DNA of 64,000 nt from the NCBI GenBank assembly GCA_026391795.1, contig JAPLDI010000013.1:1-64000 (forward strand), read 5' to 3'. The notes below the pieces were generated by a model that saw only the letters and a program-made list of their open reading frames with translations, ran no database searches and was not told the origin of the DNA. This DNA comes from Bacteroidota bacterium (GTDB lineage Bacteria; Bacteroidota; Bacteroidia; Bacteroidales; FEN-979). Below, piece by piece: positions 1 through 64,000 of this stretch. Position 1 is the stretch's first letter. Each line of letters begins with the position of its first letter. The position numbers were made by a program, and so were the translations under genes.

Positions 1-51
1 GCAGGTACCTTTGTAGCAAAATTTCGAGCTAAACCGTGCGGTGGGCAAGGG

Positions 52-183
52 TTTTCTTTTTGGTACTTTTACTTTGACCAGGATTCATAAAGAAAAAGTA
101 CACCGCTAAAAAGCAGGTCATTACCTGCCGGGGATTTCTTTTGCTGCTTTGCTTTGACCCCATTTTACCAAAGAAAAGCAGTC
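52..183. repeat. Two copies of an imperfect palindromic repeat unit in the left non-coding region
   Basis: Two units of about 50 bp (about 52-104 and 134-183) share the layout TTTCTTTT, then CTTTGACC, then AAAGAAAA, so each is an imperfect inverted repeat. Between them lies a short perfect hairpin, GCAGGT/ACCTGC at 113-128. Similar T-rich/A-rich palindromes between genes are, to my recollection, common in Bacteroidota. I see no gene in 1-416. The region may be chromosomal DNA flanking the phage element or an intergenic part of it. Confidence 0.5.
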
Positions 184-198
184 AAATTTTTGTTTTGT

Positions 199-232
199 AG
201 CGAAAAATCATACAATTCGTTGATTTTTCGCT
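199..232. terminator. 12-bp perfect stem-loop downstream of the terminase gene
   Basis: AGCGAAAAATCA (199-210) and TGATTTTTCGCT (221-232) form a 12-bp stem with a 10-nt loop. It lies about 185 bp beyond the 3' end of the minus-strand terminase gene, so it could end that operon or a transcript entering from the left. There is no strong U-tract on the minus strand, so terminator is only the most likely reading. Confidence 0.4.
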
Positions 233-416
233 TTATAACGGGTTGAATACCCTGTTTTTTTCTCTTTTTGCCTACGGAGTGCACGCCCCGCCCTATCGAA
301 AAATGTAATTACACTTTTCAGTTTCCGAGGGATATATGAATTAATACAACATATATAGTATCTTGACTATGTAAAATTCGTGAGAAAGAGAAAAGAAAGG
401 AAGATGCTCCCCTATG

Positions 417-1916
417 CTATCGTTGGTTAAGCATGAGCATATCGTTTGAATGATCCTGCTCCCCTAACAGGGAGCCAAGCACCCAGTAATAAAGATTGTC
501 TGTGGCATCAGATAAGTCAGTCGCTTTCCAGCGCGGCTGATCACGCTTGCGTTCGGAGGACTTATCCTTCTTGAATTCCTGCGGAAGGATTGGCGCACCA
601 TCCATGGAAACAAAGGTTTCCATGGCATTGTTCATATTGACACGAAACTTCGGCAATGCAGGATATTCACCGGATAAGAACTTATGCCAGAACTGGTATT
701 TGTCCATATGGGAAGCCTCATACAGCTCTGCCCGCAGGTATACGCTCCATCCGGCTTTGGTAAGTTGATCCCTGACATCATCAAAGTATGAATTCCGGGA
801 GGCTGCATCATTGCGCCGGTTTCCATCTGATCCCCCATACAGGTACAGGGTTTTGTCCTGTTTATGCTGATAGTAATCAATGAATTTCCCGATCAGAAGA
901 GAGAGCGTTTCGTTCTCGACATAGAAGTTTTTAATGACAGGGAATTCATTGGCCGTCCGGTGCCACTGGCTGACCACAATACAGTTCTGTGTAGTGCCAA
1001 AGTCAAAGGATACATACAGCGGTTCTGAAGGCAGGCAGTCCAGGTCACCCCGACAATCGAAAGAGGTTTTGTTTTTAATGTCATACCCCAGGGAATCATA
1101 GAAATCATAGTTGAAGGATTCCGTATAGGTATGCTTTGATGATGAAAGCAGCGGATAAAACCCTGTTACATTCTGTTTCCTGCGTTTATTCAGAACTTCC
1201 AGGTCGTAAACCACCTTTGGCAATACCCGTTTGAGATCCCGGAAGTACATTTCGCCCAGGATAAATTTATTTTCGAGGGCAGATGCTTCAAGGTAGAAAT
1301 ATCTGCCGGGATATTTTTCTGCCAGGGATTCATATTCAAAGACCCATTCACCGTCAGGGGTCAACGGCATACTGCCCAGGAATAAGGTGCCATGATGAAA
1401 TGCCAGATCTCCGAACCGTTCCCGGTTGCCTCGATTGGCCGGCAGTACATCAGCGTCTATGGAAGATTTCTTCAGCTTGGTGCACTCATCAAAGAGCATG
1501 GCATCATAGGATCCCGAACGAGCCATCTCAGGCCTGTCGAAAGAATTGAACTCCACGACAAAGCCGTTGATGAAATGAATGCAGTTCGTGTAATCCAACG
1601 GAGGCTGATATGGCTCAGCCCAGTTGAAACTCTTCGGAGATTTGTGGCCGATAAAATAATGATGACCACGATAGAGGCCTCGCCTTTCCAGGTGATCGAT
1701 GATCGGGGGCAGCGACTTGGTGCGGATATGGAAATAGGTCAACCCGTTGAGGGAAATCTTTCCCCGGGGCATTGCCTTGAAATATTTGATGATCTCTTCG
1801 GCAATGATGGTTGTCTTGCCTACTCCCCGGCCACCGATAAAGGTTTTATGAGGCTTCGTGCTGAGCAGGATGGATAACTGCGGGTTATTGTAGTAGGGAG
1901 AAGGTTTAAGATTCAT
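417..1916 (-). CDS. terL: Phage terminase large subunit (TerL)
   Basis: This is the ATP-driven DNA-packaging motor and headful nuclease. At 499 residues it has the normal TerL length. A Walker A motif GGRGVGKTT lies at residues 28-36 and a Walker B AMLFDE at about 139-144. A C-terminal RNase H-like nuclease is suggested by the acidic motifs SFDFGTT (about 305), GGSDGN and SDATDN (about 473), the usual spacing of the three metal-binding acids. The start overlaps the upstream gene by 11 bp, as in a coupled packaging operon. It is the last phage gene before the left non-coding region; a portal gene would normally come next but none is seen. Confidence 0.88.
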   Translation of the reverse strand: MNLKPSPYYNNPQLSILLSTKPHKTFIGGRGVGKTTIIAEEIIKYFKAMPRGKISLNGLTYFHIRTKSLPPIIDHLERRGLYRGHHYFIGHKSPKSFNWAEPYQPPLDYTNCIHFINGFVVEFNSFDRPEMARSGSYDAMLFDECTKLKKSSIDADVLPANRGNRERFGDLAFHHGTLFLGSMPLTPDGEWVFEYESLAEKYPGRYFYLEASALENKFILGEMYFRDLKRVLPKVVYDLEVLNKRRKQNVTGFYPLLSSSKHTYTESFNYDFYDSLGYDIKNKTSFDCRGDLDCLPSEPLYVSFDFGTTQNCIVVSQWHRTANEFPVIKNFYVENETLSLLIGKFIDYYQHKQDKTLYLYGGSDGNRRNDAASRNSYFDDVRDQLTKAGWSVYLRAELYEASHMDKYQFWHKFLSGEYPALPKFRVNMNNAMETFVSMDGAPILPQEFKKDKSSERKRDQPRWKATDLSDATDNLYYWVLGSLLGEQDHSNDMLMLNQR

Positions 1917-2532
1917 CTTCGGTTTCTTCAGTGGCCGGGTTTTCGGAGATCAGCATATTGAAATAATCGGTAACTGCCAGCTCTTCCGCCATTGCCAGTA
2001 TTCTTTCATGGAGCAGCAGCAGTTTTTCCTGGGCTTTCTGATCGATCATCTTGAAATAAGGGGTATTGATGAAATTGTAGTTGATCGACAGAAGCTGTAC
2101 CGGAGGCTGAAACTTGGAAGGGTCCGGCAGGTTTTGATCCTCTTTGTCCAGATTCATGGCTTTGGTGATCCGTTCCAGGGCTTTTTCCATACCCCGGAAA
2201 TCTTTCTTTGTCTTTGCCATGGCGTACAATTCACAGGCCCATGCGGTGACATGGAACCGGAACGCTTCCTTGGTATATCCCCGGACTTCCCCGAAAAGAT
2301 TCCGGGCATTGCGGATATCCCGGTAAGCCTGGGATTCGCAGATGTTGTAAGTTTTCATCAAAAGCTGAACGACATCATGTTCCTTCCGGTTCAGGTCATG
2401 GAGCTGCATCATGGCAGTCACCCATCGCTGGCGGATGATCTCATCCTGGGGGCTAAGCTGCGCATCTTTTCCCTCTTTGAAATAGAACGAATGGATCCTC
2501 TCAAAGGTTGACGGCGATATCAGTTCTTTCAT
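1906..2532 (-). CDS. Phage packaging-cluster protein, possible small terminase or adaptor
   Basis: A 208-residue protein directly before TerL, overlapping it by 11 bp and the preceding gene by 4 bp (ATGA). The middle is helical and basic, with a stretch around NICESQAYRDIRNARNLFGEV (residues 67-87) that reads like a helix-turn-helix recognition unit; the C-terminus is acidic. Position and a likely DNA-binding middle fit a small terminase subunit or terminase partner, but I recognise no family. The 94-residue gene upstream is the competing candidate for that role. Confidence 0.55.
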   Translation of the reverse strand: MKELISPSTFERIHSFYFKEGKDAQLSPQDEIIRQRWVTAMMQLHDLNRKEHDVVQLLMKTYNICESQAYRDIRNARNLFGEVRGYTKEAFRFHVTAWACELYAMAKTKKDFRGMEKALERITKAMNLDKEDQNLPDPSKFQPPVQLLSINYNFINTPYFKMIDQKAQEKLLLLHERILAMAEELAVTDYFNMLISENPATEETEDES

Positions 2533-2813
2533 AGGTCATCGGCTTTAGCGTTTTCAATCAGTTTCATGGCGAAAGTCTGGGCCGGAGAAGATCCGTTCTG
2601 TGCCAGGTCGAAGATCCCTTTGCGTACCTCTGCTTCCCGTTTCAATCTTCCCCGTTGAAAAGCAATCAGGGAAGGAGGATGATCATTGAGTGCTTCCATC
2701 AAACGCTGTTCAGGGATTTCCAGGATGATTGCAATCTCGCTCTTGGTAAACATCAGTGAAGCGTAGGTTTCAAGATCCTCAAGGAACTTGTCATTCAATA
2801 AATCATCATTCAA
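2529..2813 (-). CDS. Small HTH-type protein, possible small terminase subunit
   Basis: A 94-residue protein with a helix-turn-helix-like stretch (FTKSEIAIILEIPEQRLMEA, about residues 22-41) followed by a basic helix. This layout is common in terminase small subunits and short phage regulators. The start codon is TTG, overlapping the stop of the PLD gene by 8 bp; the next ATG is only at residue 21, inside the conserved-looking part, so TTG is preferred. It overlaps the 208-residue gene by 4 bp. Function is inferred from fold hints and position. Confidence 0.55.
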   Translation of the reverse strand: MNDDLLNDKFLEDLETYASLMFTKSEIAIILEIPEQRLMEALNDHPPSLIAFQRGRLKREAEVRKGIFDLAQNGSSPAQTFAMKLIENAKADDL

Positions 2814-3390
2814 AATCGCTTTCTCCTTTCAATTCGTTTAAAATCCAGTCCCGGTGAAATTCCGCCACATCCCGGACCGAGCATAAAACATTGGCTTCAA
2901 TACGTGGGTTGCGGGTATAATTGGCGCTGCCCACAACACAAACACCCCAGGAATCATTGATGATTACAGTGACCTTTGCGTGGCACTTGGCAGCTTTGAT
3001 GTCGGTTGTGATCTTTTGAAGGAACTGGAGCTCTGCCGGCTTACGGGTTCCGTTGCGGTAATCGAAGATACCCTTCAGCTCAAGGATCAGCCCGTCTTCG
3101 ATCATGTTATGAAGCTGCCGGATGGCATACTCTGAGATTGCCCAGGTTGTAAAGTAAACTTTCGCCGGGCCGATCTGCTCAAGAAGGTAAAATAAAAGAT
3201 CATGCGTACTCCAGTCGCCCATTGAGACATAGTGTTTATTCATATCCTGGCAAAGCTGGCCGATGACAGCCTGGATCTTTTGATTAGCCTTCCCGATTTT
3301 CAAAAGATTTGTACCGGGAGCATCAATTGCACGGGATTTGATTCTATCCGGCGCTTTCTTTAAGAGATTCTCAGAGGAAAAGAGTGTCAC
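2806..3390 (-). CDS. Phospholipase D-like (PLDc/HKD) family protein, putative nuclease
   Basis: A 194-residue protein with one HKD half-site: CHAKVTVI (HxK, about residues 137-144), an Asp a few residues on, then GSANYTRNPRIEAN (about 158-171). PLD-superfamily members with a single half-site normally act as dimers and cleave phosphodiesters, including DNA (the Nuc/BfiI type). A conserved-looking AKVYFTTWAIS stretch at about residue 75 fits the N-terminal beta sheet. It starts with GTG, overlapping the upstream stop as GTGA. It sits in the packaging operon, so a role in phage DNA processing is possible, but no substrate can be read from sequence. Confidence 0.72.
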   Translation of the reverse strand: MTLFSSENLLKKAPDRIKSRAIDAPGTNLLKIGKANQKIQAVIGQLCQDMNKHYVSMGDWSTHDLLFYLLEQIGPAKVYFTTWAISEYAIRQLHNMIEDGLILELKGIFDYRNGTRKPAELQFLQKITTDIKAAKCHAKVTVIINDSWGVCVVGSANYTRNPRIEANVLCSVRDVAEFHRDWILNELKGESDFE

Positions 3391-4040
3391 TTGTTGAGTT
3401 TTGAATTAATATCATCCATTTCCATCTGGAATTTTGCCAGCAGCTCTTGATTTCGGGCAATGACCTTTAAGGATTTCCCTTCTTTGACTTTTCGCTTGTA
3501 CCGGGAAATGTAAACCCTCACTGCCATTTGGCGTTTGATCAGTTCAGCCTCTGAGTTTGCACCGACCGGCTGTTCCGATTTCTTTTCCGGCTCCGGTGGT
3601 ACAACACCATGCTCTTCAAAAAATTTGAGTTTTGTATTGATCCCCTGCAGCCGATCGTCCGTTTCTAGAATTTCAAATGCGACTTTCATTCGTGTCGCTT
3701 TGTCGCCAGCAGAGAGCAAAGGATGAAGGTGATCGAGAATTTTATAACAGCCCTTTTGCTGGGATTTCAGGTCCAATGACGGACAAGGTTCTTCTGGTGC
3801 CGGAACGAGATTGGTTGCTTCAGCAAGGGGTGTAATTACAGTTTTCTGCCTTGGCACCTCGTTGAGCTTTCGTAGAAGCTTGTTCAATTCATACGCAAGG
3901 GTCTGTTTGTTCTTTGGAGTTGGTCCCCTGACATGAAAAATCCGGCTAAGACTGCGGATTCTGACATACTTGTCAAAAAGTTCAAGGCCGGTGGAGTATT
4001 TTCGCTTAGATTTCAGCCAGAGATTGATTTCGTCTTCCAT
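3387..4040 (-). CDS. Hypothetical phage protein, helical and basic
   Basis: A 217-residue protein I do not recognise. It is rich in Lys/Arg with predicted long helices at both ends, and the centre holds a Pro/Glu-rich linker (about residues 75-90 and 135-150). It is the first gene of the packaging operon that restarts downstream of the cargo cassette and overlaps the PLD gene by 4 bp. No signal peptide or membrane segment is visible. A DNA-binding or virion-assembly role is only a guess. Confidence 0.6.
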   Translation of the reverse strand: MEDEINLWLKSKRKYSTGLELFDKYVRIRSLSRIFHVRGPTPKNKQTLAYELNKLLRKLNEVPRQKTVITPLAEATNLVPAPEEPCPSLDLKSQQKGCYKILDHLHPLLSAGDKATRMKVAFEILETDDRLQGINTKLKFFEEHGVVPPEPEKKSEQPVGANSEAELIKRQMAVRVYISRYKRKVKEGKSLKVIARNQELLAKFQMEMDDINSKLNK

Positions 4041-4114
4041 GAAACGAAAGTATGGCTGTAATTACATAATGGAAAGGACAGAAAACAGATTTTTACAATA
4101 AAGTTACCAATATA

Positions 4115-5647
4115 TTATGAGACCTCATCAAGACCTGACGGGTCTATATTTTCCTCAACTTCTTGTTTAATGTACTTATTAAAATACATCATATACCCCT
4201 TATGTAGCCTTTGAAGTAAATCAACAAGTCTATTATGCAATTCATTTATTTGTTCTGATTCAATATCTTGGAGTACTCTAATAAGAAACTCCGTTGCAAT
4301 TTGTAAAGAAATAAATGCTGGGATTAGTCCTGCAAATCTGTTTGGATTATCATTATACCAGAATAGTCCATTATGCATTGGGTTAAAACTTTTGGCCAAA
4401 TGATACTTTGAAATTACTCTCCAATGTCCATGAATAACATCAGAAGAACGCTTATAGAGAAAATAATAAGGGTTTTCTGAACCCCAAACCTCATCTGCCA
4501 TTTGATCAATCCTGATGTCAAATATTTCTCCCCTTTCTGTTGCGACATCATCATGCCTAACACCGGCTTCCTTTACAGCTTTGTCGATAATTTTATTGGC
4601 GGCTTTTTTGAAAGTTTCACTAGATGACATTTTCTCAAGTTGTGAACCAAAATACTTTTCTCGGCCGGTGCTAAATTCTCTAAACCTTTCATGAAGTTTA
4701 ACATCCTTTTTTATTAGCAACCATGAACCGACAATAAATGACTCAAGAATCGTTCTAAATAAAAGTTCGGCAATTTCACCTTTATGCAGTTTGACAAACT
4801 CAACCGCTTCAATACTAAGATTACTTATTCTTGAAACAAATCCCATATTTATCTCAGCGATAAACCTTGGATAAATTGCCAAGAGATTCAGTTTCTTAAA
4901 TTCCCCATACAAGTCGATAAATTCATTTTTGAATTTATCGACGCCCATCTCTAAGTAATGTTCTTCTTCCATTTTACTATCATCAGGTTTAGGTAATCTT
5001 GGAGAAAACAGATAGTTATACATCCATAAATCTTGGCACATCCCAAGATCGAGGTTTTCCGACAAACCGATTGAAGGAGGAAATAATGCCATAATGGTGG
5101 ACACATTATTCGGATCAACTATTTCTTCTTTCGAGTTCCATTTAAATAACCCAAAAAAATCGGGCCTTCCAGATTGTTCATATTGAACCATTAAATACTT
5201 ACATAAAATGGAAGTGTCTGATCTGCCATCAAGAATCTGTTTATAGCCATTGAATAAAAGTTTAGGTTTAAACTCAATGTCTTTATCAACAGAGATTTCA
5301 AATATGTCCTGATAAAAAATCAATATTTGTTGAAAGGCTTCCCTAAAACTAGAATCAAGAATCTTCTCAAGAATTGTTGTCTCCTTAGGAATTAATTTGA
5401 TTGCATGTGTCAGGTTAAAATGAAACTTCCTTTGTAAATGTACCTTTTGGTTTACGTAATCGCATATTTCATAAAAATCTTTTTTAACAGTCTCGTAATC
5501 ATTATTATAGAGTGCGATCGATATATGGACAAATTCCGGAATTCTTTCTGACCAAGAAAAAGGTTGTACCATTCCCGGGTAGGGGTCAAAAGTTCGTTGC
5601 CACACCGTTCGGGTTTGTCTTATTCGTCCTTTTCTTTTCGCTCCCAT
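4115..5647 (-). CDS. DUF5677-like protein, last gene of the cargo cassette
   Basis: A 510-residue, mostly helical, cytosolic-looking protein. The C-terminal third (about residues 280-470) resembles DUF5677-type proteins: a helix with LLFRTILESFIVGSWLL, then YKRSSDVIHGHWR at about 398-410, then a helix with a conserved-looking hydrophobic face. R400 and H406 have the R-x5-H spacing of HEPN ribonucleases; assigning HEPN activity is inference. The N-terminal 270 residues match nothing I know. It is separated from the zinc-knuckle gene upstream by 69 bp and is, like the rest of the cassette, AT-rich compared with the phage genes on both sides. Confidence 0.6.
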   Translation of the reverse strand: MGAKRKGRIRQTRTVWQRTFDPYPGMVQPFSWSERIPEFVHISIALYNNDYETVKKDFYEICDYVNQKVHLQRKFHFNLTHAIKLIPKETTILEKILDSSFREAFQQILIFYQDIFEISVDKDIEFKPKLLFNGYKQILDGRSDTSILCKYLMVQYEQSGRPDFFGLFKWNSKEEIVDPNNVSTIMALFPPSIGLSENLDLGMCQDLWMYNYLFSPRLPKPDDSKMEEEHYLEMGVDKFKNEFIDLYGEFKKLNLLAIYPRFIAEINMGFVSRISNLSIEAVEFVKLHKGEIAELLFRTILESFIVGSWLLIKKDVKLHERFREFSTGREKYFGSQLEKMSSSETFKKAANKIIDKAVKEAGVRHDDVATERGEIFDIRIDQMADEVWGSENPYYFLYKRSSDVIHGHWRVISKYHLAKSFNPMHNGLFWYNDNPNRFAGLIPAFISLQIATEFLIRVLQDIESEQINELHNRLVDLLQRLHKGYMMYFNKYIKQEVEENIDPSGLDEVS

Positions 5648-5716
5648 ATCTGAAAATTTTATCTGGTTCTATGCCACATAACGACAAGATATTTATAATC
5701 TAAAAAACCTAGATAT

Positions 5717-6658
5717 CTATTCGTTGATACACTTATTATGTGTGCAAACACTTTCAAATCTTGTTTCGATATTATGAGCTTCCCCACATTTGGGACATTG
5801 AAAAACAATTCCATCATTATCACAATTCAAACATAATCCTTTCATTTCATTGTTATTTAATTCAATATCAAGGTTATCATAAATTACTGACCTTTTAGCA
5901 CCACAATAATCACAATCAATCATTGAATATAGCTCTGTAGAAAAATTACAGCAATAGCAATAATCCTCATCTTGACTAAAAGTCCGATTATTACAAACGA
6001 TACATTTGAAAACCTGATCGGAGTTATCTCTTGCGAGCTTTTCCATCGCATAAACATACGGAGGATAGTGCATCAATCGTTTATGCAGAGGGCTGCCTAA
6101 TGAATATTCCAGAAACTCTGATGGTTTTTCGTCCTGATGTTTCCTTGAAAGTAAAACCTTGAAAATGACATGAATTAAGTAATAAATGATATCATATTTT
6201 AAATCAAACAGATCACCTTCGCAGAACTTAAATGAAAAATGTACTATTCTATTTCGGTATAATTGAAATTCCTCAATAACATTAAATTCATCCCTTGACA
6301 AATCTTGAATATAGTTTTTCGACTTTATAAAATTCTTCTGAGCCTCAAAATCAAGAGTGTTCAATTTGTTTTCTTTAAGTAAACTCTCAATTTCTTCATC
6401 TCCCAATTTTTGTTGTTTACTATTTAAAATACATCGAATTCCATCCCTTTCAATAATTAAAGCTTTAATTGCTAATTCTAATGATATCTGAAACGAGGTA
6501 CATGTCAATGCTAGCAAATCATGATCAATTAAATCCTCGTCACCACGATCTTTATTAACCAATCTTTCAATTCCATCTTTTAGAAACACTATAGAATTGT
6601 TATAAAGCATCTTATATGCTTCTTGTTCAAATTCGGTTTTTGTCCAATTTTTTATCAT
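5717..6658 (-). CDS. HEPN-like protein with C-terminal zinc knuckles
   Basis: Start taken at the ATG at 6658; a TTG 18 bp upstream is the alternative. The 313-residue product has two parts. The N-terminal half is helical: SFQISLELAIKALI (about 55-68) followed by LYRNRIVHF, where R135 and H140 give the R-x4-H motif of HEPN RNases. The C-terminal 95 residues carry repeated Cys pairs: C219/C222, C234/C236/C237, C249/C252, C276/C279, C288/C291 and C305/C310, enough for about three zinc sites of the rubredoxin or zinc-ribbon type. Such a tail could bind nucleic acid or a partner protein. The domain combination is unfamiliar to me. Only 7 bp separate it from the cyclase-like gene. Confidence 0.65.
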   Translation of the reverse strand: MIKNWTKTEFEQEAYKMLYNNSIVFLKDGIERLVNKDRGDEDLIDHDLLALTCTSFQISLELAIKALIIERDGIRCILNSKQQKLGDEEIESLLKENKLNTLDFEAQKNFIKSKNYIQDLSRDEFNVIEEFQLYRNRIVHFSFKFCEGDLFDLKYDIIYYLIHVIFKVLLSRKHQDEKPSEFLEYSLGSPLHKRLMHYPPYVYAMEKLARDNSDQVFKCIVCNNRTFSQDEDYCYCCNFSTELYSMIDCDYCGAKRSVIYDNLDIELNNNEMKGLCLNCDNDGIVFQCPKCGEAHNIETRFESVCTHNKCINE

Positions 6659-6665
6659 AAATTCT

Positions 6666-7424
6666 CTAATTTGCAACTCTTGCTAACCTAATAGATCTAG
6701 AAATTGCACTTTGTCTTATTGCACCACATTCATGGAATAGAACCTGGGTGGCTGCAGCTTGAGAAAATTCTTCAATATCATGTGCAGAATATCTTAATCT
6801 CGATGCCATGTGTTCTGCAATTTCCTCCCACTCATCATTTTCAGCGCAAGCCATCCATAAAAAATCTAATAACTCACCTTGGATAATATTTGGATAATTT
6901 GAGTGGCGTAGCCTTTTGAGAGTAATGAATGATGCCTGACCAAATGGAATTCTAAATGCATTACGAGCTTCTGCATCAATAAGTTCAGATCTTACCAAGA
7001 CTCGCATTCCTTTAAAACCTGATTTTTCAATAGAAATCGCATCAAAAGCCTCATCAGAATAGGTATATGCTTTAACCTGATCGAATGGTGGTCTCATCGG
7101 AGATTCCCTACGAGTGAAGGTTTCATGATAAGGAACAATACATCCTCTAAGCCATAATCGATTTGCACGTGGGTTTTCAGGATTACGGAATGCCCATCGA
7201 TAAATCCGTTGAGCAATTCTCAACGAAGTAATCACTGAGTCACAAATAAGCATTGCTGAATCAGTTTCAATACCTCCTTGTAATATTGATTGAGGATCTT
7301 CTTCCCTTATTGCCGCATTAACTAAACGACCAAAATGATTGAACATTCTCATCGCTTCTTCTGTTCCACCATTTTGCCAGCGCTTTCGGGCACCAAGCAT
7401 ATCGAAAAATAATATTGTCGCCAT
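6666..7424 (-). CDS. Class III nucleotidyl cyclase-like protein
   Basis: A 252-residue soluble protein that opens with ILFFDMLGARKRW, like the first beta strand of class III adenylate/guanylate cyclase domains where the Asp (D8) binds metal. A second acidic hairpin, IETDSAMLICDSV (about residues 52-64), fits the second metal Asp, and LRGCIV (about 92-97) fits the following strand. Related FxDxLG...SDS proteins include Pycsar-type cyclases and many uncharacterised proteins, so catalysis is not certain. It lies 4 bp after the AbiU2-like gene and 7 bp before the HEPN/zinc gene, which argues for one operon and a joint role. Confidence 0.55.
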   Translation of the reverse strand: MATILFFDMLGARKRWQNGGTEEAMRMFNHFGRLVNAAIREEDPQSILQGGIETDSAMLICDSVITSLRIAQRIYRWAFRNPENPRANRLWLRGCIVPYHETFTRRESPMRPPFDQVKAYTYSDEAFDAISIEKSGFKGMRVLVRSELIDAEARNAFRIPFGQASFITLKRLRHSNYPNIIQGELLDFLWMACAENDEWEEIAEHMASRLRYSAHDIEEFSQAAATQVLFHECGAIRQSAISRSIRLARVAN

Positions 7425-7428
7425 TTAA

Positions 7429-8046
7429 TTATAGATTAACATTTAATAATCCTTGCTCAAGAAAATAGAGTAATGAGTTCGATCCTTTGATGTTTATTGG
7501 AATTTCAAAAGCTACAGAAGAATGGAAATAGTGGATTTGAACAAGATTCATAAGATCTTGAATATCCCTCAATAGTTTTTTTACCTTTTGAGGAGTAGCC
7601 TCCATACCAGATTTGTCTTCTTTTGAAAGTTGGTACGTATAGTCAATATGTGAAATCCATTTGTTCCTCCAATACCTACAAAATTCGGAATCAGTAATAA
7701 TATTGTCAATTTTTAGGCAAATATCAGTTTTAAGTGATGGGTCTTCTATTAATTCTGGGAATGATCTAATAGTTATATTAGCTTTTGCAAAAGATTTTGG
7801 AGGGTCTGTTACTCTTGAAATTCCCAGAAGAATGTACTCCCAAAATACTTTTTGAAGAATGAAGAAAAAGAAAGGAGCAGCCTGATTCATAACCTTCATT
7901 CTTTTTCCGGTGCCCATATACAAGAACGAGAATTCGTTGTATAAGGTTTGAAGTGTAATAATCTCATTATAAAGTAGATTATATTGAGTTCCTAATTCAA
8001 CTCCAAGTACTTTAATATGTTCTTTTTTAACTTCTTCTGCGGTCAT
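7429..8046 (-). CDS. HEPN AbiU2-like protein, first gene of the cargo cassette
   Basis: Start taken at the ATG at 8046 (205 residues); a TTG two codons upstream is unlikely. The helical product has LGISRVTDP (about residues 74-82), typical of the HEPN_AbiU2 family, and later RNKWISH, where R127 and H133 give the R-x5-H catalytic spacing, followed by Asp. AbiU2 belongs to a lactococcal abortive-infection system, and HEPN proteins are usually metal-independent RNases. An aromatic stretch FFFFILQKVFWEY (about 59-71) looks like a buried helix rather than a membrane segment. It leads a four-gene operon placed just behind a terminator. Confidence 0.68.
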   Translation of the reverse strand: MTAEEVKKEHIKVLGVELGTQYNLLYNEIITLQTLYNEFSFLYMGTGKRMKVMNQAAPFFFFILQKVFWEYILLGISRVTDPPKSFAKANITIRSFPELIEDPSLKTDICLKIDNIITDSEFCRYWRNKWISHIDYTYQLSKEDKSGMEATPQKVKKLLRDIQDLMNLVQIHYFHSSVAFEIPINIKGSNSLLYFLEQGLLNVNL

Positions 8047-8211
8047 TGTCAATTTGTAAGACTTTACTGCAACTTGTTCAGGATGGAAGGAACCTAAATT
8101 TTCATTATGTTAAAAAAACCTCAAAATAATCCATCTATACAGATCAATTAATCTCTTCATACTGAAACTCAACAACATCACAAAGGTGAAAAAATATTTT
8201 CATATAACAAA

Positions 8212-8239
8212 AAAGCCTGCCAGATTTCTCCGGCAGGCT
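8212..8239 (-). terminator. Rho-independent terminator after the capsid gene group
   Basis: On the minus strand AGCCTGCC and GGCAGGCT form an 8-bp GC-rich stem with a 10-nt loop, followed directly by a run of T. It lies about 40 bp after the stop of the 185-residue structural gene and about 165 bp before the AbiU2-like start. It therefore separates the late genes from the cargo cassette, which must have its own promoter in 8047-8211 or depend on readthrough. Confidence 0.8.
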
Positions 8240-8277
8240 CTCAACTAACCTACTTATGAAAACAAAAACGCTCTAAA

Positions 8278-8835
8278 TCATTCTACCGGGGGATTGGGAT
8301 CCATCAGCAGATCGCCTTCGTAGAAGGCCATGGGTGAACTCTGCTTGCACAGAAAACCGAACTTATGGCCTTTGTCTTTATCGATCTCCTCTCCCCAGGT
8401 CGTATCGATGGTCTCAATGTGTACCAGGTTGCAGGGTTCCCCGATAAGGTACCGTTTGTTGGAGGCACAGTTCTGGATGATCACGATCCCTTTGAAGTCA
8501 ATCCCGAAGTTCTGTATCCATTTCTGGACAGACTTCTCGATACCAGGGTAAAATCCTTCCAGTCCGATCTCAAAACCGCCACAATCCTGGTTGGAACCTT
8601 TGAGCTTCTTCTGCGAAGGTTTAATGGTGCCCTGAGTCATGTAGAAACTATGCATGAATTTACCGGTGAGCAATTGGATGTCATCGGCAATAGTTACTCC
8701 GTCAGCATCTCTTTGCGGAAAAGTAGTCCAGTCAATATCCTTTTCCAGGATCAGGATGATCTCGGATTTGATTCCGCCACCGCCGCCGGCGTTTCTTACG
8801 CTGGGCTTGAATAGGTCAAACAGTGATATACTCAT
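8278..8835 (-). CDS. Hypothetical phage structural protein
   Basis: A 185-residue protein directly downstream (20 bp) of the capsid-like gene. After a short N-terminal segment there is a Gly run (about residues 17-21). The rest reads as beta-rich, with motifs such as GFEIGLEGFYPGIEKSVQKW. Its size and position behind the major capsid protein suggest a virion component such as a tube or connector protein, but I recognise no family. A strong terminator follows it. Confidence 0.6.
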   Translation of the reverse strand: MSISLFDLFKPSVRNAGGGGGIKSEIILILEKDIDWTTFPQRDADGVTIADDIQLLTGKFMHSFYMTQGTIKPSQKKLKGSNQDCGGFEIGLEGFYPGIEKSVQKWIQNFGIDFKGIVIIQNCASNKRYLIGEPCNLVHIETIDTTWGEEIDKDKGHKFGFLCKQSSPMAFYEGDLLMDPNPPVE

Positions 8836-8854
8836 GATTTTTTCTTTTTAAGGA

Positions 8855-9802
8855 TTAAGCGGGAACGTATGCAAATACGGCTTCTTCGATCCCGAAACCA
8901 ACGGATTCGTACCAGTCTGCAAAAACCTTGATCTGACGGTCAACACTCTCGACAGATATGCTGGAAGCGCCGCTGTTACGGTTCATCAGACGGATGAAAT
9001 TCTCTTTCGGCGTGGTGAAAATCACATCTTCGCCAGCCATTGAAGGAAGCGAGGTCAGAGTAAGATTGGTTCCTTCAAGAAGGGTTTTCATCCCGTCATA
9101 GTTCGTGTCGGTGCCATGAAGATCCCGGCGTTTGCGGTGATAAGCAGAGAACCATTTGCGGGAAAGGAAGATGTTCATCGACATATCCTTGTAAAGATCC
9201 CCGACCTGCTCCCCAAAAGATTCAAGCTGATCGAAGATATTATCAGCGGTCAGAGGCTCCAGCTGGATGAAGTTGATGTTGGAATTCCCCTGGGTATGCT
9301 TGTGCTTGAGGATCGTGACAAAGCCATCCATAGATAGACCCAGTGCCTGTGCGGTTCCTTCCACGGGAGCAACATAGGTTCCTTTGCCGATCAGGGCAAG
9401 TTCCCGGTTATCATTGACCTTCGGGATGATCAACTGTTCGATGATGTATTTGGAGATCGGCCATGCTTTGCGGTCGATCGACTCATCACCCATGAATCCG
9501 AGCCATGAATCCATGATCTCGTCCGGATAGAATGAAAGATCGATCTTGTGCCGGCGCTGCATGATCTCGACAGGAGTAAATGCAGCTTTCCCTTTCGGGG
9601 TCCAGCCCTCCTGGAATCCCTGGACAAGATCGGAGATCACAGCCTTGGATGCACGGTAAACCAAATCCTGCGACTGCTTGGTGGTCATGAAGGTTTCGGA
9701 GTATGTCGGTTGGGTCAACAGTCGCAGGATATCCTTCTGGTTCGTTCCGACGTACGTCCCGAATGCGGCTTTAAGCTGGGCTAATGAAATTGTTTCGGCC
9801 AT
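8855..9802 (-). CDS. Major capsid protein (probable)
   Basis: A 315-residue protein immediately after the S49 protease/scaffold gene, the classic place for the HK97-fold major capsid protein. It lacks a signal peptide, is rich in short helices near the N-terminus (IVSDLVQGFQEG-like region, residues 50-70) and in beta structure towards the C-terminus, and has the length of many Bacteroidota phage capsids. The call rests on context and size more than on a decisive motif; a structure prediction would settle it. Confidence 0.68.
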   Translation of the reverse strand: MAETISLAQLKAAFGTYVGTNQKDILRLLTQPTYSETFMTTKQSQDLVYRASKAVISDLVQGFQEGWTPKGKAAFTPVEIMQRRHKIDLSFYPDEIMDSWLGFMGDESIDRKAWPISKYIIEQLIIPKVNDNRELALIGKGTYVAPVEGTAQALGLSMDGFVTILKHKHTQGNSNINFIQLEPLTADNIFDQLESFGEQVGDLYKDMSMNIFLSRKWFSAYHRKRRDLHGTDTNYDGMKTLLEGTNLTLTSLPSMAGEDVIFTTPKENFIRLMNRNSGASSISVESVDRQIKVFADWYESVGFGIEEAVFAYVPA

Positions 9803-9827
9803 GGGTTCAAAAATTTATTGTTAAAAA

Positions 9828-11054
9828 TTATGAGCAGAAATCATCTGCGATTTTGTCGTGTGCATACACCGGTTCTTCGGCACCGCTTTCAATCTTGTCT
9901 GCATCTTTAGCGGCAACGATCGGGAGTGCGGCATCTTCCTGCTGAAGTGCCAGAAGAGTTGCTTTTGTGTCAGCATGACTTTTCTTTTCATCTGCAAGCA
10001 ATGTTTCCAATTCCTGGTTCCGGGTCATCACATTTCCCAGTTCGTCATTGAGCTGTTGAACCCTCTCTACAGTCAGCTCCTGTGTTTCAAGGGTGGAAGG
10101 ATCCATTTTAAAATAGCTCTGAATAGCTTTCCAGGTTTCTTTGATTTTCATATTTTCAAGATTATTGGTTTCAGTTTCAATTGAAAGTTCTTTGGTAACA
10201 GGCGCTAATGCCGATGCCACTGATATCGCATATTCAAGTGATCCGATCTCATCGATCAGCCCCAGGGCAATGGCTTCAGGGGCAAAGTAGATTTTGCCGC
10301 TGAGGGTTCCATCTTCGACTACGGAACGGTTTTCTTTGATGGTCGATAAAAATTTGGCATTGATCACATCCAGGACGTTTTGCTGGTAGGGTTTGTAATT
10401 CCCGTCGAGTACCTGGTTCAAATCTTTGTTCTTGTCCACCGAAAGGGTTGCATAAACTTCATGGAATTTCACCCCTTGCGATTCAAAATAGGGCTGCAGG
10501 TCTTCAACCAGGAGCATTGTTCCAATGGAACCGATGCGGTCAAGGTCTGAACTGGCAATGATTTTTGAGGCACCGGAAATAATCCAGTATGCGGCACTGG
10601 CAGCCATTCCTTCGATAAAAGCGACGACCGGTGTAGCACAGGATTTGATTGTTTCCGAAAGCAGATCGGTATAGGTGACTTGGCCTCCCGGACTGTCCAC
10701 GACCAGGACAATGCTGCAAATATTGGGATTGGCATCTGCCGATTTGATCTCCTGCATGATCGATTGCGTTCCCCTGGGGCCGCAGCTCTGGTCATATTTG
10801 AAGATCTCCGAGCGGATCGGGATCACTGCGACCGACCTTTCAGGAATGTTTCCGTCGGAAAAACCGAACCGTTGGGGTTCGTCTGCTCCCATTCCGAGAA
10901 TATAGGATCGGTTACGCTCCCTGGCCAATGACGAATCCCCATTAGAAAACCGCTCTCCTTTGATCAGGGAAAGCAGCATCGAAGCATAAGCATTCGATCT
11001 TTCTTTGGAGATCAACCAGGGGCTTGAAAAGATTTCGGCTAAAACGGGATTCAT
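9828..11054 (-). CDS. S49-family prohead protease fused to a scaffold domain
   Basis: A 408-residue protein. Residues about 75-260 form a ClpP/SppA-type serine protease: VVDSPGGQVT holds the oxyanion-loop glycines, and FIEGMAASAAYWI carries the catalytic Ser (A-S-A) near residue 152. The S49 Lys could be supplied by a later position. From about residue 300 there is a long coiled coil (QELTVERVQQLNDELGNV, TRNQELETLLADEKKSHADT), typical of capsid scaffolds. Phages often fuse the two so that the protease digests the scaffold after procapsid assembly. It is followed 25 bp later by the capsid gene. Confidence 0.85.
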   Translation of the reverse strand: MNPVLAEIFSSPWLISKERSNAYASMLLSLIKGERFSNGDSSLARERNRSYILGMGADEPQRFGFSDGNIPERSVAVIPIRSEIFKYDQSCGPRGTQSIMQEIKSADANPNICSIVLVVDSPGGQVTYTDLLSETIKSCATPVVAFIEGMAASAAYWIISGASKIIASSDLDRIGSIGTMLLVEDLQPYFESQGVKFHEVYATLSVDKNKDLNQVLDGNYKPYQQNVLDVINAKFLSTIKENRSVVEDGTLSGKIYFAPEAIALGLIDEIGSLEYAISVASALAPVTKELSIETETNNLENMKIKETWKAIQSYFKMDPSTLETQELTVERVQQLNDELGNVMTRNQELETLLADEKKSHADTKATLLALQQEDAALPIVAAKDADKIESGAEEPVYAHDKIADDFCS

Positions 11055-11055
11055 C

Positions 11056-11076
11056 GTATCCTAAAATTCAGGATAC
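11056..11076 (-). promoter_or_regulatory. Stem-loop abutting the start codon of the protease/scaffold gene
   Basis: GTATCCT and AGGATAC pair as a 7-bp stem with a 7-nt loop. On the minus strand the 3' arm AGGATAC lies one base before the ATG of the S49 gene, so it hides the only Shine-Dalgarno-like AGGA. This could reduce translation or be opened by a phage protein; that is inference from position. Confidence 0.4.
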
Positions 11077-11126
11077 AATATTATAATGGTATCGGCGGCA
11101 AATAAAGGACTAAAAAGAAAAGCAGG

Positions 11127-11633
11127 TCAATTCTGGTTTTCATCATCCGGGATCGGACCGTTTGGTAGTTGGAGAAAACCGGCAGGCTTGCTGAACTCTC
11201 CTGAAAACAGCAGTTCGTAACCGTTGAATGTTTCCATGGCGGCGGGTTTGAGCAGCTTGCTGGAAAGTTTCATCGGGCTTTCCATGTTACCAAAAATACG
11301 GATGGTACCATTTTTATCGGCTGCTTTAAGGATCAGTCGCCGGCCAGTCATACGCAGCAGTTCCGCTTCGACCGGCGCCCGGTCTTTTGGAACAAGTATT
11401 TTCAATTTGTACAGGAACTTAACGCCGCCCGGGGTATCCTGCTGCTCGGATTCAAGCTGCATCGTTTCCGGAGTGCCATAGATGGAACTCCAGGACTTGC
11501 CGGTTTTCAGAGTAACAGAACAAAAGAGTGTTGTTTCATTCCAGGTGAATGATGCAACGTCTTCACGAAAAATCCAGTTCACCGGGTTTAGTCCCCCGAT
11601 GTTGATGCCGGTGTGTCTTAAAATGTTTGCCAT
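11127..11633 (-). CDS. Hypothetical phage structural protein
   Basis: A 168-residue, beta-rich protein between the replication and capsid genes, with no signal peptide. It contains GINIGGLNPVNWIF near the N-terminus and a Pro/Asp-rich C-terminal tail. Its place before the protease/scaffold gene suggests a head or neck component, but I do not recognise the family. It starts at ATG one base after the stop of the upstream 173-residue gene. Confidence 0.58.
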   Translation of the reverse strand: MANILRHTGINIGGLNPVNWIFREDVASFTWNETTLFCSVTLKTGKSWSSIYGTPETMQLESEQQDTPGGVKFLYKLKILVPKDRAPVEAELLRMTGRRLILKAADKNGTIRIFGNMESPMKLSSKLLKPAAMETFNGYELLFSGEFSKPAGFLQLPNGPIPDDENQN

Positions 11634-11634
11634 C

Positions 11635-12156
11635 TCATTTTTTTGTTAAAAAAACACAGTGACACTCCGGGGACATCTCAGGGACAAAAAGTGAGCAACT
11701 TTTTTCCGTTTTTCTCCGGGAGCGTTTTCTGTAATAATCTTTTTTCAGCATCTCGTAGTTGATATTGCTGAACGTGACGTTGTGATCGGAACAAAACTGG
11801 AGAATACATTTTTTGAATGACTTGTAGAACCGCACCTTGTCATCCATGTATTGAAAAAAAAGCTCCTTGAAGTGCCATTCCAGGTACGATTCAAATATTT
11901 CCTGGTTGCTGGGCGGCACCCAGAGATTCGATTTTATCCACAGATCGTTGTAATATGGCAGGATAAAGGTGATGTACTCTTTGCCTTTGGGGAAATCCGG
12001 GGCAGTACTCATAGGCCGGATCTCAAGGAGCGGCTTCAAAAGCTTACCGATTAGGTTGGTCTTTGAAGCAACATTGCTATTCAGCGAGCAAATCAGGTAT
12101 TCCTGCAGGTAAGGCTTCAGTTTGAGCGTAATGGTAGGGTGTGTTTCTTGTTTCAT
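11635..12156 (-). CDS. Hypothetical phage protein with a basic C-terminus
   Basis: A 173-residue protein, one base upstream of the structural protein. The sequence is aromatic-rich and helical (LEWHFKELFFQYMDD, about residues 93-107) and ends in a basic patch YYRKRSRRKTEK followed by three Cys. The basic tail suggests nucleic-acid binding. I recognise no family. Gene order places it between the iteron region and the head genes. Confidence 0.55.
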   Translation of the reverse strand: MKQETHPTITLKLKPYLQEYLICSLNSNVASKTNLIGKLLKPLLEIRPMSTAPDFPKGKEYITFILPYYNDLWIKSNLWVPPSNQEIFESYLEWHFKELFFQYMDDKVRFYKSFKKCILQFCSDHNVTFSNINYEMLKKDYYRKRSRRKTEKSCSLFVPEMSPECHCVFLTKK

Positions 12157-12193
12157 AAATCAAAGGTATGTCTGGTTAACAAGTCAATAAAGG

Positions 12194-12442
12194 TCATTTC
12201 GATTTCACAAAAACCATTTCATGATCCAGAAAGGGTTTGAGACTTTGACTCCGGGTGTACTCCTTTATATAGTGTACCTCGTAATGATCCTGGTTTGATC
12301 GCTTGATCAGGTATTGCATTCCGGTTTTCTTTTTCCCTTTCAGATGAAAATCGTCCATGGTTGCCAGGTGGAACCCCTCCGGCAATTCTTCATAATACTC
12401 CCAGCCGAAGCGATCAATTTTTATTTTTTCTGTATTTTCCAT
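12194..12442 (-). CDS. Small hypothetical phage protein
   Basis: An 82-residue charged protein with a Lys-rich middle (FHLKGKKKTGMQYLIKRS). No family is recognised. It is the first gene after the iteron array and begins 16 bp from its left end, so its expression could be affected by whatever binds the iterons. Confidence 0.5.
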   Translation of the reverse strand: MENTEKIKIDRFGWEYYEELPEGFHLATMDDFHLKGKKKTGMQYLIKRSNQDHYEVHYIKEYTRSQSLKPFLDHEMVFVKSK

Positions 12443-12457
12443 CAGGGGTCATTTAGT

Positions 12458-12723
12458 GTGTCAACGTGACAACGTGCCAACAAAAGCAGTATTTAAAAAG
12501 ATAATCCATTGATAATATGAAAGGTTGAATCCGGTTGGCACAAATTAGCGGTCTGTGGCACCGGTTTAGCGTGCCAACGGCCAAGGGAAAAAGAATGAAG
12601 GATGTGCCAACAAGTGTCAACGGAATATTTCTGTGCCAACAAAAAACCGAAAGCATAATAATTTGATTTATAAGAGTATATTAATTTATTTTGTTGATTG
12701 TTGGCACGTTGGCACGTTGGCAC
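12458..12723. repeat. Array of 8-bp iterons (GTGYCAAC), candidate replication origin or operator
   Basis: Copies of GTGCCAAC or close variants occur at 12458, 12466 and 12474 (three in direct tandem), 12571, 12604, 12614 and 12633 on plus. The complement GTTGGCAC occurs at 12534 and, in perfect tandem, at 12700, 12708 and 12716. The array therefore begins and ends with triplets in opposite orientation around an AT-rich core (about 12641-12699). It fills the non-coding gap next to the primase-helicase gene, which fits an iteron-type phage origin; a repressor operator is the alternative. No convincing gene lies here. Confidence 0.75.
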
Positions 12724-12755
12724 CGACTTTGCCGGAATGTTTTCCTGTCTGAATT

Positions 12756-15700
12756 TTAAAATGGGAACTCCTGTTGCTGCGGTGTTAATTCCGGTAAATC
12801 TTCCTGCTCTTTCAAATCCATAGAAGTCTGCACAGGGGTTTTGAACCTTTCAAGGTCGATCCCCATGGCTTCAACCATTTTATAGTCCAGGGCAATGCAA
12901 CTGGTAACACGTTCTGCCTTCTGGAGAACCTTCCTGTTGTTGCCAGTGACAGGATCAGTCTCCCATGATTCAACCTGGTAAATAAACCGATGACCTTTAA
13001 CGGCGCCTATGTATGCAGGATGATCTTTCAGATACATACGAAGAGCGTTGAGTTTCAAACTCTCGGCGCTGTGCATTTTCTGATAGATTTGAATGACATC
13101 GTTGACGATCAGGTACAGAATTTTCTTTTCCTGGCCATCCCAATGCTTTTCCTCAGTTTCTGTGCGGGATATTCTCAGGGTCACCCGCTTTTCTGTAGAA
13201 ATATCAAATTCTCTTCCGGAAATTACCTGCCCCTGAGCGTAAAGCATGGAAATCGTATCGAAAAATACCGACAACTTATTGCTGGTGCTCAGGTCTTCGC
13301 TCTGGCGGATGATCTGCCGTTTTGCATCTTCATAAAAAACGTCGAAGGAGAACGGCAGCGGAAGTTCCGGAGCATGATCCTCCCAGAATTTCGCCATGGC
13401 AATGAACAGGCTCACGGTATTGATCATCCGGGTTTGATACGTACCACCTTCCTTGCGGATATCTTCCTTTACCTTTTTCTGGAATTCACGCATGTAGGCG
13501 GCAAAGTACTTCTGCACCAATGGCCGCCGTTTGATGATCTCCATGGCAATGTTCGACAGCCCATCCCGCTCACGGCCCTTCAGGTCGGTGTACAAGTTTA
13601 CCTCTTCATCTGTCCAGTTATCCTTTTTAGGAACGTGTTTCTGAACAACCCGGTTTCCCAGGGCGCCATCGTCGCGCTCCGGACCATCCTGGCCCAGCAG
13701 CAACGGAGATGCGTAGATTTTCGAAACGTCAATATCCTTGCTGGTTGCATCTTTTCGCTTCTGCTTGCCTTCATTATCATAAACCGCTGCTTTCAATCCC
13801 TGGAACTTGACGTCGGAAATCTGGTAGTCGTTATATTCTTCATAGATCACCGGGATATCTCTGAAGCGTTCAAGGCTTGTAAAAAATGCAGCATCGGTGC
13901 CGGAGTTCAGGTTGAAAAGAGGCGCACCGTACATGAACGGGGCCCGAATGCTTTCAGCAATCTTCGATTTTCCTGATTCCGTCGGACCAATGAAAAACAG
14001 CGAAGTAAAAAACCGTTCGATCGGGAAAATGATCGATCGGTTGACGCTTAGCAGGGTGAACAGCAGCGCCCACATACCATTGTTATTATAGGTATAGACC
14101 TTATAGATCAATTCCGACCACTGCTTCCATGAGGTGCGCTGTTCAGGTTTATAGACCAGGAACCGGTCATATTCGTATTTGTCATTGTCAACCCGTTGAT
14201 CCTTATATATTTTTGAAAATGCTGGCAAATAGTAGGTTTCCGTCTTGAATTTCACCAGGCCGAGTTCATCAACCGGGGTGAAGGTATCGTCGGCAATGAT
14301 CCCGTTGCTGAAGGCAAAAAAGCCTTCCGGCTGCATCCCGAATATGGAAAGTTCATGGCATTTGGGAAACTGCAATGCAATGCTTTCAAGGATTTTTTCG
14401 TGATGGAACTGTTTGCCATTGGTGAATATATAGGCGCCAAGCCCCCAGAGGAACCGTTTGAACGGACCAATTTCAATCATATCATTGCTCTTGAATTCAA
14501 CATATTCCTCTTTGTTGAGTTCACTGTGATACAGCTTGATGAACCTTTTATTCTTTACCGGGTCGGGATCCTGAACCTGGAACAGGGGTTCCATGTAGAA
14601 GTTCCCGACCTTGACCAGGGTATTATCGAGCGTGCGGAATACGTAAAAGATTTTATTACCTACGGTATTCTGAGCCGCGAAGAAACCATACCGCTGAAAA
14701 AAGCCCTGGTCAACATATTCCGGCAGGTGGGCGATATCAAAAACAAATTGCTGATCATCGATGACTACATGTTCATGCTGCTGAACGGCGAGGTTCTTGC
14801 GCTTTTCAACATAGGGGCGCAGCACCTTTGAAAATGCTCCCTGGGTAAGGCCGAATTTCTTGGCAATTTCATTAGTCTTAATGTGGATGATCGTATTGTC
14901 GAGCTTTGAAAGGAATTCGGCCACCATTTCAACAAACTTCTTCGAGCGTTTTGTTTCCGGCTGGCGGATCAGTTTATAGGTCAGTCCACGGACATAATAA
15001 TCCAGAAAATCGATATAGACCGGGGCCTGAGGATCATCGCCAGACTCATCCACACTGCCATCCTCACGCACTTCGACACGTAATCCCTGCTCTGTAAGAA
15101 ACCGGCCGGCTTCAGCCATCGGCAATTCGGCATCGAGTTCATCGATCACCCCGCTTAGTCCGTCGATCTTGATATTCCGGGTCAGTTTCGATAATCGGAA
15201 AAAGTCATCTTTCTTCAATGTGCCGGCAGGAAGACTGATAGCGTTTTCTTTCCCTTCAGCATGATAGGATACCACCATTGCCGGATCAGAAAGTAATATA
15301 GCGAAACCGCTTTCGGCAATCATATCTGTCGAAGCATCCAGTCCATAAAAGCCCTGCTCCTGAATTTCAACTTTTGGCAATTGCTTCTTTACGTTCCGTT
15401 TCAGATCTTCCTGACTGACATCAAGTTTTTTTGAAATATCAGCGACCAGGTACCCCCGGGTCTCTTCATCGCCGATCAGTGATATTTGTGAAACCAATTC
15501 CTTCACCAGACGGGCTTTCTGAAGCGGGTCATTACTGATGGCATCCTTTACCATATCTGTGCGGAACGAGACAATATCCTTGCGGTTATCTTCGATGTAT
15601 GCTCTGAGCTGATCAGCGCCATGCTTTGTCACATACGAGTCGGGGTCCTCCCCTTGGGGCATTACCACCAGATAAACATCAAGGCCCAACTGCAGGGGAA

Positions 15701-16682
15701 TTTTGATATTTGATACGCTGGCTTGTATCCCCGCGGGATCGCCGTCATAGACGAAGGTCAGGCAATTGGTGAGGGATAGGATCATCTTCACCTGATCTTC
15801 GCTTAGGGCGGTCCCGGAACCGGCCACAACGTTCCTGATACCGGCCAGGTGCCAGCTTATCAGATCAGTTTGACCTTCCACCAGCAGGCATTCGTTCTCC
15901 TTCATGATCTCCTTTTTGGACTGATAAAGGCCATAAAGGAACCTGCTCTTTTTGAAGACTTCAGTTTCCGGGCTGTTCAGGTACTTGGGTTTATCCTTCT
16001 CCGCATTGATCAGCCGACCGGTAAAACCGATCACCCTTCCGGAACGGTCAAAAAACGGGAACATGATGCGCCGGGTAAAAGCATCGTAGTATTTTCCTTG
16101 TTCATTTTTCCTGATCAATCCGGCGCTGAGCAGAATTTCGTCTGTGTATCCTGCCTGATGAGCTGCGCGGATAAGGTCATTACCACTTTCTGCATAACCG
16201 ATTTCAAAAATGTCGATCGCTTTTTCAAGGCCACGTTGCTGTAAATATTCAACTGCCTGATTTACAAGAGGGTCAATTTGGGGCATTTGGTTGGGGGTAC
16301 TCCCTAAATTCGATTTGAAATGATCTTTTGCCCATTTCAGAACAGCAAAAATCCCGTCACGTCGTTTTTCTGCCTCTGAATACTCAGGATCAGAACCATT
16401 CAGCCTGATCGGAATTTTATAGCGATTAGCGATATAAGTCAGCGCTTCTGTAAAGCTCATCGCTTCATGTTCCCGAAGGAACTCGATGGCATCGCCGGAT
16501 TTGCCGCAGCCGAAGCATTTGAAAGTTCCCCTGGCAGGGTTGACTATAAAACTGGGAGTTTTTTCGTTGTGAAAAGGGCAGCAGCCGGTATAGTTGATCC
16601 CTTTCTTTTTAAGGGTGAGGAAGTCACCCAGTATATCGGTTATCAGTATTGCATTTTTGATTTCTTCAGAATTCACTATCAT
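12756..16682 (-). CDS. Phage primase-helicase fusion (DnaG-like N-terminus, P-loop C-terminus)
   Basis: A 1308-residue replication protein. The N-terminus is a DnaG primase: a CHC2 zinc finger (C35, H38, C56, C59), a catalytic core starting around residue 100, and a TOPRIM domain with VEGQTD (about 268) and VYDGDPAG (about 311). After a long middle region comes a P-loop NTPase with Walker A GPTESGKSK (about 899-907) and a Walker B-like VIYEEYND, as in phage helicase or DUF927-type modules. It would prime and unwind phage DNA. The DnaG finger is close to cellular dnaG, but the fusion is phage-like. The iteron array lies just beyond its stop. Confidence 0.88.
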   Translation of the reverse strand: MIVNSEEIKNAILITDILGDFLTLKKKGINYTGCCPFHNEKTPSFIVNPARGTFKCFGCGKSGDAIEFLREHEAMSFTEALTYIANRYKIPIRLNGSDPEYSEAEKRRDGIFAVLKWAKDHFKSNLGSTPNQMPQIDPLVNQAVEYLQQRGLEKAIDIFEIGYAESGNDLIRAAHQAGYTDEILLSAGLIRKNEQGKYYDAFTRRIMFPFFDRSGRVIGFTGRLINAEKDKPKYLNSPETEVFKKSRFLYGLYQSKKEIMKENECLLVEGQTDLISWHLAGIRNVVAGSGTALSEDQVKMILSLTNCLTFVYDGDPAGIQASVSNIKIPLQLGLDVYLVVMPQGEDPDSYVTKHGADQLRAYIEDNRKDIVSFRTDMVKDAISNDPLQKARLVKELVSQISLIGDEETRGYLVADISKKLDVSQEDLKRNVKKQLPKVEIQEQGFYGLDASTDMIAESGFAILLSDPAMVVSYHAEGKENAISLPAGTLKKDDFFRLSKLTRNIKIDGLSGVIDELDAELPMAEAGRFLTEQGLRVEVREDGSVDESGDDPQAPVYIDFLDYYVRGLTYKLIRQPETKRSKKFVEMVAEFLSKLDNTIIHIKTNEIAKKFGLTQGAFSKVLRPYVEKRKNLAVQQHEHVVIDDQQFVFDIAHLPEYVDQGFFQRYGFFAAQNTVGNKIFYVFRTLDNTLVKVGNFYMEPLFQVQDPDPVKNKRFIKLYHSELNKEEYVEFKSNDMIEIGPFKRFLWGLGAYIFTNGKQFHHEKILESIALQFPKCHELSIFGMQPEGFFAFSNGIIADDTFTPVDELGLVKFKTETYYLPAFSKIYKDQRVDNDKYEYDRFLVYKPEQRTSWKQWSELIYKVYTYNNNGMWALLFTLLSVNRSIIFPIERFFTSLFFIGPTESGKSKIAESIRAPFMYGAPLFNLNSGTDAAFFTSLERFRDIPVIYEEYNDYQISDVKFQGLKAAVYDNEGKQKRKDATSKDIDVSKIYASPLLLGQDGPERDDGALGNRVVQKHVPKKDNWTDEEVNLYTDLKGRERDGLSNIAMEIIKRRPLVQKYFAAYMREFQKKVKEDIRKEGGTYQTRMINTVSLFIAMAKFWEDHAPELPLPFSFDVFYEDAKRQIIRQSEDLSTSNKLSVFFDTISMLYAQGQVISGREFDISTEKRVTLRISRTETEEKHWDGQEKKILYLIVNDVIQIYQKMHSAESLKLNALRMYLKDHPAYIGAVKGHRFIYQVESWETDPVTGNNRKVLQKAERVTSCIALDYKMVEAMGIDLERFKTPVQTSMDLKEQEDLPELTPQQQEFPF

Positions 16683-16734
16683 TTTGATGTCTTCGGTATT
16701 TTAGGATAAAGTTCATTTTAGAGTAAGGGAATGT

Positions 16735-16983
16735 TTACTCAGAATCATCCTGATGGAGAGCGTCATCAATTGCCACAAGAAGTTCACCTATCCTGGTAAA
16801 TTTATTACCAACAGTATGAAGCTGTTTTGCCATCTTTTCAATATAATCAAGGTGTTCACGAAAATAATGGCCAGAAGTTTCATTTGTAAAAAGCTTTACT
16901 TCTGTCTGTCTTTTAATAGTTTCCTTCAAGGCATCTCTGATAATGATCAGATCACCATGGCTCATATTTGAGAATGATTTCAT
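16735..16983 (-). CDS. Small hypothetical phage protein
   Basis: An 82-residue helical protein, 52 bp upstream of the primase-helicase gene. It has an amphipathic helix (HGDLIIIRDALKETIKRQ, about residues 9-26) and an acidic C-terminal end. No family is recognised. It is likely the second gene of the early minus-strand operon that starts with the excisionase-like gene. Confidence 0.5.
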   Translation of the reverse strand: MKSFSNMSHGDLIIIRDALKETIKRQTEVKLFTNETSGHYFREHLDYIEKMAKQLHTVGNKFTRIGELLVAIDDALHQDDSE

Positions 16984-17044
16984 TTACTGATGATTAATGA
17001 TTACTTAAAACACAGATTTCAAGATAATTAACACATGGTAAAGG

Positions 17045-17314
17045 TCAAAACCCTTTGACTTTTGGCATCAATCCACCCTCTTCAATCAGTTGCCTTGTCT
17101 TTACAACATCAACGAGGTAATGTTTTCTGCTTTTCGTTACAGCCAATACCGATACCGGAATAGTTCCTGCATCTGCCAGAACCCTGATTCGTGATTGCGG
17201 TATGCCAAGCGTTTTAGATGCCTCGGGAATCTTCTGCCATCTTTTAGGAGCAGTTGTTTCCAGTGCCAGGCGAATGCTCCTTAGTTCTTTTAAGATTAAT
17301 TCTTCGTTACTCAT
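17045..17314 (-). CDS. Excisionase/MerR-like helix-turn-helix protein
   Basis: An 89-residue protein. An N-terminal helix is followed by WQKIPEASKTLGIPQSRIRVL (residues 21-41), which has the spacing of a winged helix-turn-helix as in phage excisionases (HTH_17, AlpA/Xis type), and then a Lys-rich wing. It is divergent from the XRE repressor and heads the minus-strand early operon, so it likely acts as excisionase, AlpA-type activator or Cro-like regulator. Confidence 0.68.
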   Translation of the reverse strand: MSNEELILKELRSIRLALETTAPKRWQKIPEASKTLGIPQSRIRVLADAGTIPVSVLAVTKSRKHYLVDVVKTRQLIEEGGLMPKVKGF

Positions 17315-17338
17315 AAATTATCGTAGTTTATTTTTCGG

Positions 17339-17346
17339 CAAATGTA
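17339..17346 (-). promoter_or_regulatory. Bacteroidota -7 element for the early minus-strand operon
   Basis: On the minus strand TACATTTG matches the Bacteroidota -7 consensus TAnnTTTG exactly and lies 25 bp from the start codon of the excisionase-like gene. No clear -33 TTG is present about 20 bp further out, so the promoter may need an activator. Confidence 0.5.
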
Positions 17347-17440
17347 TTTATTATTTATAAACTTAATTACTAATTAATAAATTTTTTAAATATTAGCTAT
17401 ATTAACCTGATCATAAGTATTTTAAACATTTCTCAAAAAG

Positions 17441-17489
17441 TAAATAGTGCTAAATAGTACAAATTACTTGACTTATGACATCAAATAGT
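17441..17489. promoter_or_regulatory. Candidate repressor operator (AAATAGT direct repeats)
   Basis: TAAATAGT occurs at 17441 and 17451, exactly one helical turn apart, and AAATAGT again at 17483 inside the repressor promoter. The repeats lie between the divergent regulatory genes. They are a reasonable binding site for the XRE repressor, but this is inference from position and spacing. Confidence 0.4.
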
Positions 17490-17498
17490 TTACATTTG
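17468..17498 (+). promoter_or_regulatory. Bacteroidota-type promoter of the repressor gene
   Basis: TTG at 17468-17470 and TACATTTG at 17491-17498 are 20 bp apart, matching the Bacteroidota primary sigma consensus. Transcription would start near 17505, about 30 bp before the repressor ATG. An operator-like repeat overlaps the spacer. Confidence 0.6.
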
Positions 17499-17536
17499 CG
17501 AAATAAATTAACACCATATTAATACTATTAAGCAAA

Positions 17537-17914
17537 ATGAAAGTCGACGGTAACAAGATCAAGACCCTGTTAACTCAAATCGGGTCCACCCAGAAGGAGC
17601 TTTCAAAATATTGCAAGATTAATACGGCAACGGTAAGTAAGCTCATCAAGTCTGGTCACACCAGTGAGTCCAATACCCGTTTGATAGCGAATTTCCTAAA
17701 AGTAAATCTGAATGAGATAGCGACCTTTGAGAACGGTGACCCGATACCGGGGCCTTCGGCAGAGGTGGTTTACATCAAAGACCCTGAATCTGAAAAGCAG
17801 GTACTTGAATTGATGGACAAGGTGAAGGATTTAAAGAAGATCATTGAATTGCAGGGAAAGATCATTTCCCATTTTGATCCGAACAATCAAAATAATGAAA
17901 ATCTGATACCATAA
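17537..17914 (+). CDS. XRE-family phage repressor-like regulator
   Basis: A 125-residue protein with an N-terminal XRE helix-turn-helix (residues about 4-58): TQKELSKYCKINTATVSKLI is a typical helix 2/helix 3 recognition unit. The C-terminal part (about 90-113) is a Leu/Ile heptad coiled coil, KQVLELMDKVKDLKKIIEL, likely for dimerisation. It has no LexA/CI-type S24 peptidase domain, so induction would not be by RecA-driven self-cleavage. It is the only plus-strand gene of the element and is divergent from the excisionase-like gene, as in a lysogeny switch. Confidence 0.78.
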   Translation: MKVDGNKIKTLLTQIGSTQKELSKYCKINTATVSKLIKSGHTSESNTRLIANFLKVNLNEIATFENGDPIPGPSAEVVYIKDPESEKQVLELMDKVKDLKKIIELQGKIISHFDPNNQNNENLIP

Positions 17915-18040
17915 ATAATTAACTCCAAGTGTTTGTAAACACTCAAAATATCACATATTTAATACCATGAAAAATAAAACTCTGGGAAATCCAACATAGA
18001 CAAGCGATGCAGAAAATCGTCGAAGCCCCGTCCGGTCCGC

Positions 18041-18075
18041 AAAGTCCCCCAAAAATCTTTTAGGGGACTTTTTTT
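18041..18075 (+). terminator. Rho-independent terminator
   Basis: AAAGTCCCC (18041-18049) and GGGGACTTT (18063-18071) form a 9-bp stem followed by a T-run on plus. It lies about 130 bp after the repressor gene and ends at the ATG of the GIY-YIG gene. It may end repressor transcription or a small upstream RNA that I cannot identify (17980-18040 is GC-richer than its surroundings). Confidence 0.75.
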
Positions 18076-18336
18076 ATGCCTGGATATTACGTTTATATAC
18101 TAAAAAGTCTTCGTGATTCCAGTTATTATATTGGATTCTCTAGAGATGTCGCTCATCGATTAGAGGAACATAATCAAGGGAAGAGCAATTATACCAAACT
18201 AAAAATGCCCTGGGCTGTCGTATATATGGAAGAGCACAAAACAAAAGCTGAAGCATTGAAACGGGAAAATTCCTCAAGGCCCAGCGGAGTTAACTTCCCT
18301 GCACATTCACGTTTAATTCTGCTCAGGTTAGCGTGA
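18076..18336 (+). CDS. GIY-YIG domain protein (UPF0213/UvrC-like), C-terminus altered
   Basis: An 86-residue product. YYVYILKSLRDSSYYIGFS (residues 4-22) holds the GIY-YIG pair (YVY and YIG), followed by R28, HN at 33-34 and a TKLKMPW/VVYMEE stretch, as in small stand-alone GIY-YIG proteins. The family normally ends with a Glu-containing helix (KRE..IK..) of about 15 more residues. Here KRE is followed by NSSRPSGVNFPAHS, which does not look like the family, so the end is probably replaced or frameshifted. The ATG lies directly behind the terminator, leaving almost no leader. Confidence 0.7.
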   Translation: MPGYYVYILKSLRDSSYYIGFSRDVAHRLEEHNQGKSNYTKLKMPWAVVYMEEHKTKAEALKRENSSRPSGVNFPAHSRLILLRLA

Positions 18337-18375
18337 ACCAATACGGAATCATCCAAAAAAAAACCTTGTAAAAGA

Positions 18376-18405
18376 TTGATTTTCATCCATTTTTCATTAT
18401 ATTTG
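18376..18405 (+). promoter_or_regulatory. Bacteroidota-type promoter of the disrupted surface-protein gene
   Basis: TTG at 18376-18378 and TATATTTG at 18398-18405 are 19 bp apart, an exact fit to the Bacteroidota promoter. The predicted start near 18412 leaves a leader of about 100 nt before the ATG at 18516. Confidence 0.6.
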
Positions 18406-18515
18406 GGTCGAACCATTTATATGATAAACCTTAACTAGAAATATTTAACGATAAAAGCGGCATCAGGGCCATTCCAAATACGATAATAAAAACCGGAACC
18501 CCAAAAAAATGAAGT

Positions 18516-19230
18516 ATGAAAAAACTTTCAATCTTTGTTGGATTGCTTCTGCTTTTTTGCAACACAATGCTTGCCCAGGTCGGCATCAATGCCGACAACA
18601 GTGCACCCGATCCATCATCCATGCTCGATGTGAAATCCACTTGTAAAGGGCTTTTGCCTCCCCGGATGACTACAACCCAGCGCGACGCGATAACTGCACC
18701 GGCAGCCGGTCTTATTATTTACAATACCTCAAAAAACTGTAATGAAACTTACAATGGGTCCTCCTGGGTCAGCAATACGCATTACATCAGCGAAAGTTAT
18801 GGCGGAGGGATCGTGTTTTATATCTTTGATAACGGACAGCATGGTTTAATAGCAGCCACTGCCGACCAAAGTGCTGGAATCAGATGGGATGGCCAGGGCA
18901 GATGGAGTTGATGCAGGATTAAAAAACACATCAATAATCATCGGCAGTCAGGGCCCCGTTGACGGGAATCCATTTGCAGCTACTTTGTGCAACGAATATT
19001 CAGTAACTGTCAGTGGCGTTACCTATGGCGATTGGTATCTACCCTCAAAGTATGAACTGAATTTATTGTACATCCAAAAAGCTGTTGTTGGCGGTTTTGC
19101 TGTTTCCGGCTATTGGAGTTCCACCGAGTTTGCTAATAACAAGGCGTGGACCCAGTTCTTCCCCGATGGCTACCAGGGGGGCTACTTTAAGTCCAACCCT
19201 TACTGTGTGCGGGCTGTGCGGGCTTTTTAA
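18516..19230 (+). pseudogene. Frameshifted exported DUF1566-like surface protein
   Basis: Two overlapping frames form one protein. The first (18516-18911) has a signal peptide ending MLAQ, a module [20 protein letters not shown] / GLLPPRM / IIYNTS and the start of a DUF1566-type domain ([15 protein letters not shown]). The second, one base out of phase, continues from about 18900 with [21 protein letters not shown] and the closing YWSSTEF...VRAVRAF, the normal end of that fold. A 1-bp indel near 18890-18905 therefore breaks a roughly 237-residue gene. The N-terminal module recurs three times in the large protein at 47740-51036. A sequencing error cannot be excluded. Confidence 0.7.
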
Positions 19231-19809
19231 CAATAAGAAAAATCGACTCATTCAAATTTTACACGGGAACGGACGCGGTAAGCTCATTGGTGTCTGATGT
19301 TGGGTTACTTGAATTCGTGGAGGGTTGTCACTATCCGACCGGTCGGGTTCCTCCAATTATTCCAATGACGGGAACATTGATTTAAGTATAGTTGCCGGAT
19401 CAAAAATAGTTTCATCTGCTGTCGTTATTCCTTCGCCTTAGCCCGTCCATTATTTTCCGGCAGATGGAAACGTCGCCCCTTAACGTCTTTTAAAAAATGC
19501 CAAGTTCAACAGCCAAGCTGAGCGGCATAAGAAATGCTTTTTAACAAGGTTTTATATTTCTAAGGTAAAGTTATATAGAAAACACCATTTTATCAATGAG
19601 TTACATGAACACGCTCCCGTTAATAACTTTTAAAAAACACTGTTAATATTTAAACAATCAAATTTAATTTTGCTGGCACCTGCATGGGGGTGTCATGAGT
19701 TAATTCCTTCCTTATATAGAATTCCGTAGCACTTTTTATCGCCTTTTTATGGCACCCCCATTTTTCCTTTTCTTCAGCTCACCAGCATCCAGCATCCAGC
19801 ATCCAGCTT
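19231..19809. other. Non-coding stretch with a 13-bp inverted repeat and CATCCAG tandem repeat
   Basis: No gene is visible. ATGGGGGTGTCAT (19684-19696) and ATGGCACCCCCAT (19749-19761) are inverted copies with one mismatch, 52 bp apart, giving a 78-bp MITE-like unit or a long hairpin. CATCCAG is repeated three to four times at 19783-19807, just before the 3' end of comEC. Nothing else stands out. Confidence 0.5.
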
Positions 19810-21927
19810 TTAAAACTCCTCCCTGAATGCCCCAGAAACAGAAACGGAATGACATCTCAATCCCAGCCAATGGGCTTCCTTCATCCACTCCTTCACCTTC
19901 CACAATGAATTTGAGGCATCAAAGATCACCATACCGGGATTAAAATACTTTATAACCTCCTTCAGTGTTGTCTTTGGTCCTCCTGAAATTATCAGATAAT
20001 CCACCTTCATTTTACAGGACCGGTTTCCCCGGAATACCCTGTTCACAATTCCAATTTTCTTTCCGGAAAAACCGATATAGTTTCCCTTCCTGTAAAAGCC
20101 GTCGGATTGAAATGCACTGTACCCCTTCCGGGAAGGCAGCGGATGCTGAAATTCAAACAACCCGCTGATCTTATTGATCTGCCGGTATTTCATCATCGTC
20201 TCGCTGAAAAAGGGATCATTCAGGGCAGAAAGTCCGCCAACGAGAATGCTTTTCCCTCCGGCGGTGAAATCGTACAAGCCGGGGCCCCTGACATCGTAAA
20301 CCGTAATTGTACTTGCCGCCGCCTGATGCCATCGCTCCATCAAAACATTTCCGGATAACAGGATCATCAGTGAAAGCATAGCAAACAGCCATACTTTATT
20401 CTTCCCTGAAATATAAACAGCGCAGGTTACCAGGATCATGTACAGAAGGATGGATTCAGGGAAGGTGATCACGATTCCATGCGTTACGGAGAACGGCAGT
20501 GATCCCATCCAATGGATGAAAGCATTCAGGAACCAGACCATCAGGGAGAGGGCTTTGGCAGCCACCAGCGAAATTACGGGAACAGAGCCGACGGCCAGGC
20601 AGAGGATGCCGGTATAAATGATCAGGTTCGACAGCGGGATCACGAGGATGTTGGTGATGAAAAAATAATTCGGGAATTGGTGGAAATAATAGAGACAGAG
20701 CGGTAGTGTCACCAGCTGTGCAGCCATCGAAACCGCCACGATCGACCATACTTTTTCCAGCAGCCAGTTGCCGGGAACAAAGAGGTCGTATACCGGTTTA
20801 TAGAAAAGTACGATGCCGGCCACAGCCAGGTAGGAAAGCTGGAACCCGGGATCAGCCAGGAGCACTGGCTGCCAGGCCAGGAGAAAGATCACCGAAGCCG
20901 CCAGGATATTCAGGATATCGGGATGGCGCTTCATGGTTTTTCCAGCCACCACTAAACTCAGCATGGCAGCTGCCCGCATAACCGCCGGTGACAGCCCGGT
21001 GATGAGTGCATAAACCCAAATAAAAACGATCACCAGGACAGCTCTGATTGAAGCTCCATTTTTCCTTCCCGACAGGAAAGAAAGCAGTCTTTCCAGTACG
21101 AGAAAGATCATTCCCACATGCATCCCCGACACAGAAAGAATATGCATCACCCCGGTTGCCGAGTAGTCGCGCATGAGGTCACTGTCGATCTCATCTACAT
21201 AACCCAGGAGCAATGCACCGGCCACTGCGAATTCCCTTCCTTTCAGGCCGTTGTTCCTGAGGATCATCAGCATCCTGTCTCTCCAGCATAAAGCCATCCT
21301 GAATAAAGGATTCCCCCTGCCGCGCGAGATAAGCCTCCAGTGATCAGGGTTTACATACGCCTGCCGGTAAATTCCCTTGAGCCTCAGATAGCGCCGGTTG
21401 TCAAATCCGCCCGGATTTCGTGCAACCTGGGGCAATGTAAACCGTGTAGTCATTACCAGCCGGTCACCATAACAGAGCAGCTGAGAACGCAGGCTCTTTC
21501 CGAAATATACCAGCGACATCCCATCCGTCCTGCACCAGGTCCCTCTTTCTTTCATACAGATGATCCGGATGATCGTTTTCGTGCTTTTCTGCTTCTGTAT
21601 AACCGGCTCAGTAACTTCGCCTATACAGGTCCTTTGACCCGGTTCAAAGTTTCCAAAGTAATCCTTCCTCAGAGTATCCTTTCCCGTCAGAGAGATAGAG
21701 TATGAAAGAAGTGTTGTGATGAGAATGATCAGGATCCCTGTTATCCACCTGAGAGCGTAGGGAAAGATGAATTTGTGAGAGAAGACAATGACGCTGAAAC
21801 ACAAAAGGAGCAATCCCGGAAAAACAAGGGGGACCTTTATCTCCTGTTCACTGAAGATACCGGCTGCCATACCGGTACAAACTGGCAGGATAAGCCTTAC
21901 CAGGGGAAACTGTCGCCAGGGATTCAT
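19810..21927 (-). CDS. comEC: ComEC/Rec2 family competence channel protein
   Basis: A 705-residue inner-membrane protein expected to carry single-stranded DNA into the cytoplasm during transformation. There are two N-terminal transmembrane helices, a soluble region with VARNPGGFDNRRYL (about 160-173) typical of the DUF4131/OB part, and then the Competence domain with the hallmark YSATGVMHILSVSGMHVGMI (about 245-264) and about eight membrane helices. The C-terminal lactamase-like domain is short and lacks a recognisable HxHxDH motif, as in many Bacteroidota ComEC proteins. Its 3' neighbour is a TPR protein; no other competence gene is nearby. Confidence 0.88.
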   Translation of the reverse strand: MNPWRQFPLVRLILPVCTGMAAGIFSEQEIKVPLVFPGLLLLCFSVIVFSHKFIFPYALRWITGILIILITTLLSYSISLTGKDTLRKDYFGNFEPGQRTCIGEVTEPVIQKQKSTKTIIRIICMKERGTWCRTDGMSLVYFGKSLRSQLLCYGDRLVMTTRFTLPQVARNPGGFDNRRYLRLKGIYRQAYVNPDHWRLISRGRGNPLFRMALCWRDRMLMILRNNGLKGREFAVAGALLLGYVDEIDSDLMRDYSATGVMHILSVSGMHVGMIFLVLERLLSFLSGRKNGASIRAVLVIVFIWVYALITGLSPAVMRAAAMLSLVVAGKTMKRHPDILNILAASVIFLLAWQPVLLADPGFQLSYLAVAGIVLFYKPVYDLFVPGNWLLEKVWSIVAVSMAAQLVTLPLCLYYFHQFPNYFFITNILVIPLSNLIIYTGILCLAVGSVPVISLVAAKALSLMVWFLNAFIHWMGSLPFSVTHGIVITFPESILLYMILVTCAVYISGKNKVWLFAMLSLMILLSGNVLMERWHQAAASTITVYDVRGPGLYDFTAGGKSILVGGLSALNDPFFSETMMKYRQINKISGLFEFQHPLPSRKGYSAFQSDGFYRKGNYIGFSGKKIGIVNRVFRGNRSCKMKVDYLIISGGPKTTLKEVIKYFNPGMVIFDASNSLWKVKEWMKEAHWLGLRCHSVSVSGAFREEF

Positions 21928-21985
21928 TCTAACCCGGGGGTTTACATCAATCCCTTAATCGGTCAAAAATGAAAAGGTAATAGGT

Positions 21986-22915
21986 TTAGCGGGTACAATA
22001 TTTTTCGAAATAGGCCTTGCCCATTTCAGAACCCAGTTCGTCGGCCTTCTTCCAGTCTTCACACGCACCCATCACATCCTCCATGTATTGAAGGGTGACA
22101 CCGCGTTTGAGGTATGCTTCGGTATTGTAGGGATCGATCTCGATCACTTTGGAGTAATCGTCGTAGGCGGCCTGGTATTGCTTCAGGTAAAGACAGGCAA
22201 GTGCGCGGTTCAGATAGGGATTAACATCAAAAGGCAGCAGTTTTATCGTGACGCTGAAATCGAGGATCGCATCCTCAAAATACCCTGCAGCTGCTTTCGC
22301 TGCGCCACGACTGCTGAAATATTCGGGAGAAACTGTATCATATTTGATGGCGTCGTTAAAATCTGCGATTGAGTTCTCATAATCATTCAGATTGAACCGG
22401 GCCAGTCCCCGATTGTATAAGGCAGCCGGGTAGTTTGGCCGGTACTGCAGCGCACGGGTAAAGTCATCGGAGGCATCCTTGTAATTCCCAAGGTCAAACT
22501 GGGCCAGTCCCCGGTTGAGGTAAGCCTCGACATAATCCGCCTTGATGCTGATCGCCTTGCTGTAATCGTAAATGGCCCCGGCATAATCCTTCAGGTAATC
22601 TTTTGCCAGTGCACGGTTAAAATAGGGTTCCGGGTAAGAGGGTTTCAGGTAGATCACCCTTGAAAAGTCGGCGATGGCACCTTTGTAATCCTTAAGCTCG
22701 CTGCGAACAACGCCACGGTTATAATAGGATTCGATCCTCATCGAATCCAGCGCAACAGCCCTGTCTAAAGACAATTTGGCGGCTTTGTAATCCCCCAGTT
22801 TCGCCTTCATAATCCCATCCTTCACCAGATCAGTGACCAGCGACTGGGAAAAAGCGGCAGAAAACAACGTAAAAAAGAAAAAAAACAGGGTTAGTACCCG
22901 ATTACGGATTGCCAT
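21986..22915 (-). CDS. Exported TPR-repeat protein
   Basis: A 309-residue protein with a signal peptide (hydrophobic run to FSAAFSQ, residues 1-24) followed by about seven to eight tetratricopeptide repeats in tandem, with signatures such as AYLNRGLAQFDLGNYKDASD and ALYNRGLARFNLNDYENS. TPR units bind peptides and act as scaffolds in the periplasm. It lies between comEC and a second TPR gene; both are on minus and probably arose by duplication of the type. Exact role unknown. Confidence 0.8.
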   Translation of the reverse strand: MAIRNRVLTLFFFFFTLFSAAFSQSLVTDLVKDGIMKAKLGDYKAAKLSLDRAVALDSMRIESYYNRGVVRSELKDYKGAIADFSRVIYLKPSYPEPYFNRALAKDYLKDYAGAIYDYSKAISIKADYVEAYLNRGLAQFDLGNYKDASDDFTRALQYRPNYPAALYNRGLARFNLNDYENSIADFNDAIKYDTVSPEYFSSRGAAKAAAGYFEDAILDFSVTIKLLPFDVNPYLNRALACLYLKQYQAAYDDYSKVIEIDPYNTEAYLKRGVTLQYMEDVMGACEDWKKADELGSEMGKAYFEKYCTR

Positions 22916-23015
22916 TTAAAATATGGGAATATAAGAATGAGAGAATAAGCGAATGTTTGTATTTATGAATTAAAATTTCTGCACCGCTAAGACCATAAAG
23001 CGATAAGGCATTCGC

Positions 23016-23040
23016 AATTCGTAATTCGTAATTTTTAATT
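23016..23040. repeat. Dispersed short repeat AATTCGTAATTCGTAATTTTTAATT
   Basis: AATTCGTAATTCGTAATT followed by TTTAATT occurs here and, almost unchanged, at 62665-62688. Both copies are downstream of minus-strand genes and next to short stretches containing GCTAAG/CTTAGC. It appears to be a dispersed intergenic repeat. Confidence 0.4.
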
Positions 23041-24150
23041 GCTCTTACAGTATTTAACAATAAGCTCCCTTGAGGCTTCCAATCCCAGGCTGTATGCGCG
23101 CTGGAAGTCCGCACAGGCACCTGTTTTGTCGCCCAGGTTGATCTTGGCTTTTCCGCGGTTGTCGAAAGCATCTGCATAATCGTTTTTAAGCGTGATCGCC
23201 TGGTCGAAATCACCCAAAGCGCCTTTGGAATCTCCCTGGTTCAGCTTGGCTGCTCCCCGGTTGTTATAAGCTGTTGCGTTGCCGGGATCGATGGCCAGGG
23301 CCTTGTTGTAATCCTCTACGGCACCTTTCAGATCTTTCAGATAATGCTTCATCATCCCGCGATTGGTATAGACATCCGGGTATTTGGGATCGAGTTTGGC
23401 AACCATGTCATAATTGTCAAGGGCGCCTTTAAAATCCTGCAGCATGAAACGGCAGCCGGCAATATAGTTGTACGCCATAGCTGTCGTTTTATCTTTCTCA
23501 ATGAACTTATTCATATCTTCTTCCGCTCCTTTGAAGTCCTTCTGTTCGAATTTACACACCCCCCTGCCAAAATAGGCCCTCTCAATGTTGGGGTTGATCT
23601 TGAGCACTTCATTCATGTCGTTGGTGGCATTGACATAATCCTCCAGAACCATTTCAGAGAAACCTCGTTTCAGAAAGGCGGCAGGTGTTTTATAAAGGTT
23701 AAGCGATTTTGTAAAATCATCAATGGCTCCCTGCTGATCTCCGTCCACTGCTTTCTTTTGCCCGGCGAGATAGAGTTCCTGGGCTTGTTTTTGCTTGGGG
23801 TCAACAATCACTTTTGTGGTTGGGCCAAGGTTCGCAATGGGTTTTTGCGAGATCGAGTTCAGCATCTTGGCATTCGGGCTGTTGGCCGCTTTCCTGTAAT
23901 TATTATCCAGTACGACCGGGTGATCCAGCTTCTTTCCTGTTGAGGAAGCACCGGTTTGGTTCTGCGGATCCTGTCCTGCAGCTCCCGGAGCAGTTGTTCC
24001 GTTCTGAACAGCATGAATGGTATCCGTGGCACCCGATTGTGCCGATTTTTGTTTTTCAGAGGTTTGCTGGCAGGAGGCCAGGATGGATGTCATTCCTAAG
24101 ACAACTGAAAAAAGGATAATGCGGGGTAAGGTTTTTCTCAATCTTTCCAT
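23035..24150 (-). CDS. TPR-repeat lipoprotein
   Basis: A 371-residue protein with a signal peptide ending in the lipobox LASC (Cys near residue 27), so it should be lipid-anchored. A low-complexity Gln/Thr/Gly linker (about 28-75) follows, then about six TPR units (for example PDVYTNRGMMKHYLKDLKGA and TAYNNRGAAKLNQGDSKGA). It is likely periplasmic or outer-membrane, acting in complex assembly. It lies 119 bp upstream of the other TPR gene and 34 bp downstream of lpxB. Confidence 0.8.
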   Translation of the reverse strand: MERLRKTLPRIILFSVVLGMTSILASCQQTSEKQKSAQSGATDTIHAVQNGTTAPGAAGQDPQNQTGASSTGKKLDHPVVLDNNYRKAANSPNAKMLNSISQKPIANLGPTTKVIVDPKQKQAQELYLAGQKKAVDGDQQGAIDDFTKSLNLYKTPAAFLKRGFSEMVLEDYVNATNDMNEVLKINPNIERAYFGRGVCKFEQKDFKGAEEDMNKFIEKDKTTAMAYNYIAGCRFMLQDFKGALDNYDMVAKLDPKYPDVYTNRGMMKHYLKDLKGAVEDYNKALAIDPGNATAYNNRGAAKLNQGDSKGALGDFDQAITLKNDYADAFDNRGKAKINLGDKTGACADFQRAYSLGLEASRELIVKYCKSN

Positions 24151-24184
24151 ATTTATTGTAAAGGTTTTTATTCTCTATATTAAC

Positions 24185-25303
24185 TCAATTTTTCTTCAAG
24201 TATTGTATCATCAGGCTGGCGGCCTTTGCAGAGGCTCCCTGTCCGCCCAGTCTTTCCCTGAGTCCTTCATAAGCATGGAGGATATCACTGCGTTCTTTGT
24301 CGTTTAAAATCTTTTTCACCTCTGCCCGGAGATTCTTACTGTTGAAATCCTGCTGGATCAGTTCGCGAATAACCTCCCTGTCCATGATCAGGTTCACGAG
24401 CGATATATATTTTACCTTTATCACCTGCCGGGCAACCAGGTAAGAGAAGAAATCGCCTTTGTAACATACCACCTCGGGGATGCCTATCAGGGCTGTTTCA
24501 AGCGTGGCTGTTCCCGAAGTGACCAGGGCTGCCTGTGAATGATGCAGGAGATCATAGGTCTGGCCGGTGACAACAGAAACAGGATTCCCCCTGGTGATGG
24601 AGGAATAAAAATCAGGGGCAACAGAAGGAGCACCGGCTATTACAAAATGGTTTTCCGGAAAAGCAGGAACCGCCGTCAGCATCAACTCAAGCATTTCCCG
24701 GATTTCCTGTCGCCTGCTTCCGGGAAGCAAAGCAATCAGCGGTTTATCCGGAAGGTGATTCCGCTCGAGAAATGCTTTTCTTTCAGGATAAACCGAATCC
24801 GTGTTGATCACATCCAGCAAAGGATGTCCTATAAAATCAACATCATACCCATACCTGGAATAAAACTCTTTTTCAAACGGAAGGATGACGAACATCCTGT
24901 CCACATATTTCTTTATCTTGTTAACACGGGAAGAGCGCCAGGCCCAGAGCTGCGGAGAGATGTAATAAAAAACGCGGATCCCGTGGTCATGGGCAAACTG
25001 GGCCATCCTGAGGTTAAACCCTGGATAATCAACCAGGATCAGAACATCGGGGTGATACCCAAGAATATCATTTTTACAAAACCGGATATTCTTTGCAATC
25101 GTACGGATGTGCAGCACGACCTCAAAAAAGCCCATAAAGGCAAGGTCACGGTAATGACGCACAAGTTCGGCGCCCACTCCTGCCATCAGATCGCCTCCCC
25201 AGCAACGGAAATCAGCATCCGCATCCAGCTTTTTCAGCTCTTTCATCAGGTTGGCACCATGAAGGTCGCCCGATGCCTCCCCGGCGATTATATAATACTT
25301 CAT
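24185..25303 (-). CDS. lpxB: Lipid-A-disaccharide synthase
   Basis: LpxB joins UDP-2,3-diacylglucosamine and lipid X to form the lipid A disaccharide, on the inner side of the cytoplasmic membrane. The start is taken at the ATG at 25303, giving MKYYIIAGEASGDLHGANL, the family N-terminus (372 residues); an upstream extension encodes a Cys/His-rich sequence unlike LpxB. GEASGDLHG (8-16), LLPGSRRQEI (about 193-202) and VTSGTATLETALIG (about 267-280) are family signatures. The start overlaps the stop of the small membrane gene by 4 bp (ATGA). It marks a Gram-negative cell with lipid A. Confidence 0.93.
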   Translation of the reverse strand: MKYYIIAGEASGDLHGANLMKELKKLDADADFRCWGGDLMAGVGAELVRHYRDLAFMGFFEVVLHIRTIAKNIRFCKNDILGYHPDVLILVDYPGFNLRMAQFAHDHGIRVFYYISPQLWAWRSSRVNKIKKYVDRMFVILPFEKEFYSRYGYDVDFIGHPLLDVINTDSVYPERKAFLERNHLPDKPLIALLPGSRRQEIREMLELMLTAVPAFPENHFVIAGAPSVAPDFYSSITRGNPVSVVTGQTYDLLHHSQAALVTSGTATLETALIGIPEVVCYKGDFFSYLVARQVIKVKYISLVNLIMDREVIRELIQQDFNSKNLRAEVKKILNDKERSDILHAYEGLRERLGGQGASAKAASLMIQYLKKN

Positions 25304-25554
25304 AAATGGATCACGGTTACGGCGATGATCATGATCACCGTCATGGCAAGCACGCCCCTTGCAGTACGTTCCAGCTTTGCAGTCATAAAATAATAGCGCA
25401 CCGGGACAACATTCAGCGCCACACATACGAACATGGCTTTATCCAGTGCAAAGTGTCCCACCATGATCTTTACAAGATAAATAATTCCATAGAGGATCAA
25501 AGGACAGATTAACCCGATCGCTATTCCAAGCCACACTGAATCTTTCTTAAGCAT
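25300..25554 (-). CDS. Small membrane protein between surE and lpxB
   Basis: An 84-residue protein starting at MLKKDSVWLGIAIGL (ATG at 25554, overlapping the end of surE by 8 bp). It has a helix at about 6-28 and two later hydrophobic segments (ALNVVPVRYYFMT and the C-terminal GVLAMTVIMIIAVTVI), so two or three membrane passes. Small proteins of this type commonly occur between surE and lpxB in Bacteroidota. Function unknown. Confidence 0.7.
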   Translation of the reverse strand: MLKKDSVWLGIAIGLICPLILYGIIYLVKIMVGHFALDKAMFVCVALNVVPVRYYFMTAKLERTARGVLAMTVIMIIAVTVIHL

Positions 25555-26353
25555 CCTTTTCCCAGTATTTAAGCAAAGAGATTGCCTCGTAGGAGGTAAA
25601 ATCAAAATGGACGGGAACAACCGCAACATAATGATTTTCCATGGCCCATTCGTCAGTATCTTCCCCGTTCCCCGTTTTTACGAAGATTCCCTTCAACCAG
25701 TAATATTTCCTCCCAATCGGATCCACCCGTTCATCAAAGTCCTCCTGCCAGGTTCCTCCGGCCTGCCTGCAGATCCTGATCCCTTTCAATTCCTTCAGAG
25801 GCACATCCGGGATATTAACATTCAGACAGACGCCTTCGGGCATTCCGTCTTCAAGTACCTTTTCCACAATGTCGCTGACAACCGCTCCACAGGAATCCAG
25901 TGCAGCATCCGGGGAGTAATTATTAAAGGAAAAACCGATCGAGGGGACCCCGGCCATTGCGCCCTCAAATACAGCAGCCATCGTTCCTGAATAGATGATC
26001 GAGACGGAAGAATTCGATCCGTGGTTGATACCTGATACGAGAAGGTCAGGGTGCCTTTTCATGACAACCTTGAATCCCAGTTTTACACAGTCGGCAGGAG
26101 TCCCGTTACAACTGTATTCTTCATAATCGGGCTCACCTGCATGAAATTTCAGACGCAGGGGCGTATGTATGGTAATGGCATGAGCCGTTCCCGACTGTGG
26201 CTTGTCAGGGGCAACAACCACTACCCTGCCGAGTGCACGCATCCGGTCGATCAGCAATCTGATCCCGGGTGCATGAATGCCATCATCGTTGGTTACAAAA
26301 ATGAGGGGTTTCTCTTTGACTGACTTATCCTTCAACACGTTTCCATTTTGCAT
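25547..26353 (-). CDS. surE: 5'-nucleotidase SurE
   Basis: SurE hydrolyses nucleoside 5'- and 3'-monophosphates and short polyphosphates. The start is taken at the ATG at 26353 (268 residues); a TTG seven codons upstream is less likely. IFVTNDDGIHAPGI near the N-terminus has the metal-binding Asp pair. SGTAHAIT, YSCNGTPADC and SGINHGSN (about 110-117) are family motifs. It is followed by the small membrane gene and lpxB in a compact minus-strand operon. Confidence 0.93.
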   Translation of the reverse strand: MQNGNVLKDKSVKEKPLIFVTNDDGIHAPGIRLLIDRMRALGRVVVVAPDKPQSGTAHAITIHTPLRLKFHAGEPDYEEYSCNGTPADCVKLGFKVVMKRHPDLLVSGINHGSNSSVSIIYSGTMAAVFEGAMAGVPSIGFSFNNYSPDAALDSCGAVVSDIVEKVLEDGMPEGVCLNVNIPDVPLKELKGIRICRQAGGTWQEDFDERVDPIGRKYYWLKGIFVKTGNGEDTDEWAMENHYVAVVPVHFDFTSYEAISLLKYWEKDA

Positions 26354-26383
26354 TTTCGTGTTCAAAATTAGCAATAATTGCAG

Positions 26384-26391
26384 TAACTTTG
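26384..26391 (+). promoter_or_regulatory. -7 element for the exported protein at 26418
   Basis: TAACTTTG matches TAnnTTTG and lies 27 bp before the ATG at 26418. The -33 region has no exact TTG at the expected spacing, so strength is uncertain. Confidence 0.4.
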
Positions 26392-26417
26392 TGATCTATT
26401 TCAATAATTCAGATCAA

Positions 26418-27119
26418 ATGAAATCGCTGTTCTTTATACTGTTCCTGTTCCCGCTTTCTCTTTTTTCCCAGAACCTGGTGATCAATTCCGATTTCGAAAC
26501 AAAAAGCGGGTGTCCGAATGCAAGTGGTCAGTTTGTCCTGGCGGAAGAGTGGTTCAGCCCCAATATCGGCACACCCGATTATTTCAACGACTGCAGTTCA
26601 ACGCTTGAGTACGGCACTGAATTTAACTGCAAAGGAGGACAGATTCCGCATTCCGGGCACGGGTATATGGGATTCCTGTCTGAGAACCTTCATAACAATG
26701 AGTTCTTTGAATATCTTGAAACGCACCTGAACGAGACGCTGAAAAGCGATCAGACCTATTGCATTAAACTTTACGTCAGCCTGGGCGACTGTGATTTTGC
26801 ACTCGATGAACTGGGTGCCGTTTTTTCACAATCCATGATAAAGATCCCGCAGTCGAAAAAGATCGTAATTCCTTATTTGCCGCTCACGAACGGGTCTGTT
26901 CTGTCGGATACCGAAAAATGGATGTGCATCCAGGGGGTCTACAAAGCAAAAGGAGGGGAAAAATACCTGACCATCGGCTATTTCGACAAGGAGGATAAAT
27001 TTTCAAGGGTGAGACCGAATCCAAAGAATGATCCCACCTTCAAATCGGCCTACTATTTCATTGATGATGTCAGTGTAATTCAGGTGGAGGATGCTTCGTC
27101 CTGTAAATGTACCCAATAG
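26418..27119 (+). CDS. Exported protein of unknown function
   Basis: Start taken at ATG 26418, giving MKSLFFILFLFPLSLFSQ as a signal peptide (233 residues in total). The mature part begins NLVINSDFE, the opening of carbohydrate-binding-like jelly-roll domains found in Bacteroidota surface proteins (often NLVPNPSFE). It continues with a beta-rich domain having ELGAVFSQ and YYFIDDVSVIQVE, the usual last strand of that fold. The C-terminus is Cys-rich (SCKCT). There is no T9SS tail. It may bind glycan at the surface; that is inference. Confidence 0.62.
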   Translation: MKSLFFILFLFPLSLFSQNLVINSDFETKSGCPNASGQFVLAEEWFSPNIGTPDYFNDCSSTLEYGTEFNCKGGQIPHSGHGYMGFLSENLHNNEFFEYLETHLNETLKSDQTYCIKLYVSLGDCDFALDELGAVFSQSMIKIPQSKKIVIPYLPLTNGSVLSDTEKWMCIQGVYKAKGGEKYLTIGYFDKEDKFSRVRPNPKNDPTFKSAYYFIDDVSVIQVEDASSCKCTQ

Positions 27120-27148
27120 AACTGTTATCTGATCTCTGACCTCTGACT

Positions 27149-27733
27149 TCAGAACAGTAGCAGTTCCTCATAGAGCTCCTTTACCGGTAATCCCATAATG
27201 TTGAAAAAAGATCCTTCAATTTTACTGATCCCGATATATCCCATCCACTCCTGGGCGCCATAACTTCCCGCCTTGTCAAAAGGATGGAAATTTTCAATGT
27301 AATACTCAATCTCTTTCATGCTCAACACTTTGAAAAAGACGGAAGAAAGGACGTGAAAAGTTTTCCGCCGACCGGCAGAGCGAAGGCAAACGGCCGTAAT
27401 CACATCATGCTTGTGGCCCGATAATTTCTGCAACATGCAAACGGCTTCCTGGTAATTCCCGGGCTTTCCCAATATCTCATCACCGATGGATACGATGGTA
27501 TCGGCGGTAATCAGTATCGTTTTGTCTGAAAAGCAGGAGGCATCAAAACTGTTTGACTTGAGTTCGGCCAGGTATACGGCGATCTCAACAGGAGTAAGTC
27601 CTTCCGGATAATGTTCATCGACTTCCGGCAGAAGGATCTCAAATTCCAGTCCCAGCTCCTTCAACAGATACTGACGCCGTGGGGACGCGGATGCGAGAAT
27701 GAGATGTTTATCCTGAAATTGCGTATTGATCAT
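27149..27733 (-). CDS. maf: Maf-type nucleotide pyrophosphatase
   Basis: Maf/YhdE proteins hydrolyse dTTP, UTP or modified nucleotides to limit misincorporation. The 194-residue product opens with LILASASPRRQYLLKELG (the catalytic S-x-R-R motif), followed by ITADTIVSIGDEILGKP (about 77-93) with the catalytic Asp, and GSYGAQEWMGYIGISKIEGS (about 160-179). All family motifs are intact. It is in a minus-strand operon with the prenyltransferase gene 7 bp upstream. Confidence 0.92.
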   Translation of the reverse strand: MINTQFQDKHLILASASPRRQYLLKELGLEFEILLPEVDEHYPEGLTPVEIAVYLAELKSNSFDASCFSDKTILITADTIVSIGDEILGKPGNYQEAVCMLQKLSGHKHDVITAVCLRSAGRRKTFHVLSSVFFKVLSMKEIEYYIENFHPFDKAGSYGAQEWMGYIGISKIEGSFFNIMGLPVKELYEELLLF

Positions 27734-27740
27734 TCCTGGG

Positions 27741-28691
27741 TCAGATTCCGGATGAAATTAATTGCATGGATAAAATTCCTGCAAACATGATAAGTTTGCA
27801 AAGGTTGCTCAGAAAATGATATTCCTCCCGTTTCTTTGCCCGGAAAAGCAGAATGAGCAGGTATAACAGGGGGATCTGGATAACAATCAGGAAGTACCAG
27901 AATACAAGGGTCCATCCGCGGTTGATAAAAGTCCATTGCCAGAATCCCAGGAAAAGAATGGTCAGGATGACAAGGAAAGTCACAACGTACTTTGACCTTC
28001 CGGTTCCGATCACAATCGGAAGTGTGCGGCAGCCAAACTCCTTATCTCCTGCGATATCTTCCATATCCTTGATGATCTCCCTGAAGAATGAGACAAGGAA
28101 TGCAAACAAACCATAGGCAATGAAATACCAGGTGGTTTCCCGCAGCTCAGGCAACACCTGTGAGAAATCCATCGGAGTGAGTTTCAGGTGAAGGAATTCA
28201 AAATACCAGACGATAAAAACCACCATGGCGGAGAGGATGGCAACCACCAGGTTCCCCCAGGCAAGTGTACGTTTGTACCGGGCCGAATACAACCACAGCA
28301 ACATCGAAATAAACGGGAAAATCAGTCCGAAACTCAGGGTATGAAGATGATAGGCAAGATAAAAACCGATCAGTGCGGCGAGAAGATTCACGATGATGTG
28401 CGCCAGGATCACAGCCCGGCCATTGATTGCGGTTCCGACAGGATTGCCTTTGGGCTTGTTCACCGAGTCGATGCGGGTGTCGAAATAATCATTGATAAGA
28501 TATCCGCCGACGGTGAGTAAAACCGTTGCAGTCACCATCAGGGAGAAGTCGACCAACCCCGAGATCATCCCCGGGTGATCATGAAAAAGAAAAGCATTCA
28601 GGATCCCATAGCGAAGAAGGTACTGCAGGAGAATAATGATTGCAAGGTTCTGCCACCGTATCATTTTTAGCGCTGGCTGTATCTTTTTCAT
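27741..28691 (-). CDS. UbiA-family prenyltransferase
   Basis: A membrane prenyltransferase of about 316 residues with about eight hydrophobic helices. The first Asp-rich motif is NDYFDTRIDSVNKPKGNP (NDxxDxxxD type, about residues 68-85). The second, DMEDIAGDKEFGCRTLPI, follows about 120 residues later. It is of the geranylgeranylglycerol-phosphate geranylgeranyltransferase-like type common in Bacteroidota rather than the 4-hydroxybenzoate enzyme, so the substrate is uncertain. Start at ATG 28691 is preferred for its A-rich upstream; ATG 28709 is also possible. Confidence 0.85.
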   Translation of the reverse strand: MKKIQPALKMIRWQNLAIIILLQYLLRYGILNAFLFHDHPGMISGLVDFSLMVTATVLLTVGGYLINDYFDTRIDSVNKPKGNPVGTAINGRAVILAHIIVNLLAALIGFYLAYHLHTLSFGLIFPFISMLLWLYSARYKRTLAWGNLVVAILSAMVVFIVWYFEFLHLKLTPMDFSQVLPELRETTWYFIAYGLFAFLVSFFREIIKDMEDIAGDKEFGCRTLPIVIGTGRSKYVVTFLVILTILFLGFWQWTFINRGWTLVFWYFLIVIQIPLLYLLILLFRAKKREEYHFLSNLCKLIMFAGILSMQLISSGI

Positions 28692-28726
28692 TTTTATTTC
28701 GGATTTCATAATTCGGATTTTGAAAT

Positions 28727-29248
28727 CTACCAGTGATAACCATCGTCATTCATCCATTTTCCCTGGATCTTAAGAACCTGTTCGATCACATCCCTCACAC
28801 AACCTTTTCCGCCCGCTGCATGTGAAATGTAGTTTGCCACGCTGCGGATCTCTTCTGCCGCATCGGCCGGACAGGATGAAATCCCTGCCTTCAGCATCAC
28901 TTCATGATCCGGGATGTCATCGCCCATAAAAAGAACCTGCTCAGGTTTGATGTGGTTCTCAGCAAGGTATGAATTGAATACCTCAAGTTTATTTTCGACT
29001 CCGAGGAAGATATCCTTGATCTGCAAGGCTTTCAGCCGGTGTAACATACAATCGGCTTTGGCACCCGATATGACAGCTACACGGTATCCCTTTTTCACTG
29101 CCAGCTGAAGGGCATATCCATCCTTCACATTGGTTGTCCGGTAAGCCTCCCCGTCGTCGAGCGTGATAACGCTTCCGTCCGTAAGAACACCATCATAATC
29201 GAAGATGAAAGTGTTGATATTTTTCAGGTTTGGTTTGTAGCTGGTCAT
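28727..29248 (-). CDS. kdsC: KdsC-like HAD phosphatase (3-deoxy-D-manno-octulosonate 8-phosphate phosphatase)
   Basis: A 173-residue HAD-family phosphatase of the KdsC/YrbI type. FIFDYDGVLTDGSV (about 13-26) is the catalytic DxDGVLTDG motif, VISGAKADCMLHRL is motif II/III, and FMGDDIPDHEVM (about 105-116) is motif IV. KdsC removes phosphate from Kdo-8-P before its transfer to lipid A, which suits a chromosome that also encodes lpxB a few kilobases away. It overlaps the DUF2520 gene by 4 bp. A sialic/pseudaminic acid-type phosphatase is possible but less likely. Confidence 0.87.
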   Translation of the reverse strand: MTSYKPNLKNINTFIFDYDGVLTDGSVITLDDGEAYRTTNVKDGYALQLAVKKGYRVAVISGAKADCMLHRLKALQIKDIFLGVENKLEVFNSYLAENHIKPEQVLFMGDDIPDHEVMLKAGISSCPADAAEEIRSVANYISHAAGGKGCVRDVIEQVLKIQGKWMNDDGYHW

Positions 29249-30033
29249 GGTTTAATCTTTCGTTTGATGATGTTCCGTGTGATCAGATCGTAGATCTCTT
29301 TATAATCGGGATGTGCTGATAAAAGTTCCAGATGCGTCCGGATGGTTTCCAGGTCTTCACGAACTGCCGGTCCTGTCTGCATCTTAAAAACATCGCCGGA
29401 AGAGGCATTGTCCGCCGTTTGCCTGATAATGGGCTCCAGTATCCCGAAATCCATTCCGTTTTCGAGCAGCAATTCCTCGGAAATGGCCATCATAAAGTTG
29501 GTAAAGTTACTTGCAAAAACGGCGGATAGATGAAGGATCTTCCGCTGCCTGGAATTAATGAGGTACACCTTCTCCGAGAGTGTTCCGGCAAAATCCTTAA
29601 GGAGACGAAGATTGGCTGCCGAACTGGCTTCAATGCAAAGCGGCACGTTGCGGAAGCGGAGTTTCGAATCTGCTGAAAAAGTCTGCGGGGGATAGATCAC
29701 ACCGAAATTTGTTGAAACCTGCCGGAGAACTTCCATATCAACCGCCCCCGAAGTATGCACGATCAGCCGGTTACCTGTCCGGAGACGGCCAAGCAAAGCG
29801 GGAATCGCGGCATCGCTCACGGCCAGGATATAAAGACCGGCATCCTGTGTCAGTTTTTCCGGGTCCTCAACATACGTGGCTTTTAGCTTCCGGGCCAGCT
29901 CTTTCCCTTTGGATTCGGTTCGGTTGTAAACTTCAACAACCGTATATCCGTTTTTCCGGATGGCCATGGAAAGATTTACCGCCAGCCGGCCGGCACCAAG
30001 AATTACAACATTCCGGATTTCCGGTTTTGACAT
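29245..30033 (-). CDS. DUF2520 Rossmann-fold protein
   Basis: Start taken at ATG 30033 (MSKPEIRNVVILGAGRLAVNL, 262 residues). VVILGAGRLAVNLS is an NAD(P)-binding GxGxxA loop. ILAVSDAAIPAL (about 75-86) and VHTSGAVDMEVL (about 95-106) are typical of the DUF2520 / F420-dependent NADP-reductase-like family. The C-terminal 100 residues are helical (ASNFTNFMMAISEELL). The family's substrate is unknown to me. It is the first gene of a minus-strand run ending at maf, and overlaps kdsC by 4 bp (ATGA). Confidence 0.83.
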   Translation of the reverse strand: MSKPEIRNVVILGAGRLAVNLSMAIRKNGYTVVEVYNRTESKGKELARKLKATYVEDPEKLTQDAGLYILAVSDAAIPALLGRLRTGNRLIVHTSGAVDMEVLRQVSTNFGVIYPPQTFSADSKLRFRNVPLCIEASSAANLRLLKDFAGTLSEKVYLINSRQRKILHLSAVFASNFTNFMMAISEELLLENGMDFGILEPIIRQTADNASSGDVFKMQTGPAVREDLETIRTHLELLSAHPDYKEIYDLITRNIIKRKIKP

Positions 30034-30118
30034 AAAGTTTCTGTTTACACGAAAATACAAAGATAGCGCAATCACCGTTTACTTTTTATGTATTATTGCA
30101 ACTGATAAATCTGATCCG

Positions 30119-31318
30119 ATGCAAAAATTCATCCTGGTCATCACCACAATTGTCACCCTATCCTTTTCCGACGGATATTCGCAAAACCGCAGCATCCGCT
30201 TTATTGAGAAACCCTGGCAGGAGATCGTCGCGATGGCCAGGAAGGAAAACAAGATGATTTTCCTTGATGCGTATGCCTCCTGGTGCGGCCCCTGCAAATG
30301 GATGGCGGCACACATGTTCACCAACGATACCGTAGCCGATTATTTTAACAGCACTTTTATTTGTGCCAGTATCGACATGGAAAAGGGGGAAGGAACCGGT
30401 CTCAGGAAAAAATATGGAGTCAGGGCCTATCCTTCCCTGCTGTTCATCGATGCCGGGGAAAGCATGGTTCATGAAAAAGTCGGGGCTCCGCAACGGGTAA
30501 ACGATTATATCGAAATGGCAAAAGTGGCCCAGGATCCTGAAGAATGCCTCTCTTCGTATATCAAGAAGTACAATGCCGGCAACAATTCCCCTCAGTTCAT
30601 TGAGAAATACCTCTACCGTCTTGCCGATGCTTACATCCCTGTCACGAACGTGATGACTACTTATTTCGCCACCCAGCATGAGACAGACCTGCTGAGCCGG
30701 CAGAACTGGAATATTATTTACCGGTTTGTCAGTGATTGCAATGATCCCCTGTTTGATTTTCTTGTCAAACACCAGCAGGAATATGCTAAGCGTTATACAC
30801 GGGATTCCGTGAACAATAAAGTGGCCGACATATACCTGAATAGCTTGCGCGCGACCTGGCAGAGCAGCAGTTTGAAGCTGGCTGATTCTGCTTACCGGAA
30901 GATGAAGGAGAAGGTCAGGACATCCGGATTTGCCGGTGCAGGAAAGGTTATTTTCACAACCGATCTTCAATGGTTTCAGATGCAGGGAAAAGACAAGGAA
31001 TACCTGGAACTTGCTACACAGGATCTCGATAAATATTATTCCGATGATTATGCGAAGCTCATCAATGCCGCTGCCACGTTTTTATCCATAGCCAAAGACA
31101 ACAAATACCTGGAAAAGGCAGGAGAATGGGCTAAAAAATCTATATCGATAAAGAACGTCGCTTACAACAATGATATTTATGCCTCGATCCTTTTCAAACT
31201 GGGAAAGACAAAGGATGCGATCCGATATGAGAAAGAAGCCATTGACATTGCAAAAAAGATGAAGGAGCCTTCAGCACAATTCGAAGAATCCTTAAAGAAA
31301 ATGCAGGAGCCCAAATAA
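30119..31318 (+). CDS. Exported thioredoxin-fold protein
   Basis: Start at ATG 30119 gives a signal peptide (ending near DGYSQ, residue 23) and a 399-residue protein. Residues about 25-150 form a thioredoxin domain with the active site SWCGPCKWM (near 58-66), followed by the cis-Pro motif region AYPSLLFI. The C-terminal 230 residues are helical with TPR-like repeats. Periplasmic thioredoxin-like proteins of this type reduce or transfer disulfides in Bacteroidota. A terminator follows the gene. Confidence 0.85.
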   Translation: MQKFILVITTIVTLSFSDGYSQNRSIRFIEKPWQEIVAMARKENKMIFLDAYASWCGPCKWMAAHMFTNDTVADYFNSTFICASIDMEKGEGTGLRKKYGVRAYPSLLFIDAGESMVHEKVGAPQRVNDYIEMAKVAQDPEECLSSYIKKYNAGNNSPQFIEKYLYRLADAYIPVTNVMTTYFATQHETDLLSRQNWNIIYRFVSDCNDPLFDFLVKHQQEYAKRYTRDSVNNKVADIYLNSLRATWQSSSLKLADSAYRKMKEKVRTSGFAGAGKVIFTTDLQWFQMQGKDKEYLELATQDLDKYYSDDYAKLINAAATFLSIAKDNKYLEKAGEWAKKSISIKNVAYNNDIYASILFKLGKTKDAIRYEKEAIDIAKKMKEPSAQFEESLKKMQEPK

Positions 31319-31320
31319 AA

Positions 31321-31349
31321 AGGGCCTGGTTATTTTCATACCAGGCCCT
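31321..31349. terminator. Bidirectional terminator between thioredoxin-fold gene and DUF3467 gene
   Basis: AGGGCCTGGT (31321-31330) and ACCAGGCCCT (31340-31349) form a perfect 10-bp GC-rich stem with a 9-nt loop, between two convergent genes ending at 31318 and 31371. It is preceded by an A-run (T-run on minus), so it likely ends the rpoBC operon and may also stop the plus-strand transcript. Confidence 0.85.
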
Positions 31350-31370
31350 GATTTCAGACTGTTTTATCAG

Positions 31371-31706
31371 TTATGCCTGAGCCGGTGGTGTTCCGAGGTT
31401 GAAATTGATTTCACCTTCGGTGATCTTGATCTCGCCGTGCATCGATTCATATTTGGCCACGTTGTCTTTTAACGCCTTGTAAAGCCGTTTGGCATGCTGC
31501 GGGGTCAGGATGATGCGTGATTTCACCTTTGCTTTCGGCACCCCCGGCATCATCTTGATAAAATCGACGATAAATTCGGAGGGAGAGTGCGTGATAATGG
31601 CAAGGTTGGAATAGATTCCTTCCGCAACCTCATCAGGCAACTCTATGTTGATCTGGTTGTTGGTGTTGTTGTTTTTATTTTCAGTCATCTCTTTTTTTTC
31701 TTTCAT
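31371..31706 (-). CDS. DUF3467 family protein
   Basis: A 111-residue protein of the DUF3467 family: ELPDEVAEGIYSNLAIITHS, FIVDFIKMMPG and a C-terminal NFNLGTPP stretch. The Asn-rich N-terminus (residues 10-18) is low complexity. It starts 2 bp behind the rpoC stop, a position conserved in Bacteroidota, so it belongs to the rpoBC operon. Role unknown; no membrane segment or signal peptide. Confidence 0.85.
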   Translation of the reverse strand: MKEKKEMTENKNNNTNNQINIELPDEVAEGIYSNLAIITHSPSEFIVDFIKMMPGVPKAKVKSRIILTPQHAKRLYKALKDNVAKYESMHGEIKITEGEINFNLGTPPAQA

Positions 31707-31708
31707 TG

Positions 31709-34700
31709 TTATTCTTCAGCTTTTGAAGCCATGAGTGTTTCGTATTCCTCCCGGCTTCCTACGATCAGGTTGTCGTAATCCCTCAGACCGGTGCCTGCAG
31801 GGATAAGATGGCCAACGATCACGTTTTCTTTCAGTCCCAGGAGTTCATCCTGACGGGCGTTGATAGCCGCCTGGGTGAGCACCTTGGTTGTTTCCTGGAA
31901 GGAGGCAGCCGAAATCCAGCTCTTGGTTTGCAGGGAAGCTCTTGTAATCCCCTGCAGCACCTGGCGAGCGGTAGCCGGCTGTGCATCACGTGCCTCAATC
32001 AGTTTTTTATCTTTTCTTTTCAGCATGGAGTTGTCATCCCTGAGTTTCCTGGCACTGATGATCTGTCCGGGCTTCAGCGTTCCTGAATCGCCGGGATCAT
32101 TCACCACCTTCTTTCCGAAGATCCAGTCATTTTCATCCTGGAAATCGATCTTGTTAACCAGTTCGCCTTCGAGGAACTTTGAATCCCCGGGATCATCCAC
32201 CTCGACCTTGCGCATCATCTGACGGACAATGGTCTCGAAGTGTTTGTCATTGATCTTTACCCCCTGGAGACGATAAACTTCCTGGATCTCGTTCACAATG
32301 TATTCCTGTACTTTCATCGGGCCCTTGATGGCGAGGATATCGCTCGGCGTCATGGCTCCTTCAGAGAGCGGGGTACCTGCTTTTACATAATCGTTTTCCT
32401 GTGCCAGGATCTGCTTTGTCGTGGGAACAAGATAACGTTTCTCTTCGTGTGTCTTGGAAGTGATGATAACTTCACGGTTACCCCTCTTCAGTTTCTTGGC
32501 GAAAGATACCACGCCATCGATTTCAGAAACAATGGCAGGGTCGGAAGGGTTCCTGGCTTCGAACAATTCGGTCACCCTTGGCAAACCTCCCGTGATGTCA
32601 CCTGCTTTACCAATGGCCCGGGGGATCTTGACAAGCACTTCTCCCGGTTTGATCTTGGTTCCGTCCTCAATAACGATGTGAGCGCCAACCGGAATATCAT
32701 ACGTACGGCTCACTTCACCACCAGTTGTCAGAATGTTGATGGAAGGATTTTTTGCCTTCTGGCGTGATTCGATGACGACTTTCTCGTGGTAACCGGTCTG
32801 CTCATCCGATTCCACCCTGAACGTTACATTTTCAAGGATGCTCTCAAAGCTGATTTTACCTGCGACCTCCGAAAGAATGACAGCATTGTAAGGATCCCAG
32901 TCGCTGATCACATCGCCTTTCTTGATGGGATCGCCATTCTTGTAATACAGGTTGGCTCCATAAGGAATGTTGGCAGAACTGAGTGCAATATGGGTATTCT
33001 TGTCGACGATACGCATTTCAGCGGAACGGCCGATAACGATCTCGATCTTCTGACCGGCGGCGGTATGGGATTCAACTGAGCGCAATTCGTCGATCTCCAG
33101 GATACCTTCGTACCTGGCTTCAATGCGGGAAGTACTTGCAATGTGGGCACCGGCAACCCCCCCGACGTGGAATGTACGAAGGGTCAGCTGTGTACCGGGT
33201 TCCCCGATGGATTGTGCGGCGATAACTCCAACTGCTTCTCCCCTTTCAACCATTCTTCCTGTTGCCAGGTTACGGCCGTAGCATTTTGCGCAAACGCCTT
33301 TCTTCGACTCACAGGTCAGCACCGAACGGATTTCAACGGCATCGATGGGTGAGTCGTCAATAACCTGTCCGATCTCTTCCGTGATTTCAGATCCTGCTGC
33401 AACGATCAGTTCACCCCGCTGCGGATGGTAAATATCATGTAGGGTCACCCTGCCAAGGATCCTGTCATACAGTGACTCTATGATCTCTTCCTGCTTTTTC
33501 AATGCCGTGATGGTGAGTCCCCTGAGGGTCCCGCAGTCTTCTTCTGAAATGATCACATCCTGTGCAACGTCGACAAGACGCCTGGTCAGGTAACCGGCAT
33601 CGGCTGTTTTCAAGGCGGTATCGGCAAGACCCTTACGGGCACCGTGCGTGGAGATGAAATACTCAAGAACCGACAACCCTTCCTTGAAATTCGAAAGGAT
33701 CGGGTTTTCAATGATCTCACCACCCGAGGCGCCTGATTTCTGCGGCTTGGCCATAAGACCGCGCATCCCGGAGAGCTGGCGGATCTGCTCTTTCGATCCC
33801 CTGGCTCCGGAGTCCAGCATCATGTATACCGGGTTGAAACCCTGTTTATCGTTGATAAGCGTGGTCATCAGTTTCTGGGTCAGCTGCGAATTCGCATGTG
33901 TCCAGATATCGATGATCTGATTATACCTTTCGTTATTGGTAATGAAACCCATGTTGTAGTTGTTCACCACCTCTTCAACTTCAGTAACAGCTTCGTTGAT
34001 GAGCTCTTCTTTTATTTCAGGGATGATCACATCATCCAGGTTGAAAGAAAGTCCTCCGCGGAATGCCATGCTGAATCCAAGATCCTTGATATCATCGAGG
34101 AACTTGGCGGTTTTGCTTGTTCCTGTCTTTTTAAGAATATCGCCAATGATGTCACGGAGCGCTTTTTTCGTCAATACCTGGTTGATGTATCCGTACTCTT
34201 CGGGAACGACCTGGTTGAACAATATGCGACCTACCGTGGTCTCTTCAACTCTTGATACTACGCCTTCTTCAGTCTTAACATTCATCCTCACCTTGATGAT
34301 GGCATGAAGATCAACTCGTTGTTCATTATAAGCGATGATAACTTCTTCCGGCGAATAGAAAGTCATCCCTTCACCGGCAACTTTCTTATCACCATCCGAT
34401 TTACGTGCCTTGGTCATATAATAAAGACCCAGAACCATGTCCTGTGAGGGTACCGTAATGGGAGCACCGTTGGCAGGGTTCAGGATGTTATGAGAGGCCA
34501 GCATCAGCAGCTGTGTCTCAAGAATAGCGGCATGTCCCAGGGGAACGTGAACAGCCATCTGGTCACCGTCGAAGTCGGCATTGAACGCCGTACAAACGAG
34601 CGGATGCAGCTGAATCGCCTTCCCTTCAATAAGTTTCGGCTGAAACGCCTGGATACCCAGACGGTGCAGCGTGGGTGCACGGTTCAGCATCACCGGATGC

Positions 34701-35995
34701 CCTTTGAGAATATTTTCGAGGATATCCCAAACAACAGGGTCCTTACGGTCAACTATTTTCTTTGCCGATTTTACCGTCTTGACAATGCCTCTTTCCAGCA
34801 TTTTCCGGATGATGAAAGGCTTGTAAAGTTCAGAAGCCATCTCTTTGGGCAGTCCGCATTCGTTCAGTTTCATTTCAGGGCCAACCACGATAACCGAACG
34901 GCCTGAATAATCGACACGTTTACCGAGGAGGTTCTGACGGAAACGGCCTTGTTTCCCTTTCAGGCTGTCGCTGAGTGATTTCAGGGCCCGGTTTGATTCG
35001 GTCTTGACGGCGCTGGCTTTTCTTGAATTATCGAAAAGAGAATCGACGGCTTCCTGGAGCATGCGTTTTTCATTCCGCATGATGACATCCGGGGCTTTTA
35101 TCTCGATGAGCCTTTTCAGACGGTTATTACGGATAATAACCCTGCGGTAAAGGTCGTTCAGGTCGGAAGTGGCAAATCGCCCGCCATCCAGCGGAACCAG
35201 GGGCCGTAATTCAGGCGGTATAACAGGAACCACCTTTACAATCATCCATTCAGGCCTGTTTTCTGTTCTTTTCTGTGCATCCCTGAAAGCTTCAAAAACC
35301 TGGAGGCGTTTTAAGGCCTCGGCTTTACGTTGCTGGGAGGTCTCGGTGCCTGCCTTGTGGCGTAAGTCAAAAGATTCTTTGTTCAGGTCAAGTTTTGAAA
35401 GGAGGTTATAAAGCGCCTCCGCTCCCATCTCAGCAATAAATTTATTCGGATCTGAATTATCCAGGTGCTGGTTGTCGGGAGGAAGCTTCTCCACGATGTC
35501 AAAATATTCCTCTTCCGATAGAAAATCAAGGAAATTAATGCCATCAGCCTTTTTAATACCGGGGTTGATGACAACATATTTTTCGTAATAGATGATCGAA
35601 TCCAGCTTCTTGGTCGGCAAACCCAGCAAAGCTCCGATTTTATTGGGTAACGAACGGAAGAACCAGATGTGGGCAACAGGAACGACAAGCTGAATATGGC
35701 CGGTCCGTTCCCTTCTTACTTTCTTTTCCGTAACTTCAACACCACACCGGTCGCAGATAATCCCTTTGTACCGGATCCTCTTGTATTTTCCGCAGTGGCA
35801 TTCCCAGTCTTTTACAGGCCCGAAGATACGTTCACAAAACAAGCCATCGCGTTCGGGTTTATAGGTCCTGTAATTGATGGTTTCAGGCTTTAACACCTCA
35901 CCACTCGACATCTCAAGGATTCTCTCCGGTGAAGCCAGGCTAATCGTGATCTTCGAAAAGCTACTGACCAGGGGAGCCTCTTTTCTATATGCCAT
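31709..35995 (-). CDS. rpoC: RNA polymerase beta' subunit
   Basis: The 1428-residue beta' subunit. The N-terminal zinc site is [19 protein letters not shown] (about 66-84). The absolutely conserved Mg-binding loop [12 protein letters not shown] (three Asp) lies near 460-470, and the second zinc site [13 protein letters not shown] near 900. The trigger-loop/bridge region and the C-terminal tail match full-length beta'. Length and all catalytic motifs are intact. It follows rpoB after 68 bp. Confidence 0.97.
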
Positions 35996-36063
35996 ATGTA
36001 TATGATTGACGGATGAAAAAATCTAACTTTATTTACCAATTATTAAAACGCTATCCGTGAGGA

Positions 36064-39000
36064 TTAAGCGTCGAAGCTCACATTCAAACCCAGTCCGCGC
36101 AATTCATGGACCAGTACGTTGAATGATTCGGGGATACTCGAATTCGGCATATTGTCGCCTTTTACGATGGCTTCATACGCCTTTGCACGACCGTTCACAT
36201 CGTCGGATTTTACGGTCTGGATCTCAAGCAATACATTGGCTGCGCCGAATGCTTCAAGTGCCCAGACTTCCATCTCCCCGAAACGCTGTCCGCCGAACTG
36301 GGCTTTACCGCCGAGGGGCTGCTGCGTGATCAGGGAATAGGGACCGATTGAACGTGCATGCATCTTGTCATCCACCATATGATGAAGCTTCATCATATAG
36401 ATGTAACCTACTGTAGTGGGCTGGTCAAACCTGACCCCGCTCAATCCATCATACAGGTTGATCTTGCCGTTTCTCGGAAGTCCTGCCTGTGCAAGGTAAT
36501 CGTTGATTTCATCCAGCCTGGCGCCATCAAAAATGGGGGAGGTAAACCGTTTATCCAGTTTCTTCCCGGCCCAGCCCAGAATGGTTTCATAGATCTGTCC
36601 AAGGTTCATACGCGAAGGCACACCCAACGGGTTGAGCACCACATCCACCGGAGTTCCGTCTTCCAGGAAGGGCATGTCTTCTTCCCTTACGATCCTGGCA
36701 ACGATACCCTTATTTCCGTGACGGCCGGCCATCTTGTCGCCGACTTTCAGCTTCCGTTTCTTGGCAATATATACTTTTGCCATCTGTATAATGCCTGCAG
36801 GAAGGTCATCGCCAACCACCGAAACAAATTTCTTGCGGTTGAAAACGCCCAGCAGTTCCTTGAATTTTATGATATAATTGTTGATGAGGATCTTCACAAG
36901 GTCGTTCTTATCCTTGTCTGTTGTCCACTTATTTGGATTTACCGAAAGGTATTCGATCTCGGCAAGGTTCTTCTGCGTGAACTTGGTCCCTTTGGGAACG
37001 ATTTCGACCTTAAAGGTATTATAAACACCCTGCGAGATCTTTCCGTTCACCAGAACGATCAGCTTATCGACCAGCTTTGCCTTGAGCTTTTCAACTTCTT
37101 TCTGATGCTCATCTTCCATCTTCTTCAGGTCGTCTTTTTCCTTGGCTTTTGCCTTCCGGTCTTTGATTACACGTGAGAAGAGTTTCTTATCGATGACAAC
37201 ACCCTTCATCGAAGGAGGTGCTTTCAGGGATGCATCCTTGACGTCACCGGCTTTGTCCCCGAAGATGGCCCGTAAAAGTTTCTCTTCAGGGGTCGGATCA
37301 CTTTCGCCTTTGGGGGTGATCTTCCCGATCAGGATGTCGCCCTCATTAACTTCCGCACCGATGCGGATCAGTCCGTTTTCGTCGAGTTCTTTCGTTGCTT
37401 CCGCACTGACATTGGGAATGTCGTTCGTCAGTTCTTCAACACCGCGTTTGGTATCCCTTACTTCAAGGGTAAACTCTTCAATATGGATGGAGGTAAAGAT
37501 ATCTTCCTTGACAACTTTTTCAGAGATTACGATGGCATCTTCAAAGTTGTAGCCTTTCCAGGGCATGAAGGCAACCATCAGGTTCCTGCCAAGGGCAAGT
37601 TCGCCGTTCTTGGTTGCATATCCTTCACACAATACCTGTCCTTTGGTTACCTTGTCGCCTTTCCTGACGATCGGCCGGAGGTTGATACAGGTATTCTGGT
37701 TGGTACGCGAAAATTTAGTGAGCTGGTAGGTGCGGGTATCATCATCAAAACTGACGAGACGTTCTTTCTCATCCCGTTTATAACGGATGATGATCTCTTT
37801 GGCATCCACATGTTCAACCACCCCATCGCCTTCGGCATTGATGAGTACCCGTGAGTCGCGGGCAACCGAACTTTCAATACCGGTGCCTACCAGAGCTATC
37901 TCAGGGTTCAGCAAAGGAACAGCCTGGCGCATCATGTTTGATCCCATCAGCGCACGGTTGGCATCGTCATGTTCCAGGAACGGAATCAGTGATGCGGCAA
38001 TCGATGCAATCTGGTTAGGCGCAATGTCGATAAGGTCAACCTTCTCTTTTTCAATAATCGGATAATCGGCCAGGTAGCGGACTTTCACCTTCAGTTCAGA
38101 AAGGTCGCCGTCGTCCTCCATAGGAGTGCTTGCCTGTGCAATGATCTTCTTTTCTTCTTCCTCAGCGGTCAGGTAGATCGGAGCTTCCTTCAGCATCACC
38201 TTGCCTTCGATGACACGGTGGTAGGGTGTTTCGATAAAACCAAGCCGGTCGATCTTTGCATAGACGCAAAGTGAGGAGATAAGACCGATGTTCGGTCCTT
38301 CCGGGGTTTCAATGGTACAGAGCCGTCCGTAATGGGTATAGTGAACGTCACGCACCTCGAAACCGGCTCTTTCACGCGACAGACCACCGGGGCCCAGGGC
38401 AGAGATCCTTCGTTTGTGGGTCAGTTCCGCAAGCGGGTTCGTCTGATCCATGAACTGGGAGAGCTGGTTCGTTCCGAAGAACGTGTTGATTACCGAAGAT
38501 AATGTCTTTGCATTGATCAGGTCCATCGGGGTGAACACCTCGTTGTCCCTTACATTCATCCTTTCCCTGATGGTACGTGCCATCCTGGAAAGACCCACTC
38601 CGAACTGGTTATAGAGCTGTTCTCCTACTGTCCTTACGCGGCGGTTGCTGAGGTGGTCGATATCGTCGACATCCGCTTTGGAGTTTACCAGTTCAATCAG
38701 GTATTTTATAATGGAGATGATATCTTCTTTTGTAAGTACCCGGGTCTCGATGGGAATTTCGAGATTCAGTTTCCGGTTGATCCGGTACCTTCCCACATCG
38801 CCCAGATCGTACCGTTTATCGGAGAAAAACAATTTCTCGATAATGCCGCGGGCCGTTTCCTCATCCGGAGGTTCGGCGTTGCGAAGCTGACGGTATATGT
38901 ATTCAACAGCTTCTTTTTCCGAGTTGGCTGTATCTTTCTGAAGTGTATTAAAGATGATGGAATAGTCAATAGCCTGCGACTCCTCCCTGTGTACCAGGAT

Positions 39001-39873
39001 GGTCTTGATCCCTGCATCAATGATCAGGTCGATGTGGGCATCTTCAAGAACAGTCTCCCGTTCAATGATGACCTCGGTACGTTCGATGCTGACAACTTCT
39101 CCGGTATCTTCATCCACGAAATCCTCGATCCAGGAACGAACGACGCGGGCGGCCAGTTTTGATCCCAGCAGTCGTTTCAGGGCGGCTTTGCTCACCTTTA
39201 CCTCCTGTGCCAGTCCGAAGATCTCGAGAATATCTTTATCGGTTTCATATCCGATGGCTCTCAGCAAGGTAGTGACGGGTAATTTTTTCTTCCTGTCGAT
39301 GTAGGCGTACATCACGTTGTTGATATCCGTCGTGAACTCGATCCAGGATCCTTTAAAAGGAATGATACGGGCAGAATAGAGCTGAACACCGTTTGCATGG
39401 AAGCTGGTACTGAAGAAGACACCGGGTGAACGGTGCAGCTGCGACACGACTACCCGCTCTGCTCCGTTGATGCAGAAGGTACCGCGCGGGGTCATATAGG
39501 GGATCATACCAAGATAGACATCCTGGATGATGGTCTCAAAATCTTCATGTTCGGGATCCGTGCAGTACAGTTTGAGTTTGGCTTTCAGCGGCACGCTGTA
39601 AGTCAGTCCGCGCTCAATGCATTCTTCGATGCTGTATCGTGGCGGGTCAATGAAATAATCCAGAAATTCCAGTACAAAGTTGTTCCGGGCATCCGAGATG
39701 GGGAAATTTTCCGCGAAGACTTTGTAAAGACCTTCATTGATACGATTCTCAGGGTTGGTCTCCAGCTGAAAAAAGTCTTTGAAAGACTTTATCTGAATAT
39801 CAAGAAAATCCGGGTACTCGTATTGGATCTTTGTGGAAGCGAAACTGATCCTTTCGATTTTGTTTGAAGCCAA
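36064..39873 (-). CDS. rpoB: RNA polymerase beta subunit
   Basis: The 1269-residue beta subunit. The fork region holds [18 protein letters not shown] and [21 protein letters not shown], the rifampicin-pocket and active-site segment, and [15 protein letters not shown] lies near the C-terminus. Full length, no frameshift. In the rif region the conserved GGLSRERA and HYGR are wild-type-like. It is preceded by an intergenic hairpin after rplL and followed by rpoC. Confidence 0.97.
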
Positions 39874-39994
39874 GGTCTTTATGTTTTACGTTCCGCCGGG
39901 TGCAGAACACTGGTTAGATTTTTATGCGTACAAACGCGTAGGACCGCCCATCAAACGCGGGTTTCCGCGTCAAGGTAAATATTGACAATACGAC

Positions 39995-40024
39995 GTAGAC
40001 CTCTTCAATTCCGAAGAGATCTAC
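39995..40024 (-). terminator. Stem-loop between rplL and rpoB (attenuator-like)
   Basis: GTAGA-c-CTCTTC and GAAGAG-a-TCTAC form an 11-bp stem with one mismatch and a 6-nt loop in the 182-bp rplL-rpoB gap. No U-tract follows. In E. coli a partial terminator in the same gap lowers polymerase expression relative to L10/L12; a similar role here is inference. Confidence 0.5.
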
Positions 40025-40055
40025 ATCCTAATGCCAGGGTAAGAAAAAAACTTCC

Positions 40056-40430
40056 TTACTTAATTTCAACCTCTGCACCTGCTTCCTGTAACTGTTTTTG
40101 TAAAGCCGTAGCTTCGTCTTTGCTGACGCCTTCTTTCACTGCTTTGGGAGCTGCATCAACGAGTTCCTTGGCTTCTTTCAATCCCAGACTTGTAAGTTCC
40201 TTCACCAGTTTCACAACTGCAAGTTTAGCCTGTCCGGCTGATTTCAGGATCACATCGAAGGTGCTCTTTTCTTCAACAACTTCAGCGGCGGCGGCGGGAC
40301 CGGCTGCAACAGCTACTGCGGCAGCTGCGGGTTCGATACCATATTCATCTTTTAAGATCTTAGCCAGTTCGTTTACTTCTTTTACCGTTAAATTCACTAA
40401 CTGTTCTGCGTAAGCTTTTAAATCTGCCAT
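40056..40430 (-). CDS. rplL: 50S ribosomal protein L7/L12
   Basis: The 124-residue acidic stalk protein that recruits translation factors. It has the N-terminal dimerisation helices ([16 protein letters not shown]), an Ala/Val-rich hinge (about 35-50), and the C-terminal domain with [17 protein letters not shown] and [19 protein letters not shown], the factor-binding helix. Intact. Between rplJ and rpoB, as expected. Confidence 0.97.
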
Positions 40431-40526
40431 TTTTACTTCTGTTTTAATATGATTACTACTTATTCTCTGTTTTTACTATTCCGATGGCCTCCCGGCCATG
40501 TTTGTTTTACCTTTCCGTCAATCCGG

Positions 40527-41048
40527 TTATTCCGGCTTTTCGGATAAAGTTTTTACGAGACCTGAAAGCGTGTTGCTTCCCGATTGCAAGCCAGACATGA
40601 CTTTTTGCAACGGGGATTGCAACATTCCAATGACAACTCCGATCATCTCTTCTTTCGATTTGATGTTGACCAGGGCATCCAGCTGGTCCTCGCCCAGGTA
40701 AATGGATTCCTGTACGTAAGCGGCTTTCAGGATAGGTTTTGGTGCGGTTCTCCGGAATTCACGGATCAGTTTTGCGGGGTCATTTGCGACCTCGGAAAAC
40801 AAAATTGATGTGGAACCCTTCAGAATGTCGAAAAGCGGTTCAAAATCTTTCCCCGACTTTTCCATTGCCTTCCTTAACAGTGTATTCTTCACCATCTCCA
40901 GTTGGATGTTTTTCTTGAAACAGGTCCTTCTGAGTCGTGATGTGGTATCTGAATTCAGGTCAGATATATCTGCAAGGTAGAAGTTATTTGTTTGATTCAA
41001 CTTCTCGGCAAGAGCATCAATAAACTGTGTTTTTTCGTCTTTTTTCAT
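40527..41048 (-). CDS. rplJ: 50S ribosomal protein L10
   Basis: L10 anchors the L12 dimers to 23S rRNA. Start at ATG 41048 (MKKDEKTQFIDALAEKL, 173 residues); a TTG two codons upstream is unlikely. The N-terminal rRNA-binding domain contains NSDTTSRLRR and KNTLLRKAMEKSG; the C-terminal helix (about 130-170) binds L12. The gap to rplA is only 29 bp, so a classical long L10 autoregulatory leader is not present directly before it. Confidence 0.96.
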   Translation of the reverse strand: MKKDEKTQFIDALAEKLNQTNNFYLADISDLNSDTTSRLRRTCFKKNIQLEMVKNTLLRKAMEKSGKDFEPLFDILKGSTSILFSEVANDPAKLIREFRRTAPKPILKAAYVQESIYLGEDQLDALVNIKSKEEMIGVVIGMLQSPLQKVMSGLQSGSNTLSGLVKTLSEKPE

Positions 41049-41077
41049 AATCAAGCTCTCTCAAATGTTCATAAAAA

Positions 41078-41773
41078 TCAGGCTGTAACCGATTTAGGTT
41101 CCACCTGTACGCCGGGGCTCATGGTACTCGACAAGTAAATACTTTTGATGTAGGTACCCTTTGCTGACGACGGTTTAAGTTTGATCACGGTTTGCAGGAG
41201 TTCTTTTGCATTTTCAACAATCTTTTCTTTATCGAAAGATGCCTTTGCAACCGATGCATGAATGATACCAAACTTATCAACCTTAAAATCGATCTTCCCG
41301 CCTTTTACTTCCTGTACTGCTTTGCCGACCTCCATGGTTACGGTTCCGGTTTTGGGATTGGGCATCAGGCCCCTGGGGCCCAGAATTTTTCCCAAAGCAC
41401 CAACTTTTGCCATAACACTGGGCATTGTGATGATCACATCCACATCTGTCCATCCGCCCTTGATCTTCTCAATGTATTCGTCGAGACCGCAAAAGTCAGC
41501 ACCTGCCTGTTTGGCTTCGTCTTCTTTATCCGGTGTACAGAGTACAAGAACACGTACCGTTTTCCCGGTACCATGGGGCAGAGTAACGATTCCCCTTACC
41601 ATCTGGTTCGCCTTGCGGGGGTCGACCCCGAGACGGACATCCACATCGACGGAAGAATCAAACTTTGTATTGGTGATCTCCTTCACGATTCCTGCAGCAT
41701 CTGACAAGGAATAAACAGCGTTTTTATCGAACTTTGTATAAGCCTCTTTCTGTTTTTTTGTCAACTTGGCCAT
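41078..41773 (-). CDS. rplA: 50S ribosomal protein L1
   Basis: The 231-residue L1 protein, binding the 23S stalk region and, in many bacteria, repressing its own operon. Motifs: [20 protein letters not shown] (about 39-58), [12 protein letters not shown], and [15 protein letters not shown] (about 132-146). Full length. 51 bp after rplK. Confidence 0.97.
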
Positions 41774-41824
41774 TTCACTCGTTTTATAAGATTTGTACTA
41801 ACAGCTTAAGAATCCCATTAAATA

Positions 41825-42268
41825 TCAGTTGGCAAACGGAGCATTTCCGCTGACCGTGATACCCATGCTGCGGGCGGTTCCTGCAACCATTTTCATGGCT
41901 GATTCAACCGTGAATGCATTGAGATCGGCCATCTTGTCTTCAGCTATCTTCTGTATCTGATCCCAGGTAACTGCACCGATTTTGTTCCGGTTAGGTTCCG
42001 GGGAACCCTTCTGCAATTTTGTAGCTTCCAAAAGTTGAACGGCAACAGGAGGGGTTTTGATGATGAAATCAAACGATTTATCCTTATATACAGTGATAAT
42101 CACAGGGATTACTTTCCCTGCTTTGTCCTGTGTACGGGCATTAAACTGCTTGCAAAACTCCATGATATTCACTCCCTTTGCGCCCAATGCGGGTCCAACG
42201 GGGGGTGAAGGATTGGCACTGCCTCCCTTGATCTGCAACTTGATAATTCCACTAACTTCTTTTGCCAT
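41825..42268 (-). CDS. rplK: 50S ribosomal protein L11
   Basis: The 147-residue L11 protein, part of the GTPase-associated centre and required for the stringent response. The N-terminal [20 protein letters not shown] (about 19-38) is diagnostic. The C-terminal domain contains [10 protein letters not shown]. Intact. It is followed by rplA and preceded by nusG. Confidence 0.97.
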
Positions 42269-42317
42269 TGTGTAATAAATTAAACGTTTTTAATGCGATT
42301 TCCGATACCGGAACCGT

Positions 42318-42860
42318 CTACTCTTTCTGGACTTGCATGAAGCTTAACTCCAGCGGTGTTTTCCTTCCGAAGATCTTAACCATGACCTTCAGCTTTTTCT
42401 TTTCTTCATTGATCTCTTCGATCACCCCGCTGAAACTGTTAAAGGGCCCGTCGATGACTGTAACAGTTTCACCAACGATGAAGGGTATGTTCATCTCTTC
42501 GCCCTGCTCGGCCAGTTCATCAAATTTTCCCAGAATGCGCTTTACTTCTGCAGGTCGTAAAGGATGCGGTTCCCCCTTGGCACCAAGAAAACCCAATACC
42601 CCGGGAACATTCTTGATAACATGAGCGACCTCCCCAACCAGAACAGCTTCAATCAGCACATATCCCGGAAAATAATTCCGTTCCTTGCTGACCTTCTTCC
42701 CGTTCCGGATCAGGTAGACCTTTTCAGTAGGGATCAGTACCTGAGAAATATAGTCCTGCAGATGCTGGATAGATATTTCACTCTCCAGGTACTGTTTGAC
42801 TTTCTTCTCATTCCCACTGATGGCCCTAATGACGTACCACTTCTTAACCTGCTCGCTCAT
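42318..42860 (-). CDS. nusG: Transcription termination/antitermination protein NusG
   Basis: A 180-residue NusG. The N-terminal NGN domain is [33 protein letters not shown] (about 62-74) is the conserved core; the C-terminal KOW motif is [22 protein letters not shown] (about 128-149). It couples RNA polymerase to Rho or ribosomes. It follows secE in the order typical of Bacteroidota. Confidence 0.96.
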
Positions 42861-42921
42861 TTCGTGAAAATTGATTCATTAAAACGATCCGATAGAATAC
42901 TAGATAAATCACCCGGATGCA

Positions 42922-43119
42922 TCAGAACAATTTGTAAAATTGAATAAGGATATTGCGGAATGCCTCATCCATCAGGAACACCACAAACGCGATGATCAGG
43001 GAAGCAATGGACACGACAATTGCACTACCTTGCAGTTCACTCCAGGTGGGCCAGGAAACTTTATGCATGAGTTCATCATAACTTTCCCTGAAATACGCGG
43101 TGACTTTTGAATTTGCCAT
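42922..43119 (-). CDS. secE: Preprotein translocase subunit SecE
   Basis: A 65-residue single-span SecE of the short type. YFRESYDELMHKVSWPTWSEL (about 9-29) is the conserved cytoplasmic amphipathic segment (KVSWPTW), followed by one transmembrane helix (SAIVVSIASLIIAFVVFL). It stabilises SecY in the Sec translocon. It follows tRNA-Trp by 15 bp. Confidence 0.94.
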   Translation of the reverse strand: MANSKVTAYFRESYDELMHKVSWPTWSELQGSAIVVSIASLIIAFVVFLMDEAFRNILIQFYKLF

Positions 43120-43134
43120 CTATCTACTATTTTG

Positions 43135-43207
43135 CACGGGTGGTAGGAATCGAACCCACAGCCTACGGTTTTGGAGACCGCCACTCTACCAGTTGAGCTA
43201 CACCCGT
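43135..43207 (-). tRNA. trnW: tRNA-Trp (CCA)
   Basis: The minus strand folds as a cloverleaf: acceptor ACGGGTG/CACCCGT, U8-A9, D arm GCTC...GAGT, anticodon loop CTCCAAA with CCA, T loop TTCGATT. The discriminator is G and no CCA tail is encoded. It lies between tuf and secE, the usual Bacteroidota position. Confidence 0.95.
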
Positions 43208-43220
43208 GTACAATTAAACT

Positions 43221-44408
43221 TTATTCCAGTATTTCTGTAACCTGTCCGGCGCCAACTGTACGGCCCCCTTCGCGGATAGCAAAACGCAATCCCAGGTTCA
43301 TTGCGATTTCGGAAATTAACTGTACCTCGATGGTAAGGTTATCTCCCGGCATACACATTTCAACACCATCGGGGAGAATGATCTCACCGGTCACGTCAGT
43401 AGTACGGAAATAGAACTGCGGACGGTATTTGTTGTGGAACGGAGTATGACGACCGCCTTCCTGAGTCTTCAGGATATAGACGCTGGCCTTAAAATGTTTG
43501 TGAGGAGTGATGGAACCGGGTTTTGCAATAACCATACCGCGGCGGATCTCATCCTTATCGATACCACGAAGCAATAAACCTGCATTGTCGCCGGCTTCTC
43601 CACGGTCAAGGATCTTCCTGAACATTTCAACACCGGTTACAACCGACTTCAGCTTTTCTGCACCCATGCCGATGATGTCGACGGGATCACCGCTATTGAT
43701 GACACCTGTTTCAATCCTTCCGGTGGCAACTGTACCACGACCGGTGATGGAGAACACGTCTTCTACCGGCATCAGGAAAGCCTTGTCCACATCGCGGGTA
43801 GGCAGCGGAATATAGGAGTCAACAGCATCCATGAGTTCCATGATCTTCTCAACCCACTGGGGTTCCTTGTTCAATCCGCCCAATGCAGAACCGCGGATAA
43901 CCGGGGTGGTATTTCCGTCGAAACCGTAGAAGGTCAGGAGCTCCCTGATCTCGATCTCAACGAGGTCAAGCAATTCAGGATCATCCACACTGTCGCATTT
44001 GTTCATAAAAACAACGATCTTGGGAACACCAACCTGGCGTGCAAGAAGGATATGTTCGCGGGTCTGCGGCATAGGGCCATCCGTTGCGGCAACAACAACA
44101 ATCGCACCGTCCATCTGGGCAGCACCTGTAACCATGTTCTTGATGTAGTCGGCATGACCGGGACAGTCAACATGCGCATAATGCCTTTTCTCGGTTTCAT
44201 ACTCGATGTGCGCGGTGTTGATCGTTATACCTCTCGCCTTTTCCTCGGGAGCATTGTCAATTTGGTCAAATGACTTAAAGGTTGCCAACCCTTTATCCTG
44301 GAGGACAAGCGTAATAGCAGCCGTTAAAGTGGTTTTCCCGTGGTCGATGTGACCAATGGTTCCAACGTTTACGTGCGGTTTGGAACGATTGAATTTTTCT
44401 TTTGCCAT
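43221..44408 (-). CDS. tuf: Elongation factor Tu
   Basis: A 395-residue EF-Tu that carries aminoacyl-tRNA to the ribosome. G1 GHIDHGKTT (19-27), the switch-I region EEKARGITI (G2), G3 [20 protein letters not shown] and G4 NKCD (about 136-139) are intact; domains II and III follow with [10 protein letters not shown] and [14 protein letters not shown] at the end. It is preceded by tRNA-Thr(GGU) on minus, as in the E. coli thrU-tyrU-glyT-thrT-tufB order. Confidence 0.98.
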
Positions 44409-44456
44409 ATAGAATCAAGTTTAATTACAGTTTATTTGTTTTGTTAATACTGGTTG

Positions 44457-44528
<72 letters not shown>

Positions 44529-44629
44529 GGATATTCAGGTGCGAAGTGTGAAGTGCGAAGTGTGAATTCAAGTCTTAAGTGTTAAGTATCATTTTTATTC
44601 CTATTGCCTATTGGCTAACGCCTGAATAG

Positions 44630-44737
44630 AGCGGAAGACGGGGCTCGAACCCGCCACCTGAAGCTTGGAAGGCTTCCGCTCTACCAAATGAGCTCAGATT
44701 TACAGTCTGCCCCATTTGACCGCTCTGGAATCTCCCC
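44630..44737 (-). pseudogene. tRNA-Tyr / tRNA-Gly chimera
   Basis: The minus strand begins as a tRNA-Tyr: acceptor strand GGGGAGA, type II D region CCAGAGCGGTCAAATGGGG, and anticodon arm GCAGA-CTGTAAA-TCTG with GUA. It then continues at the junction near 44695 as a tRNA-Gly from its D arm: AGCTC...GGTAGAGC, anticodon arm GAAGC-CTTCCAA-GCTTC with UCC, T loop TTCGAGC, and 3' acceptor strand CTTCCGC with U. The Tyr variable arm, T arm and 3' acceptor, and the Gly 5' acceptor strand, are missing. Both tRNAs are therefore broken as read. A deletion across the tyrU-glyT spacer, in the genome or in the assembly, explains it. Confidence 0.75.
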
Positions 44738-44823
44738 GGGTATGTGTGGGTTTGAGTTTGTGTGTGTGTGGTAAACTATTTCAATGAACGTTATTTTGGA
44801 CTTCGGGCTTCCCCTCTTTCCTG

Positions 44824-44896
44824 AGCCGATGGACGGGATCGAACCGCCGACAAGCTGATTACAAATCAGCTGCTCTACCAGCTGAGCTACATCGGC
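44824..44896 (-). tRNA. trnT: tRNA-Thr (UGU)
   Basis: Minus-strand cloverleaf: acceptor GCCGATG/CATCGGC, D arm GCTC...GAGC, anticodon stem CTGAT/ATCAG with loop TTGTAAT giving UGU, T loop TTCGATC. Discriminator U. It is the first tRNA of the cluster leading to tuf. Confidence 0.93.
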
Positions 44897-45533
44897 ATCT
44901 GTTTGCTTAAAACCGATGCACTCTCTACTTCTCCCGTTGTTTTATTTCAAAGAATTACCCCCCGGGCAGAAAAACATTGGTACTTTAAGATCGAAAAGAA
45001 AAATACAACCTCCTGTACACCATCCCTTTGCTGACTGACAATCATAAAAAAAGCAGCCCTTTTACAAAAAGGACTGCAAAAGTAGGAACTTTTAAAATAA
45101 TATCAAAGACTTTTTTTAAGATTTCCGGGAAGAAAAGGGCAATTTATTAACAAATAGTATGCCGCAAATTTATCCGTGATTTATGTATCAGACACCAGGT
45201 GACTGAAAATCATGGAGTAAACAAAATTTCCTGACACTAATCTCTCTGCGGACAACTGTCAGGCGAAGATAATCAATTTTCCGTAAAAAAAGAGAATATC
45301 ACTTCTGGATCAGTCGGAATTCTAAAATAAAATTAATAAAAATTGGGCTCCGTTTATTTCCAAACGATAGAAATCTTTTTTTATATTTGTACCGCTGTAC
45401 AGAAGATTTTAACACTGTTTCGGGTGCCAGAGAAAGAAGGAGAGGATTCTATTTCATGCTCAATAAAGGTGAATACAAGAATTCCGGATCAGTTTACTGT
45501 TTTATCCACTGAAACCACTAATATGTTGCCTCC
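44897..45533. other. Non-coding stretch between the tRNA cluster and the BNR-repeat gene
   Basis: No convincing gene. GCAGCCCTTTT (45053-45063) and AAAAGGACTGC (45067-45077) form a hairpin with one mismatch, of uncertain role. AT-rich DNA follows. A plus-strand promoter-like element lies at 45382. The tRNA-tuf operon promoter must be near 44900-45000, but I see no clear consensus. Confidence 0.4.
45382..45389 (+). promoter_or_regulatory. -7 element for the BNR-repeat gene
   Basis: TATATTTG matches TAnnTTTG. It lies about 145 bp before the ATG at 45534, which would give a long 5' leader; no exact TTG stands at the -33 position. Confidence 0.35.
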
Positions 45534-47129
45534 ATGGTAAAAAAAATACTACCTTTTCTGTTCTTCACGATGATCTGTTTTCAAGCCATGGCCCAGTCAC
45601 GGTTTCCGATTGTCCTGGTTAACAGCGGATCAGGACAAATGTACAATGAACCATCTATTTGCATCAACCCTAAAAACACCAACCAGATGGTTGCGGGATC
45701 CGTTATTAATAACTATTACTATTCAAGCGACGAAGGAGTTACCTGGAACGGGGGAGTTTTATCAAGTTCCTATGGAGTATGGGGCGACCCCGCCATCACC
45801 GTCGACACCAACGGCAATTATTATTATATACACCTGTCCTACGGCAGTGGCAGCGGATGGTGGATCGACCGGATTGTCTGCCAGAAATCGACCAATGGAG
45901 GAAGTTCCTGGAACGACGGAAGCTACATGGGATTTAATCCCCCTCTCCATCAGCAGGATAAAGCATGGCCGGTCGTGGACCGTAGGAATAACAACATCTA
46001 TGTTACCTGGACGCAGTTTGATCAGTATGGCACCTCAAATCCTGCAGACAGTTCCATTATTCTTTTCTCAAAGTCAACAGATGGTGCAACCTCATGGAGC
46101 GCGCCGAAACGGATAAGCAGGCGTGCCGGTGACTGTGTTGACGGGAGCAATACGGTTGAAGGGGCCGTACCGGCGGTCGGACCTGCCGGGCAGATCTACG
46201 TGACCTGGGCAGGGCCTCTTGGACTGATGTTCAATCGCTCGCTGGACCAGGGAACCACCTGGGTCGATTCCAACATCTTCGTCAGCAATATGCCCGGCGG
46301 ATGGAATATTTCCATTTCAGGGATCGACAGGAGCAACGGAATGCCGGTGACCTGCTGCGACCTGAGTAATGGGCCCTACCGCGGAAATGTTTATGTCAAC
46401 TGGGCTGATATCAGGAACGGATCTACCGATTGCGACATCTTTTTTACACGGTCAACCGATGGAGGGAGTCACTGGAGCGCTCCGAAACGGGTGAATGATG
46501 ACTCCCCCGGCAAACAGCAGTTCTTTACCTGGATGACTGTGGATAATAAAACGGGGTATATTTATGTTATCTTTTATGACAGGAGACTACACAGCGGTGA
46601 TTCGACCGATGTCTACCTGGCAGTTTCAAGAGACGCCGGATTGAACTTCGAGAACATCCGGCTTAGCGCAAATGCTTTCCTTCCCACCAGTGGTGAGTTT
46701 TTCGGAGATTACACCAATATCAGCGCCTACAATAATATCGTCCGGCCCATCTGGGAAGAATTGTCAGACGGTCATACCAAAAAGATCTTTACTGCCCTGA
46801 TCGATTCAGTCTATGCCTCAACAATAACCTGGGTTGGAGGAAAATCGACAGACTGGAACAATCCCTGGAACTGGTCTCCCTGGTCAGTGCCGACAGCAAC
46901 TCAGAATGTGATAATTCCCCAGGTCGGGTCCGGAAAAGTTTATCCCGCTGTCAATGTAAACGGACTTACCTGCAAGAACCTGACAATAAACACAAATGCT
47001 TCAGTAACTTTACCCGCATCAAGGACCTTTGACATCAAAGGGAACCTTACCATACGAAACGGCGGATCAATGATAAACAACGGATCTGTAACCATCCGGG
47101 GAATTCTTGTCAATGAGAATATTCCATAA
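45534..47129 (+). CDS. Exported BNR/sialidase-like repeat protein
   Basis: A 531-residue protein with a signal peptide (ending MAQ, about residue 21). Residues 25-430 form a beta-propeller with Asp-box-like repeats such as SSDEGVTWNGG, STNGGSSWND, STDGATSWSAP and STDGGSHWSAP (SxDxGxxW type), as in sialidases and related exo-glycosidases or sorting-pathway proteins. Catalytic sialidase Arg triad residues were not identified, so enzymatic activity is uncertain. The last about 95 residues, ITWVGGKSTDWNNPWNWS onward, are a beta-helix-like module shared by Bacteroidota surface proteins. No T9SS tail. Confidence 0.72.
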   Translation: MVKKILPFLFFTMICFQAMAQSRFPIVLVNSGSGQMYNEPSICINPKNTNQMVAGSVINNYYYSSDEGVTWNGGVLSSSYGVWGDPAITVDTNGNYYYIHLSYGSGSGWWIDRIVCQKSTNGGSSWNDGSYMGFNPPLHQQDKAWPVVDRRNNNIYVTWTQFDQYGTSNPADSSIILFSKSTDGATSWSAPKRISRRAGDCVDGSNTVEGAVPAVGPAGQIYVTWAGPLGLMFNRSLDQGTTWVDSNIFVSNMPGGWNISISGIDRSNGMPVTCCDLSNGPYRGNVYVNWADIRNGSTDCDIFFTRSTDGGSHWSAPKRVNDDSPGKQQFFTWMTVDNKTGYIYVIFYDRRLHSGDSTDVYLAVSRDAGLNFENIRLSANAFLPTSGEFFGDYTNISAYNNIVRPIWEELSDGHTKKIFTALIDSVYASTITWVGGKSTDWNNPWNWSPWSVPTATQNVIIPQVGSGKVYPAVNVNGLTCKNLTINTNASVTLPASRTFDIKGNLTIRNGGSMINNGSVTIRGILVNENIP

Positions 47130-47186
47130 GGGTGCACTGACAGCAAAAAAGAACGGATTTCAACTAATTTATAACGCGGGTTTATT

Positions 47187-47666
47187 ATGAAAAAGATATT
47201 TCTCCGGATCACCTTGCTCTGCCTTCCATTTTCAGTTCCGGCCCAGAATTCCAGCCCTTCTGATTTTTCAGGGTTTATGAAACTTGAGGACAACAAGGGA
47301 ATTACTTTTACTTACCTGAACAACCCTACTGACGGAACAAGCATCGCCTATTATAACCAGAAGCCGTCATTGGAGAAATAAAAAAAAAAAAAGGAGAGAA
47401 AACTCGTATCCTTCAGCAAGATCTCTATGATAAAACTCCTGCCATTATCAGATAATGAAGCAGCCGAATTAAGGCAGGTATGCGGTGACGGAACACTGCA
47501 GAAAGCAGCAATCACATTGACAAATCCCGACAACAGCATTCCCCCGGTGGTCTACCTGGATGTTAAATGGTTTGAATGGAGATCCACTATAATGGAGGGA
47601 TTTCCCGGCACCTACAGGATGGAAGTTCGGTTCGTGGATGAGATTGAGATTCAGGTAAAAAGATAA
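47187..47666 (+). pseudogene. Exported protein gene with an in-frame TAA
   Basis: A signal peptide MKKIFLRITLLCLPFSVPAQ opens a reading frame that stops at TAA (47379-47381) just before a 12-A run. The same frame then continues with KKKKERK and reaches LLPLSDNEAAELRQVCG...VDEIEIQVKR, ending at 47666. The two halves lie in the same frame, so one T to A change would restore a single roughly 159-residue protein. The alternative is two separate small genes, with the second starting at ATG 47427. No family recognised. A single nonsense mutation or base error is the simplest reading. Confidence 0.55.
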
Positions 47667-47690
47667 TTACATTATCCATCCTTTGACATT

Positions 47691-47719
47691 CAGGTCTCAC
47701 CGCTGGACCTGTTTTGTTT
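47691..47719 (+). terminator. Weak rho-independent terminator
   Basis: CAGGTC and GACCTG form a 6-bp stem with a 9-nt loop followed by TTTTGTTT on plus, 25 bp behind the stop at 47666 and just before the convergent gene at 47740. Confidence 0.5.
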
Positions 47720-47739
47720 CCTTCATTCCCTTGCACCAT

Positions 47740-50700
47740 TTATTGATTAATAGTGACCGGAAAGACCGTTGGGGAAGCCGGCCTGCAAGCGTCAGGATTT
47801 GTATAGTTGACACTGACGGAATGAGTGGATGTTTGAGCCAGGTTCCAGGTAACAGTTACAGTATTGTCAGTTGACGTGCCACCCGCGGTGATTGTTCCAT
47901 TCAGGACGGTCCAGGAATAGTTGGTCCGGCCGGCGTCAGTAGTATAGACATTGCCTGTTGACAACCAGTTTACAGGTGTTGGCCCGGTAAGGGCAGGTTG
48001 TGTGGAAGTTACCGTGAAAGTAAAACTACAGGGAACGCTGGTGTTCCCGCATAAGTCAGTAGCTGTATAGGTTACTGTGGTAGTACCCAATGGGTAAATA
48101 TAGTCTGCCGCAGGACTCACTGTAAGCTTCTTGATTGTGCAGTTGTCAGTCACCGCCGCAGTGAATGCTGATTCACTTACATACATCTCATATTTAAGCT
48201 TATAGTTTCTAGCTAAGCCTCCGGTTCCGTCCCATTGGCAATAGACAGAGCCAGGGCAGCCATTTGTTCCCGGGGAACCTCCGACCCAGTTTGCATTATC
48301 CCAATATTTACCATAGGCGGGTGTATTCCAGGAATCATCACTTGCTCCATAAAGGATTGGCCATAATACCCCTCCAATATAAATGGTATATTTTTTATCC
48401 GTTTCAATGTATGGTGTCTGCCCCTGGGGAATGTTAATTGTGATCAGGTGACCATTTGCCGTTCCACTCGTTTCATACAACAGGTTACCGTAAATGCAGG
48501 CGAATTGATAGGGACTGTGCATTCCCATACCAGTCTCAAGATTCTCACCGGAATATATCTTGAATGTGTATGGAACACTCACATCGGGTGCAGGAGCTGT
48601 CCCCCTGTGATAATTTGGGGGAGTTGTTGTAAGTGTGTCCCAAAACCGTATTGTTGTAATAAACCCGGTTTTATTTGCCGTAAAGGATTGCCATCTGGCA
48701 TCCTGAAAAGGGTCGGCACCGGTTGCCGAACTTGCGGGTGCAAGCGGTAAAGTAGTAATAGCAAGGACCGGTGCGAATGTAGCGGCACCCGAACAATTCA
48801 CGGTCTGGTTCCCCGGGCAGGCAGTAAAAGTGGGTGCAATGTTATCAGATGCATGGATGATTGTACTGTCTTTTGCTGAGCAGCCAAGAGTATCTGTAAC
48901 CTGGTAAACGAGCTTTTTATCAGCGCATTCACCGTTGCTGCTGAATATTGGGTTCTCAATATTGGAATAGTTCAGGTAAGGTTGAATTGCTCCACTTCCG
49001 GTCCATGTATGTCTATAAGGCGCCGTTCCCCCGCCACGATGCCCTTTAACATTCACCGTATCCGGACAAATCGTGGGATTTTTAGGCGTTACATTGGCGG
49101 TGACCGTGTTTTGGTAAACAGTGAGTGTTGCAGCATTCGAAGTAGCCGCCGGTGTGCATGTCCCGGATACCACACAACGGTATTGACGATTATTCATGCC
49201 AAACGGAGGGTGGGTAATAATCAAAACATTTGAGGTGGCTCCCGAATATACTCCTCCATTGGTAACTGGGAGCCAGCTGCTGATGAATTCCTGCCACTGG
49301 TAGGTTATTGCCGTTCCGGTTGCTGTCACACTGAAAGAAGGTGCCCCGGTCGATTCGCATGTGTTTGCAGGAGCAGGCTGGGCAGTAATGGCGGGCTGAG
49401 AATTGACCGTTATCGTCGCATTCCCATTGGTAGTCGCAGAAGGAGAACAGGTTCCAGAAACGACGCAACGGTATTTATTTCCGTTCAAAGTGGAGGCAGG
49501 ATTTGTGATGGTCAGGGTTGCTGTGGTTACTCCTGAGTACACTCCTCCGTTTGATAGATTGTTCCAGCTGCTGACAAATTCCTGCCATTGGTAAGTCAAG
49601 GCAGTGCCTGTTGCAACAACGGTAAAAGTTACCGTACCCGTGGGACAGATGGCTCCCGGGCTGGCCGGCTGTCCGGTTATGGCAGGAGCAGTTGCAATGG
49701 CAAGTGTTGCAAGACCGTTTGAAGTTGCCGCCGGGGTACAGGTTCCGGTAACAATGCAACGGTATTTGTAACCATTCATTGCAAGGACCGGATTCGTCAG
49801 TGTCAGGGTTGCTGTGGTTGCTCCTGAGTAGACTCCCCCGTTTGTTAGATTGTTCCAGCTGCTGATGTATTCCTGCCATTGGTAGGTCAGTCCTGCCCCG
49901 GTGGCAACCACGGTAAAGGTAGCAGTGCCGGCAGCGTTGCAGACAGCCGGCGGACTTGCAGGATCGGATGTTATTGACGGCGGAGCATTTACAACAACTG
50001 CCAGCTGACTTGAAGAGCTGCTCACCCCGCAATCGTTTTGCGAGGTCACGGAAATATTTCCGTTCTGACCTGCTGAACCGGAAGTAACGGTAATTGAGAT
50101 TGTCCCCTGTCCCGTGAGAATTGTCCAGCCTGTGGGTACCGTCCAGTTGTAGCTGGTTGCCGACGGAACGGCACTGATGCTGTATGTCGCCCCTGAAACT
50201 GCAGGGCATTGGAAAGCAGAACCTGTTATCGGACCCGGTGTATCCGGAAGATTAAATTCCATCCGGTACCATCCTGAACCTGTATAAAATTCAACAGATC
50301 CCGAATCAGTATTATAGATCGTGAGACCCTGGAAAGCAAGCATAAAATCCCGCTGGGAAGTATTCATCCTCGGTAACAGCAATCCTCTACTGGTCGAAAC
50401 GATATCCAGGATTGCAGATGGGTCGGGCGATGCATTGGGGTTTGAACTGTAAACAAGACCTACTGAAGCCTGGGTACCTGTACTCCCGCTGATTCCGGTC
50501 GAGTGGTCGCAGGCAGAGATCCATGCAGTCCCGGAATAGAAATAAAATTTACCTCCGACTACGTCACTGAAGACAAGTAACCCGGTTGCCGGAGATGTGA
50601 TGCTGCCCACGGGTGGACCGCTGATCCTTGGGATCAGCATCCCGCGGGAAGGATCATTAACATTCAGCATTGCCGTTCCGGCCGGTTCAGGTGAACCTGT

Positions 50701-51036
50701 CGCGAAAAGTTTGAGACCGCCGGCAGGAAGATTGGTACCGGTGGAGGGGCCCGACACCATCGTTGCATTTATCTCTTTCCAACCAAACCCGTTAAAAAAA
50801 TTGAACCGGTTCGTTGTCGTATTGTAAAGGAGCAACCCTGTTGCCGGGGAGGGAATCGCATTCCGTTGCGCGGTTGTAAGCCTGGGTGGTAAAAACCCAA
50901 GGGTTGTGCTCTTAATGTCAAGCATGGCTGAATTGTCCGGCACGGATCCATCGCCATTAATAGCGACCTGACCCTTCGCAATGCCGGCAGACAGCATAAG
51001 TGCAAAGACGCCCAGGAACAATAATCTATTCATCAT
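47740..51036 (-). CDS. Large exported adhesin-like protein with Ig-like and HYR domains
   Basis: A 1098-residue protein with a signal peptide (to about residue 22). The N-terminus has three copies (about 30-75, 105-145, 205-250) of a module with [22 protein letters not shown] and GLLLYNT, also found in the frameshifted gene at 18516. A PKD-like domain follows ([12 protein letters not shown], about 295), then three near-identical Ig-like domains of about 95 residues with TYQWQE and YRCVVSGTC, then a HYR domain pair ([15 protein letters not shown], and [17 protein letters not shown] near 1035). There is no obvious T9SS tail, although the end ([10 protein letters not shown]) resembles one of the beta domains. 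Likely a surface adhesin. Confidence 0.75.
49110..49990 (-). repeat. Three tandem repeats of about 290 bp encoding Ig-like domains
   Basis: The DNA for residues about 350-640 of the adhesin is a threefold tandem repeat, with the stretch coding TYQWQE..SSWN.L.NGGVYSG and NGYKYRC repeated almost unchanged. Such repeats recombine easily and are prone to assembly collapse, so copy number in the real genome may differ. Confidence 0.7.
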
Positions 51037-51263
51037 GGCAGAGGAATATTAAATTAAAATACATGCTCAGAAGACCTGAATCCTACCTTTCCTTTGACAT
51101 CGGGTTGCTTTTACAAGCAACCCGTGCAAATGAAGTATGTCTAACTCTAAGAACAGAAAACAAGGGGATTGACCCCTATGCAGCTATAAAATAAATACCG
51201 TACTCTTCAAAATTCATTTTCCGGCTTTCCGGAAATAATACACCTCTTTTTCCTGCAACCATC

Positions 51264-52703
51264 TTATGGGGTAATTGCATAGATCCCTAACAGAAAGTTA
51301 GTATACGCAAGATAGGCATCCATTAAATCAACGACTCCATCCCCGTTCAGATCCGCAACCTTGTAACCATAATCACCATTCAGGAACGAAGAATAAATAT
51401 AATAGTTATCCAGAAGATCAATGACCCCATCCTTAACCGGAGCAGCCGGGTATGGAGTGGAGGCGGATGACAAATCGCCTGAATAAAGACCGTAAACTCC
51501 GCCGCCCAGGGATTTCAGATTATTACCATATGCCTTTGAGATCGTTGTTGAATAGTCGTAGCTCAGCGAAGGAGTAGTGATAAGCACCGGTAAGGCAGTT
51601 ACTGTTTCCAGGCTTGAACGGTGTTTGATGGTAACATAATAGTTTCCGCTGAAAGCCCTGGGTATGGTTACGGTCGCATTCCCGGTCGTACTGAGGACGA
51701 CATCATTTGCAGTGTATCTGATCAGGGAATAGGTCACCGGGTCATGCAATTCAACGGTTAAATGATCTGCAATTGAAGCTCCCCATTTAGGTCCTGAAAT
51801 ATCCCAGGCTGCCCGCATGGTACCGGCACCAATGTACATCTCCTCCAGAAAAAGTTTAAGATTTACATACTTGTATTGCGCCCTGTTTCCAGTGAAAGTC
51901 CCTAACGTGTTAACACCGGTCGCCGTCAGCTGATGAGTAACCGGATTTGTTGCGTTGTACTCGACAATGGGTAACGGGTTCACTTTTTCACAATAGAGCT
52001 GGGCTTCGGTACCGACAACATCTGCAGGCTTATATTGAAAGGTCAGGTTACAGGCAAAACCGGTTATATTTTGTTGTGTCAGCGTCCAGTACCGGTTAAG
52101 ATAACTTCCGGCAACACTGTCATACGGATATTTCAAATTCGCGAGGTTCACACCTACATTGGCATTCGTGCCAAAAGATCCTGCAGTGATGGCCAGGGTG
52201 ACGGGAGTATATTCAGCAGCGCCCGTATTGTCACCCACCGGATAGGTAAAACTGCCGGTCGAAGAAAATATTTTCATCAGCTGACCGGTACCCGTGGGAA
52301 CGATCATGGACGACGCGGAGGGAGTGCCTGCAACTGTGGCAGTTGAGCCCAGAACCAGGTTATTGGCGCCAAGTGTAACCAATCCGGTTGTCAGGGTCAG
52401 GATCCCATCAATTCTTGTTTCCGAATTTACAGCGAGGCCATTTGCATTGTTAATGGTAACGTTGGCAAACCCATTGGGACCGGTGACGCTTTGCGGGGTT
52501 GTTCCTGCGAAAATAAAGGTGCCCGAACCAAGAGAATTGAAGGTGCCGATTAATGGGGTTGGTGAAGGTGCATGTTCATGCGAAACTGTATCCGGGAAGA
52601 TTTCATCCCGGTCTGCAGCAGGCTTAACAATTTCAGCATAGCCCGGAAGCCATACCAGTATAAATAACAAGAATATAAATAAATTCAGTACAGCTATTTT
52701 CAC
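51264..52703 (-). CDS. Exported beta-rich protein with a C-terminal dockerin-like domain
   Basis: The signal-peptide-like segment VKIAVLNLFIFLLFILVWLPGYA follows a GTG at 52703, taken as start; an upstream ATG would add 26 or more residues. The body contains a module FNSLGSGTFIFAGTTPQSV, ANVTINNANGL, TFTYPVGDNTGAAEYTPVTL and GSYLNRYWTLT, shared with the gene at 60896. The C-terminal about 65 residues hold two EF-hand-like Ca loops, VKDGVIDLLDNYYIY and VADLNGDGVVDLMDAYLAY, typical of dockerin type I duplicates. It is likely secreted and bound to a partner through Ca-dependent docking. Confidence 0.7.
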   Translation of the reverse strand: MKIAVLNLFIFLLFILVWLPGYAEIVKPAADRDEIFPDTVSHEHAPSPTPLIGTFNSLGSGTFIFAGTTPQSVTGPNGFANVTINNANGLAVNSETRIDGILTLTTGLVTLGANNLVLGSTATVAGTPSASSMIVPTGTGQLMKIFSSTGSFTYPVGDNTGAAEYTPVTLAITAGSFGTNANVGVNLANLKYPYDSVAGSYLNRYWTLTQQNITGFACNLTFQYKPADVVGTEAQLYCEKVNPLPIVEYNATNPVTHQLTATGVNTLGTFTGNRAQYKYVNLKLFLEEMYIGAGTMRAAWDISGPKWGASIADHLTVELHDPVTYSLIRYTANDVVLSTTGNATVTIPRAFSGNYYVTIKHRSSLETVTALPVLITTPSLSYDYSTTISKAYGNNLKSLGGGVYGLYSGDLSSASTPYPAAPVKDGVIDLLDNYYIYSSFLNGDYGYKVADLNGDGVVDLMDAYLAYTNFLLGIYAITP

Positions 52704-52963
52704 GATCCTGAAGACCTTGATTAACCTACAAATATACAATAATATTGTAAATGTATGAATAAATATATAAATATTATTAACCATTAATAACAAATTGGTT
52801 ATCCGATAATTAGATAGGGATATTTCAGGATGGCCCAGGAGAATGTGATGGAACAACACCCTTTATCCTGAATTTTCACTTAGAACCGTGTCAGGGAAAT
52901 AGCTATTGAAACGGCAAAGACCCCCGCCGCAAATCAGGAAATCACAACGCAAGTATACCAGCT

Positions 52964-55900
52964 TTACTTGAGAAAAGCCGTGCCATACACGGTAACCTGC
53001 TTGCCTGTTCCAACCGTAAACAACTTCCCGCTGTTGATCGTTAGGTCTCCATCAACAATAAGATCAGTGCTGGAAAGCGTAACACCGGCAGCATTATCAA
53101 TGATCAGGTTACGGATTTCGGCGGGGAGGAAAAAGCCGGTAACCTGGGGAGCGCTTCCGTCGAAGACATAGTCGGCCTGTATACTGGATGATTTTGTTCC
53201 GGATAGGACAATTGAACCGGCAACGCCTGAAGGATGAGCCGTTTTCAGGGTCGCTCCCGGGGAAATGGAAAATGAACCCGGTCCGGATATCACGTAAGAA
53301 CCGCAATCCAGGAGGCAGTTATTCAATATGTTTGCAGCCCCACTGATGATAAGGGCACTTCCAAGGTTGGCACCCAGAGGCCGTGAAACAGTGAAATTAT
53401 ATAAACCTCCCGTAACCAGTGGCAATGAAATATTTGGACCTCCCCCGACAACCGGACTTGCGCTGACAGTCAGATTACTGGTGGCACTGCCCACGATCGC
53501 ACTGCTCCCGGTTAAACCTCCGCTCAAAACAAGCGAGTTACCTGCTCCGATGGAATAGGTCCCGATGGTGAGGTCGAGAGTACCATTTACCGTTGCAGTT
53601 GAAGCTACCGGTGTAAGCCCGTCAACGACCAGGTTGTCAAAATACCAATAATCAGTGGCATAGTAGTCGCCGACAAAAGCAAACTGAAAATACATATTCC
53701 CTCCAACGTCAGTTGAATAGTTGGGAATTGAAACAGTGGTTGCAGAATGAGGGGCATAGGGCATTGACCAGATATCATGCCAGGGGCCGCTTGCACTCGT
53801 TGCAGACTGCAGTTTCAGATACGTCGGGAAATTCTGAATATAATTTCCCGTCGCATAGGACTTAAACGAAACATTAACCACCTTATAACCTGATGTATTC
53901 ACAGGCCCGCGATAAATAGAATAGGTGGCATTTCCATGAGTTACTGAGCCAATAAATTCTGCTTCGGGAGAAGTACCCCCTGCATTTGCAGTTGGAGATG
54001 TAGTGAATTGACCAGCAGATGAACCTTTGTTTCCGGTCCAGCTTGTCAGGTTAGGAAATGCATCTGTAAGTAAATTTGTTGTACCTGAAGTGGCATGTTG
54101 GTTCACCCCTCCTGCATTCGTTGCAAGATTATTCAGTACCGAAGAACCCACCGGTAATTCCAGTCCTGTAACGATAGCGGAACCTCCGGTATAAGCGAGG
54201 TTAACGGTCCCGATAAATGTCGGGGAGGCCAGCAGGCTTCCTCCCGACCGGGTAATGGTTGATCCATTTGCCATTGATAAATTCGATCCGTTAACCAGCC
54301 ATCCACTTGTTAATGTTAACATTCCGTTTACATTAATCCCCCCACCTAAGATCGTTTTGGCATTGATCGTAAAATTGTTCAACCCGTTTGTGATACCATT
54401 TACAGTGGTCGCCCCGTTCATAATGAGATTCGAAGTTACCCCACCTTTAATTGATCCGGGTACTGTATAGGTGATAACCCCGCCAAGGGTCAGAGTATGA
54501 GCCCCTATTCTTAAGGTTGGGGTTCCCACGTAAAAATTTAATTCATTTGATATTGTAAGGTCAGAACCTAACGTAACATCCGCGGCATCAAAAATGTAAA
54601 ATGCATAACATGTATTAGAACCCGGAACTTCAAATCCTGCAGTATAGGCTGCAGATCCGTTGTCGTAGAGTAAATTTAACCCGCCACTTCCAACATTAAA
54701 GGAAGGTGCCACATCGAAACTGCCCGCAGGAGCGGTATTTGAACTCACCCCTCTTTGAACGGTTGCATAGGATATTCCTCCGTTACCCAGGGTGATTTTA
54801 TTGGAATTTGTTATAGTACCTTTAAACAAATTTACCCTGGTTGCAACAATCGGGTTGCTGCCTGAAAGTGTTAAACCATTAATACTGTCATGCGTCAAAT
54901 TAGCTAAAGGCGCGGTAATGGTTCCGTTGTTCGTGAAGGTCTGACCCGGGGCACTATAAAAATACAATCCGGTATAGTTTGCAGTAGCGGTAATGGTTGC
55001 ACCCGGATTATTCACACCATTGCCTATCAATAATAGGTAAGTTGGCAGGGCAATGGTGCCCACCGACATCTGGAGAGTTGAATTATTGATAAAATTTTCA
55101 TGAACAACAACAATATTTGAGGTGTATGTATTTGAAATTGTTTTAACCCCTGAACCCGAAAGTCCAAGATTTCCCTGGTATGCGATCGGGTAAATGGTTT
55201 GGGCAGAAGCGCCGGTGTAGTTAACGGTAGACCCCGAAACAGTTGACAAGGTGGGTAATCCTGCAATTGAACCACCTATGTTGAAAGTTCCGGTACTGGT
55301 TAAACTGAATTTTGGTGTTCCTGTTATTGTGCCAACAATATTTAAAATTCCGGTACTCGTTAAATTGAATTGACACCCTGCCCCATTCGTTGTGCTGGCA
55401 CCCGAAATAGTTGCAGTTCCTGTACTGATATTCAATAAGTCATTCTCCGGTGCAGTTGTTGCTGACATCGTAAGAGAGCCACAAGTGAGTGTACCGGCAT
55501 TGACATTCACGCTGCATGTATGGCCTGTTGATGGCTGCGGCATGGTCAGAGAACCTGTAATGGAAAGAGCATTACTTCCGCTTAGTGTAACAGCACTGTT
55601 TGAAGTTACAGACGCAAAAGTGAGCGAGGCGCACTGAGCACCGGCAATATCAACAGTTACAGTTATACCAGCATTGATCGTTACGGCATCTGAAGAAGTC
55701 GGAACAGCTGCCCCCCCCAGGTTGCGGTTGAACTCCAGTTACCGGAAACCGAAGCTGTTCGGGTTGCAAGCGGTGAATCCATTTGCAGATCCTGATTCTG
55801 GCTGATCCCGAATGAATCATCCAAACCTGCTTTCCGGGCAACCCGGTTGTTCATTAAACCCTTGACAATATAGGCAACAGCCGGCTGAACCTGGTGATTC

Positions 55901-56028
55901 ATATTGGCTGAACCACGATCTTCATTCAGAATCTTGGTTTGCCCGGAATTCAAACCCGCCTGTGAAAACACAAAGTTTCCCCAAACAAGGCATAATCCCA
56001 ATATAAAAAGGGATACCTTTTTCACCAT
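52964..56028 (-). pseudogene. Large surface protein interrupted by a G8 homopolymer frameshift
   Basis: The N-terminal part (55681-56028) has a signal peptide and NWSSTATWGG, then goes out of frame. The codons that continue AAVPTSSDAVTINAGITVTVD lie in another frame that runs on into the 859-residue C-terminal part (52964-55543). The shift is exactly at a run of eight G on minus (55711-55718). With nine (or six) G the reading frame joins to a protein of about 1020 residues, with a G8-like entry domain and then Ser/Thr/Gly-rich beta-helix repeats ending VGTGKQVTVYGTAFLK. Either a sequencing slip or a phase-variable on/off switch. Confidence 0.72.
55711..55718. repeat. C8/G8 homopolymer at the frameshift point
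   Basis: Eight C on plus (eight G on the coding strand), at the exact place where the two halves of the surface protein change frame. Tracts of this kind are classic slipped-strand switches for phase-variable surface proteins, and also a common site of sequencing error. Confidence 0.6.
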
Positions 56029-56247
56029 TGTAAAACAAATAACAAAATTTACTTTATACAGCTATATTCCAGGTGCAAAGGTAACAAATGGAACCGAACA
56101 AACAAAAATATTTTCGATACGAAAGAGAATTTTTCGGGCCACAGGGAAGGAAATAGTCAAGAATATTTTTACCGGATCACCCTGAAGCTGAATGGTGCGG
56201 TCAGGGATGAAAAGAAAAAGGGGAAAACCAACCTCCAGGCGGAAGAA

Positions 56248-58437
56248 TTACTTCAGGAATACTTTCTGCGTAGAGGTCTGCTCTGGAGTTATCACTTTTA
56301 CAACATAATACCCCTCCTGGATACCTGGAACATATTTATTCAGGCCCGCATGTTTAAGCTTGTCCTTAAAAACGAGCCTGCCCACCAGGTCATAGATGGA
56401 TACTTTACCATTGCCGTTTCCAGCCGGCTTGTTCATGACATAAACTGCATCATCATATGAATAGATCTGGACAAAGCCTGCAGATATTGAGTATAAACCC
56501 GTATAGGGATTCATAAAATGCAGGAGGAAGCGGTCGGCGCTGTCCTGGGGGAGAGTTGAGAAGACATACATGGGCCACTGCGTCAGATCGGACCAACCGC
56601 CTGTTTTTTTATCTTCCAGCCAGATTACAATCCCTGAAAGAAAACTTTCAAGATTCGAAGCCAGGATGGTGTCAGTCGATGCCACCCCAATGTGGAATCC
56701 AAGCGGGATTGTCGTATTGAATCCACTCCATGGCCTTGTATTTAAGGCAACCCGGGTCGAATCATCCAGCACCGTGTAAAGCTGCGGAGCTTCATCAGCG
56801 CCATCCAGCTTGTAGGCATCGTGATGGGGGTCAAATAAAACCGTAGCTGCAGAATCAAACCGGATCCGCGTTTCATCCCGGAAGTTGTTTCCCTTCACTG
56901 TAAGGATCAGCTGTTCATTCGAGAGTGTATCTGTCTTGTAAAAAGGCTGGTCGGAATGCAAACGGGCGGTGTTATCCAAACTGATGGATCCGCTCAGCGA
57001 TCCCGGAACCGAGGCATGCATGTAAAAGCCCTGCTGCGAAGCAATGAGTGATGAAGCACCCGTTGTATGAATCTGATCGTGACGGTTCCAGAAGAAATAA
57101 TTTCCGGTTTCCGGGTGAAAAACATAGATCGTAGGATCAACTTCACTGAGCGAAAAACCATTTGAGAGCCAGTCGATGGCGCTCGGGTAAGGGTTCCCGA
57201 TCAGGTGCCAGCCATCCGGGCCTGCTGCCCCGATGTGATTTGTCATAGAATAGCTTGTGTTGCCGGTGTTCAATGAACCTGTGACGGCTACCGTGGAATT
57301 GGAGGTAAGCGAAGAATTTGAATAGAGAAGGTATCCCAGCATCCTGTTGTTGAGAATGGAATCACCGGCCGGGTTAACGATGCTGCGGTATTTGTGCAAA
57401 GGTTCATCGTACCATTTTGAAAGAAGTTGCCGGAGAATGAACGGAGTGGTATTAGTACTGTTCACGGGAATGCAGTAGCCATGCCACTGATCCTGTTTCA
57501 GGTACTGTTCAACCGTTGCACTTCCGTTATTTATATAGGAGATGATACCTCCATCCACCAGTGACGCTGTATAGGAAGCATCTGATTTCAGCCATAATCC
57601 CTCAACATTACCGATCTCAACCGAGTCGAAACAGTTCATCTGCGCCCCCGGAGCCAGAATGAGCTGACCCGCACTGTGAATTCTGAGTTTGCTGATCAAT
57701 GCAGAATTATAGAGAGTGGCGCTGCTGTCCCATACGGATGTGTTGACAGGAGTGTTCCAGTCGACAACCCCACCAGATTGTGTCCAACTATAACCAGAAG
57801 AAAAAACACGTTGTAGAAACAACTGTTTAAGACTCTTTGTTTCATCCAAAGTTATACTCGGCCATTGGTTCCCTTCACCATTATTGTCAACATAAAGTTG
57901 ATTAATCGGTAGTGTCATAAAATTCGGATAAAAATTAATTCCGGCTATTGTACTATTAACCAATATTTTCAGTCTTAATTTTACTAAGGGTGTCCAATTT
58001 GTTCCAACAAGTTCATAAAATGTGGCCAAATTATCTCCTGAATTCCAGGTATGCATAGGTTCTAAATAAAAATTTATATGATTACTATTTAAATTTGCGT
58101 TGAAATTATATTTCGGTCCGGATGTGATTCCAACACCATAAACACTCACCGCACCAACTGGCGTAATAGGTGATTGATGCCCAAAAGCCAAAATAGTATA
58201 ATAAAAATTTGCTTGCATAAAATCTGCATATTCCGGAATGGTCGATTTTACCTCAATATTGAACTCCAAACTATCTATACCGGATGCAATATTATATCCA
58301 ATCTTCGGATCAGATACTCTAAAGGATAGTTGTGGAGATTGGGCACTCACAATTTCCCCACTCCCAAAAGTCAAGAGAAGTAAGATAATCAGAAGAAATT
58401 CTTTCCAATGGCTAACCATATAAATGATCCTTTTCAT
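56248..58437 (-). CDS. T9SS-sorted surface protein, possible cohesin-like N-domain
   Basis: Start at ATG 58437 (MKRIIYMVSHWK...), giving a 729-residue protein with a signal peptide ending VSAQ. The first 150 residues, with LEFNIEVKSTIP, QANFYYTILAF and VKLRLKILV, read as a beta-sandwich reminiscent of cohesins. The middle part has beta-rich repeats with PYPSAIDWLS and QQGFYMHA. The C-terminus VYVMNKPAGNGNGKVSIYDL, then GYYVVKVITPEQTSTQKVFLK is a type A T9SS sorting signal. It is a close paralogue of the protein at 58598. Likely exported and anchored at the cell surface by the T9SS. Confidence 0.8.
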   Translation of the reverse strand: MKRIIYMVSHWKEFLLIILLLLTFGSGEIVSAQSPQLSFRVSDPKIGYNIASGIDSLEFNIEVKSTIPEYADFMQANFYYTILAFGHQSPITPVGAVSVYGVGITSGPKYNFNANLNSNHINFYLEPMHTWNSGDNLATFYELVGTNWTPLVKLRLKILVNSTIAGINFYPNFMTLPINQLYVDNNGEGNQWPSITLDETKSLKQLFLQRVFSSGYSWTQSGGVVDWNTPVNTSVWDSSATLYNSALISKLRIHSAGQLILAPGAQMNCFDSVEIGNVEGLWLKSDASYTASLVDGGIISYINNGSATVEQYLKQDQWHGYCIPVNSTNTTPFILRQLLSKWYDEPLHKYRSIVNPAGDSILNNRMLGYLLYSNSSLTSNSTVAVTGSLNTGNTSYSMTNHIGAAGPDGWHLIGNPYPSAIDWLSNGFSLSEVDPTIYVFHPETGNYFFWNRHDQIHTTGASSLIASQQGFYMHASVPGSLSGSISLDNTARLHSDQPFYKTDTLSNEQLILTVKGNNFRDETRIRFDSAATVLFDPHHDAYKLDGADEAPQLYTVLDDSTRVALNTRPWSGFNTTIPLGFHIGVASTDTILASNLESFLSGIVIWLEDKKTGGWSDLTQWPMYVFSTLPQDSADRFLLHFMNPYTGLYSISAGFVQIYSYDDAVYVMNKPAGNGNGKVSIYDLVGRLVFKDKLKHAGLNKYVPGIQEGYYVVKVITPEQTSTQKVFLK

Positions 58438-58513
58438 ACAAATAATTACTCTTAACAAAAATAATCCAGAGTAAACCTCTTTTAATTCTTCTCGAGAAGA
58501 ATATACGTTATAA

Positions 58514-58545
58514 GAAAAAAAGGCTGTAGATTTCCCTTACAGCCT
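58514..58545 (-). terminator. Rho-independent terminator after the paralogous T9SS protein
   Basis: On minus, AGGCTGTA and TACAGCCT form an 8-bp stem with a 9-nt loop followed by TTTTTTT. It ends transcription of the gene at 58598-60850 before the 56248-58437 gene. Confidence 0.8.
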
Positions 58546-58597
58546 CTAGTATAACTGTAGAAAACAAAGATCTTTTGTCTTCCAATTCTCACATTTA

Positions 58598-60850
58598 TTA
58601 TTTCAAATAGACCTTTTGTGAATATAAATTTTCAGGTGTAACAACCCTGACCATATAATATCCTTCATTCACACCTGGCAAAAACTTATTAAGGTTCATA
58701 TCCCTAAGATTGGCCTCAAAGACTTTCCTTCCCAGCAAATCGAAGATAACACAAGTTCCTTTCGTGGTTCCGGTCACCAGATTCATCACATACACATAAT
58801 CTTCAAAGGAATAGATCTGCATTCCTGTAAAAGATTTATCTTCAATTCCAAAGGATGGATTGTAGAAATGCAGAACAAAACGATCATGATCATCGTTGGG
58901 GGAAGCTGTGAAGGTATATATCGGATTTACAGTTAGCTCGTGCATGCTTCCGCCATCCTTGATATCTTCAAGGTAGATCCGGGTACCAGATTTAAAGCTT
59001 TCCATGTTGGACGCTGTGATCGTAACAGTGGTATCAGCCTTTAAAATAAACCCCATGGGAATGACAGTATTCAAACCGCCCCATGGGAGGGTATTAACAG
59101 CTGCATAATTGTTGTCGGCCAGGAGGCTATAGAACTGGGGAATTCCGTCATCTCCGAAGAGCTTATAATTATCATATTCCGGATCAAAATTAACTGTGGC
59201 CGAAGAGTTGAACCACACCTTGGTTTCATCTTTAGAACCATTACTCTCAGCAACCAGATCAAGCAGATCGGTATATGTGATTTGTTCTTTCCAAAATGCC
59301 TGTGAACTGAACACTTTGACATTGTTATCCATACCTAATGTTCCGGAAGTTTGGGGATCAGTAACGTGAACAAAGAATCCCTGTAATGATGGAATATATT
59401 GTGTTCCACCATTTGTACTAACTTGGGTAGAGCCATTATAGCTGGCATAATTACCAGAGCCGATATCCAAGGGTTGGCTCCAGAAATAGATAGTTGGGTC
59501 AATATTTGTTTTTGTCCACCCAGAAACTGCTCTCCAATCCAGGGGACAAGGATACATGTTGGCAACCATATTCCATCCATCATATATACCATCAGTAGAA
59601 ATCGTTCGGGTAAGTGTTCGTGTTTGAGATCCCGAGACTAGATGATTGCCGGAACTGGCATTAAAATTTACTGTATTATAGGTAGGTGTCAAGGAACTTG
59701 ATGCCCAATGGAACCATCCTCTTAAATCCTGGGTCACAATAGCTGAGTCAGCCGCAGGAAGGGGGTTAATGACATATCTGTATTTTTTGATCCTTTCAGC
59801 TATTGGAACAGCCCGTGATTCATCGTACCATTTTAGGTAAGTATTAAGGAATGTTGCCTGTGGCATAACCGTATGTATTGGAAAGCCGATAATGTGCCAG
59901 TTATTCTGCCCCACCCACCTTTGAATCCGTATTGATGCACTGCCATTATAAGTAATTGAAGTTTCTCCGTCATCCATGAATGCTCCTGTTCCTGTAACAT
60001 CTGAAACAATCCACAATCCAAAAGGTTCAGTGATTTCTGTGATACCTCCTGTTGAAACTTTTAATTCTCCTCCTGGTGCTATCTTTAATCTTGCATAAGG
60101 ATGAATCCTTAAATTATTTACTAGACAGTTTGTCCCTGTAATAGAAGCTGGCACAGTCGTTGTATCCCAAACTGAAGTATTTATGGATGATGCCGACCAA
60201 TTAACAGTTCCTCCAACCTGAGACCAACCATATGTCCCACAAAATACGCGTCCAAGGTACAAAGTCTGCAATGATTTTGTCTCATCTAATGATACACTAC
60301 CCCATTTTTGTCCTTGTCCTAATGTTGGATCAACGTATAATTGATTTTTCGGTTGCGTCATAAAAGTAGGATAAAAATAAATTCCAGATGTAACCATATT
60401 ATCAAATATCTTCACTCGTACTTTAAATAAGGTTGTCCAGCTTGTACCCACAAGTTCATAATAAGTAGCTAAGTTGTCACCAGGTAGAAATACATGAGTA
60501 GCGGCTGCAGAAACGTTAATATGATCACTCTGTAGTGTGGCTGTGAGTTGATATTTCCCGGTTCCGGTTATTCCAGTACCGTAAAGACTTACAGCACCTA
60601 TCGGCGGTGATGAATAATGACCAAAGGCAGCAATTGTGTAATAAAAATTAGCCTGTAACGCATCTGCATAATGTGCAACAGTTGATTTAACCTCAACATT
60701 AAATTCCAAGCTGTCTATCCCACCACCAGTTCCAATTTTTGGATTTGTAACTCGAAAAGTGATTGTTTGGCAATGAATCATAACCGCCCAGCCAAAAAAT
60801 ATAAGAAAAGACAAGAAAAACTTAACTACCATATGAGTATTTGTTTTCAT
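58598..60850 (-). CDS. T9SS-sorted surface protein, paralogue of the downstream gene
   Basis: A 750-residue protein with a signal peptide ending MIHCQ. The domain order is that of the gene at 56248: N-terminal LEFNVEVKSTVAHYADALQ domain, WTTLFKVRVKIF strand, central beta-rich region with WNMVANMYPCPLDWRAV, and a C-terminal YVYVMNLVTGTTKGTCVIFDL then PGVNEGYYMVRVVTPENLYSQ sorting signal (type A T9SS). Sequence divergence is moderate, so duplication is not very recent. A terminator follows. The upstream dockerin-type gene is 45 bp away and may share a transcript. Confidence 0.8.
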   Translation of the reverse strand: MKTNTHMVVKFFLSFLIFFGWAVMIHCQTITFRVTNPKIGTGGGIDSLEFNVEVKSTVAHYADALQANFYYTIAAFGHYSSPPIGAVSLYGTGITGTGKYQLTATLQSDHINVSAAATHVFLPGDNLATYYELVGTSWTTLFKVRVKIFDNMVTSGIYFYPTFMTQPKNQLYVDPTLGQGQKWGSVSLDETKSLQTLYLGRVFCGTYGWSQVGGTVNWSASSINTSVWDTTTVPASITGTNCLVNNLRIHPYARLKIAPGGELKVSTGGITEITEPFGLWIVSDVTGTGAFMDDGETSITYNGSASIRIQRWVGQNNWHIIGFPIHTVMPQATFLNTYLKWYDESRAVPIAERIKKYRYVINPLPAADSAIVTQDLRGWFHWASSSLTPTYNTVNFNASSGNHLVSGSQTRTLTRTISTDGIYDGWNMVANMYPCPLDWRAVSGWTKTNIDPTIYFWSQPLDIGSGNYASYNGSTQVSTNGGTQYIPSLQGFFVHVTDPQTSGTLGMDNNVKVFSSQAFWKEQITYTDLLDLVAESNGSKDETKVWFNSSATVNFDPEYDNYKLFGDDGIPQFYSLLADNNYAAVNTLPWGGLNTVIPMGFILKADTTVTITASNMESFKSGTRIYLEDIKDGGSMHELTVNPIYTFTASPNDDHDRFVLHFYNPSFGIEDKSFTGMQIYSFEDYVYVMNLVTGTTKGTCVIFDLLGRKVFEANLRDMNLNKFLPGVNEGYYMVRVVTPENLYSQKVYLK

Positions 60851-60895
60851 ATTAATATCTTTTACGTATCCAATTTTTTCTTTAAAGCTAGACTA

Positions 60896-62476
60896 TTAAG
60901 GAACAAGAGAGATTGAACCGAAATTGATTCGCCATATATTTCTGTCTGCATTTGATACATTCCCATCAAGATTAAAATCAGCACGATCGTACCCGACAGC
61001 CCCAAAATCAACGCGCCAAATATTAAGGTCCGAATTAAAAACACCTCCATCTCCATCAGCATCTGCAGCGACCATTCCCCACTTTGTTCCTAATTGAATA
61101 CAACCAAAACCATTTCCATCATAAATCTTGTTTTGTGATGTTGAGTAATCATAGAGATAAACACCATTGGTTCTGGGAACAGCATTATTCGACATAATTG
61201 GGATGTGGTTACGATGTATAATGACAGGATATAAGTTGTTTGTAACAGCAAAATTATAAAATTTGACATTTGAGCCATTCAAATCAACAATAGATCCATC
61301 ACTCTTCAGGAATGCCGCTCTTTTTGCTATCGAAGTTCCTGAGGTAGCACTTCCTGGAGAACCTGCCTGACGAAGATCAATAAGGACCCAATCGACCACG
61401 CCTGCAGGAATTGAGGTTACATTTTCAGTTCCAGTATAATACCAGGGATCGCCTGAATATGGTTGAGTCAATGGAATAAATCCTAAGTCATTTAAATCTG
61501 TATACATGGTCCCATTATTATAAGGACCTTCAAGAAATGCAGTTAAAGACGTGACAAGGCCTCCCTTCGTTCCCGTAAAGGTACTGAAAGAAGTCAGTGC
61601 TGCAGCTGTGAGCGTATTGGTAGGTGCATCAGTAGCAGCGTAGGTAACCACGGGATCAGGTGCAACCTTTGTACAATATATTTCAGATTCAGTGCCTGTG
61701 ATGTCGCCATCCAGGTATTTAAATGTGGCATCAGCCGAAAAGCCGGTAATGGGTGATGCAGATGTATTGGTCAAAACCCAGTAACGGTTCAGGTAACTTC
61801 CTGTATAGATTCCTGTATTATATGCCTGGTTCTTCAAACTTACCCCGATATAGTTGCCTGCAGGATAGGTACCTGAAGTAAAAGTGATGCCAACAGGCGA
61901 GTATTCAATAGTCGTCGCGTTTACGCTATCGCCCACCGGAAAGGTAAAAAGTCCGTTTGCTGACCAGGTTTTACGAAGCTCGCCTGTGCCTGAAGCGAGG
62001 ATCATCTTGGAAGAAGAAGGTGTGCCGGCTACAGAAGCAGTAGGGCCCAGCAAAAGGTTACTCGTTCCCAGTGTAATAAGTCCGTTCGTAAGGGTAAGCG
62101 TACCATTCACTTGAGTGTTCCCTGTAAGATTCAATCCTTTCGAATTATTCAGTTCCACATTGTTAAACAGGTTCTGACCACTGATGTATTGTTTCGAGGT
62201 TCCTGAAAACTGAAAAGTCCCTGTACCCAGGTTTGTCTGGGAGCCGTTCTGGTTAACAAGATTCCCTTTCAGAATAATGGTTCCCGAATTATCCAACGCC
62301 GAACCGGATTCCAGCTTCATCTGAATGGTTTCAACTACCGTGGTACCGGAAGTAACTTTAAGCGTTGTTCCGTTTTTTATCACCGTTCCCTGGGCTGTCA
62401 CAATGACAGAGCAGCCGCAGAAAAATACGCCCAGTAAGGCGATCCCGGTTAACCTTGTGTAAATTGTTTTTCTCAT
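60896..62476 (-). CDS. Exported protein with a C-terminal dockerin-like domain
   Basis: Start at ATG 62476 (MRKTIYTRLTGIALL, 526 residues); an ATG six codons upstream is possible. A signal peptide ends near VTAQ. The body has GTGTFQFSGTSKQYISGQNLF, SNLLLGPTASVAGTP, FTFPVGDSVNATTIEYSPVG and GSYLNRYWVLTN, the same module as the gene at 51264. The C-terminal about 50 residues carry two Ca-loop repeats, DADGDGGVFNSDLNIWRVDF and DFNLDGNVSNADRNIWRINF, as in dockerin type I. It may dock to the T9SS paralogues encoded downstream. Confidence 0.75.
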   Translation of the reverse strand: MRKTIYTRLTGIALLGVFFCGCSVIVTAQGTVIKNGTTLKVTSGTTVVETIQMKLESGSALDNSGTIILKGNLVNQNGSQTNLGTGTFQFSGTSKQYISGQNLFNNVELNNSKGLNLTGNTQVNGTLTLTNGLITLGTSNLLLGPTASVAGTPSSSKMILASGTGELRKTWSANGLFTFPVGDSVNATTIEYSPVGITFTSGTYPAGNYIGVSLKNQAYNTGIYTGSYLNRYWVLTNTSASPITGFSADATFKYLDGDITGTESEIYCTKVAPDPVVTYAATDAPTNTLTAAALTSFSTFTGTKGGLVTSLTAFLEGPYNNGTMYTDLNDLGFIPLTQPYSGDPWYYTGTENVTSIPAGVVDWVLIDLRQAGSPGSATSGTSIAKRAAFLKSDGSIVDLNGSNVKFYNFAVTNNLYPVIIHRNHIPIMSNNAVPRTNGVYLYDYSTSQNKIYDGNGFGCIQLGTKWGMVAADADGDGGVFNSDLNIWRVDFGAVGYDRADFNLDGNVSNADRNIWRINFGSISLVP

Positions 62477-62664
62477 ACAACTACGATTTAACATCAGTAA
62501 AGAAAAAACAGATCAAAGAAAACAAATATACTCAATTCTTCAATGATTTCCAATTAATTCCGCACCCACGCTGCCATTTCCACTCTCCGGTTTTTTAACC
62601 CCTCAGCGTCTTAGCGGTAAAAAACACTTAACTGAACCCTTAGATTCTACGATTCAACGCTTAT

Positions 62665-62688
62665 AATTCGTAATTCGTAATTTTAATT
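62665..62688. repeat. Dispersed short repeat, second copy
   Basis: AATTCGTAATTCGTAATTTTAATT, almost identical to 23016-23040 apart from one T in the T-run. It lies between two minus-strand genes. A nearby CAGCGTCTTAGCGG resembles the GCTAAG stretch next to the other copy. Confidence 0.4.
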
Positions 62689-62706
62689 TATGTAGCCAAA
62701 TCAATA

Positions 62707-62967
62707 TTACAATTCGATCTTTTCCTCCTTCATGTCCATTCTCCTCTTCCAGATCTCATAGATCTTATAGCACCCGTATACAGCCCCCAGAATAAGCAAA
62801 ATTCCGATCCCGTCGTCAATGGGGGCTCCCACAGGAACTCCACCATTACCACTGGGATCTCCGCCAGGTCCCGGAGGGCCCGGGGGATCAGCAAAAACGC
62901 CGGAAATAAAAAGCGGTATCAGTATCAGCTGGAGAACGAAAAATATCTTTAAAGGTAACCTCTTCAT
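62707..62967 (-). CDS. Small exported protein with PID-CTERM-like tail
   Basis: Start at ATG 62967 (MKRLPLKIFFVLQLILIPLF, 86 residues). A signal peptide or anchor ends near FADPP, followed by a Pro/Gly-rich stretch PGPPGPGGDPSGNGG, then VGAPIDDGIGILLILGAVYGCYK, and a positively charged end. The PID motif, hydrophobic helix and basic tail resemble the PID-CTERM sorting tails reported in Bacteroidota, which point to an exosortase-like processing route; that link is from memory. Expected product is short and mostly tail. Confidence 0.6.
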   Translation of the reverse strand: MKRLPLKIFFVLQLILIPLFISGVFADPPGPPGPGGDPSGNGGVPVGAPIDDGIGILLILGAVYGCYKIYEIWKRRMDMKEEKIEL

Positions 62968-62979
62968 AGATTGTAACAA

Positions 62980-63662
62980 TTTGTTTGCAAAAATAGGACA
63001 ATTTTTTTGAATTAATATTAACTTTTGCTTAAATATATAATGACATTTAAACCATTACTTCAAACCCATTTGTAAAGTGGAGCCAAGGCATCCCGGATGA
63101 AAAAGGGACTGGATCCAGATTTTAATCCTGCTACGCCTAACAGGAATTCTTTCACTCAAACCTCTACCCGTGCTTGCTGTTAATTAGACAATGATAATAA
63201 ACAAACGGCGGTTTCAGGCTCCTGAACTTGTAATTTGAGTTTTCAAAAATAAAATTGCCTTGGTCGAAAGCTTAGCTTCAGAAATAAATAGTAGCTTTTG
63301 CAAATATATGCACAATTTCCCAATAAGCAACTTTTATTCTATAAAACTGTTAACAATTTCACGGTTAAAAAAAATCATCTGGCTTCTATGTTAATTCCGG
63401 AACTTTATTTCCGAATGTTGATTCTCCCATCTGCTGAAATTCTCCGGTCAAAAAATATTTTTTCTGCTTTTAAGTTCTGGTGCATGAATAAATCACCAGG
63501 TAGCCGGCTTCAGGATTCAAATGCTATGCCGTAGTGTGCGTAAACACGATCCGGATCAGCCTGGCCTTTTTAATATCCTGGAATACAATCCATTAGAATT
63601 TACCAAATTGTCAACAGGGAAACTATTCCCTGTTTTTGAAATGAGTCTGCGCTTCAGGGCAT
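62980..63662. other. Non-coding stretch
   Basis: About 680 bp with no convincing gene on either strand; a 78-codon open frame at 63298-63534 has no sign of coding. The DNA is AT-rich, with no repeat or promoter that I can defend. Confidence 0.5.
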
Positions 63663-63689
63663 AAAAAAACCGCACAAATGTGCGGTTTC
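63663..63689 (-). terminator. Rho-independent terminator of hpf
   Basis: AAACCGCAC and GTGCGGTTT form a 9-bp stem with a 4-nt loop followed by T-run on minus, 18 bp behind the hpf stop. Confidence 0.85.
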
Positions 63690-63706
63690 AGAGGTACCTG
63701 ATCGGG

Positions 63707-64000
63707 TTACAACCCCCGAATCTTCTCTTTATGTCTGATCAGCTGCTTCTTAAGGGCTTCAATGGCCTGATCGGTAGCTTCCTCGAATGATTTTGCCTGC
63801 TTCTTGGCGAACAGGTCATATCCGCGTACGATCAGCCTGATCTCCACCATCTTGTTTTCCCTGCTTTCGGTATTTTCAAGTTTCAGAATGACTTCACTGC
63901 CAATGATCCCTTCATAGATGCTAAGCATCTTCTGTAATTTCTCCTTAATGAACGATTCCAGTTTGCCGTCAGCTTTGAAATGTACAGTATTGATCTTGAT
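63707..64000 (-). CDS. hpf: Ribosome hibernation-promoting factor (partial, cut by the right edge)
   Basis: The reading frame runs off the right edge with the family N-terminus about one or two codons beyond it. Visible (97 residues): IKINTVHFKADGKLESFIKEK, then VILKLENTESRENKMVEIRL, GYDLFAKKQAKSFEEATDQAIEAL and KKQLIRHKEKIRG, typical of short HPF/YfiA proteins. It binds the 30S decoding site and helps dimerise or inactivate 70S ribosomes in starvation. A terminator follows. Confidence 0.9.
   Translation of the reverse strand: MKINTVHFKADGKLESFIKEKLQKMLSIYEGIIGSEVILKLENTESRENKMVEIRLIVRGYDLFAKKQAKSFEEATDQAIEALKKQLIRHKEKIRGL

Follow-up and report, generated by a model that had tools for sequence, protein, structure and literature searches.

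In type III CRISPR systems the palm-type cyclase Cas10 works with the HEPN RNases Csm6 and Csx1, and MNT proteins have the polymerase-beta fold. In the accessible accounts of the P2/P4 hotspots, fixed phage flanks enclose small and variable contents with cargo of the restriction, TIR and HEPN type, and the hotspots are cos-proximal or integrase-adjacent. The available sections of the 2013 survey of HEPN proteins (PMC3710099) cover the HEPN part of the CRISPR systems, describe MNT-HEPN pairs, in which a HEPN protein adjoins a nucleotide-using enzyme almost always encoded 5' of it, and list operons of the AbiU2 family (PF18734) with another HEPN gene. Pycsar consists of a PycC cyclase and a receptor effector in the portion available of PMC11224242, and the corresponding portion of PMC12657230 describes Panoptes (mCpol and 2TM-beta) as a small Cas10-like cyclase, which makes c-di-AMP, adjoining the gene of a toxic effector.

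Here we report a phage-borne cassette of four genes (p1 to p4) in a window, the whole stretch of 64,000 nucleotides that was analysed. The genes are the current cargo of a fixed phage accessory slot and, rather probably, stop competing phages in the carrier cell. The cassette resembles type III CRISPR in placing a predicted cyclase beside HEPN-type proteins, unlike it in that p2 is class III-like and p1 and p3 lack a sensor domain match; it resembles Panoptes in the small cyclase adjoining a candidate toxic effector gene, the effector here being expected to be an RNase.

The phage slot and its contents

The coordinates of the cassette, of the slot and of the flanking genes are listed below.

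Features of the slot and of its present cargo (positions in the window)
Feature	Position	Strand	Basis
p1, AbiU2-family HEPN protein, 205 aa, ATG start	7429..8046	-	PF18734; motif conservation
p2, class III nucleotide cyclase-like protein, 252 aa	6666..7424	-	structure model; 4-sequence alignment
p3, probable HEPN protein with cysteine-rich zinc-ribbon tail, 313 aa	5717..6658	-	motif; cysteines
p4, DUF5677 protein, 510 aa	4115..5647	-	PF18928; R298, E302, H406
Exchangeable cargo	4081..8165	.	no alignment with near-identical phage L059; blastn breakpoints 4080 and 8166
Terminator behind capsid-side genes, slot edge	8211..8242	-	14-pair stem; kept in the relatives inspected
TGTCCTTT stretch and leader ahead of gene 3387-4040, other slot edge	4041..4080	-	present in empty and filled relatives
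Capsid-side flanking phage gene	8278..8835	-	phrog_19897, E 3.9e-8; relative adjoins capsid-like gene in L059-L077, L089-L094
Terminase-side flanking phage gene	3387..4040	-	relative in 22/25 loci

A reading made from the sequence alone had described four minus-strand genes with gaps of 4, 7 and 69 bp, and the coordinates confirm these gaps between successive genes from p1 to p4. The cassette was also rightly called AT-rich, its GC content (4081-8165) being 0.334, whereas the phage and host parts of the window have 0.464 and 0.462, respectively. The contig edge coincides with base 1 of the window, so that the remainder of the phage element lies outside the view. The cassette lies between two groups of phage late genes, as had been proposed; these genes encode the large (phrog_2, E 1.3e-10) and small (phrog_309, E 6.6e-6) terminase subunits and a protease of head maturation (phrog_53, E 1.8e-52). 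The strong terminator noted beside it has its stem at 8242-8211, and the relatives inspected also have a terminator at this place; the stretch 3900-8500 holds 3 terminator-like sites versus 2.3 in shuffled sequence, the other two having only 6 pairs.

Both flanks are present in 22 of 25 related phage loci, where 9 slots are empty and 13 are filled with other genes; L062, L069 and L092, with one flank only, were excluded. The independent slot contents are fewer than this count, because L073 is nearly identical to L074, and L075 to L076, while L065, L067 and L068 look alike. L059 is an otherwise near-identical phage, yet its slot holds a different cargo, and none of the four cassette genes occurs in the 25 loci. 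The proposal that the cassette is cargo inserted between late genes is much strengthened, because relatives show the slot empty or differently filled. Comparison of these loci shows a fixed slot, located between the capsid-side terminator and the TGTCCTTT stretch ahead of the terminase-side genes. Its carriers are a family of phages, probably of Bacteroidota. Six related viral records, possibly fragments, gave no integrase, so the lysogenic setting is only inferred.

Several of the alternative occupants resemble defence genes by their profile matches. They are an Mrr_cat gene (Pfam E 3.3e-7) with a UvrD helicase (Pfam E 1.3e-49) that also matches GajB of PADLOC (E 3.1e-49), a TIR-like gene (PADLOC E 6.8e-8), and an EcoRI-type methylase (E 9.5e-124) with a GmrSD_N (E 2.1e-21) / HNH (E 1.7e-6) gene. 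Stealth-like and glycosyltransferase genes and a transposase are among the occupants in relatives that are not defence genes. We take the slot for an exchangeable site of accessory and predicted defence genes, of the same kind as the P2/P4 hotspots, with which it shares the features given above. It differs from the hotspots, as far as their accessible accounts go, in belonging to another phage family and in lying between a capsid-side terminator and terminase-side genes, neither cos-proximal nor integrase-adjacent. In the open-access literature no description of such a slot in Bacteroidota phages was found. The slot is well bounded, occurs both empty and occupied, and has been swapped naturally in a near-identical phage, which makes it a direct source of new antiphage candidates.

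The four cassette proteins

The R-x4-6-H motif arises in 31% of composition shuffles of p1, 64% of those of p3 and 89% of those of p4, so HEPN calls were decided by motif conservation, the motif alone being weak. By this measure and by profile score p1 is assigned to the AbiU2 family, in agreement with the sequence-only reading: it matches PF18734 with 66.2 bits (curated Pfam cut-off 26.8, E 3.6e-18), and R127 and H133 of its R-x5-H motif (codons near 7666-7668 and 7648-7650, respectively) are invariant in 15/15 AbiU2 sequences, the window included. An alternative TTG start upstream, at 8052, would give a protein of 207 aa.

For p3, which had been described as HEPN-like with a zinc-binding tail, this description is likely correct. 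The residues R135-N136-x3-H140, an R-x4-6-H motif with a polar residue after the arginine, and the cysteines of the tail are invariant in all four sequences of the alignment, window included. The match to PF05168 is weak (E 0.047, 14.3 bits versus a cut-off of 22), and profile comparison with AbiU2 aligned the motif at a probability of 7%. We regard p3 as probably a HEPN protein with zinc ribbons.

The DUF5677 identity given earlier to p4 stands (PF18928, 56 bits, curated Pfam cut-off 27.1, E 6.6e-15), and the proposal of a third HEPN RNase motif in this protein is not supported. R400 of its R-x5-H occurs in 1/15 DUF5677 sequences, namely the window's own, so that p4 was rejected as a HEPN RNase by this motif, and H406 occurs in all 15, as do R298 and E302. 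The alignment comprises 14 of 17 other places, the weakest three (L055-L057) being excluded; L055 was also missed by the profile in the family co-occurrence survey. The structure model of p4 is too poor to show its fold (pLDDT 46.4), p4 has no profile similarity to the alignments of p1 or p3, and the open-access literature yielded only an unrelated mention of DUF5677.

No Pfam, PHROG or NCBIfam model matched p2. Its structure model (pLDDT 82.4) shows a predicted class III nucleotide cyclase fold, which bears out the cyclase-like reading: the best Foldseek match has E 5.7e-5, and the best structural alignment is to the Pycsar cUMP synthase BcPycC (7r65; Z 14.0, 173 residues, rmsd 3.6), followed by other cyclases at Z 12.3-13.6. 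D8 and D55, equated by sequence position only with the two metal-type aspartates of cyclases, are invariant in 4/4 sequences, with a spacing of 47 versus 44 in two PycC enzymes, and an invariant EKSGFKGMR block follows the fourth strand (alignment of four and model). Two positions ahead of the first aspartate, 3/4 family members have an aromatic residue, comparable to F60 in AnPycC and F100 in EaPycC in the part available of PMC11224242. The N-terminal helix, a PycC hallmark in the same source, is missing from p2, where the first strand of the model begins at residue 3, and the mycobacterial adenylyl cyclases, at Z 13.6, are tied with 7r65. With E values up to 5 allowed, none of p1, p3 and p4 matched a cyclic-nucleotide-binding domain of Pfam, a search that a divergent domain could escape; p2 was therefore rejected as a canonical Pycsar cyclase. 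It was likewise rejected as a type IV Cas6, for which a single weak PADLOC match (E 0.0026) stands against the clear cyclase fold.

Three relatives of p2 were found, in records labelled Verrucomicrobiaceae, Bryobacterales and Actinomycetota, and PADLOC models matched none of them. L028, whose match is limited to residues 101-187, has no Pfam match, was missed by the p2 profile and was excluded from the alignment of four sequences. One relative belongs to a type I restriction locus, where it is flanked by hsdS and hsdR and lies near a membrane-protein-like gene and an MBL protein that matches the PADLOC candidate PDC-M48B (E 1e-86), and the other two have no recognised defence neighbour. No description of PDC-M48 was found in the open-access literature. 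The p2 family is a rare, so far unnamed, cyclase-like family that lies beside HEPN-type genes here and inside a restriction locus elsewhere.

Possible roles of the cassette

Tight spacing had been taken to support a joint function of the four genes. Joint action of all four is not supported by their distribution: no two of the families occur together in any of 36 distinct places outside the window genome, many of these places being stretches of only ~3.5 kb and the p2 relatives being few (3), and the related phage loci hold none of them. The sequence-only reading had named homologues that never occur together as a refutation, and measured by this the joint system so far fails. The absence favours independent modules piled up in the slot, with no joint mechanism and with p1 alone as the defence gene, an explanation to which we give somewhat less than even chances. 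It is also consistent with the single genes or gene pairs that fill several slots of relatives, and with the position of p4, possibly a separate module because a 69-bp gap precedes it and its family occurs alone elsewhere. The gaps of 4 and 7 bp between p1, p2 and p3 argue against it by suggesting a single transcript and coordinated translation, and none of the four genes has been seen alone in the slot of any relative. Under the preferred reading, that of a defence cargo, p1 (and p3) would cleave RNA upon infection and arrest the cell, and the product of p2, a nucleotide signal or a modification, may restrain or trigger the adjoining HEPN partners, p4 perhaps acting separately.

A more specific version, in which a nucleotide signal of the p2 family switches the HEPN RNases on or off, is doubtful. 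It would join a Pycsar-like signal to RNA-cutting effectors (p1 and p3) as a new kind of defence in an exchangeable slot, the p2 product being made on infection if activating, on the Pycsar pattern, or constantly if restraining, on that of Panoptes. The predicted fold with its invariant aspartates and the tight placement of p2 between two HEPN-type genes point towards such signalling, and the relative in the restriction locus, by its MBL and membrane-protein-like neighbours, fits one signal enzyme with varied effectors. Against it, Pfam matched no known nucleotide-binding sensor domain in p1, p3 or p4, and the three relatives of p2 gave no second place beside a HEPN gene. The transition-state Asn and Arg, a feature of active class III cyclases, were not located in p2. 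A search of the open-access literature found no paper on a defence operon of a HEPN protein and a class III nucleotide cyclase. A possible link from cyclase to RNase in defence is directly testable, because the p2 family adjoins HEPN-type genes and occurs in a restriction locus.

It also seems unlikely that the set is of the toxin-antitoxin type, mainly maintaining itself in the population, with p2 modifying and neutralising HEPN toxins as MNT does. A HEPN toxin adjoining a nucleotide-using enzyme has its precedent in the MNT-HEPN pairs, as the available sections of PMC3710099 present them, but p2 has a predicted class III cyclase fold, unlike MNT, and lies downstream of p1. Takeover of the host, with late-cluster RNases shutting down host RNA in the phage's own lytic cycle, would suit the location among late genes and is improbable compared with a defence cargo, given that 9 of 22 relatives have no cargo at all, that none has these genes, and that the terminator parts the cargo from the capsid-side genes.

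Occurrence of the protein families elsewhere

Searches of solved structures, singly and by profile for p1, p3 and p4 and by profile for p2, gave nothing below E 0.2. In viral contigs there was no match to p1, p3 or p4, nor to p2 whether used alone, as an alignment or through its relative L025. Phages gave no match to p2 or p4 and one to p1; plasmids gave none to p2, its relatives L025 and L027, or p4, one to p3 and four to p1, the near-duplicate plasmid records H2 and H4 being set aside. Among 395 genomes drawn from the phylum p2 was found in its own genome only, and the p2 profile recovered only genomes already known in the order of the window (45 genomes searched) and, for the L025-bearing genome, in its phylum (145) and its family (43).

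The AbiU2 family gave no match in the three genomes that carry a p2 relative, and none in control genomes either. While p1 belongs to this family by score and motif, a p2-type neighbour is missing from the 14 other AbiU2 places, which sets the cassette apart. At L030 the AbiU2 gene adjoins a weakly HEPN-like gene, and the HEPN gene Bxe_C0808 is given as 'in operon with AbiU2' in the section available of the 2013 survey (PMC3710099).

The exchangeable slot of the phage element

The four genes p1 to p4 (4115-8046, minus strand) are spaced by 4, 7 and 69 bp and lie directly behind a 14-pair terminator, with phage head and packaging gene groups on either side. The sequence-only reading had described a tightly spaced, AT-rich block behind a terminator among phage late genes, and this description was right, the GC content of the cargo being 0.334 against 0.464 in the phage part and 0.462 in the host part.

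A set of 25 related viral loci (L059-L077 and L089-L094) was gathered by capsid-like protein scans, and relatives of both genes flanking the slot were present in 22 of them. The slot was empty in nine (L063, L064, L065, L067, L068, L070, L072, L089 and L090; 33-115 bp long) and filled in 13, the contents of which are tabulated together with those of loci having one flank only; p1, p2, p3 and p4 were absent from all 25. Locus L059 is, by alignment, nearly the same phage as that of the window, with 95.2% identity over 1-4080, 89.8% over 8166-12400 and nothing aligned between, which sets the limits of the cargo at 4081-8165. A border comparison covering 12 loci placed the T-run of the terminator directly before TGTCCTTT in empty relatives, and the cargo between the terminator and the TGTCCTTT stretch in filled ones. 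As the empty and filled relatives and the L059 swap show, the cargo is dispensable and exchangeable; the terminator separates it from the capsid-side genes.

Genes of the window cargo, slot contents of related loci and other located features
Locus	Position	Strand	Content
Window	3387-4040		flanking gene, terminase side
Window	4115-5647	minus	p4
Window	5717-6658	minus	p3
Window	6666-7424	minus	p2
Window	7429-8046	minus	p1
Window	8278-8835		flanking gene, capsid side
Window	17045-18336		phage-host junction
Window	18516-19230		secreted-protein-like gene
L059	8480-11320		Mrr_cat protein and UvrD helicase, 30 bp apart
L060			127-aa ORF
L061			423-aa protein, weak TPR matches
L066	10109-12017		TIR or deoxyribosyltransferase-like protein, then 236-aa protein without convincing family match
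L071			mutator transposase amid small ORFs
L073, L074, L075, L076			Stealth-like (Pfam CR2, under its cut-off)
L077	1209-3535		EcoRI-type methylase overlapping GmrSD_N/HNH protein; compact modification and nuclease pair
L091, L093, L094			Stealth-like and other genes; glycosyltransferases in L093 and L094
L069 (one flank only)			EcoRI-type methylase
L062 (one flank only)			two small ORFs
L092 (one flank only)			RadC-, ArdC- and C5-methylase-type genes
L025	4747-12421		type I restriction locus
L025	4747-6141		hsdS
L025	7980-8789		p2 relative
L025	8786-12421		hsdR
L017	4384-9611		ORF run with p3 relative

The Mrr_cat and UvrD pair of L059 is a candidate two-gene restriction system, and the match of its helicase to GajB models may come only from the likeness among UvrD helicases. 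The Stealth-like and glycosyltransferase cargo of the more distant relatives (L091, L093, L094 and L073-L076) perhaps serves surface modification rather than defence. The finding falls within an established class, that of phage-borne defence hotspots; the slot is new and its contents are unusual. P2/P4-type hotspots, which likewise have fixed flanks and variable contents, are sited elsewhere and in another phage family, and searches of open-access papers turned up no account of a slot like this in Bacteroidota phages.

The element is incomplete at its terminase end, since the window begins at base 1 of contig 7 (genome of 3.76 Mb in 50 contigs). The terminase matched 30 phage records (Flavobacterium 13, Cellulophaga 9, Polaribacter 2, Microcystis 2, Bacteroides 1, unnamed 3), and from these matches and the host gene content we infer a host among the Bacteroidota. 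At the primase end, a short gene in the opposite direction accompanies a divergent HTH gene; no integrase was found among six related viral records, which could be incomplete. The phage-host junction holds a minus-strand ORF of 89 aa, followed by a divergent HTH protein (PF01381, E 3.6e-5) and then, by eye, a GIY-YIG-like ORF. In the secreted-protein-like gene beyond it, a frameshift has apparently left two overlapping ORFs, of which the second matches Lcl_C (E 1.1e-8).

Families and conserved residues of the cargo proteins

The protein p1 matched PF18734 (HEPN_AbiU2) in Pfam at E 3.6e-18, and its R-N-x4-H was invariant in all 15 aligned AbiU2 sequences, including that of the window. For p3, the Pfam HEPN match was weak (E 0.047), as was that between its profile and the AbiU2 profile, yet the motif was aligned; R-N-x3-H and the cysteines were invariant in four of four sequences, making p3 probably a HEPN protein. 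The p4 product matched DUF5677 in Pfam (E 6.6e-15). The HEPN and cyclase-like assignments of the sequence-only reading stood for p1, for the fold of p2 and probably for p3, and failed for the R-x5-H of p4, which looks like a coincidence because R400 occurs in one of 15 family members. Invariant R298, E302 and H406 (15 of 15 aligned DUF5677 members) suggest that R298-x3-E302 and H406 form an active site of the family's own kind; sequence searches of p4 and DUF5677 against solved structures gave no match, and the p4 model was poor (pLDDT 46).

Up to E 5, p2 matched nothing in Pfam, PHROGs or NCBIfam; in PADLOC it had a single weak match, to Cas6. One genome-collection scan gave four rows, of which three were kept, labelled Verrucomicrobiaceae (43% identity), Bryobacterales (34%) and Actinomycetota (35%). 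The model built from p2 and these relatives (pLDDT 82, pTM 0.83) was placed among class III nucleotide cyclases by both Foldseek (3et6, E 5.7e-5) and VIA-align, where the Pycsar cUMP synthase 7r65 (Z 14.0) tied with a mycobacterial adenylyl cyclase (Z 13.6). Active cyclases carry an Asn/Arg pair; in p2 an invariant EKSGFKGMR block comes after the fourth strand. D8 and D55, 47 apart, were invariant in the four sequences; two PycC enzymes described in PMC11224242 have catalytic pairs D62/D106 and D102/D146, 44 apart. The model points to an unnamed cyclase-like family as part of an unusual cargo. This family is rare, being found in one of 395 genomes from the window's phylum and one of 145 from that of the L025 genome, in both cases just the genome from which it had been taken up before. 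Of 218 genomes in the window's phylum, by comparison, 9 had AbiU2 and 18 had DUF5677.

Co-occurrence and proposed action of the four genes

Four profiles run against 76 non-own loci marked 36 distinct places where one or more of the families occurred (14 AbiU2, 3 p2, 3 p3, 16 DUF5677). Two families together were seen at none of the 36, although with stretches of only some 3.5 kb at many of them a distant partner could be missed. This argues against p1-p4 as a conserved set, and the joint function that had been proposed from the window is unproven. HEPN genes do cluster with AbiU2: at the AbiU2 locus L030 the adjoining ORF is weakly HEPN-like (E 0.017, below cut-off), and at L017, from a same-class genome, the p3 relative lies in an ORF run with a Swt1-HEPN-like ORF (E 8.3e-5, below cut-off) and, by eye, further ORFs with R-x3/4-H. 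A HEPN family found 'in operon with AbiU2' is also recorded in the HEPN survey (PMC3710099).

The cassette is most likely a toxin-type defence, presumably carried on a prophage; what the analysis shows of it is the slot, the families, the conserved residues and the predicted p2 fold. On infection by another phage, p1, probably aided by p3, would act as an RNase, and the cutting of RNA would halt the cell to some presumed benefit, while p2 would supply or withhold a nucleotide signal or modification. An activating signal would fit by analogy with Pycsar, and a restraining one by analogy with Panoptes, as described in PMC12657230. A toxin-antitoxin reading fits as well, and p4 may be a separate passenger.

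Two of the three p2 relatives had no recognised defence neighbour, one of them lying on a 3.7-kb contig. In the Verrucomicrobiaceae record (L025), the relative lies between hsdS (PF01420, E 1.8e-33) and hsdR (HSDR_N, E 1.8e-43), together with an adjoining MBL-fold protein (PADLOC PDC-M48B, E 1e-86) and a further protein that seems to have membrane helices and fits no family closely.
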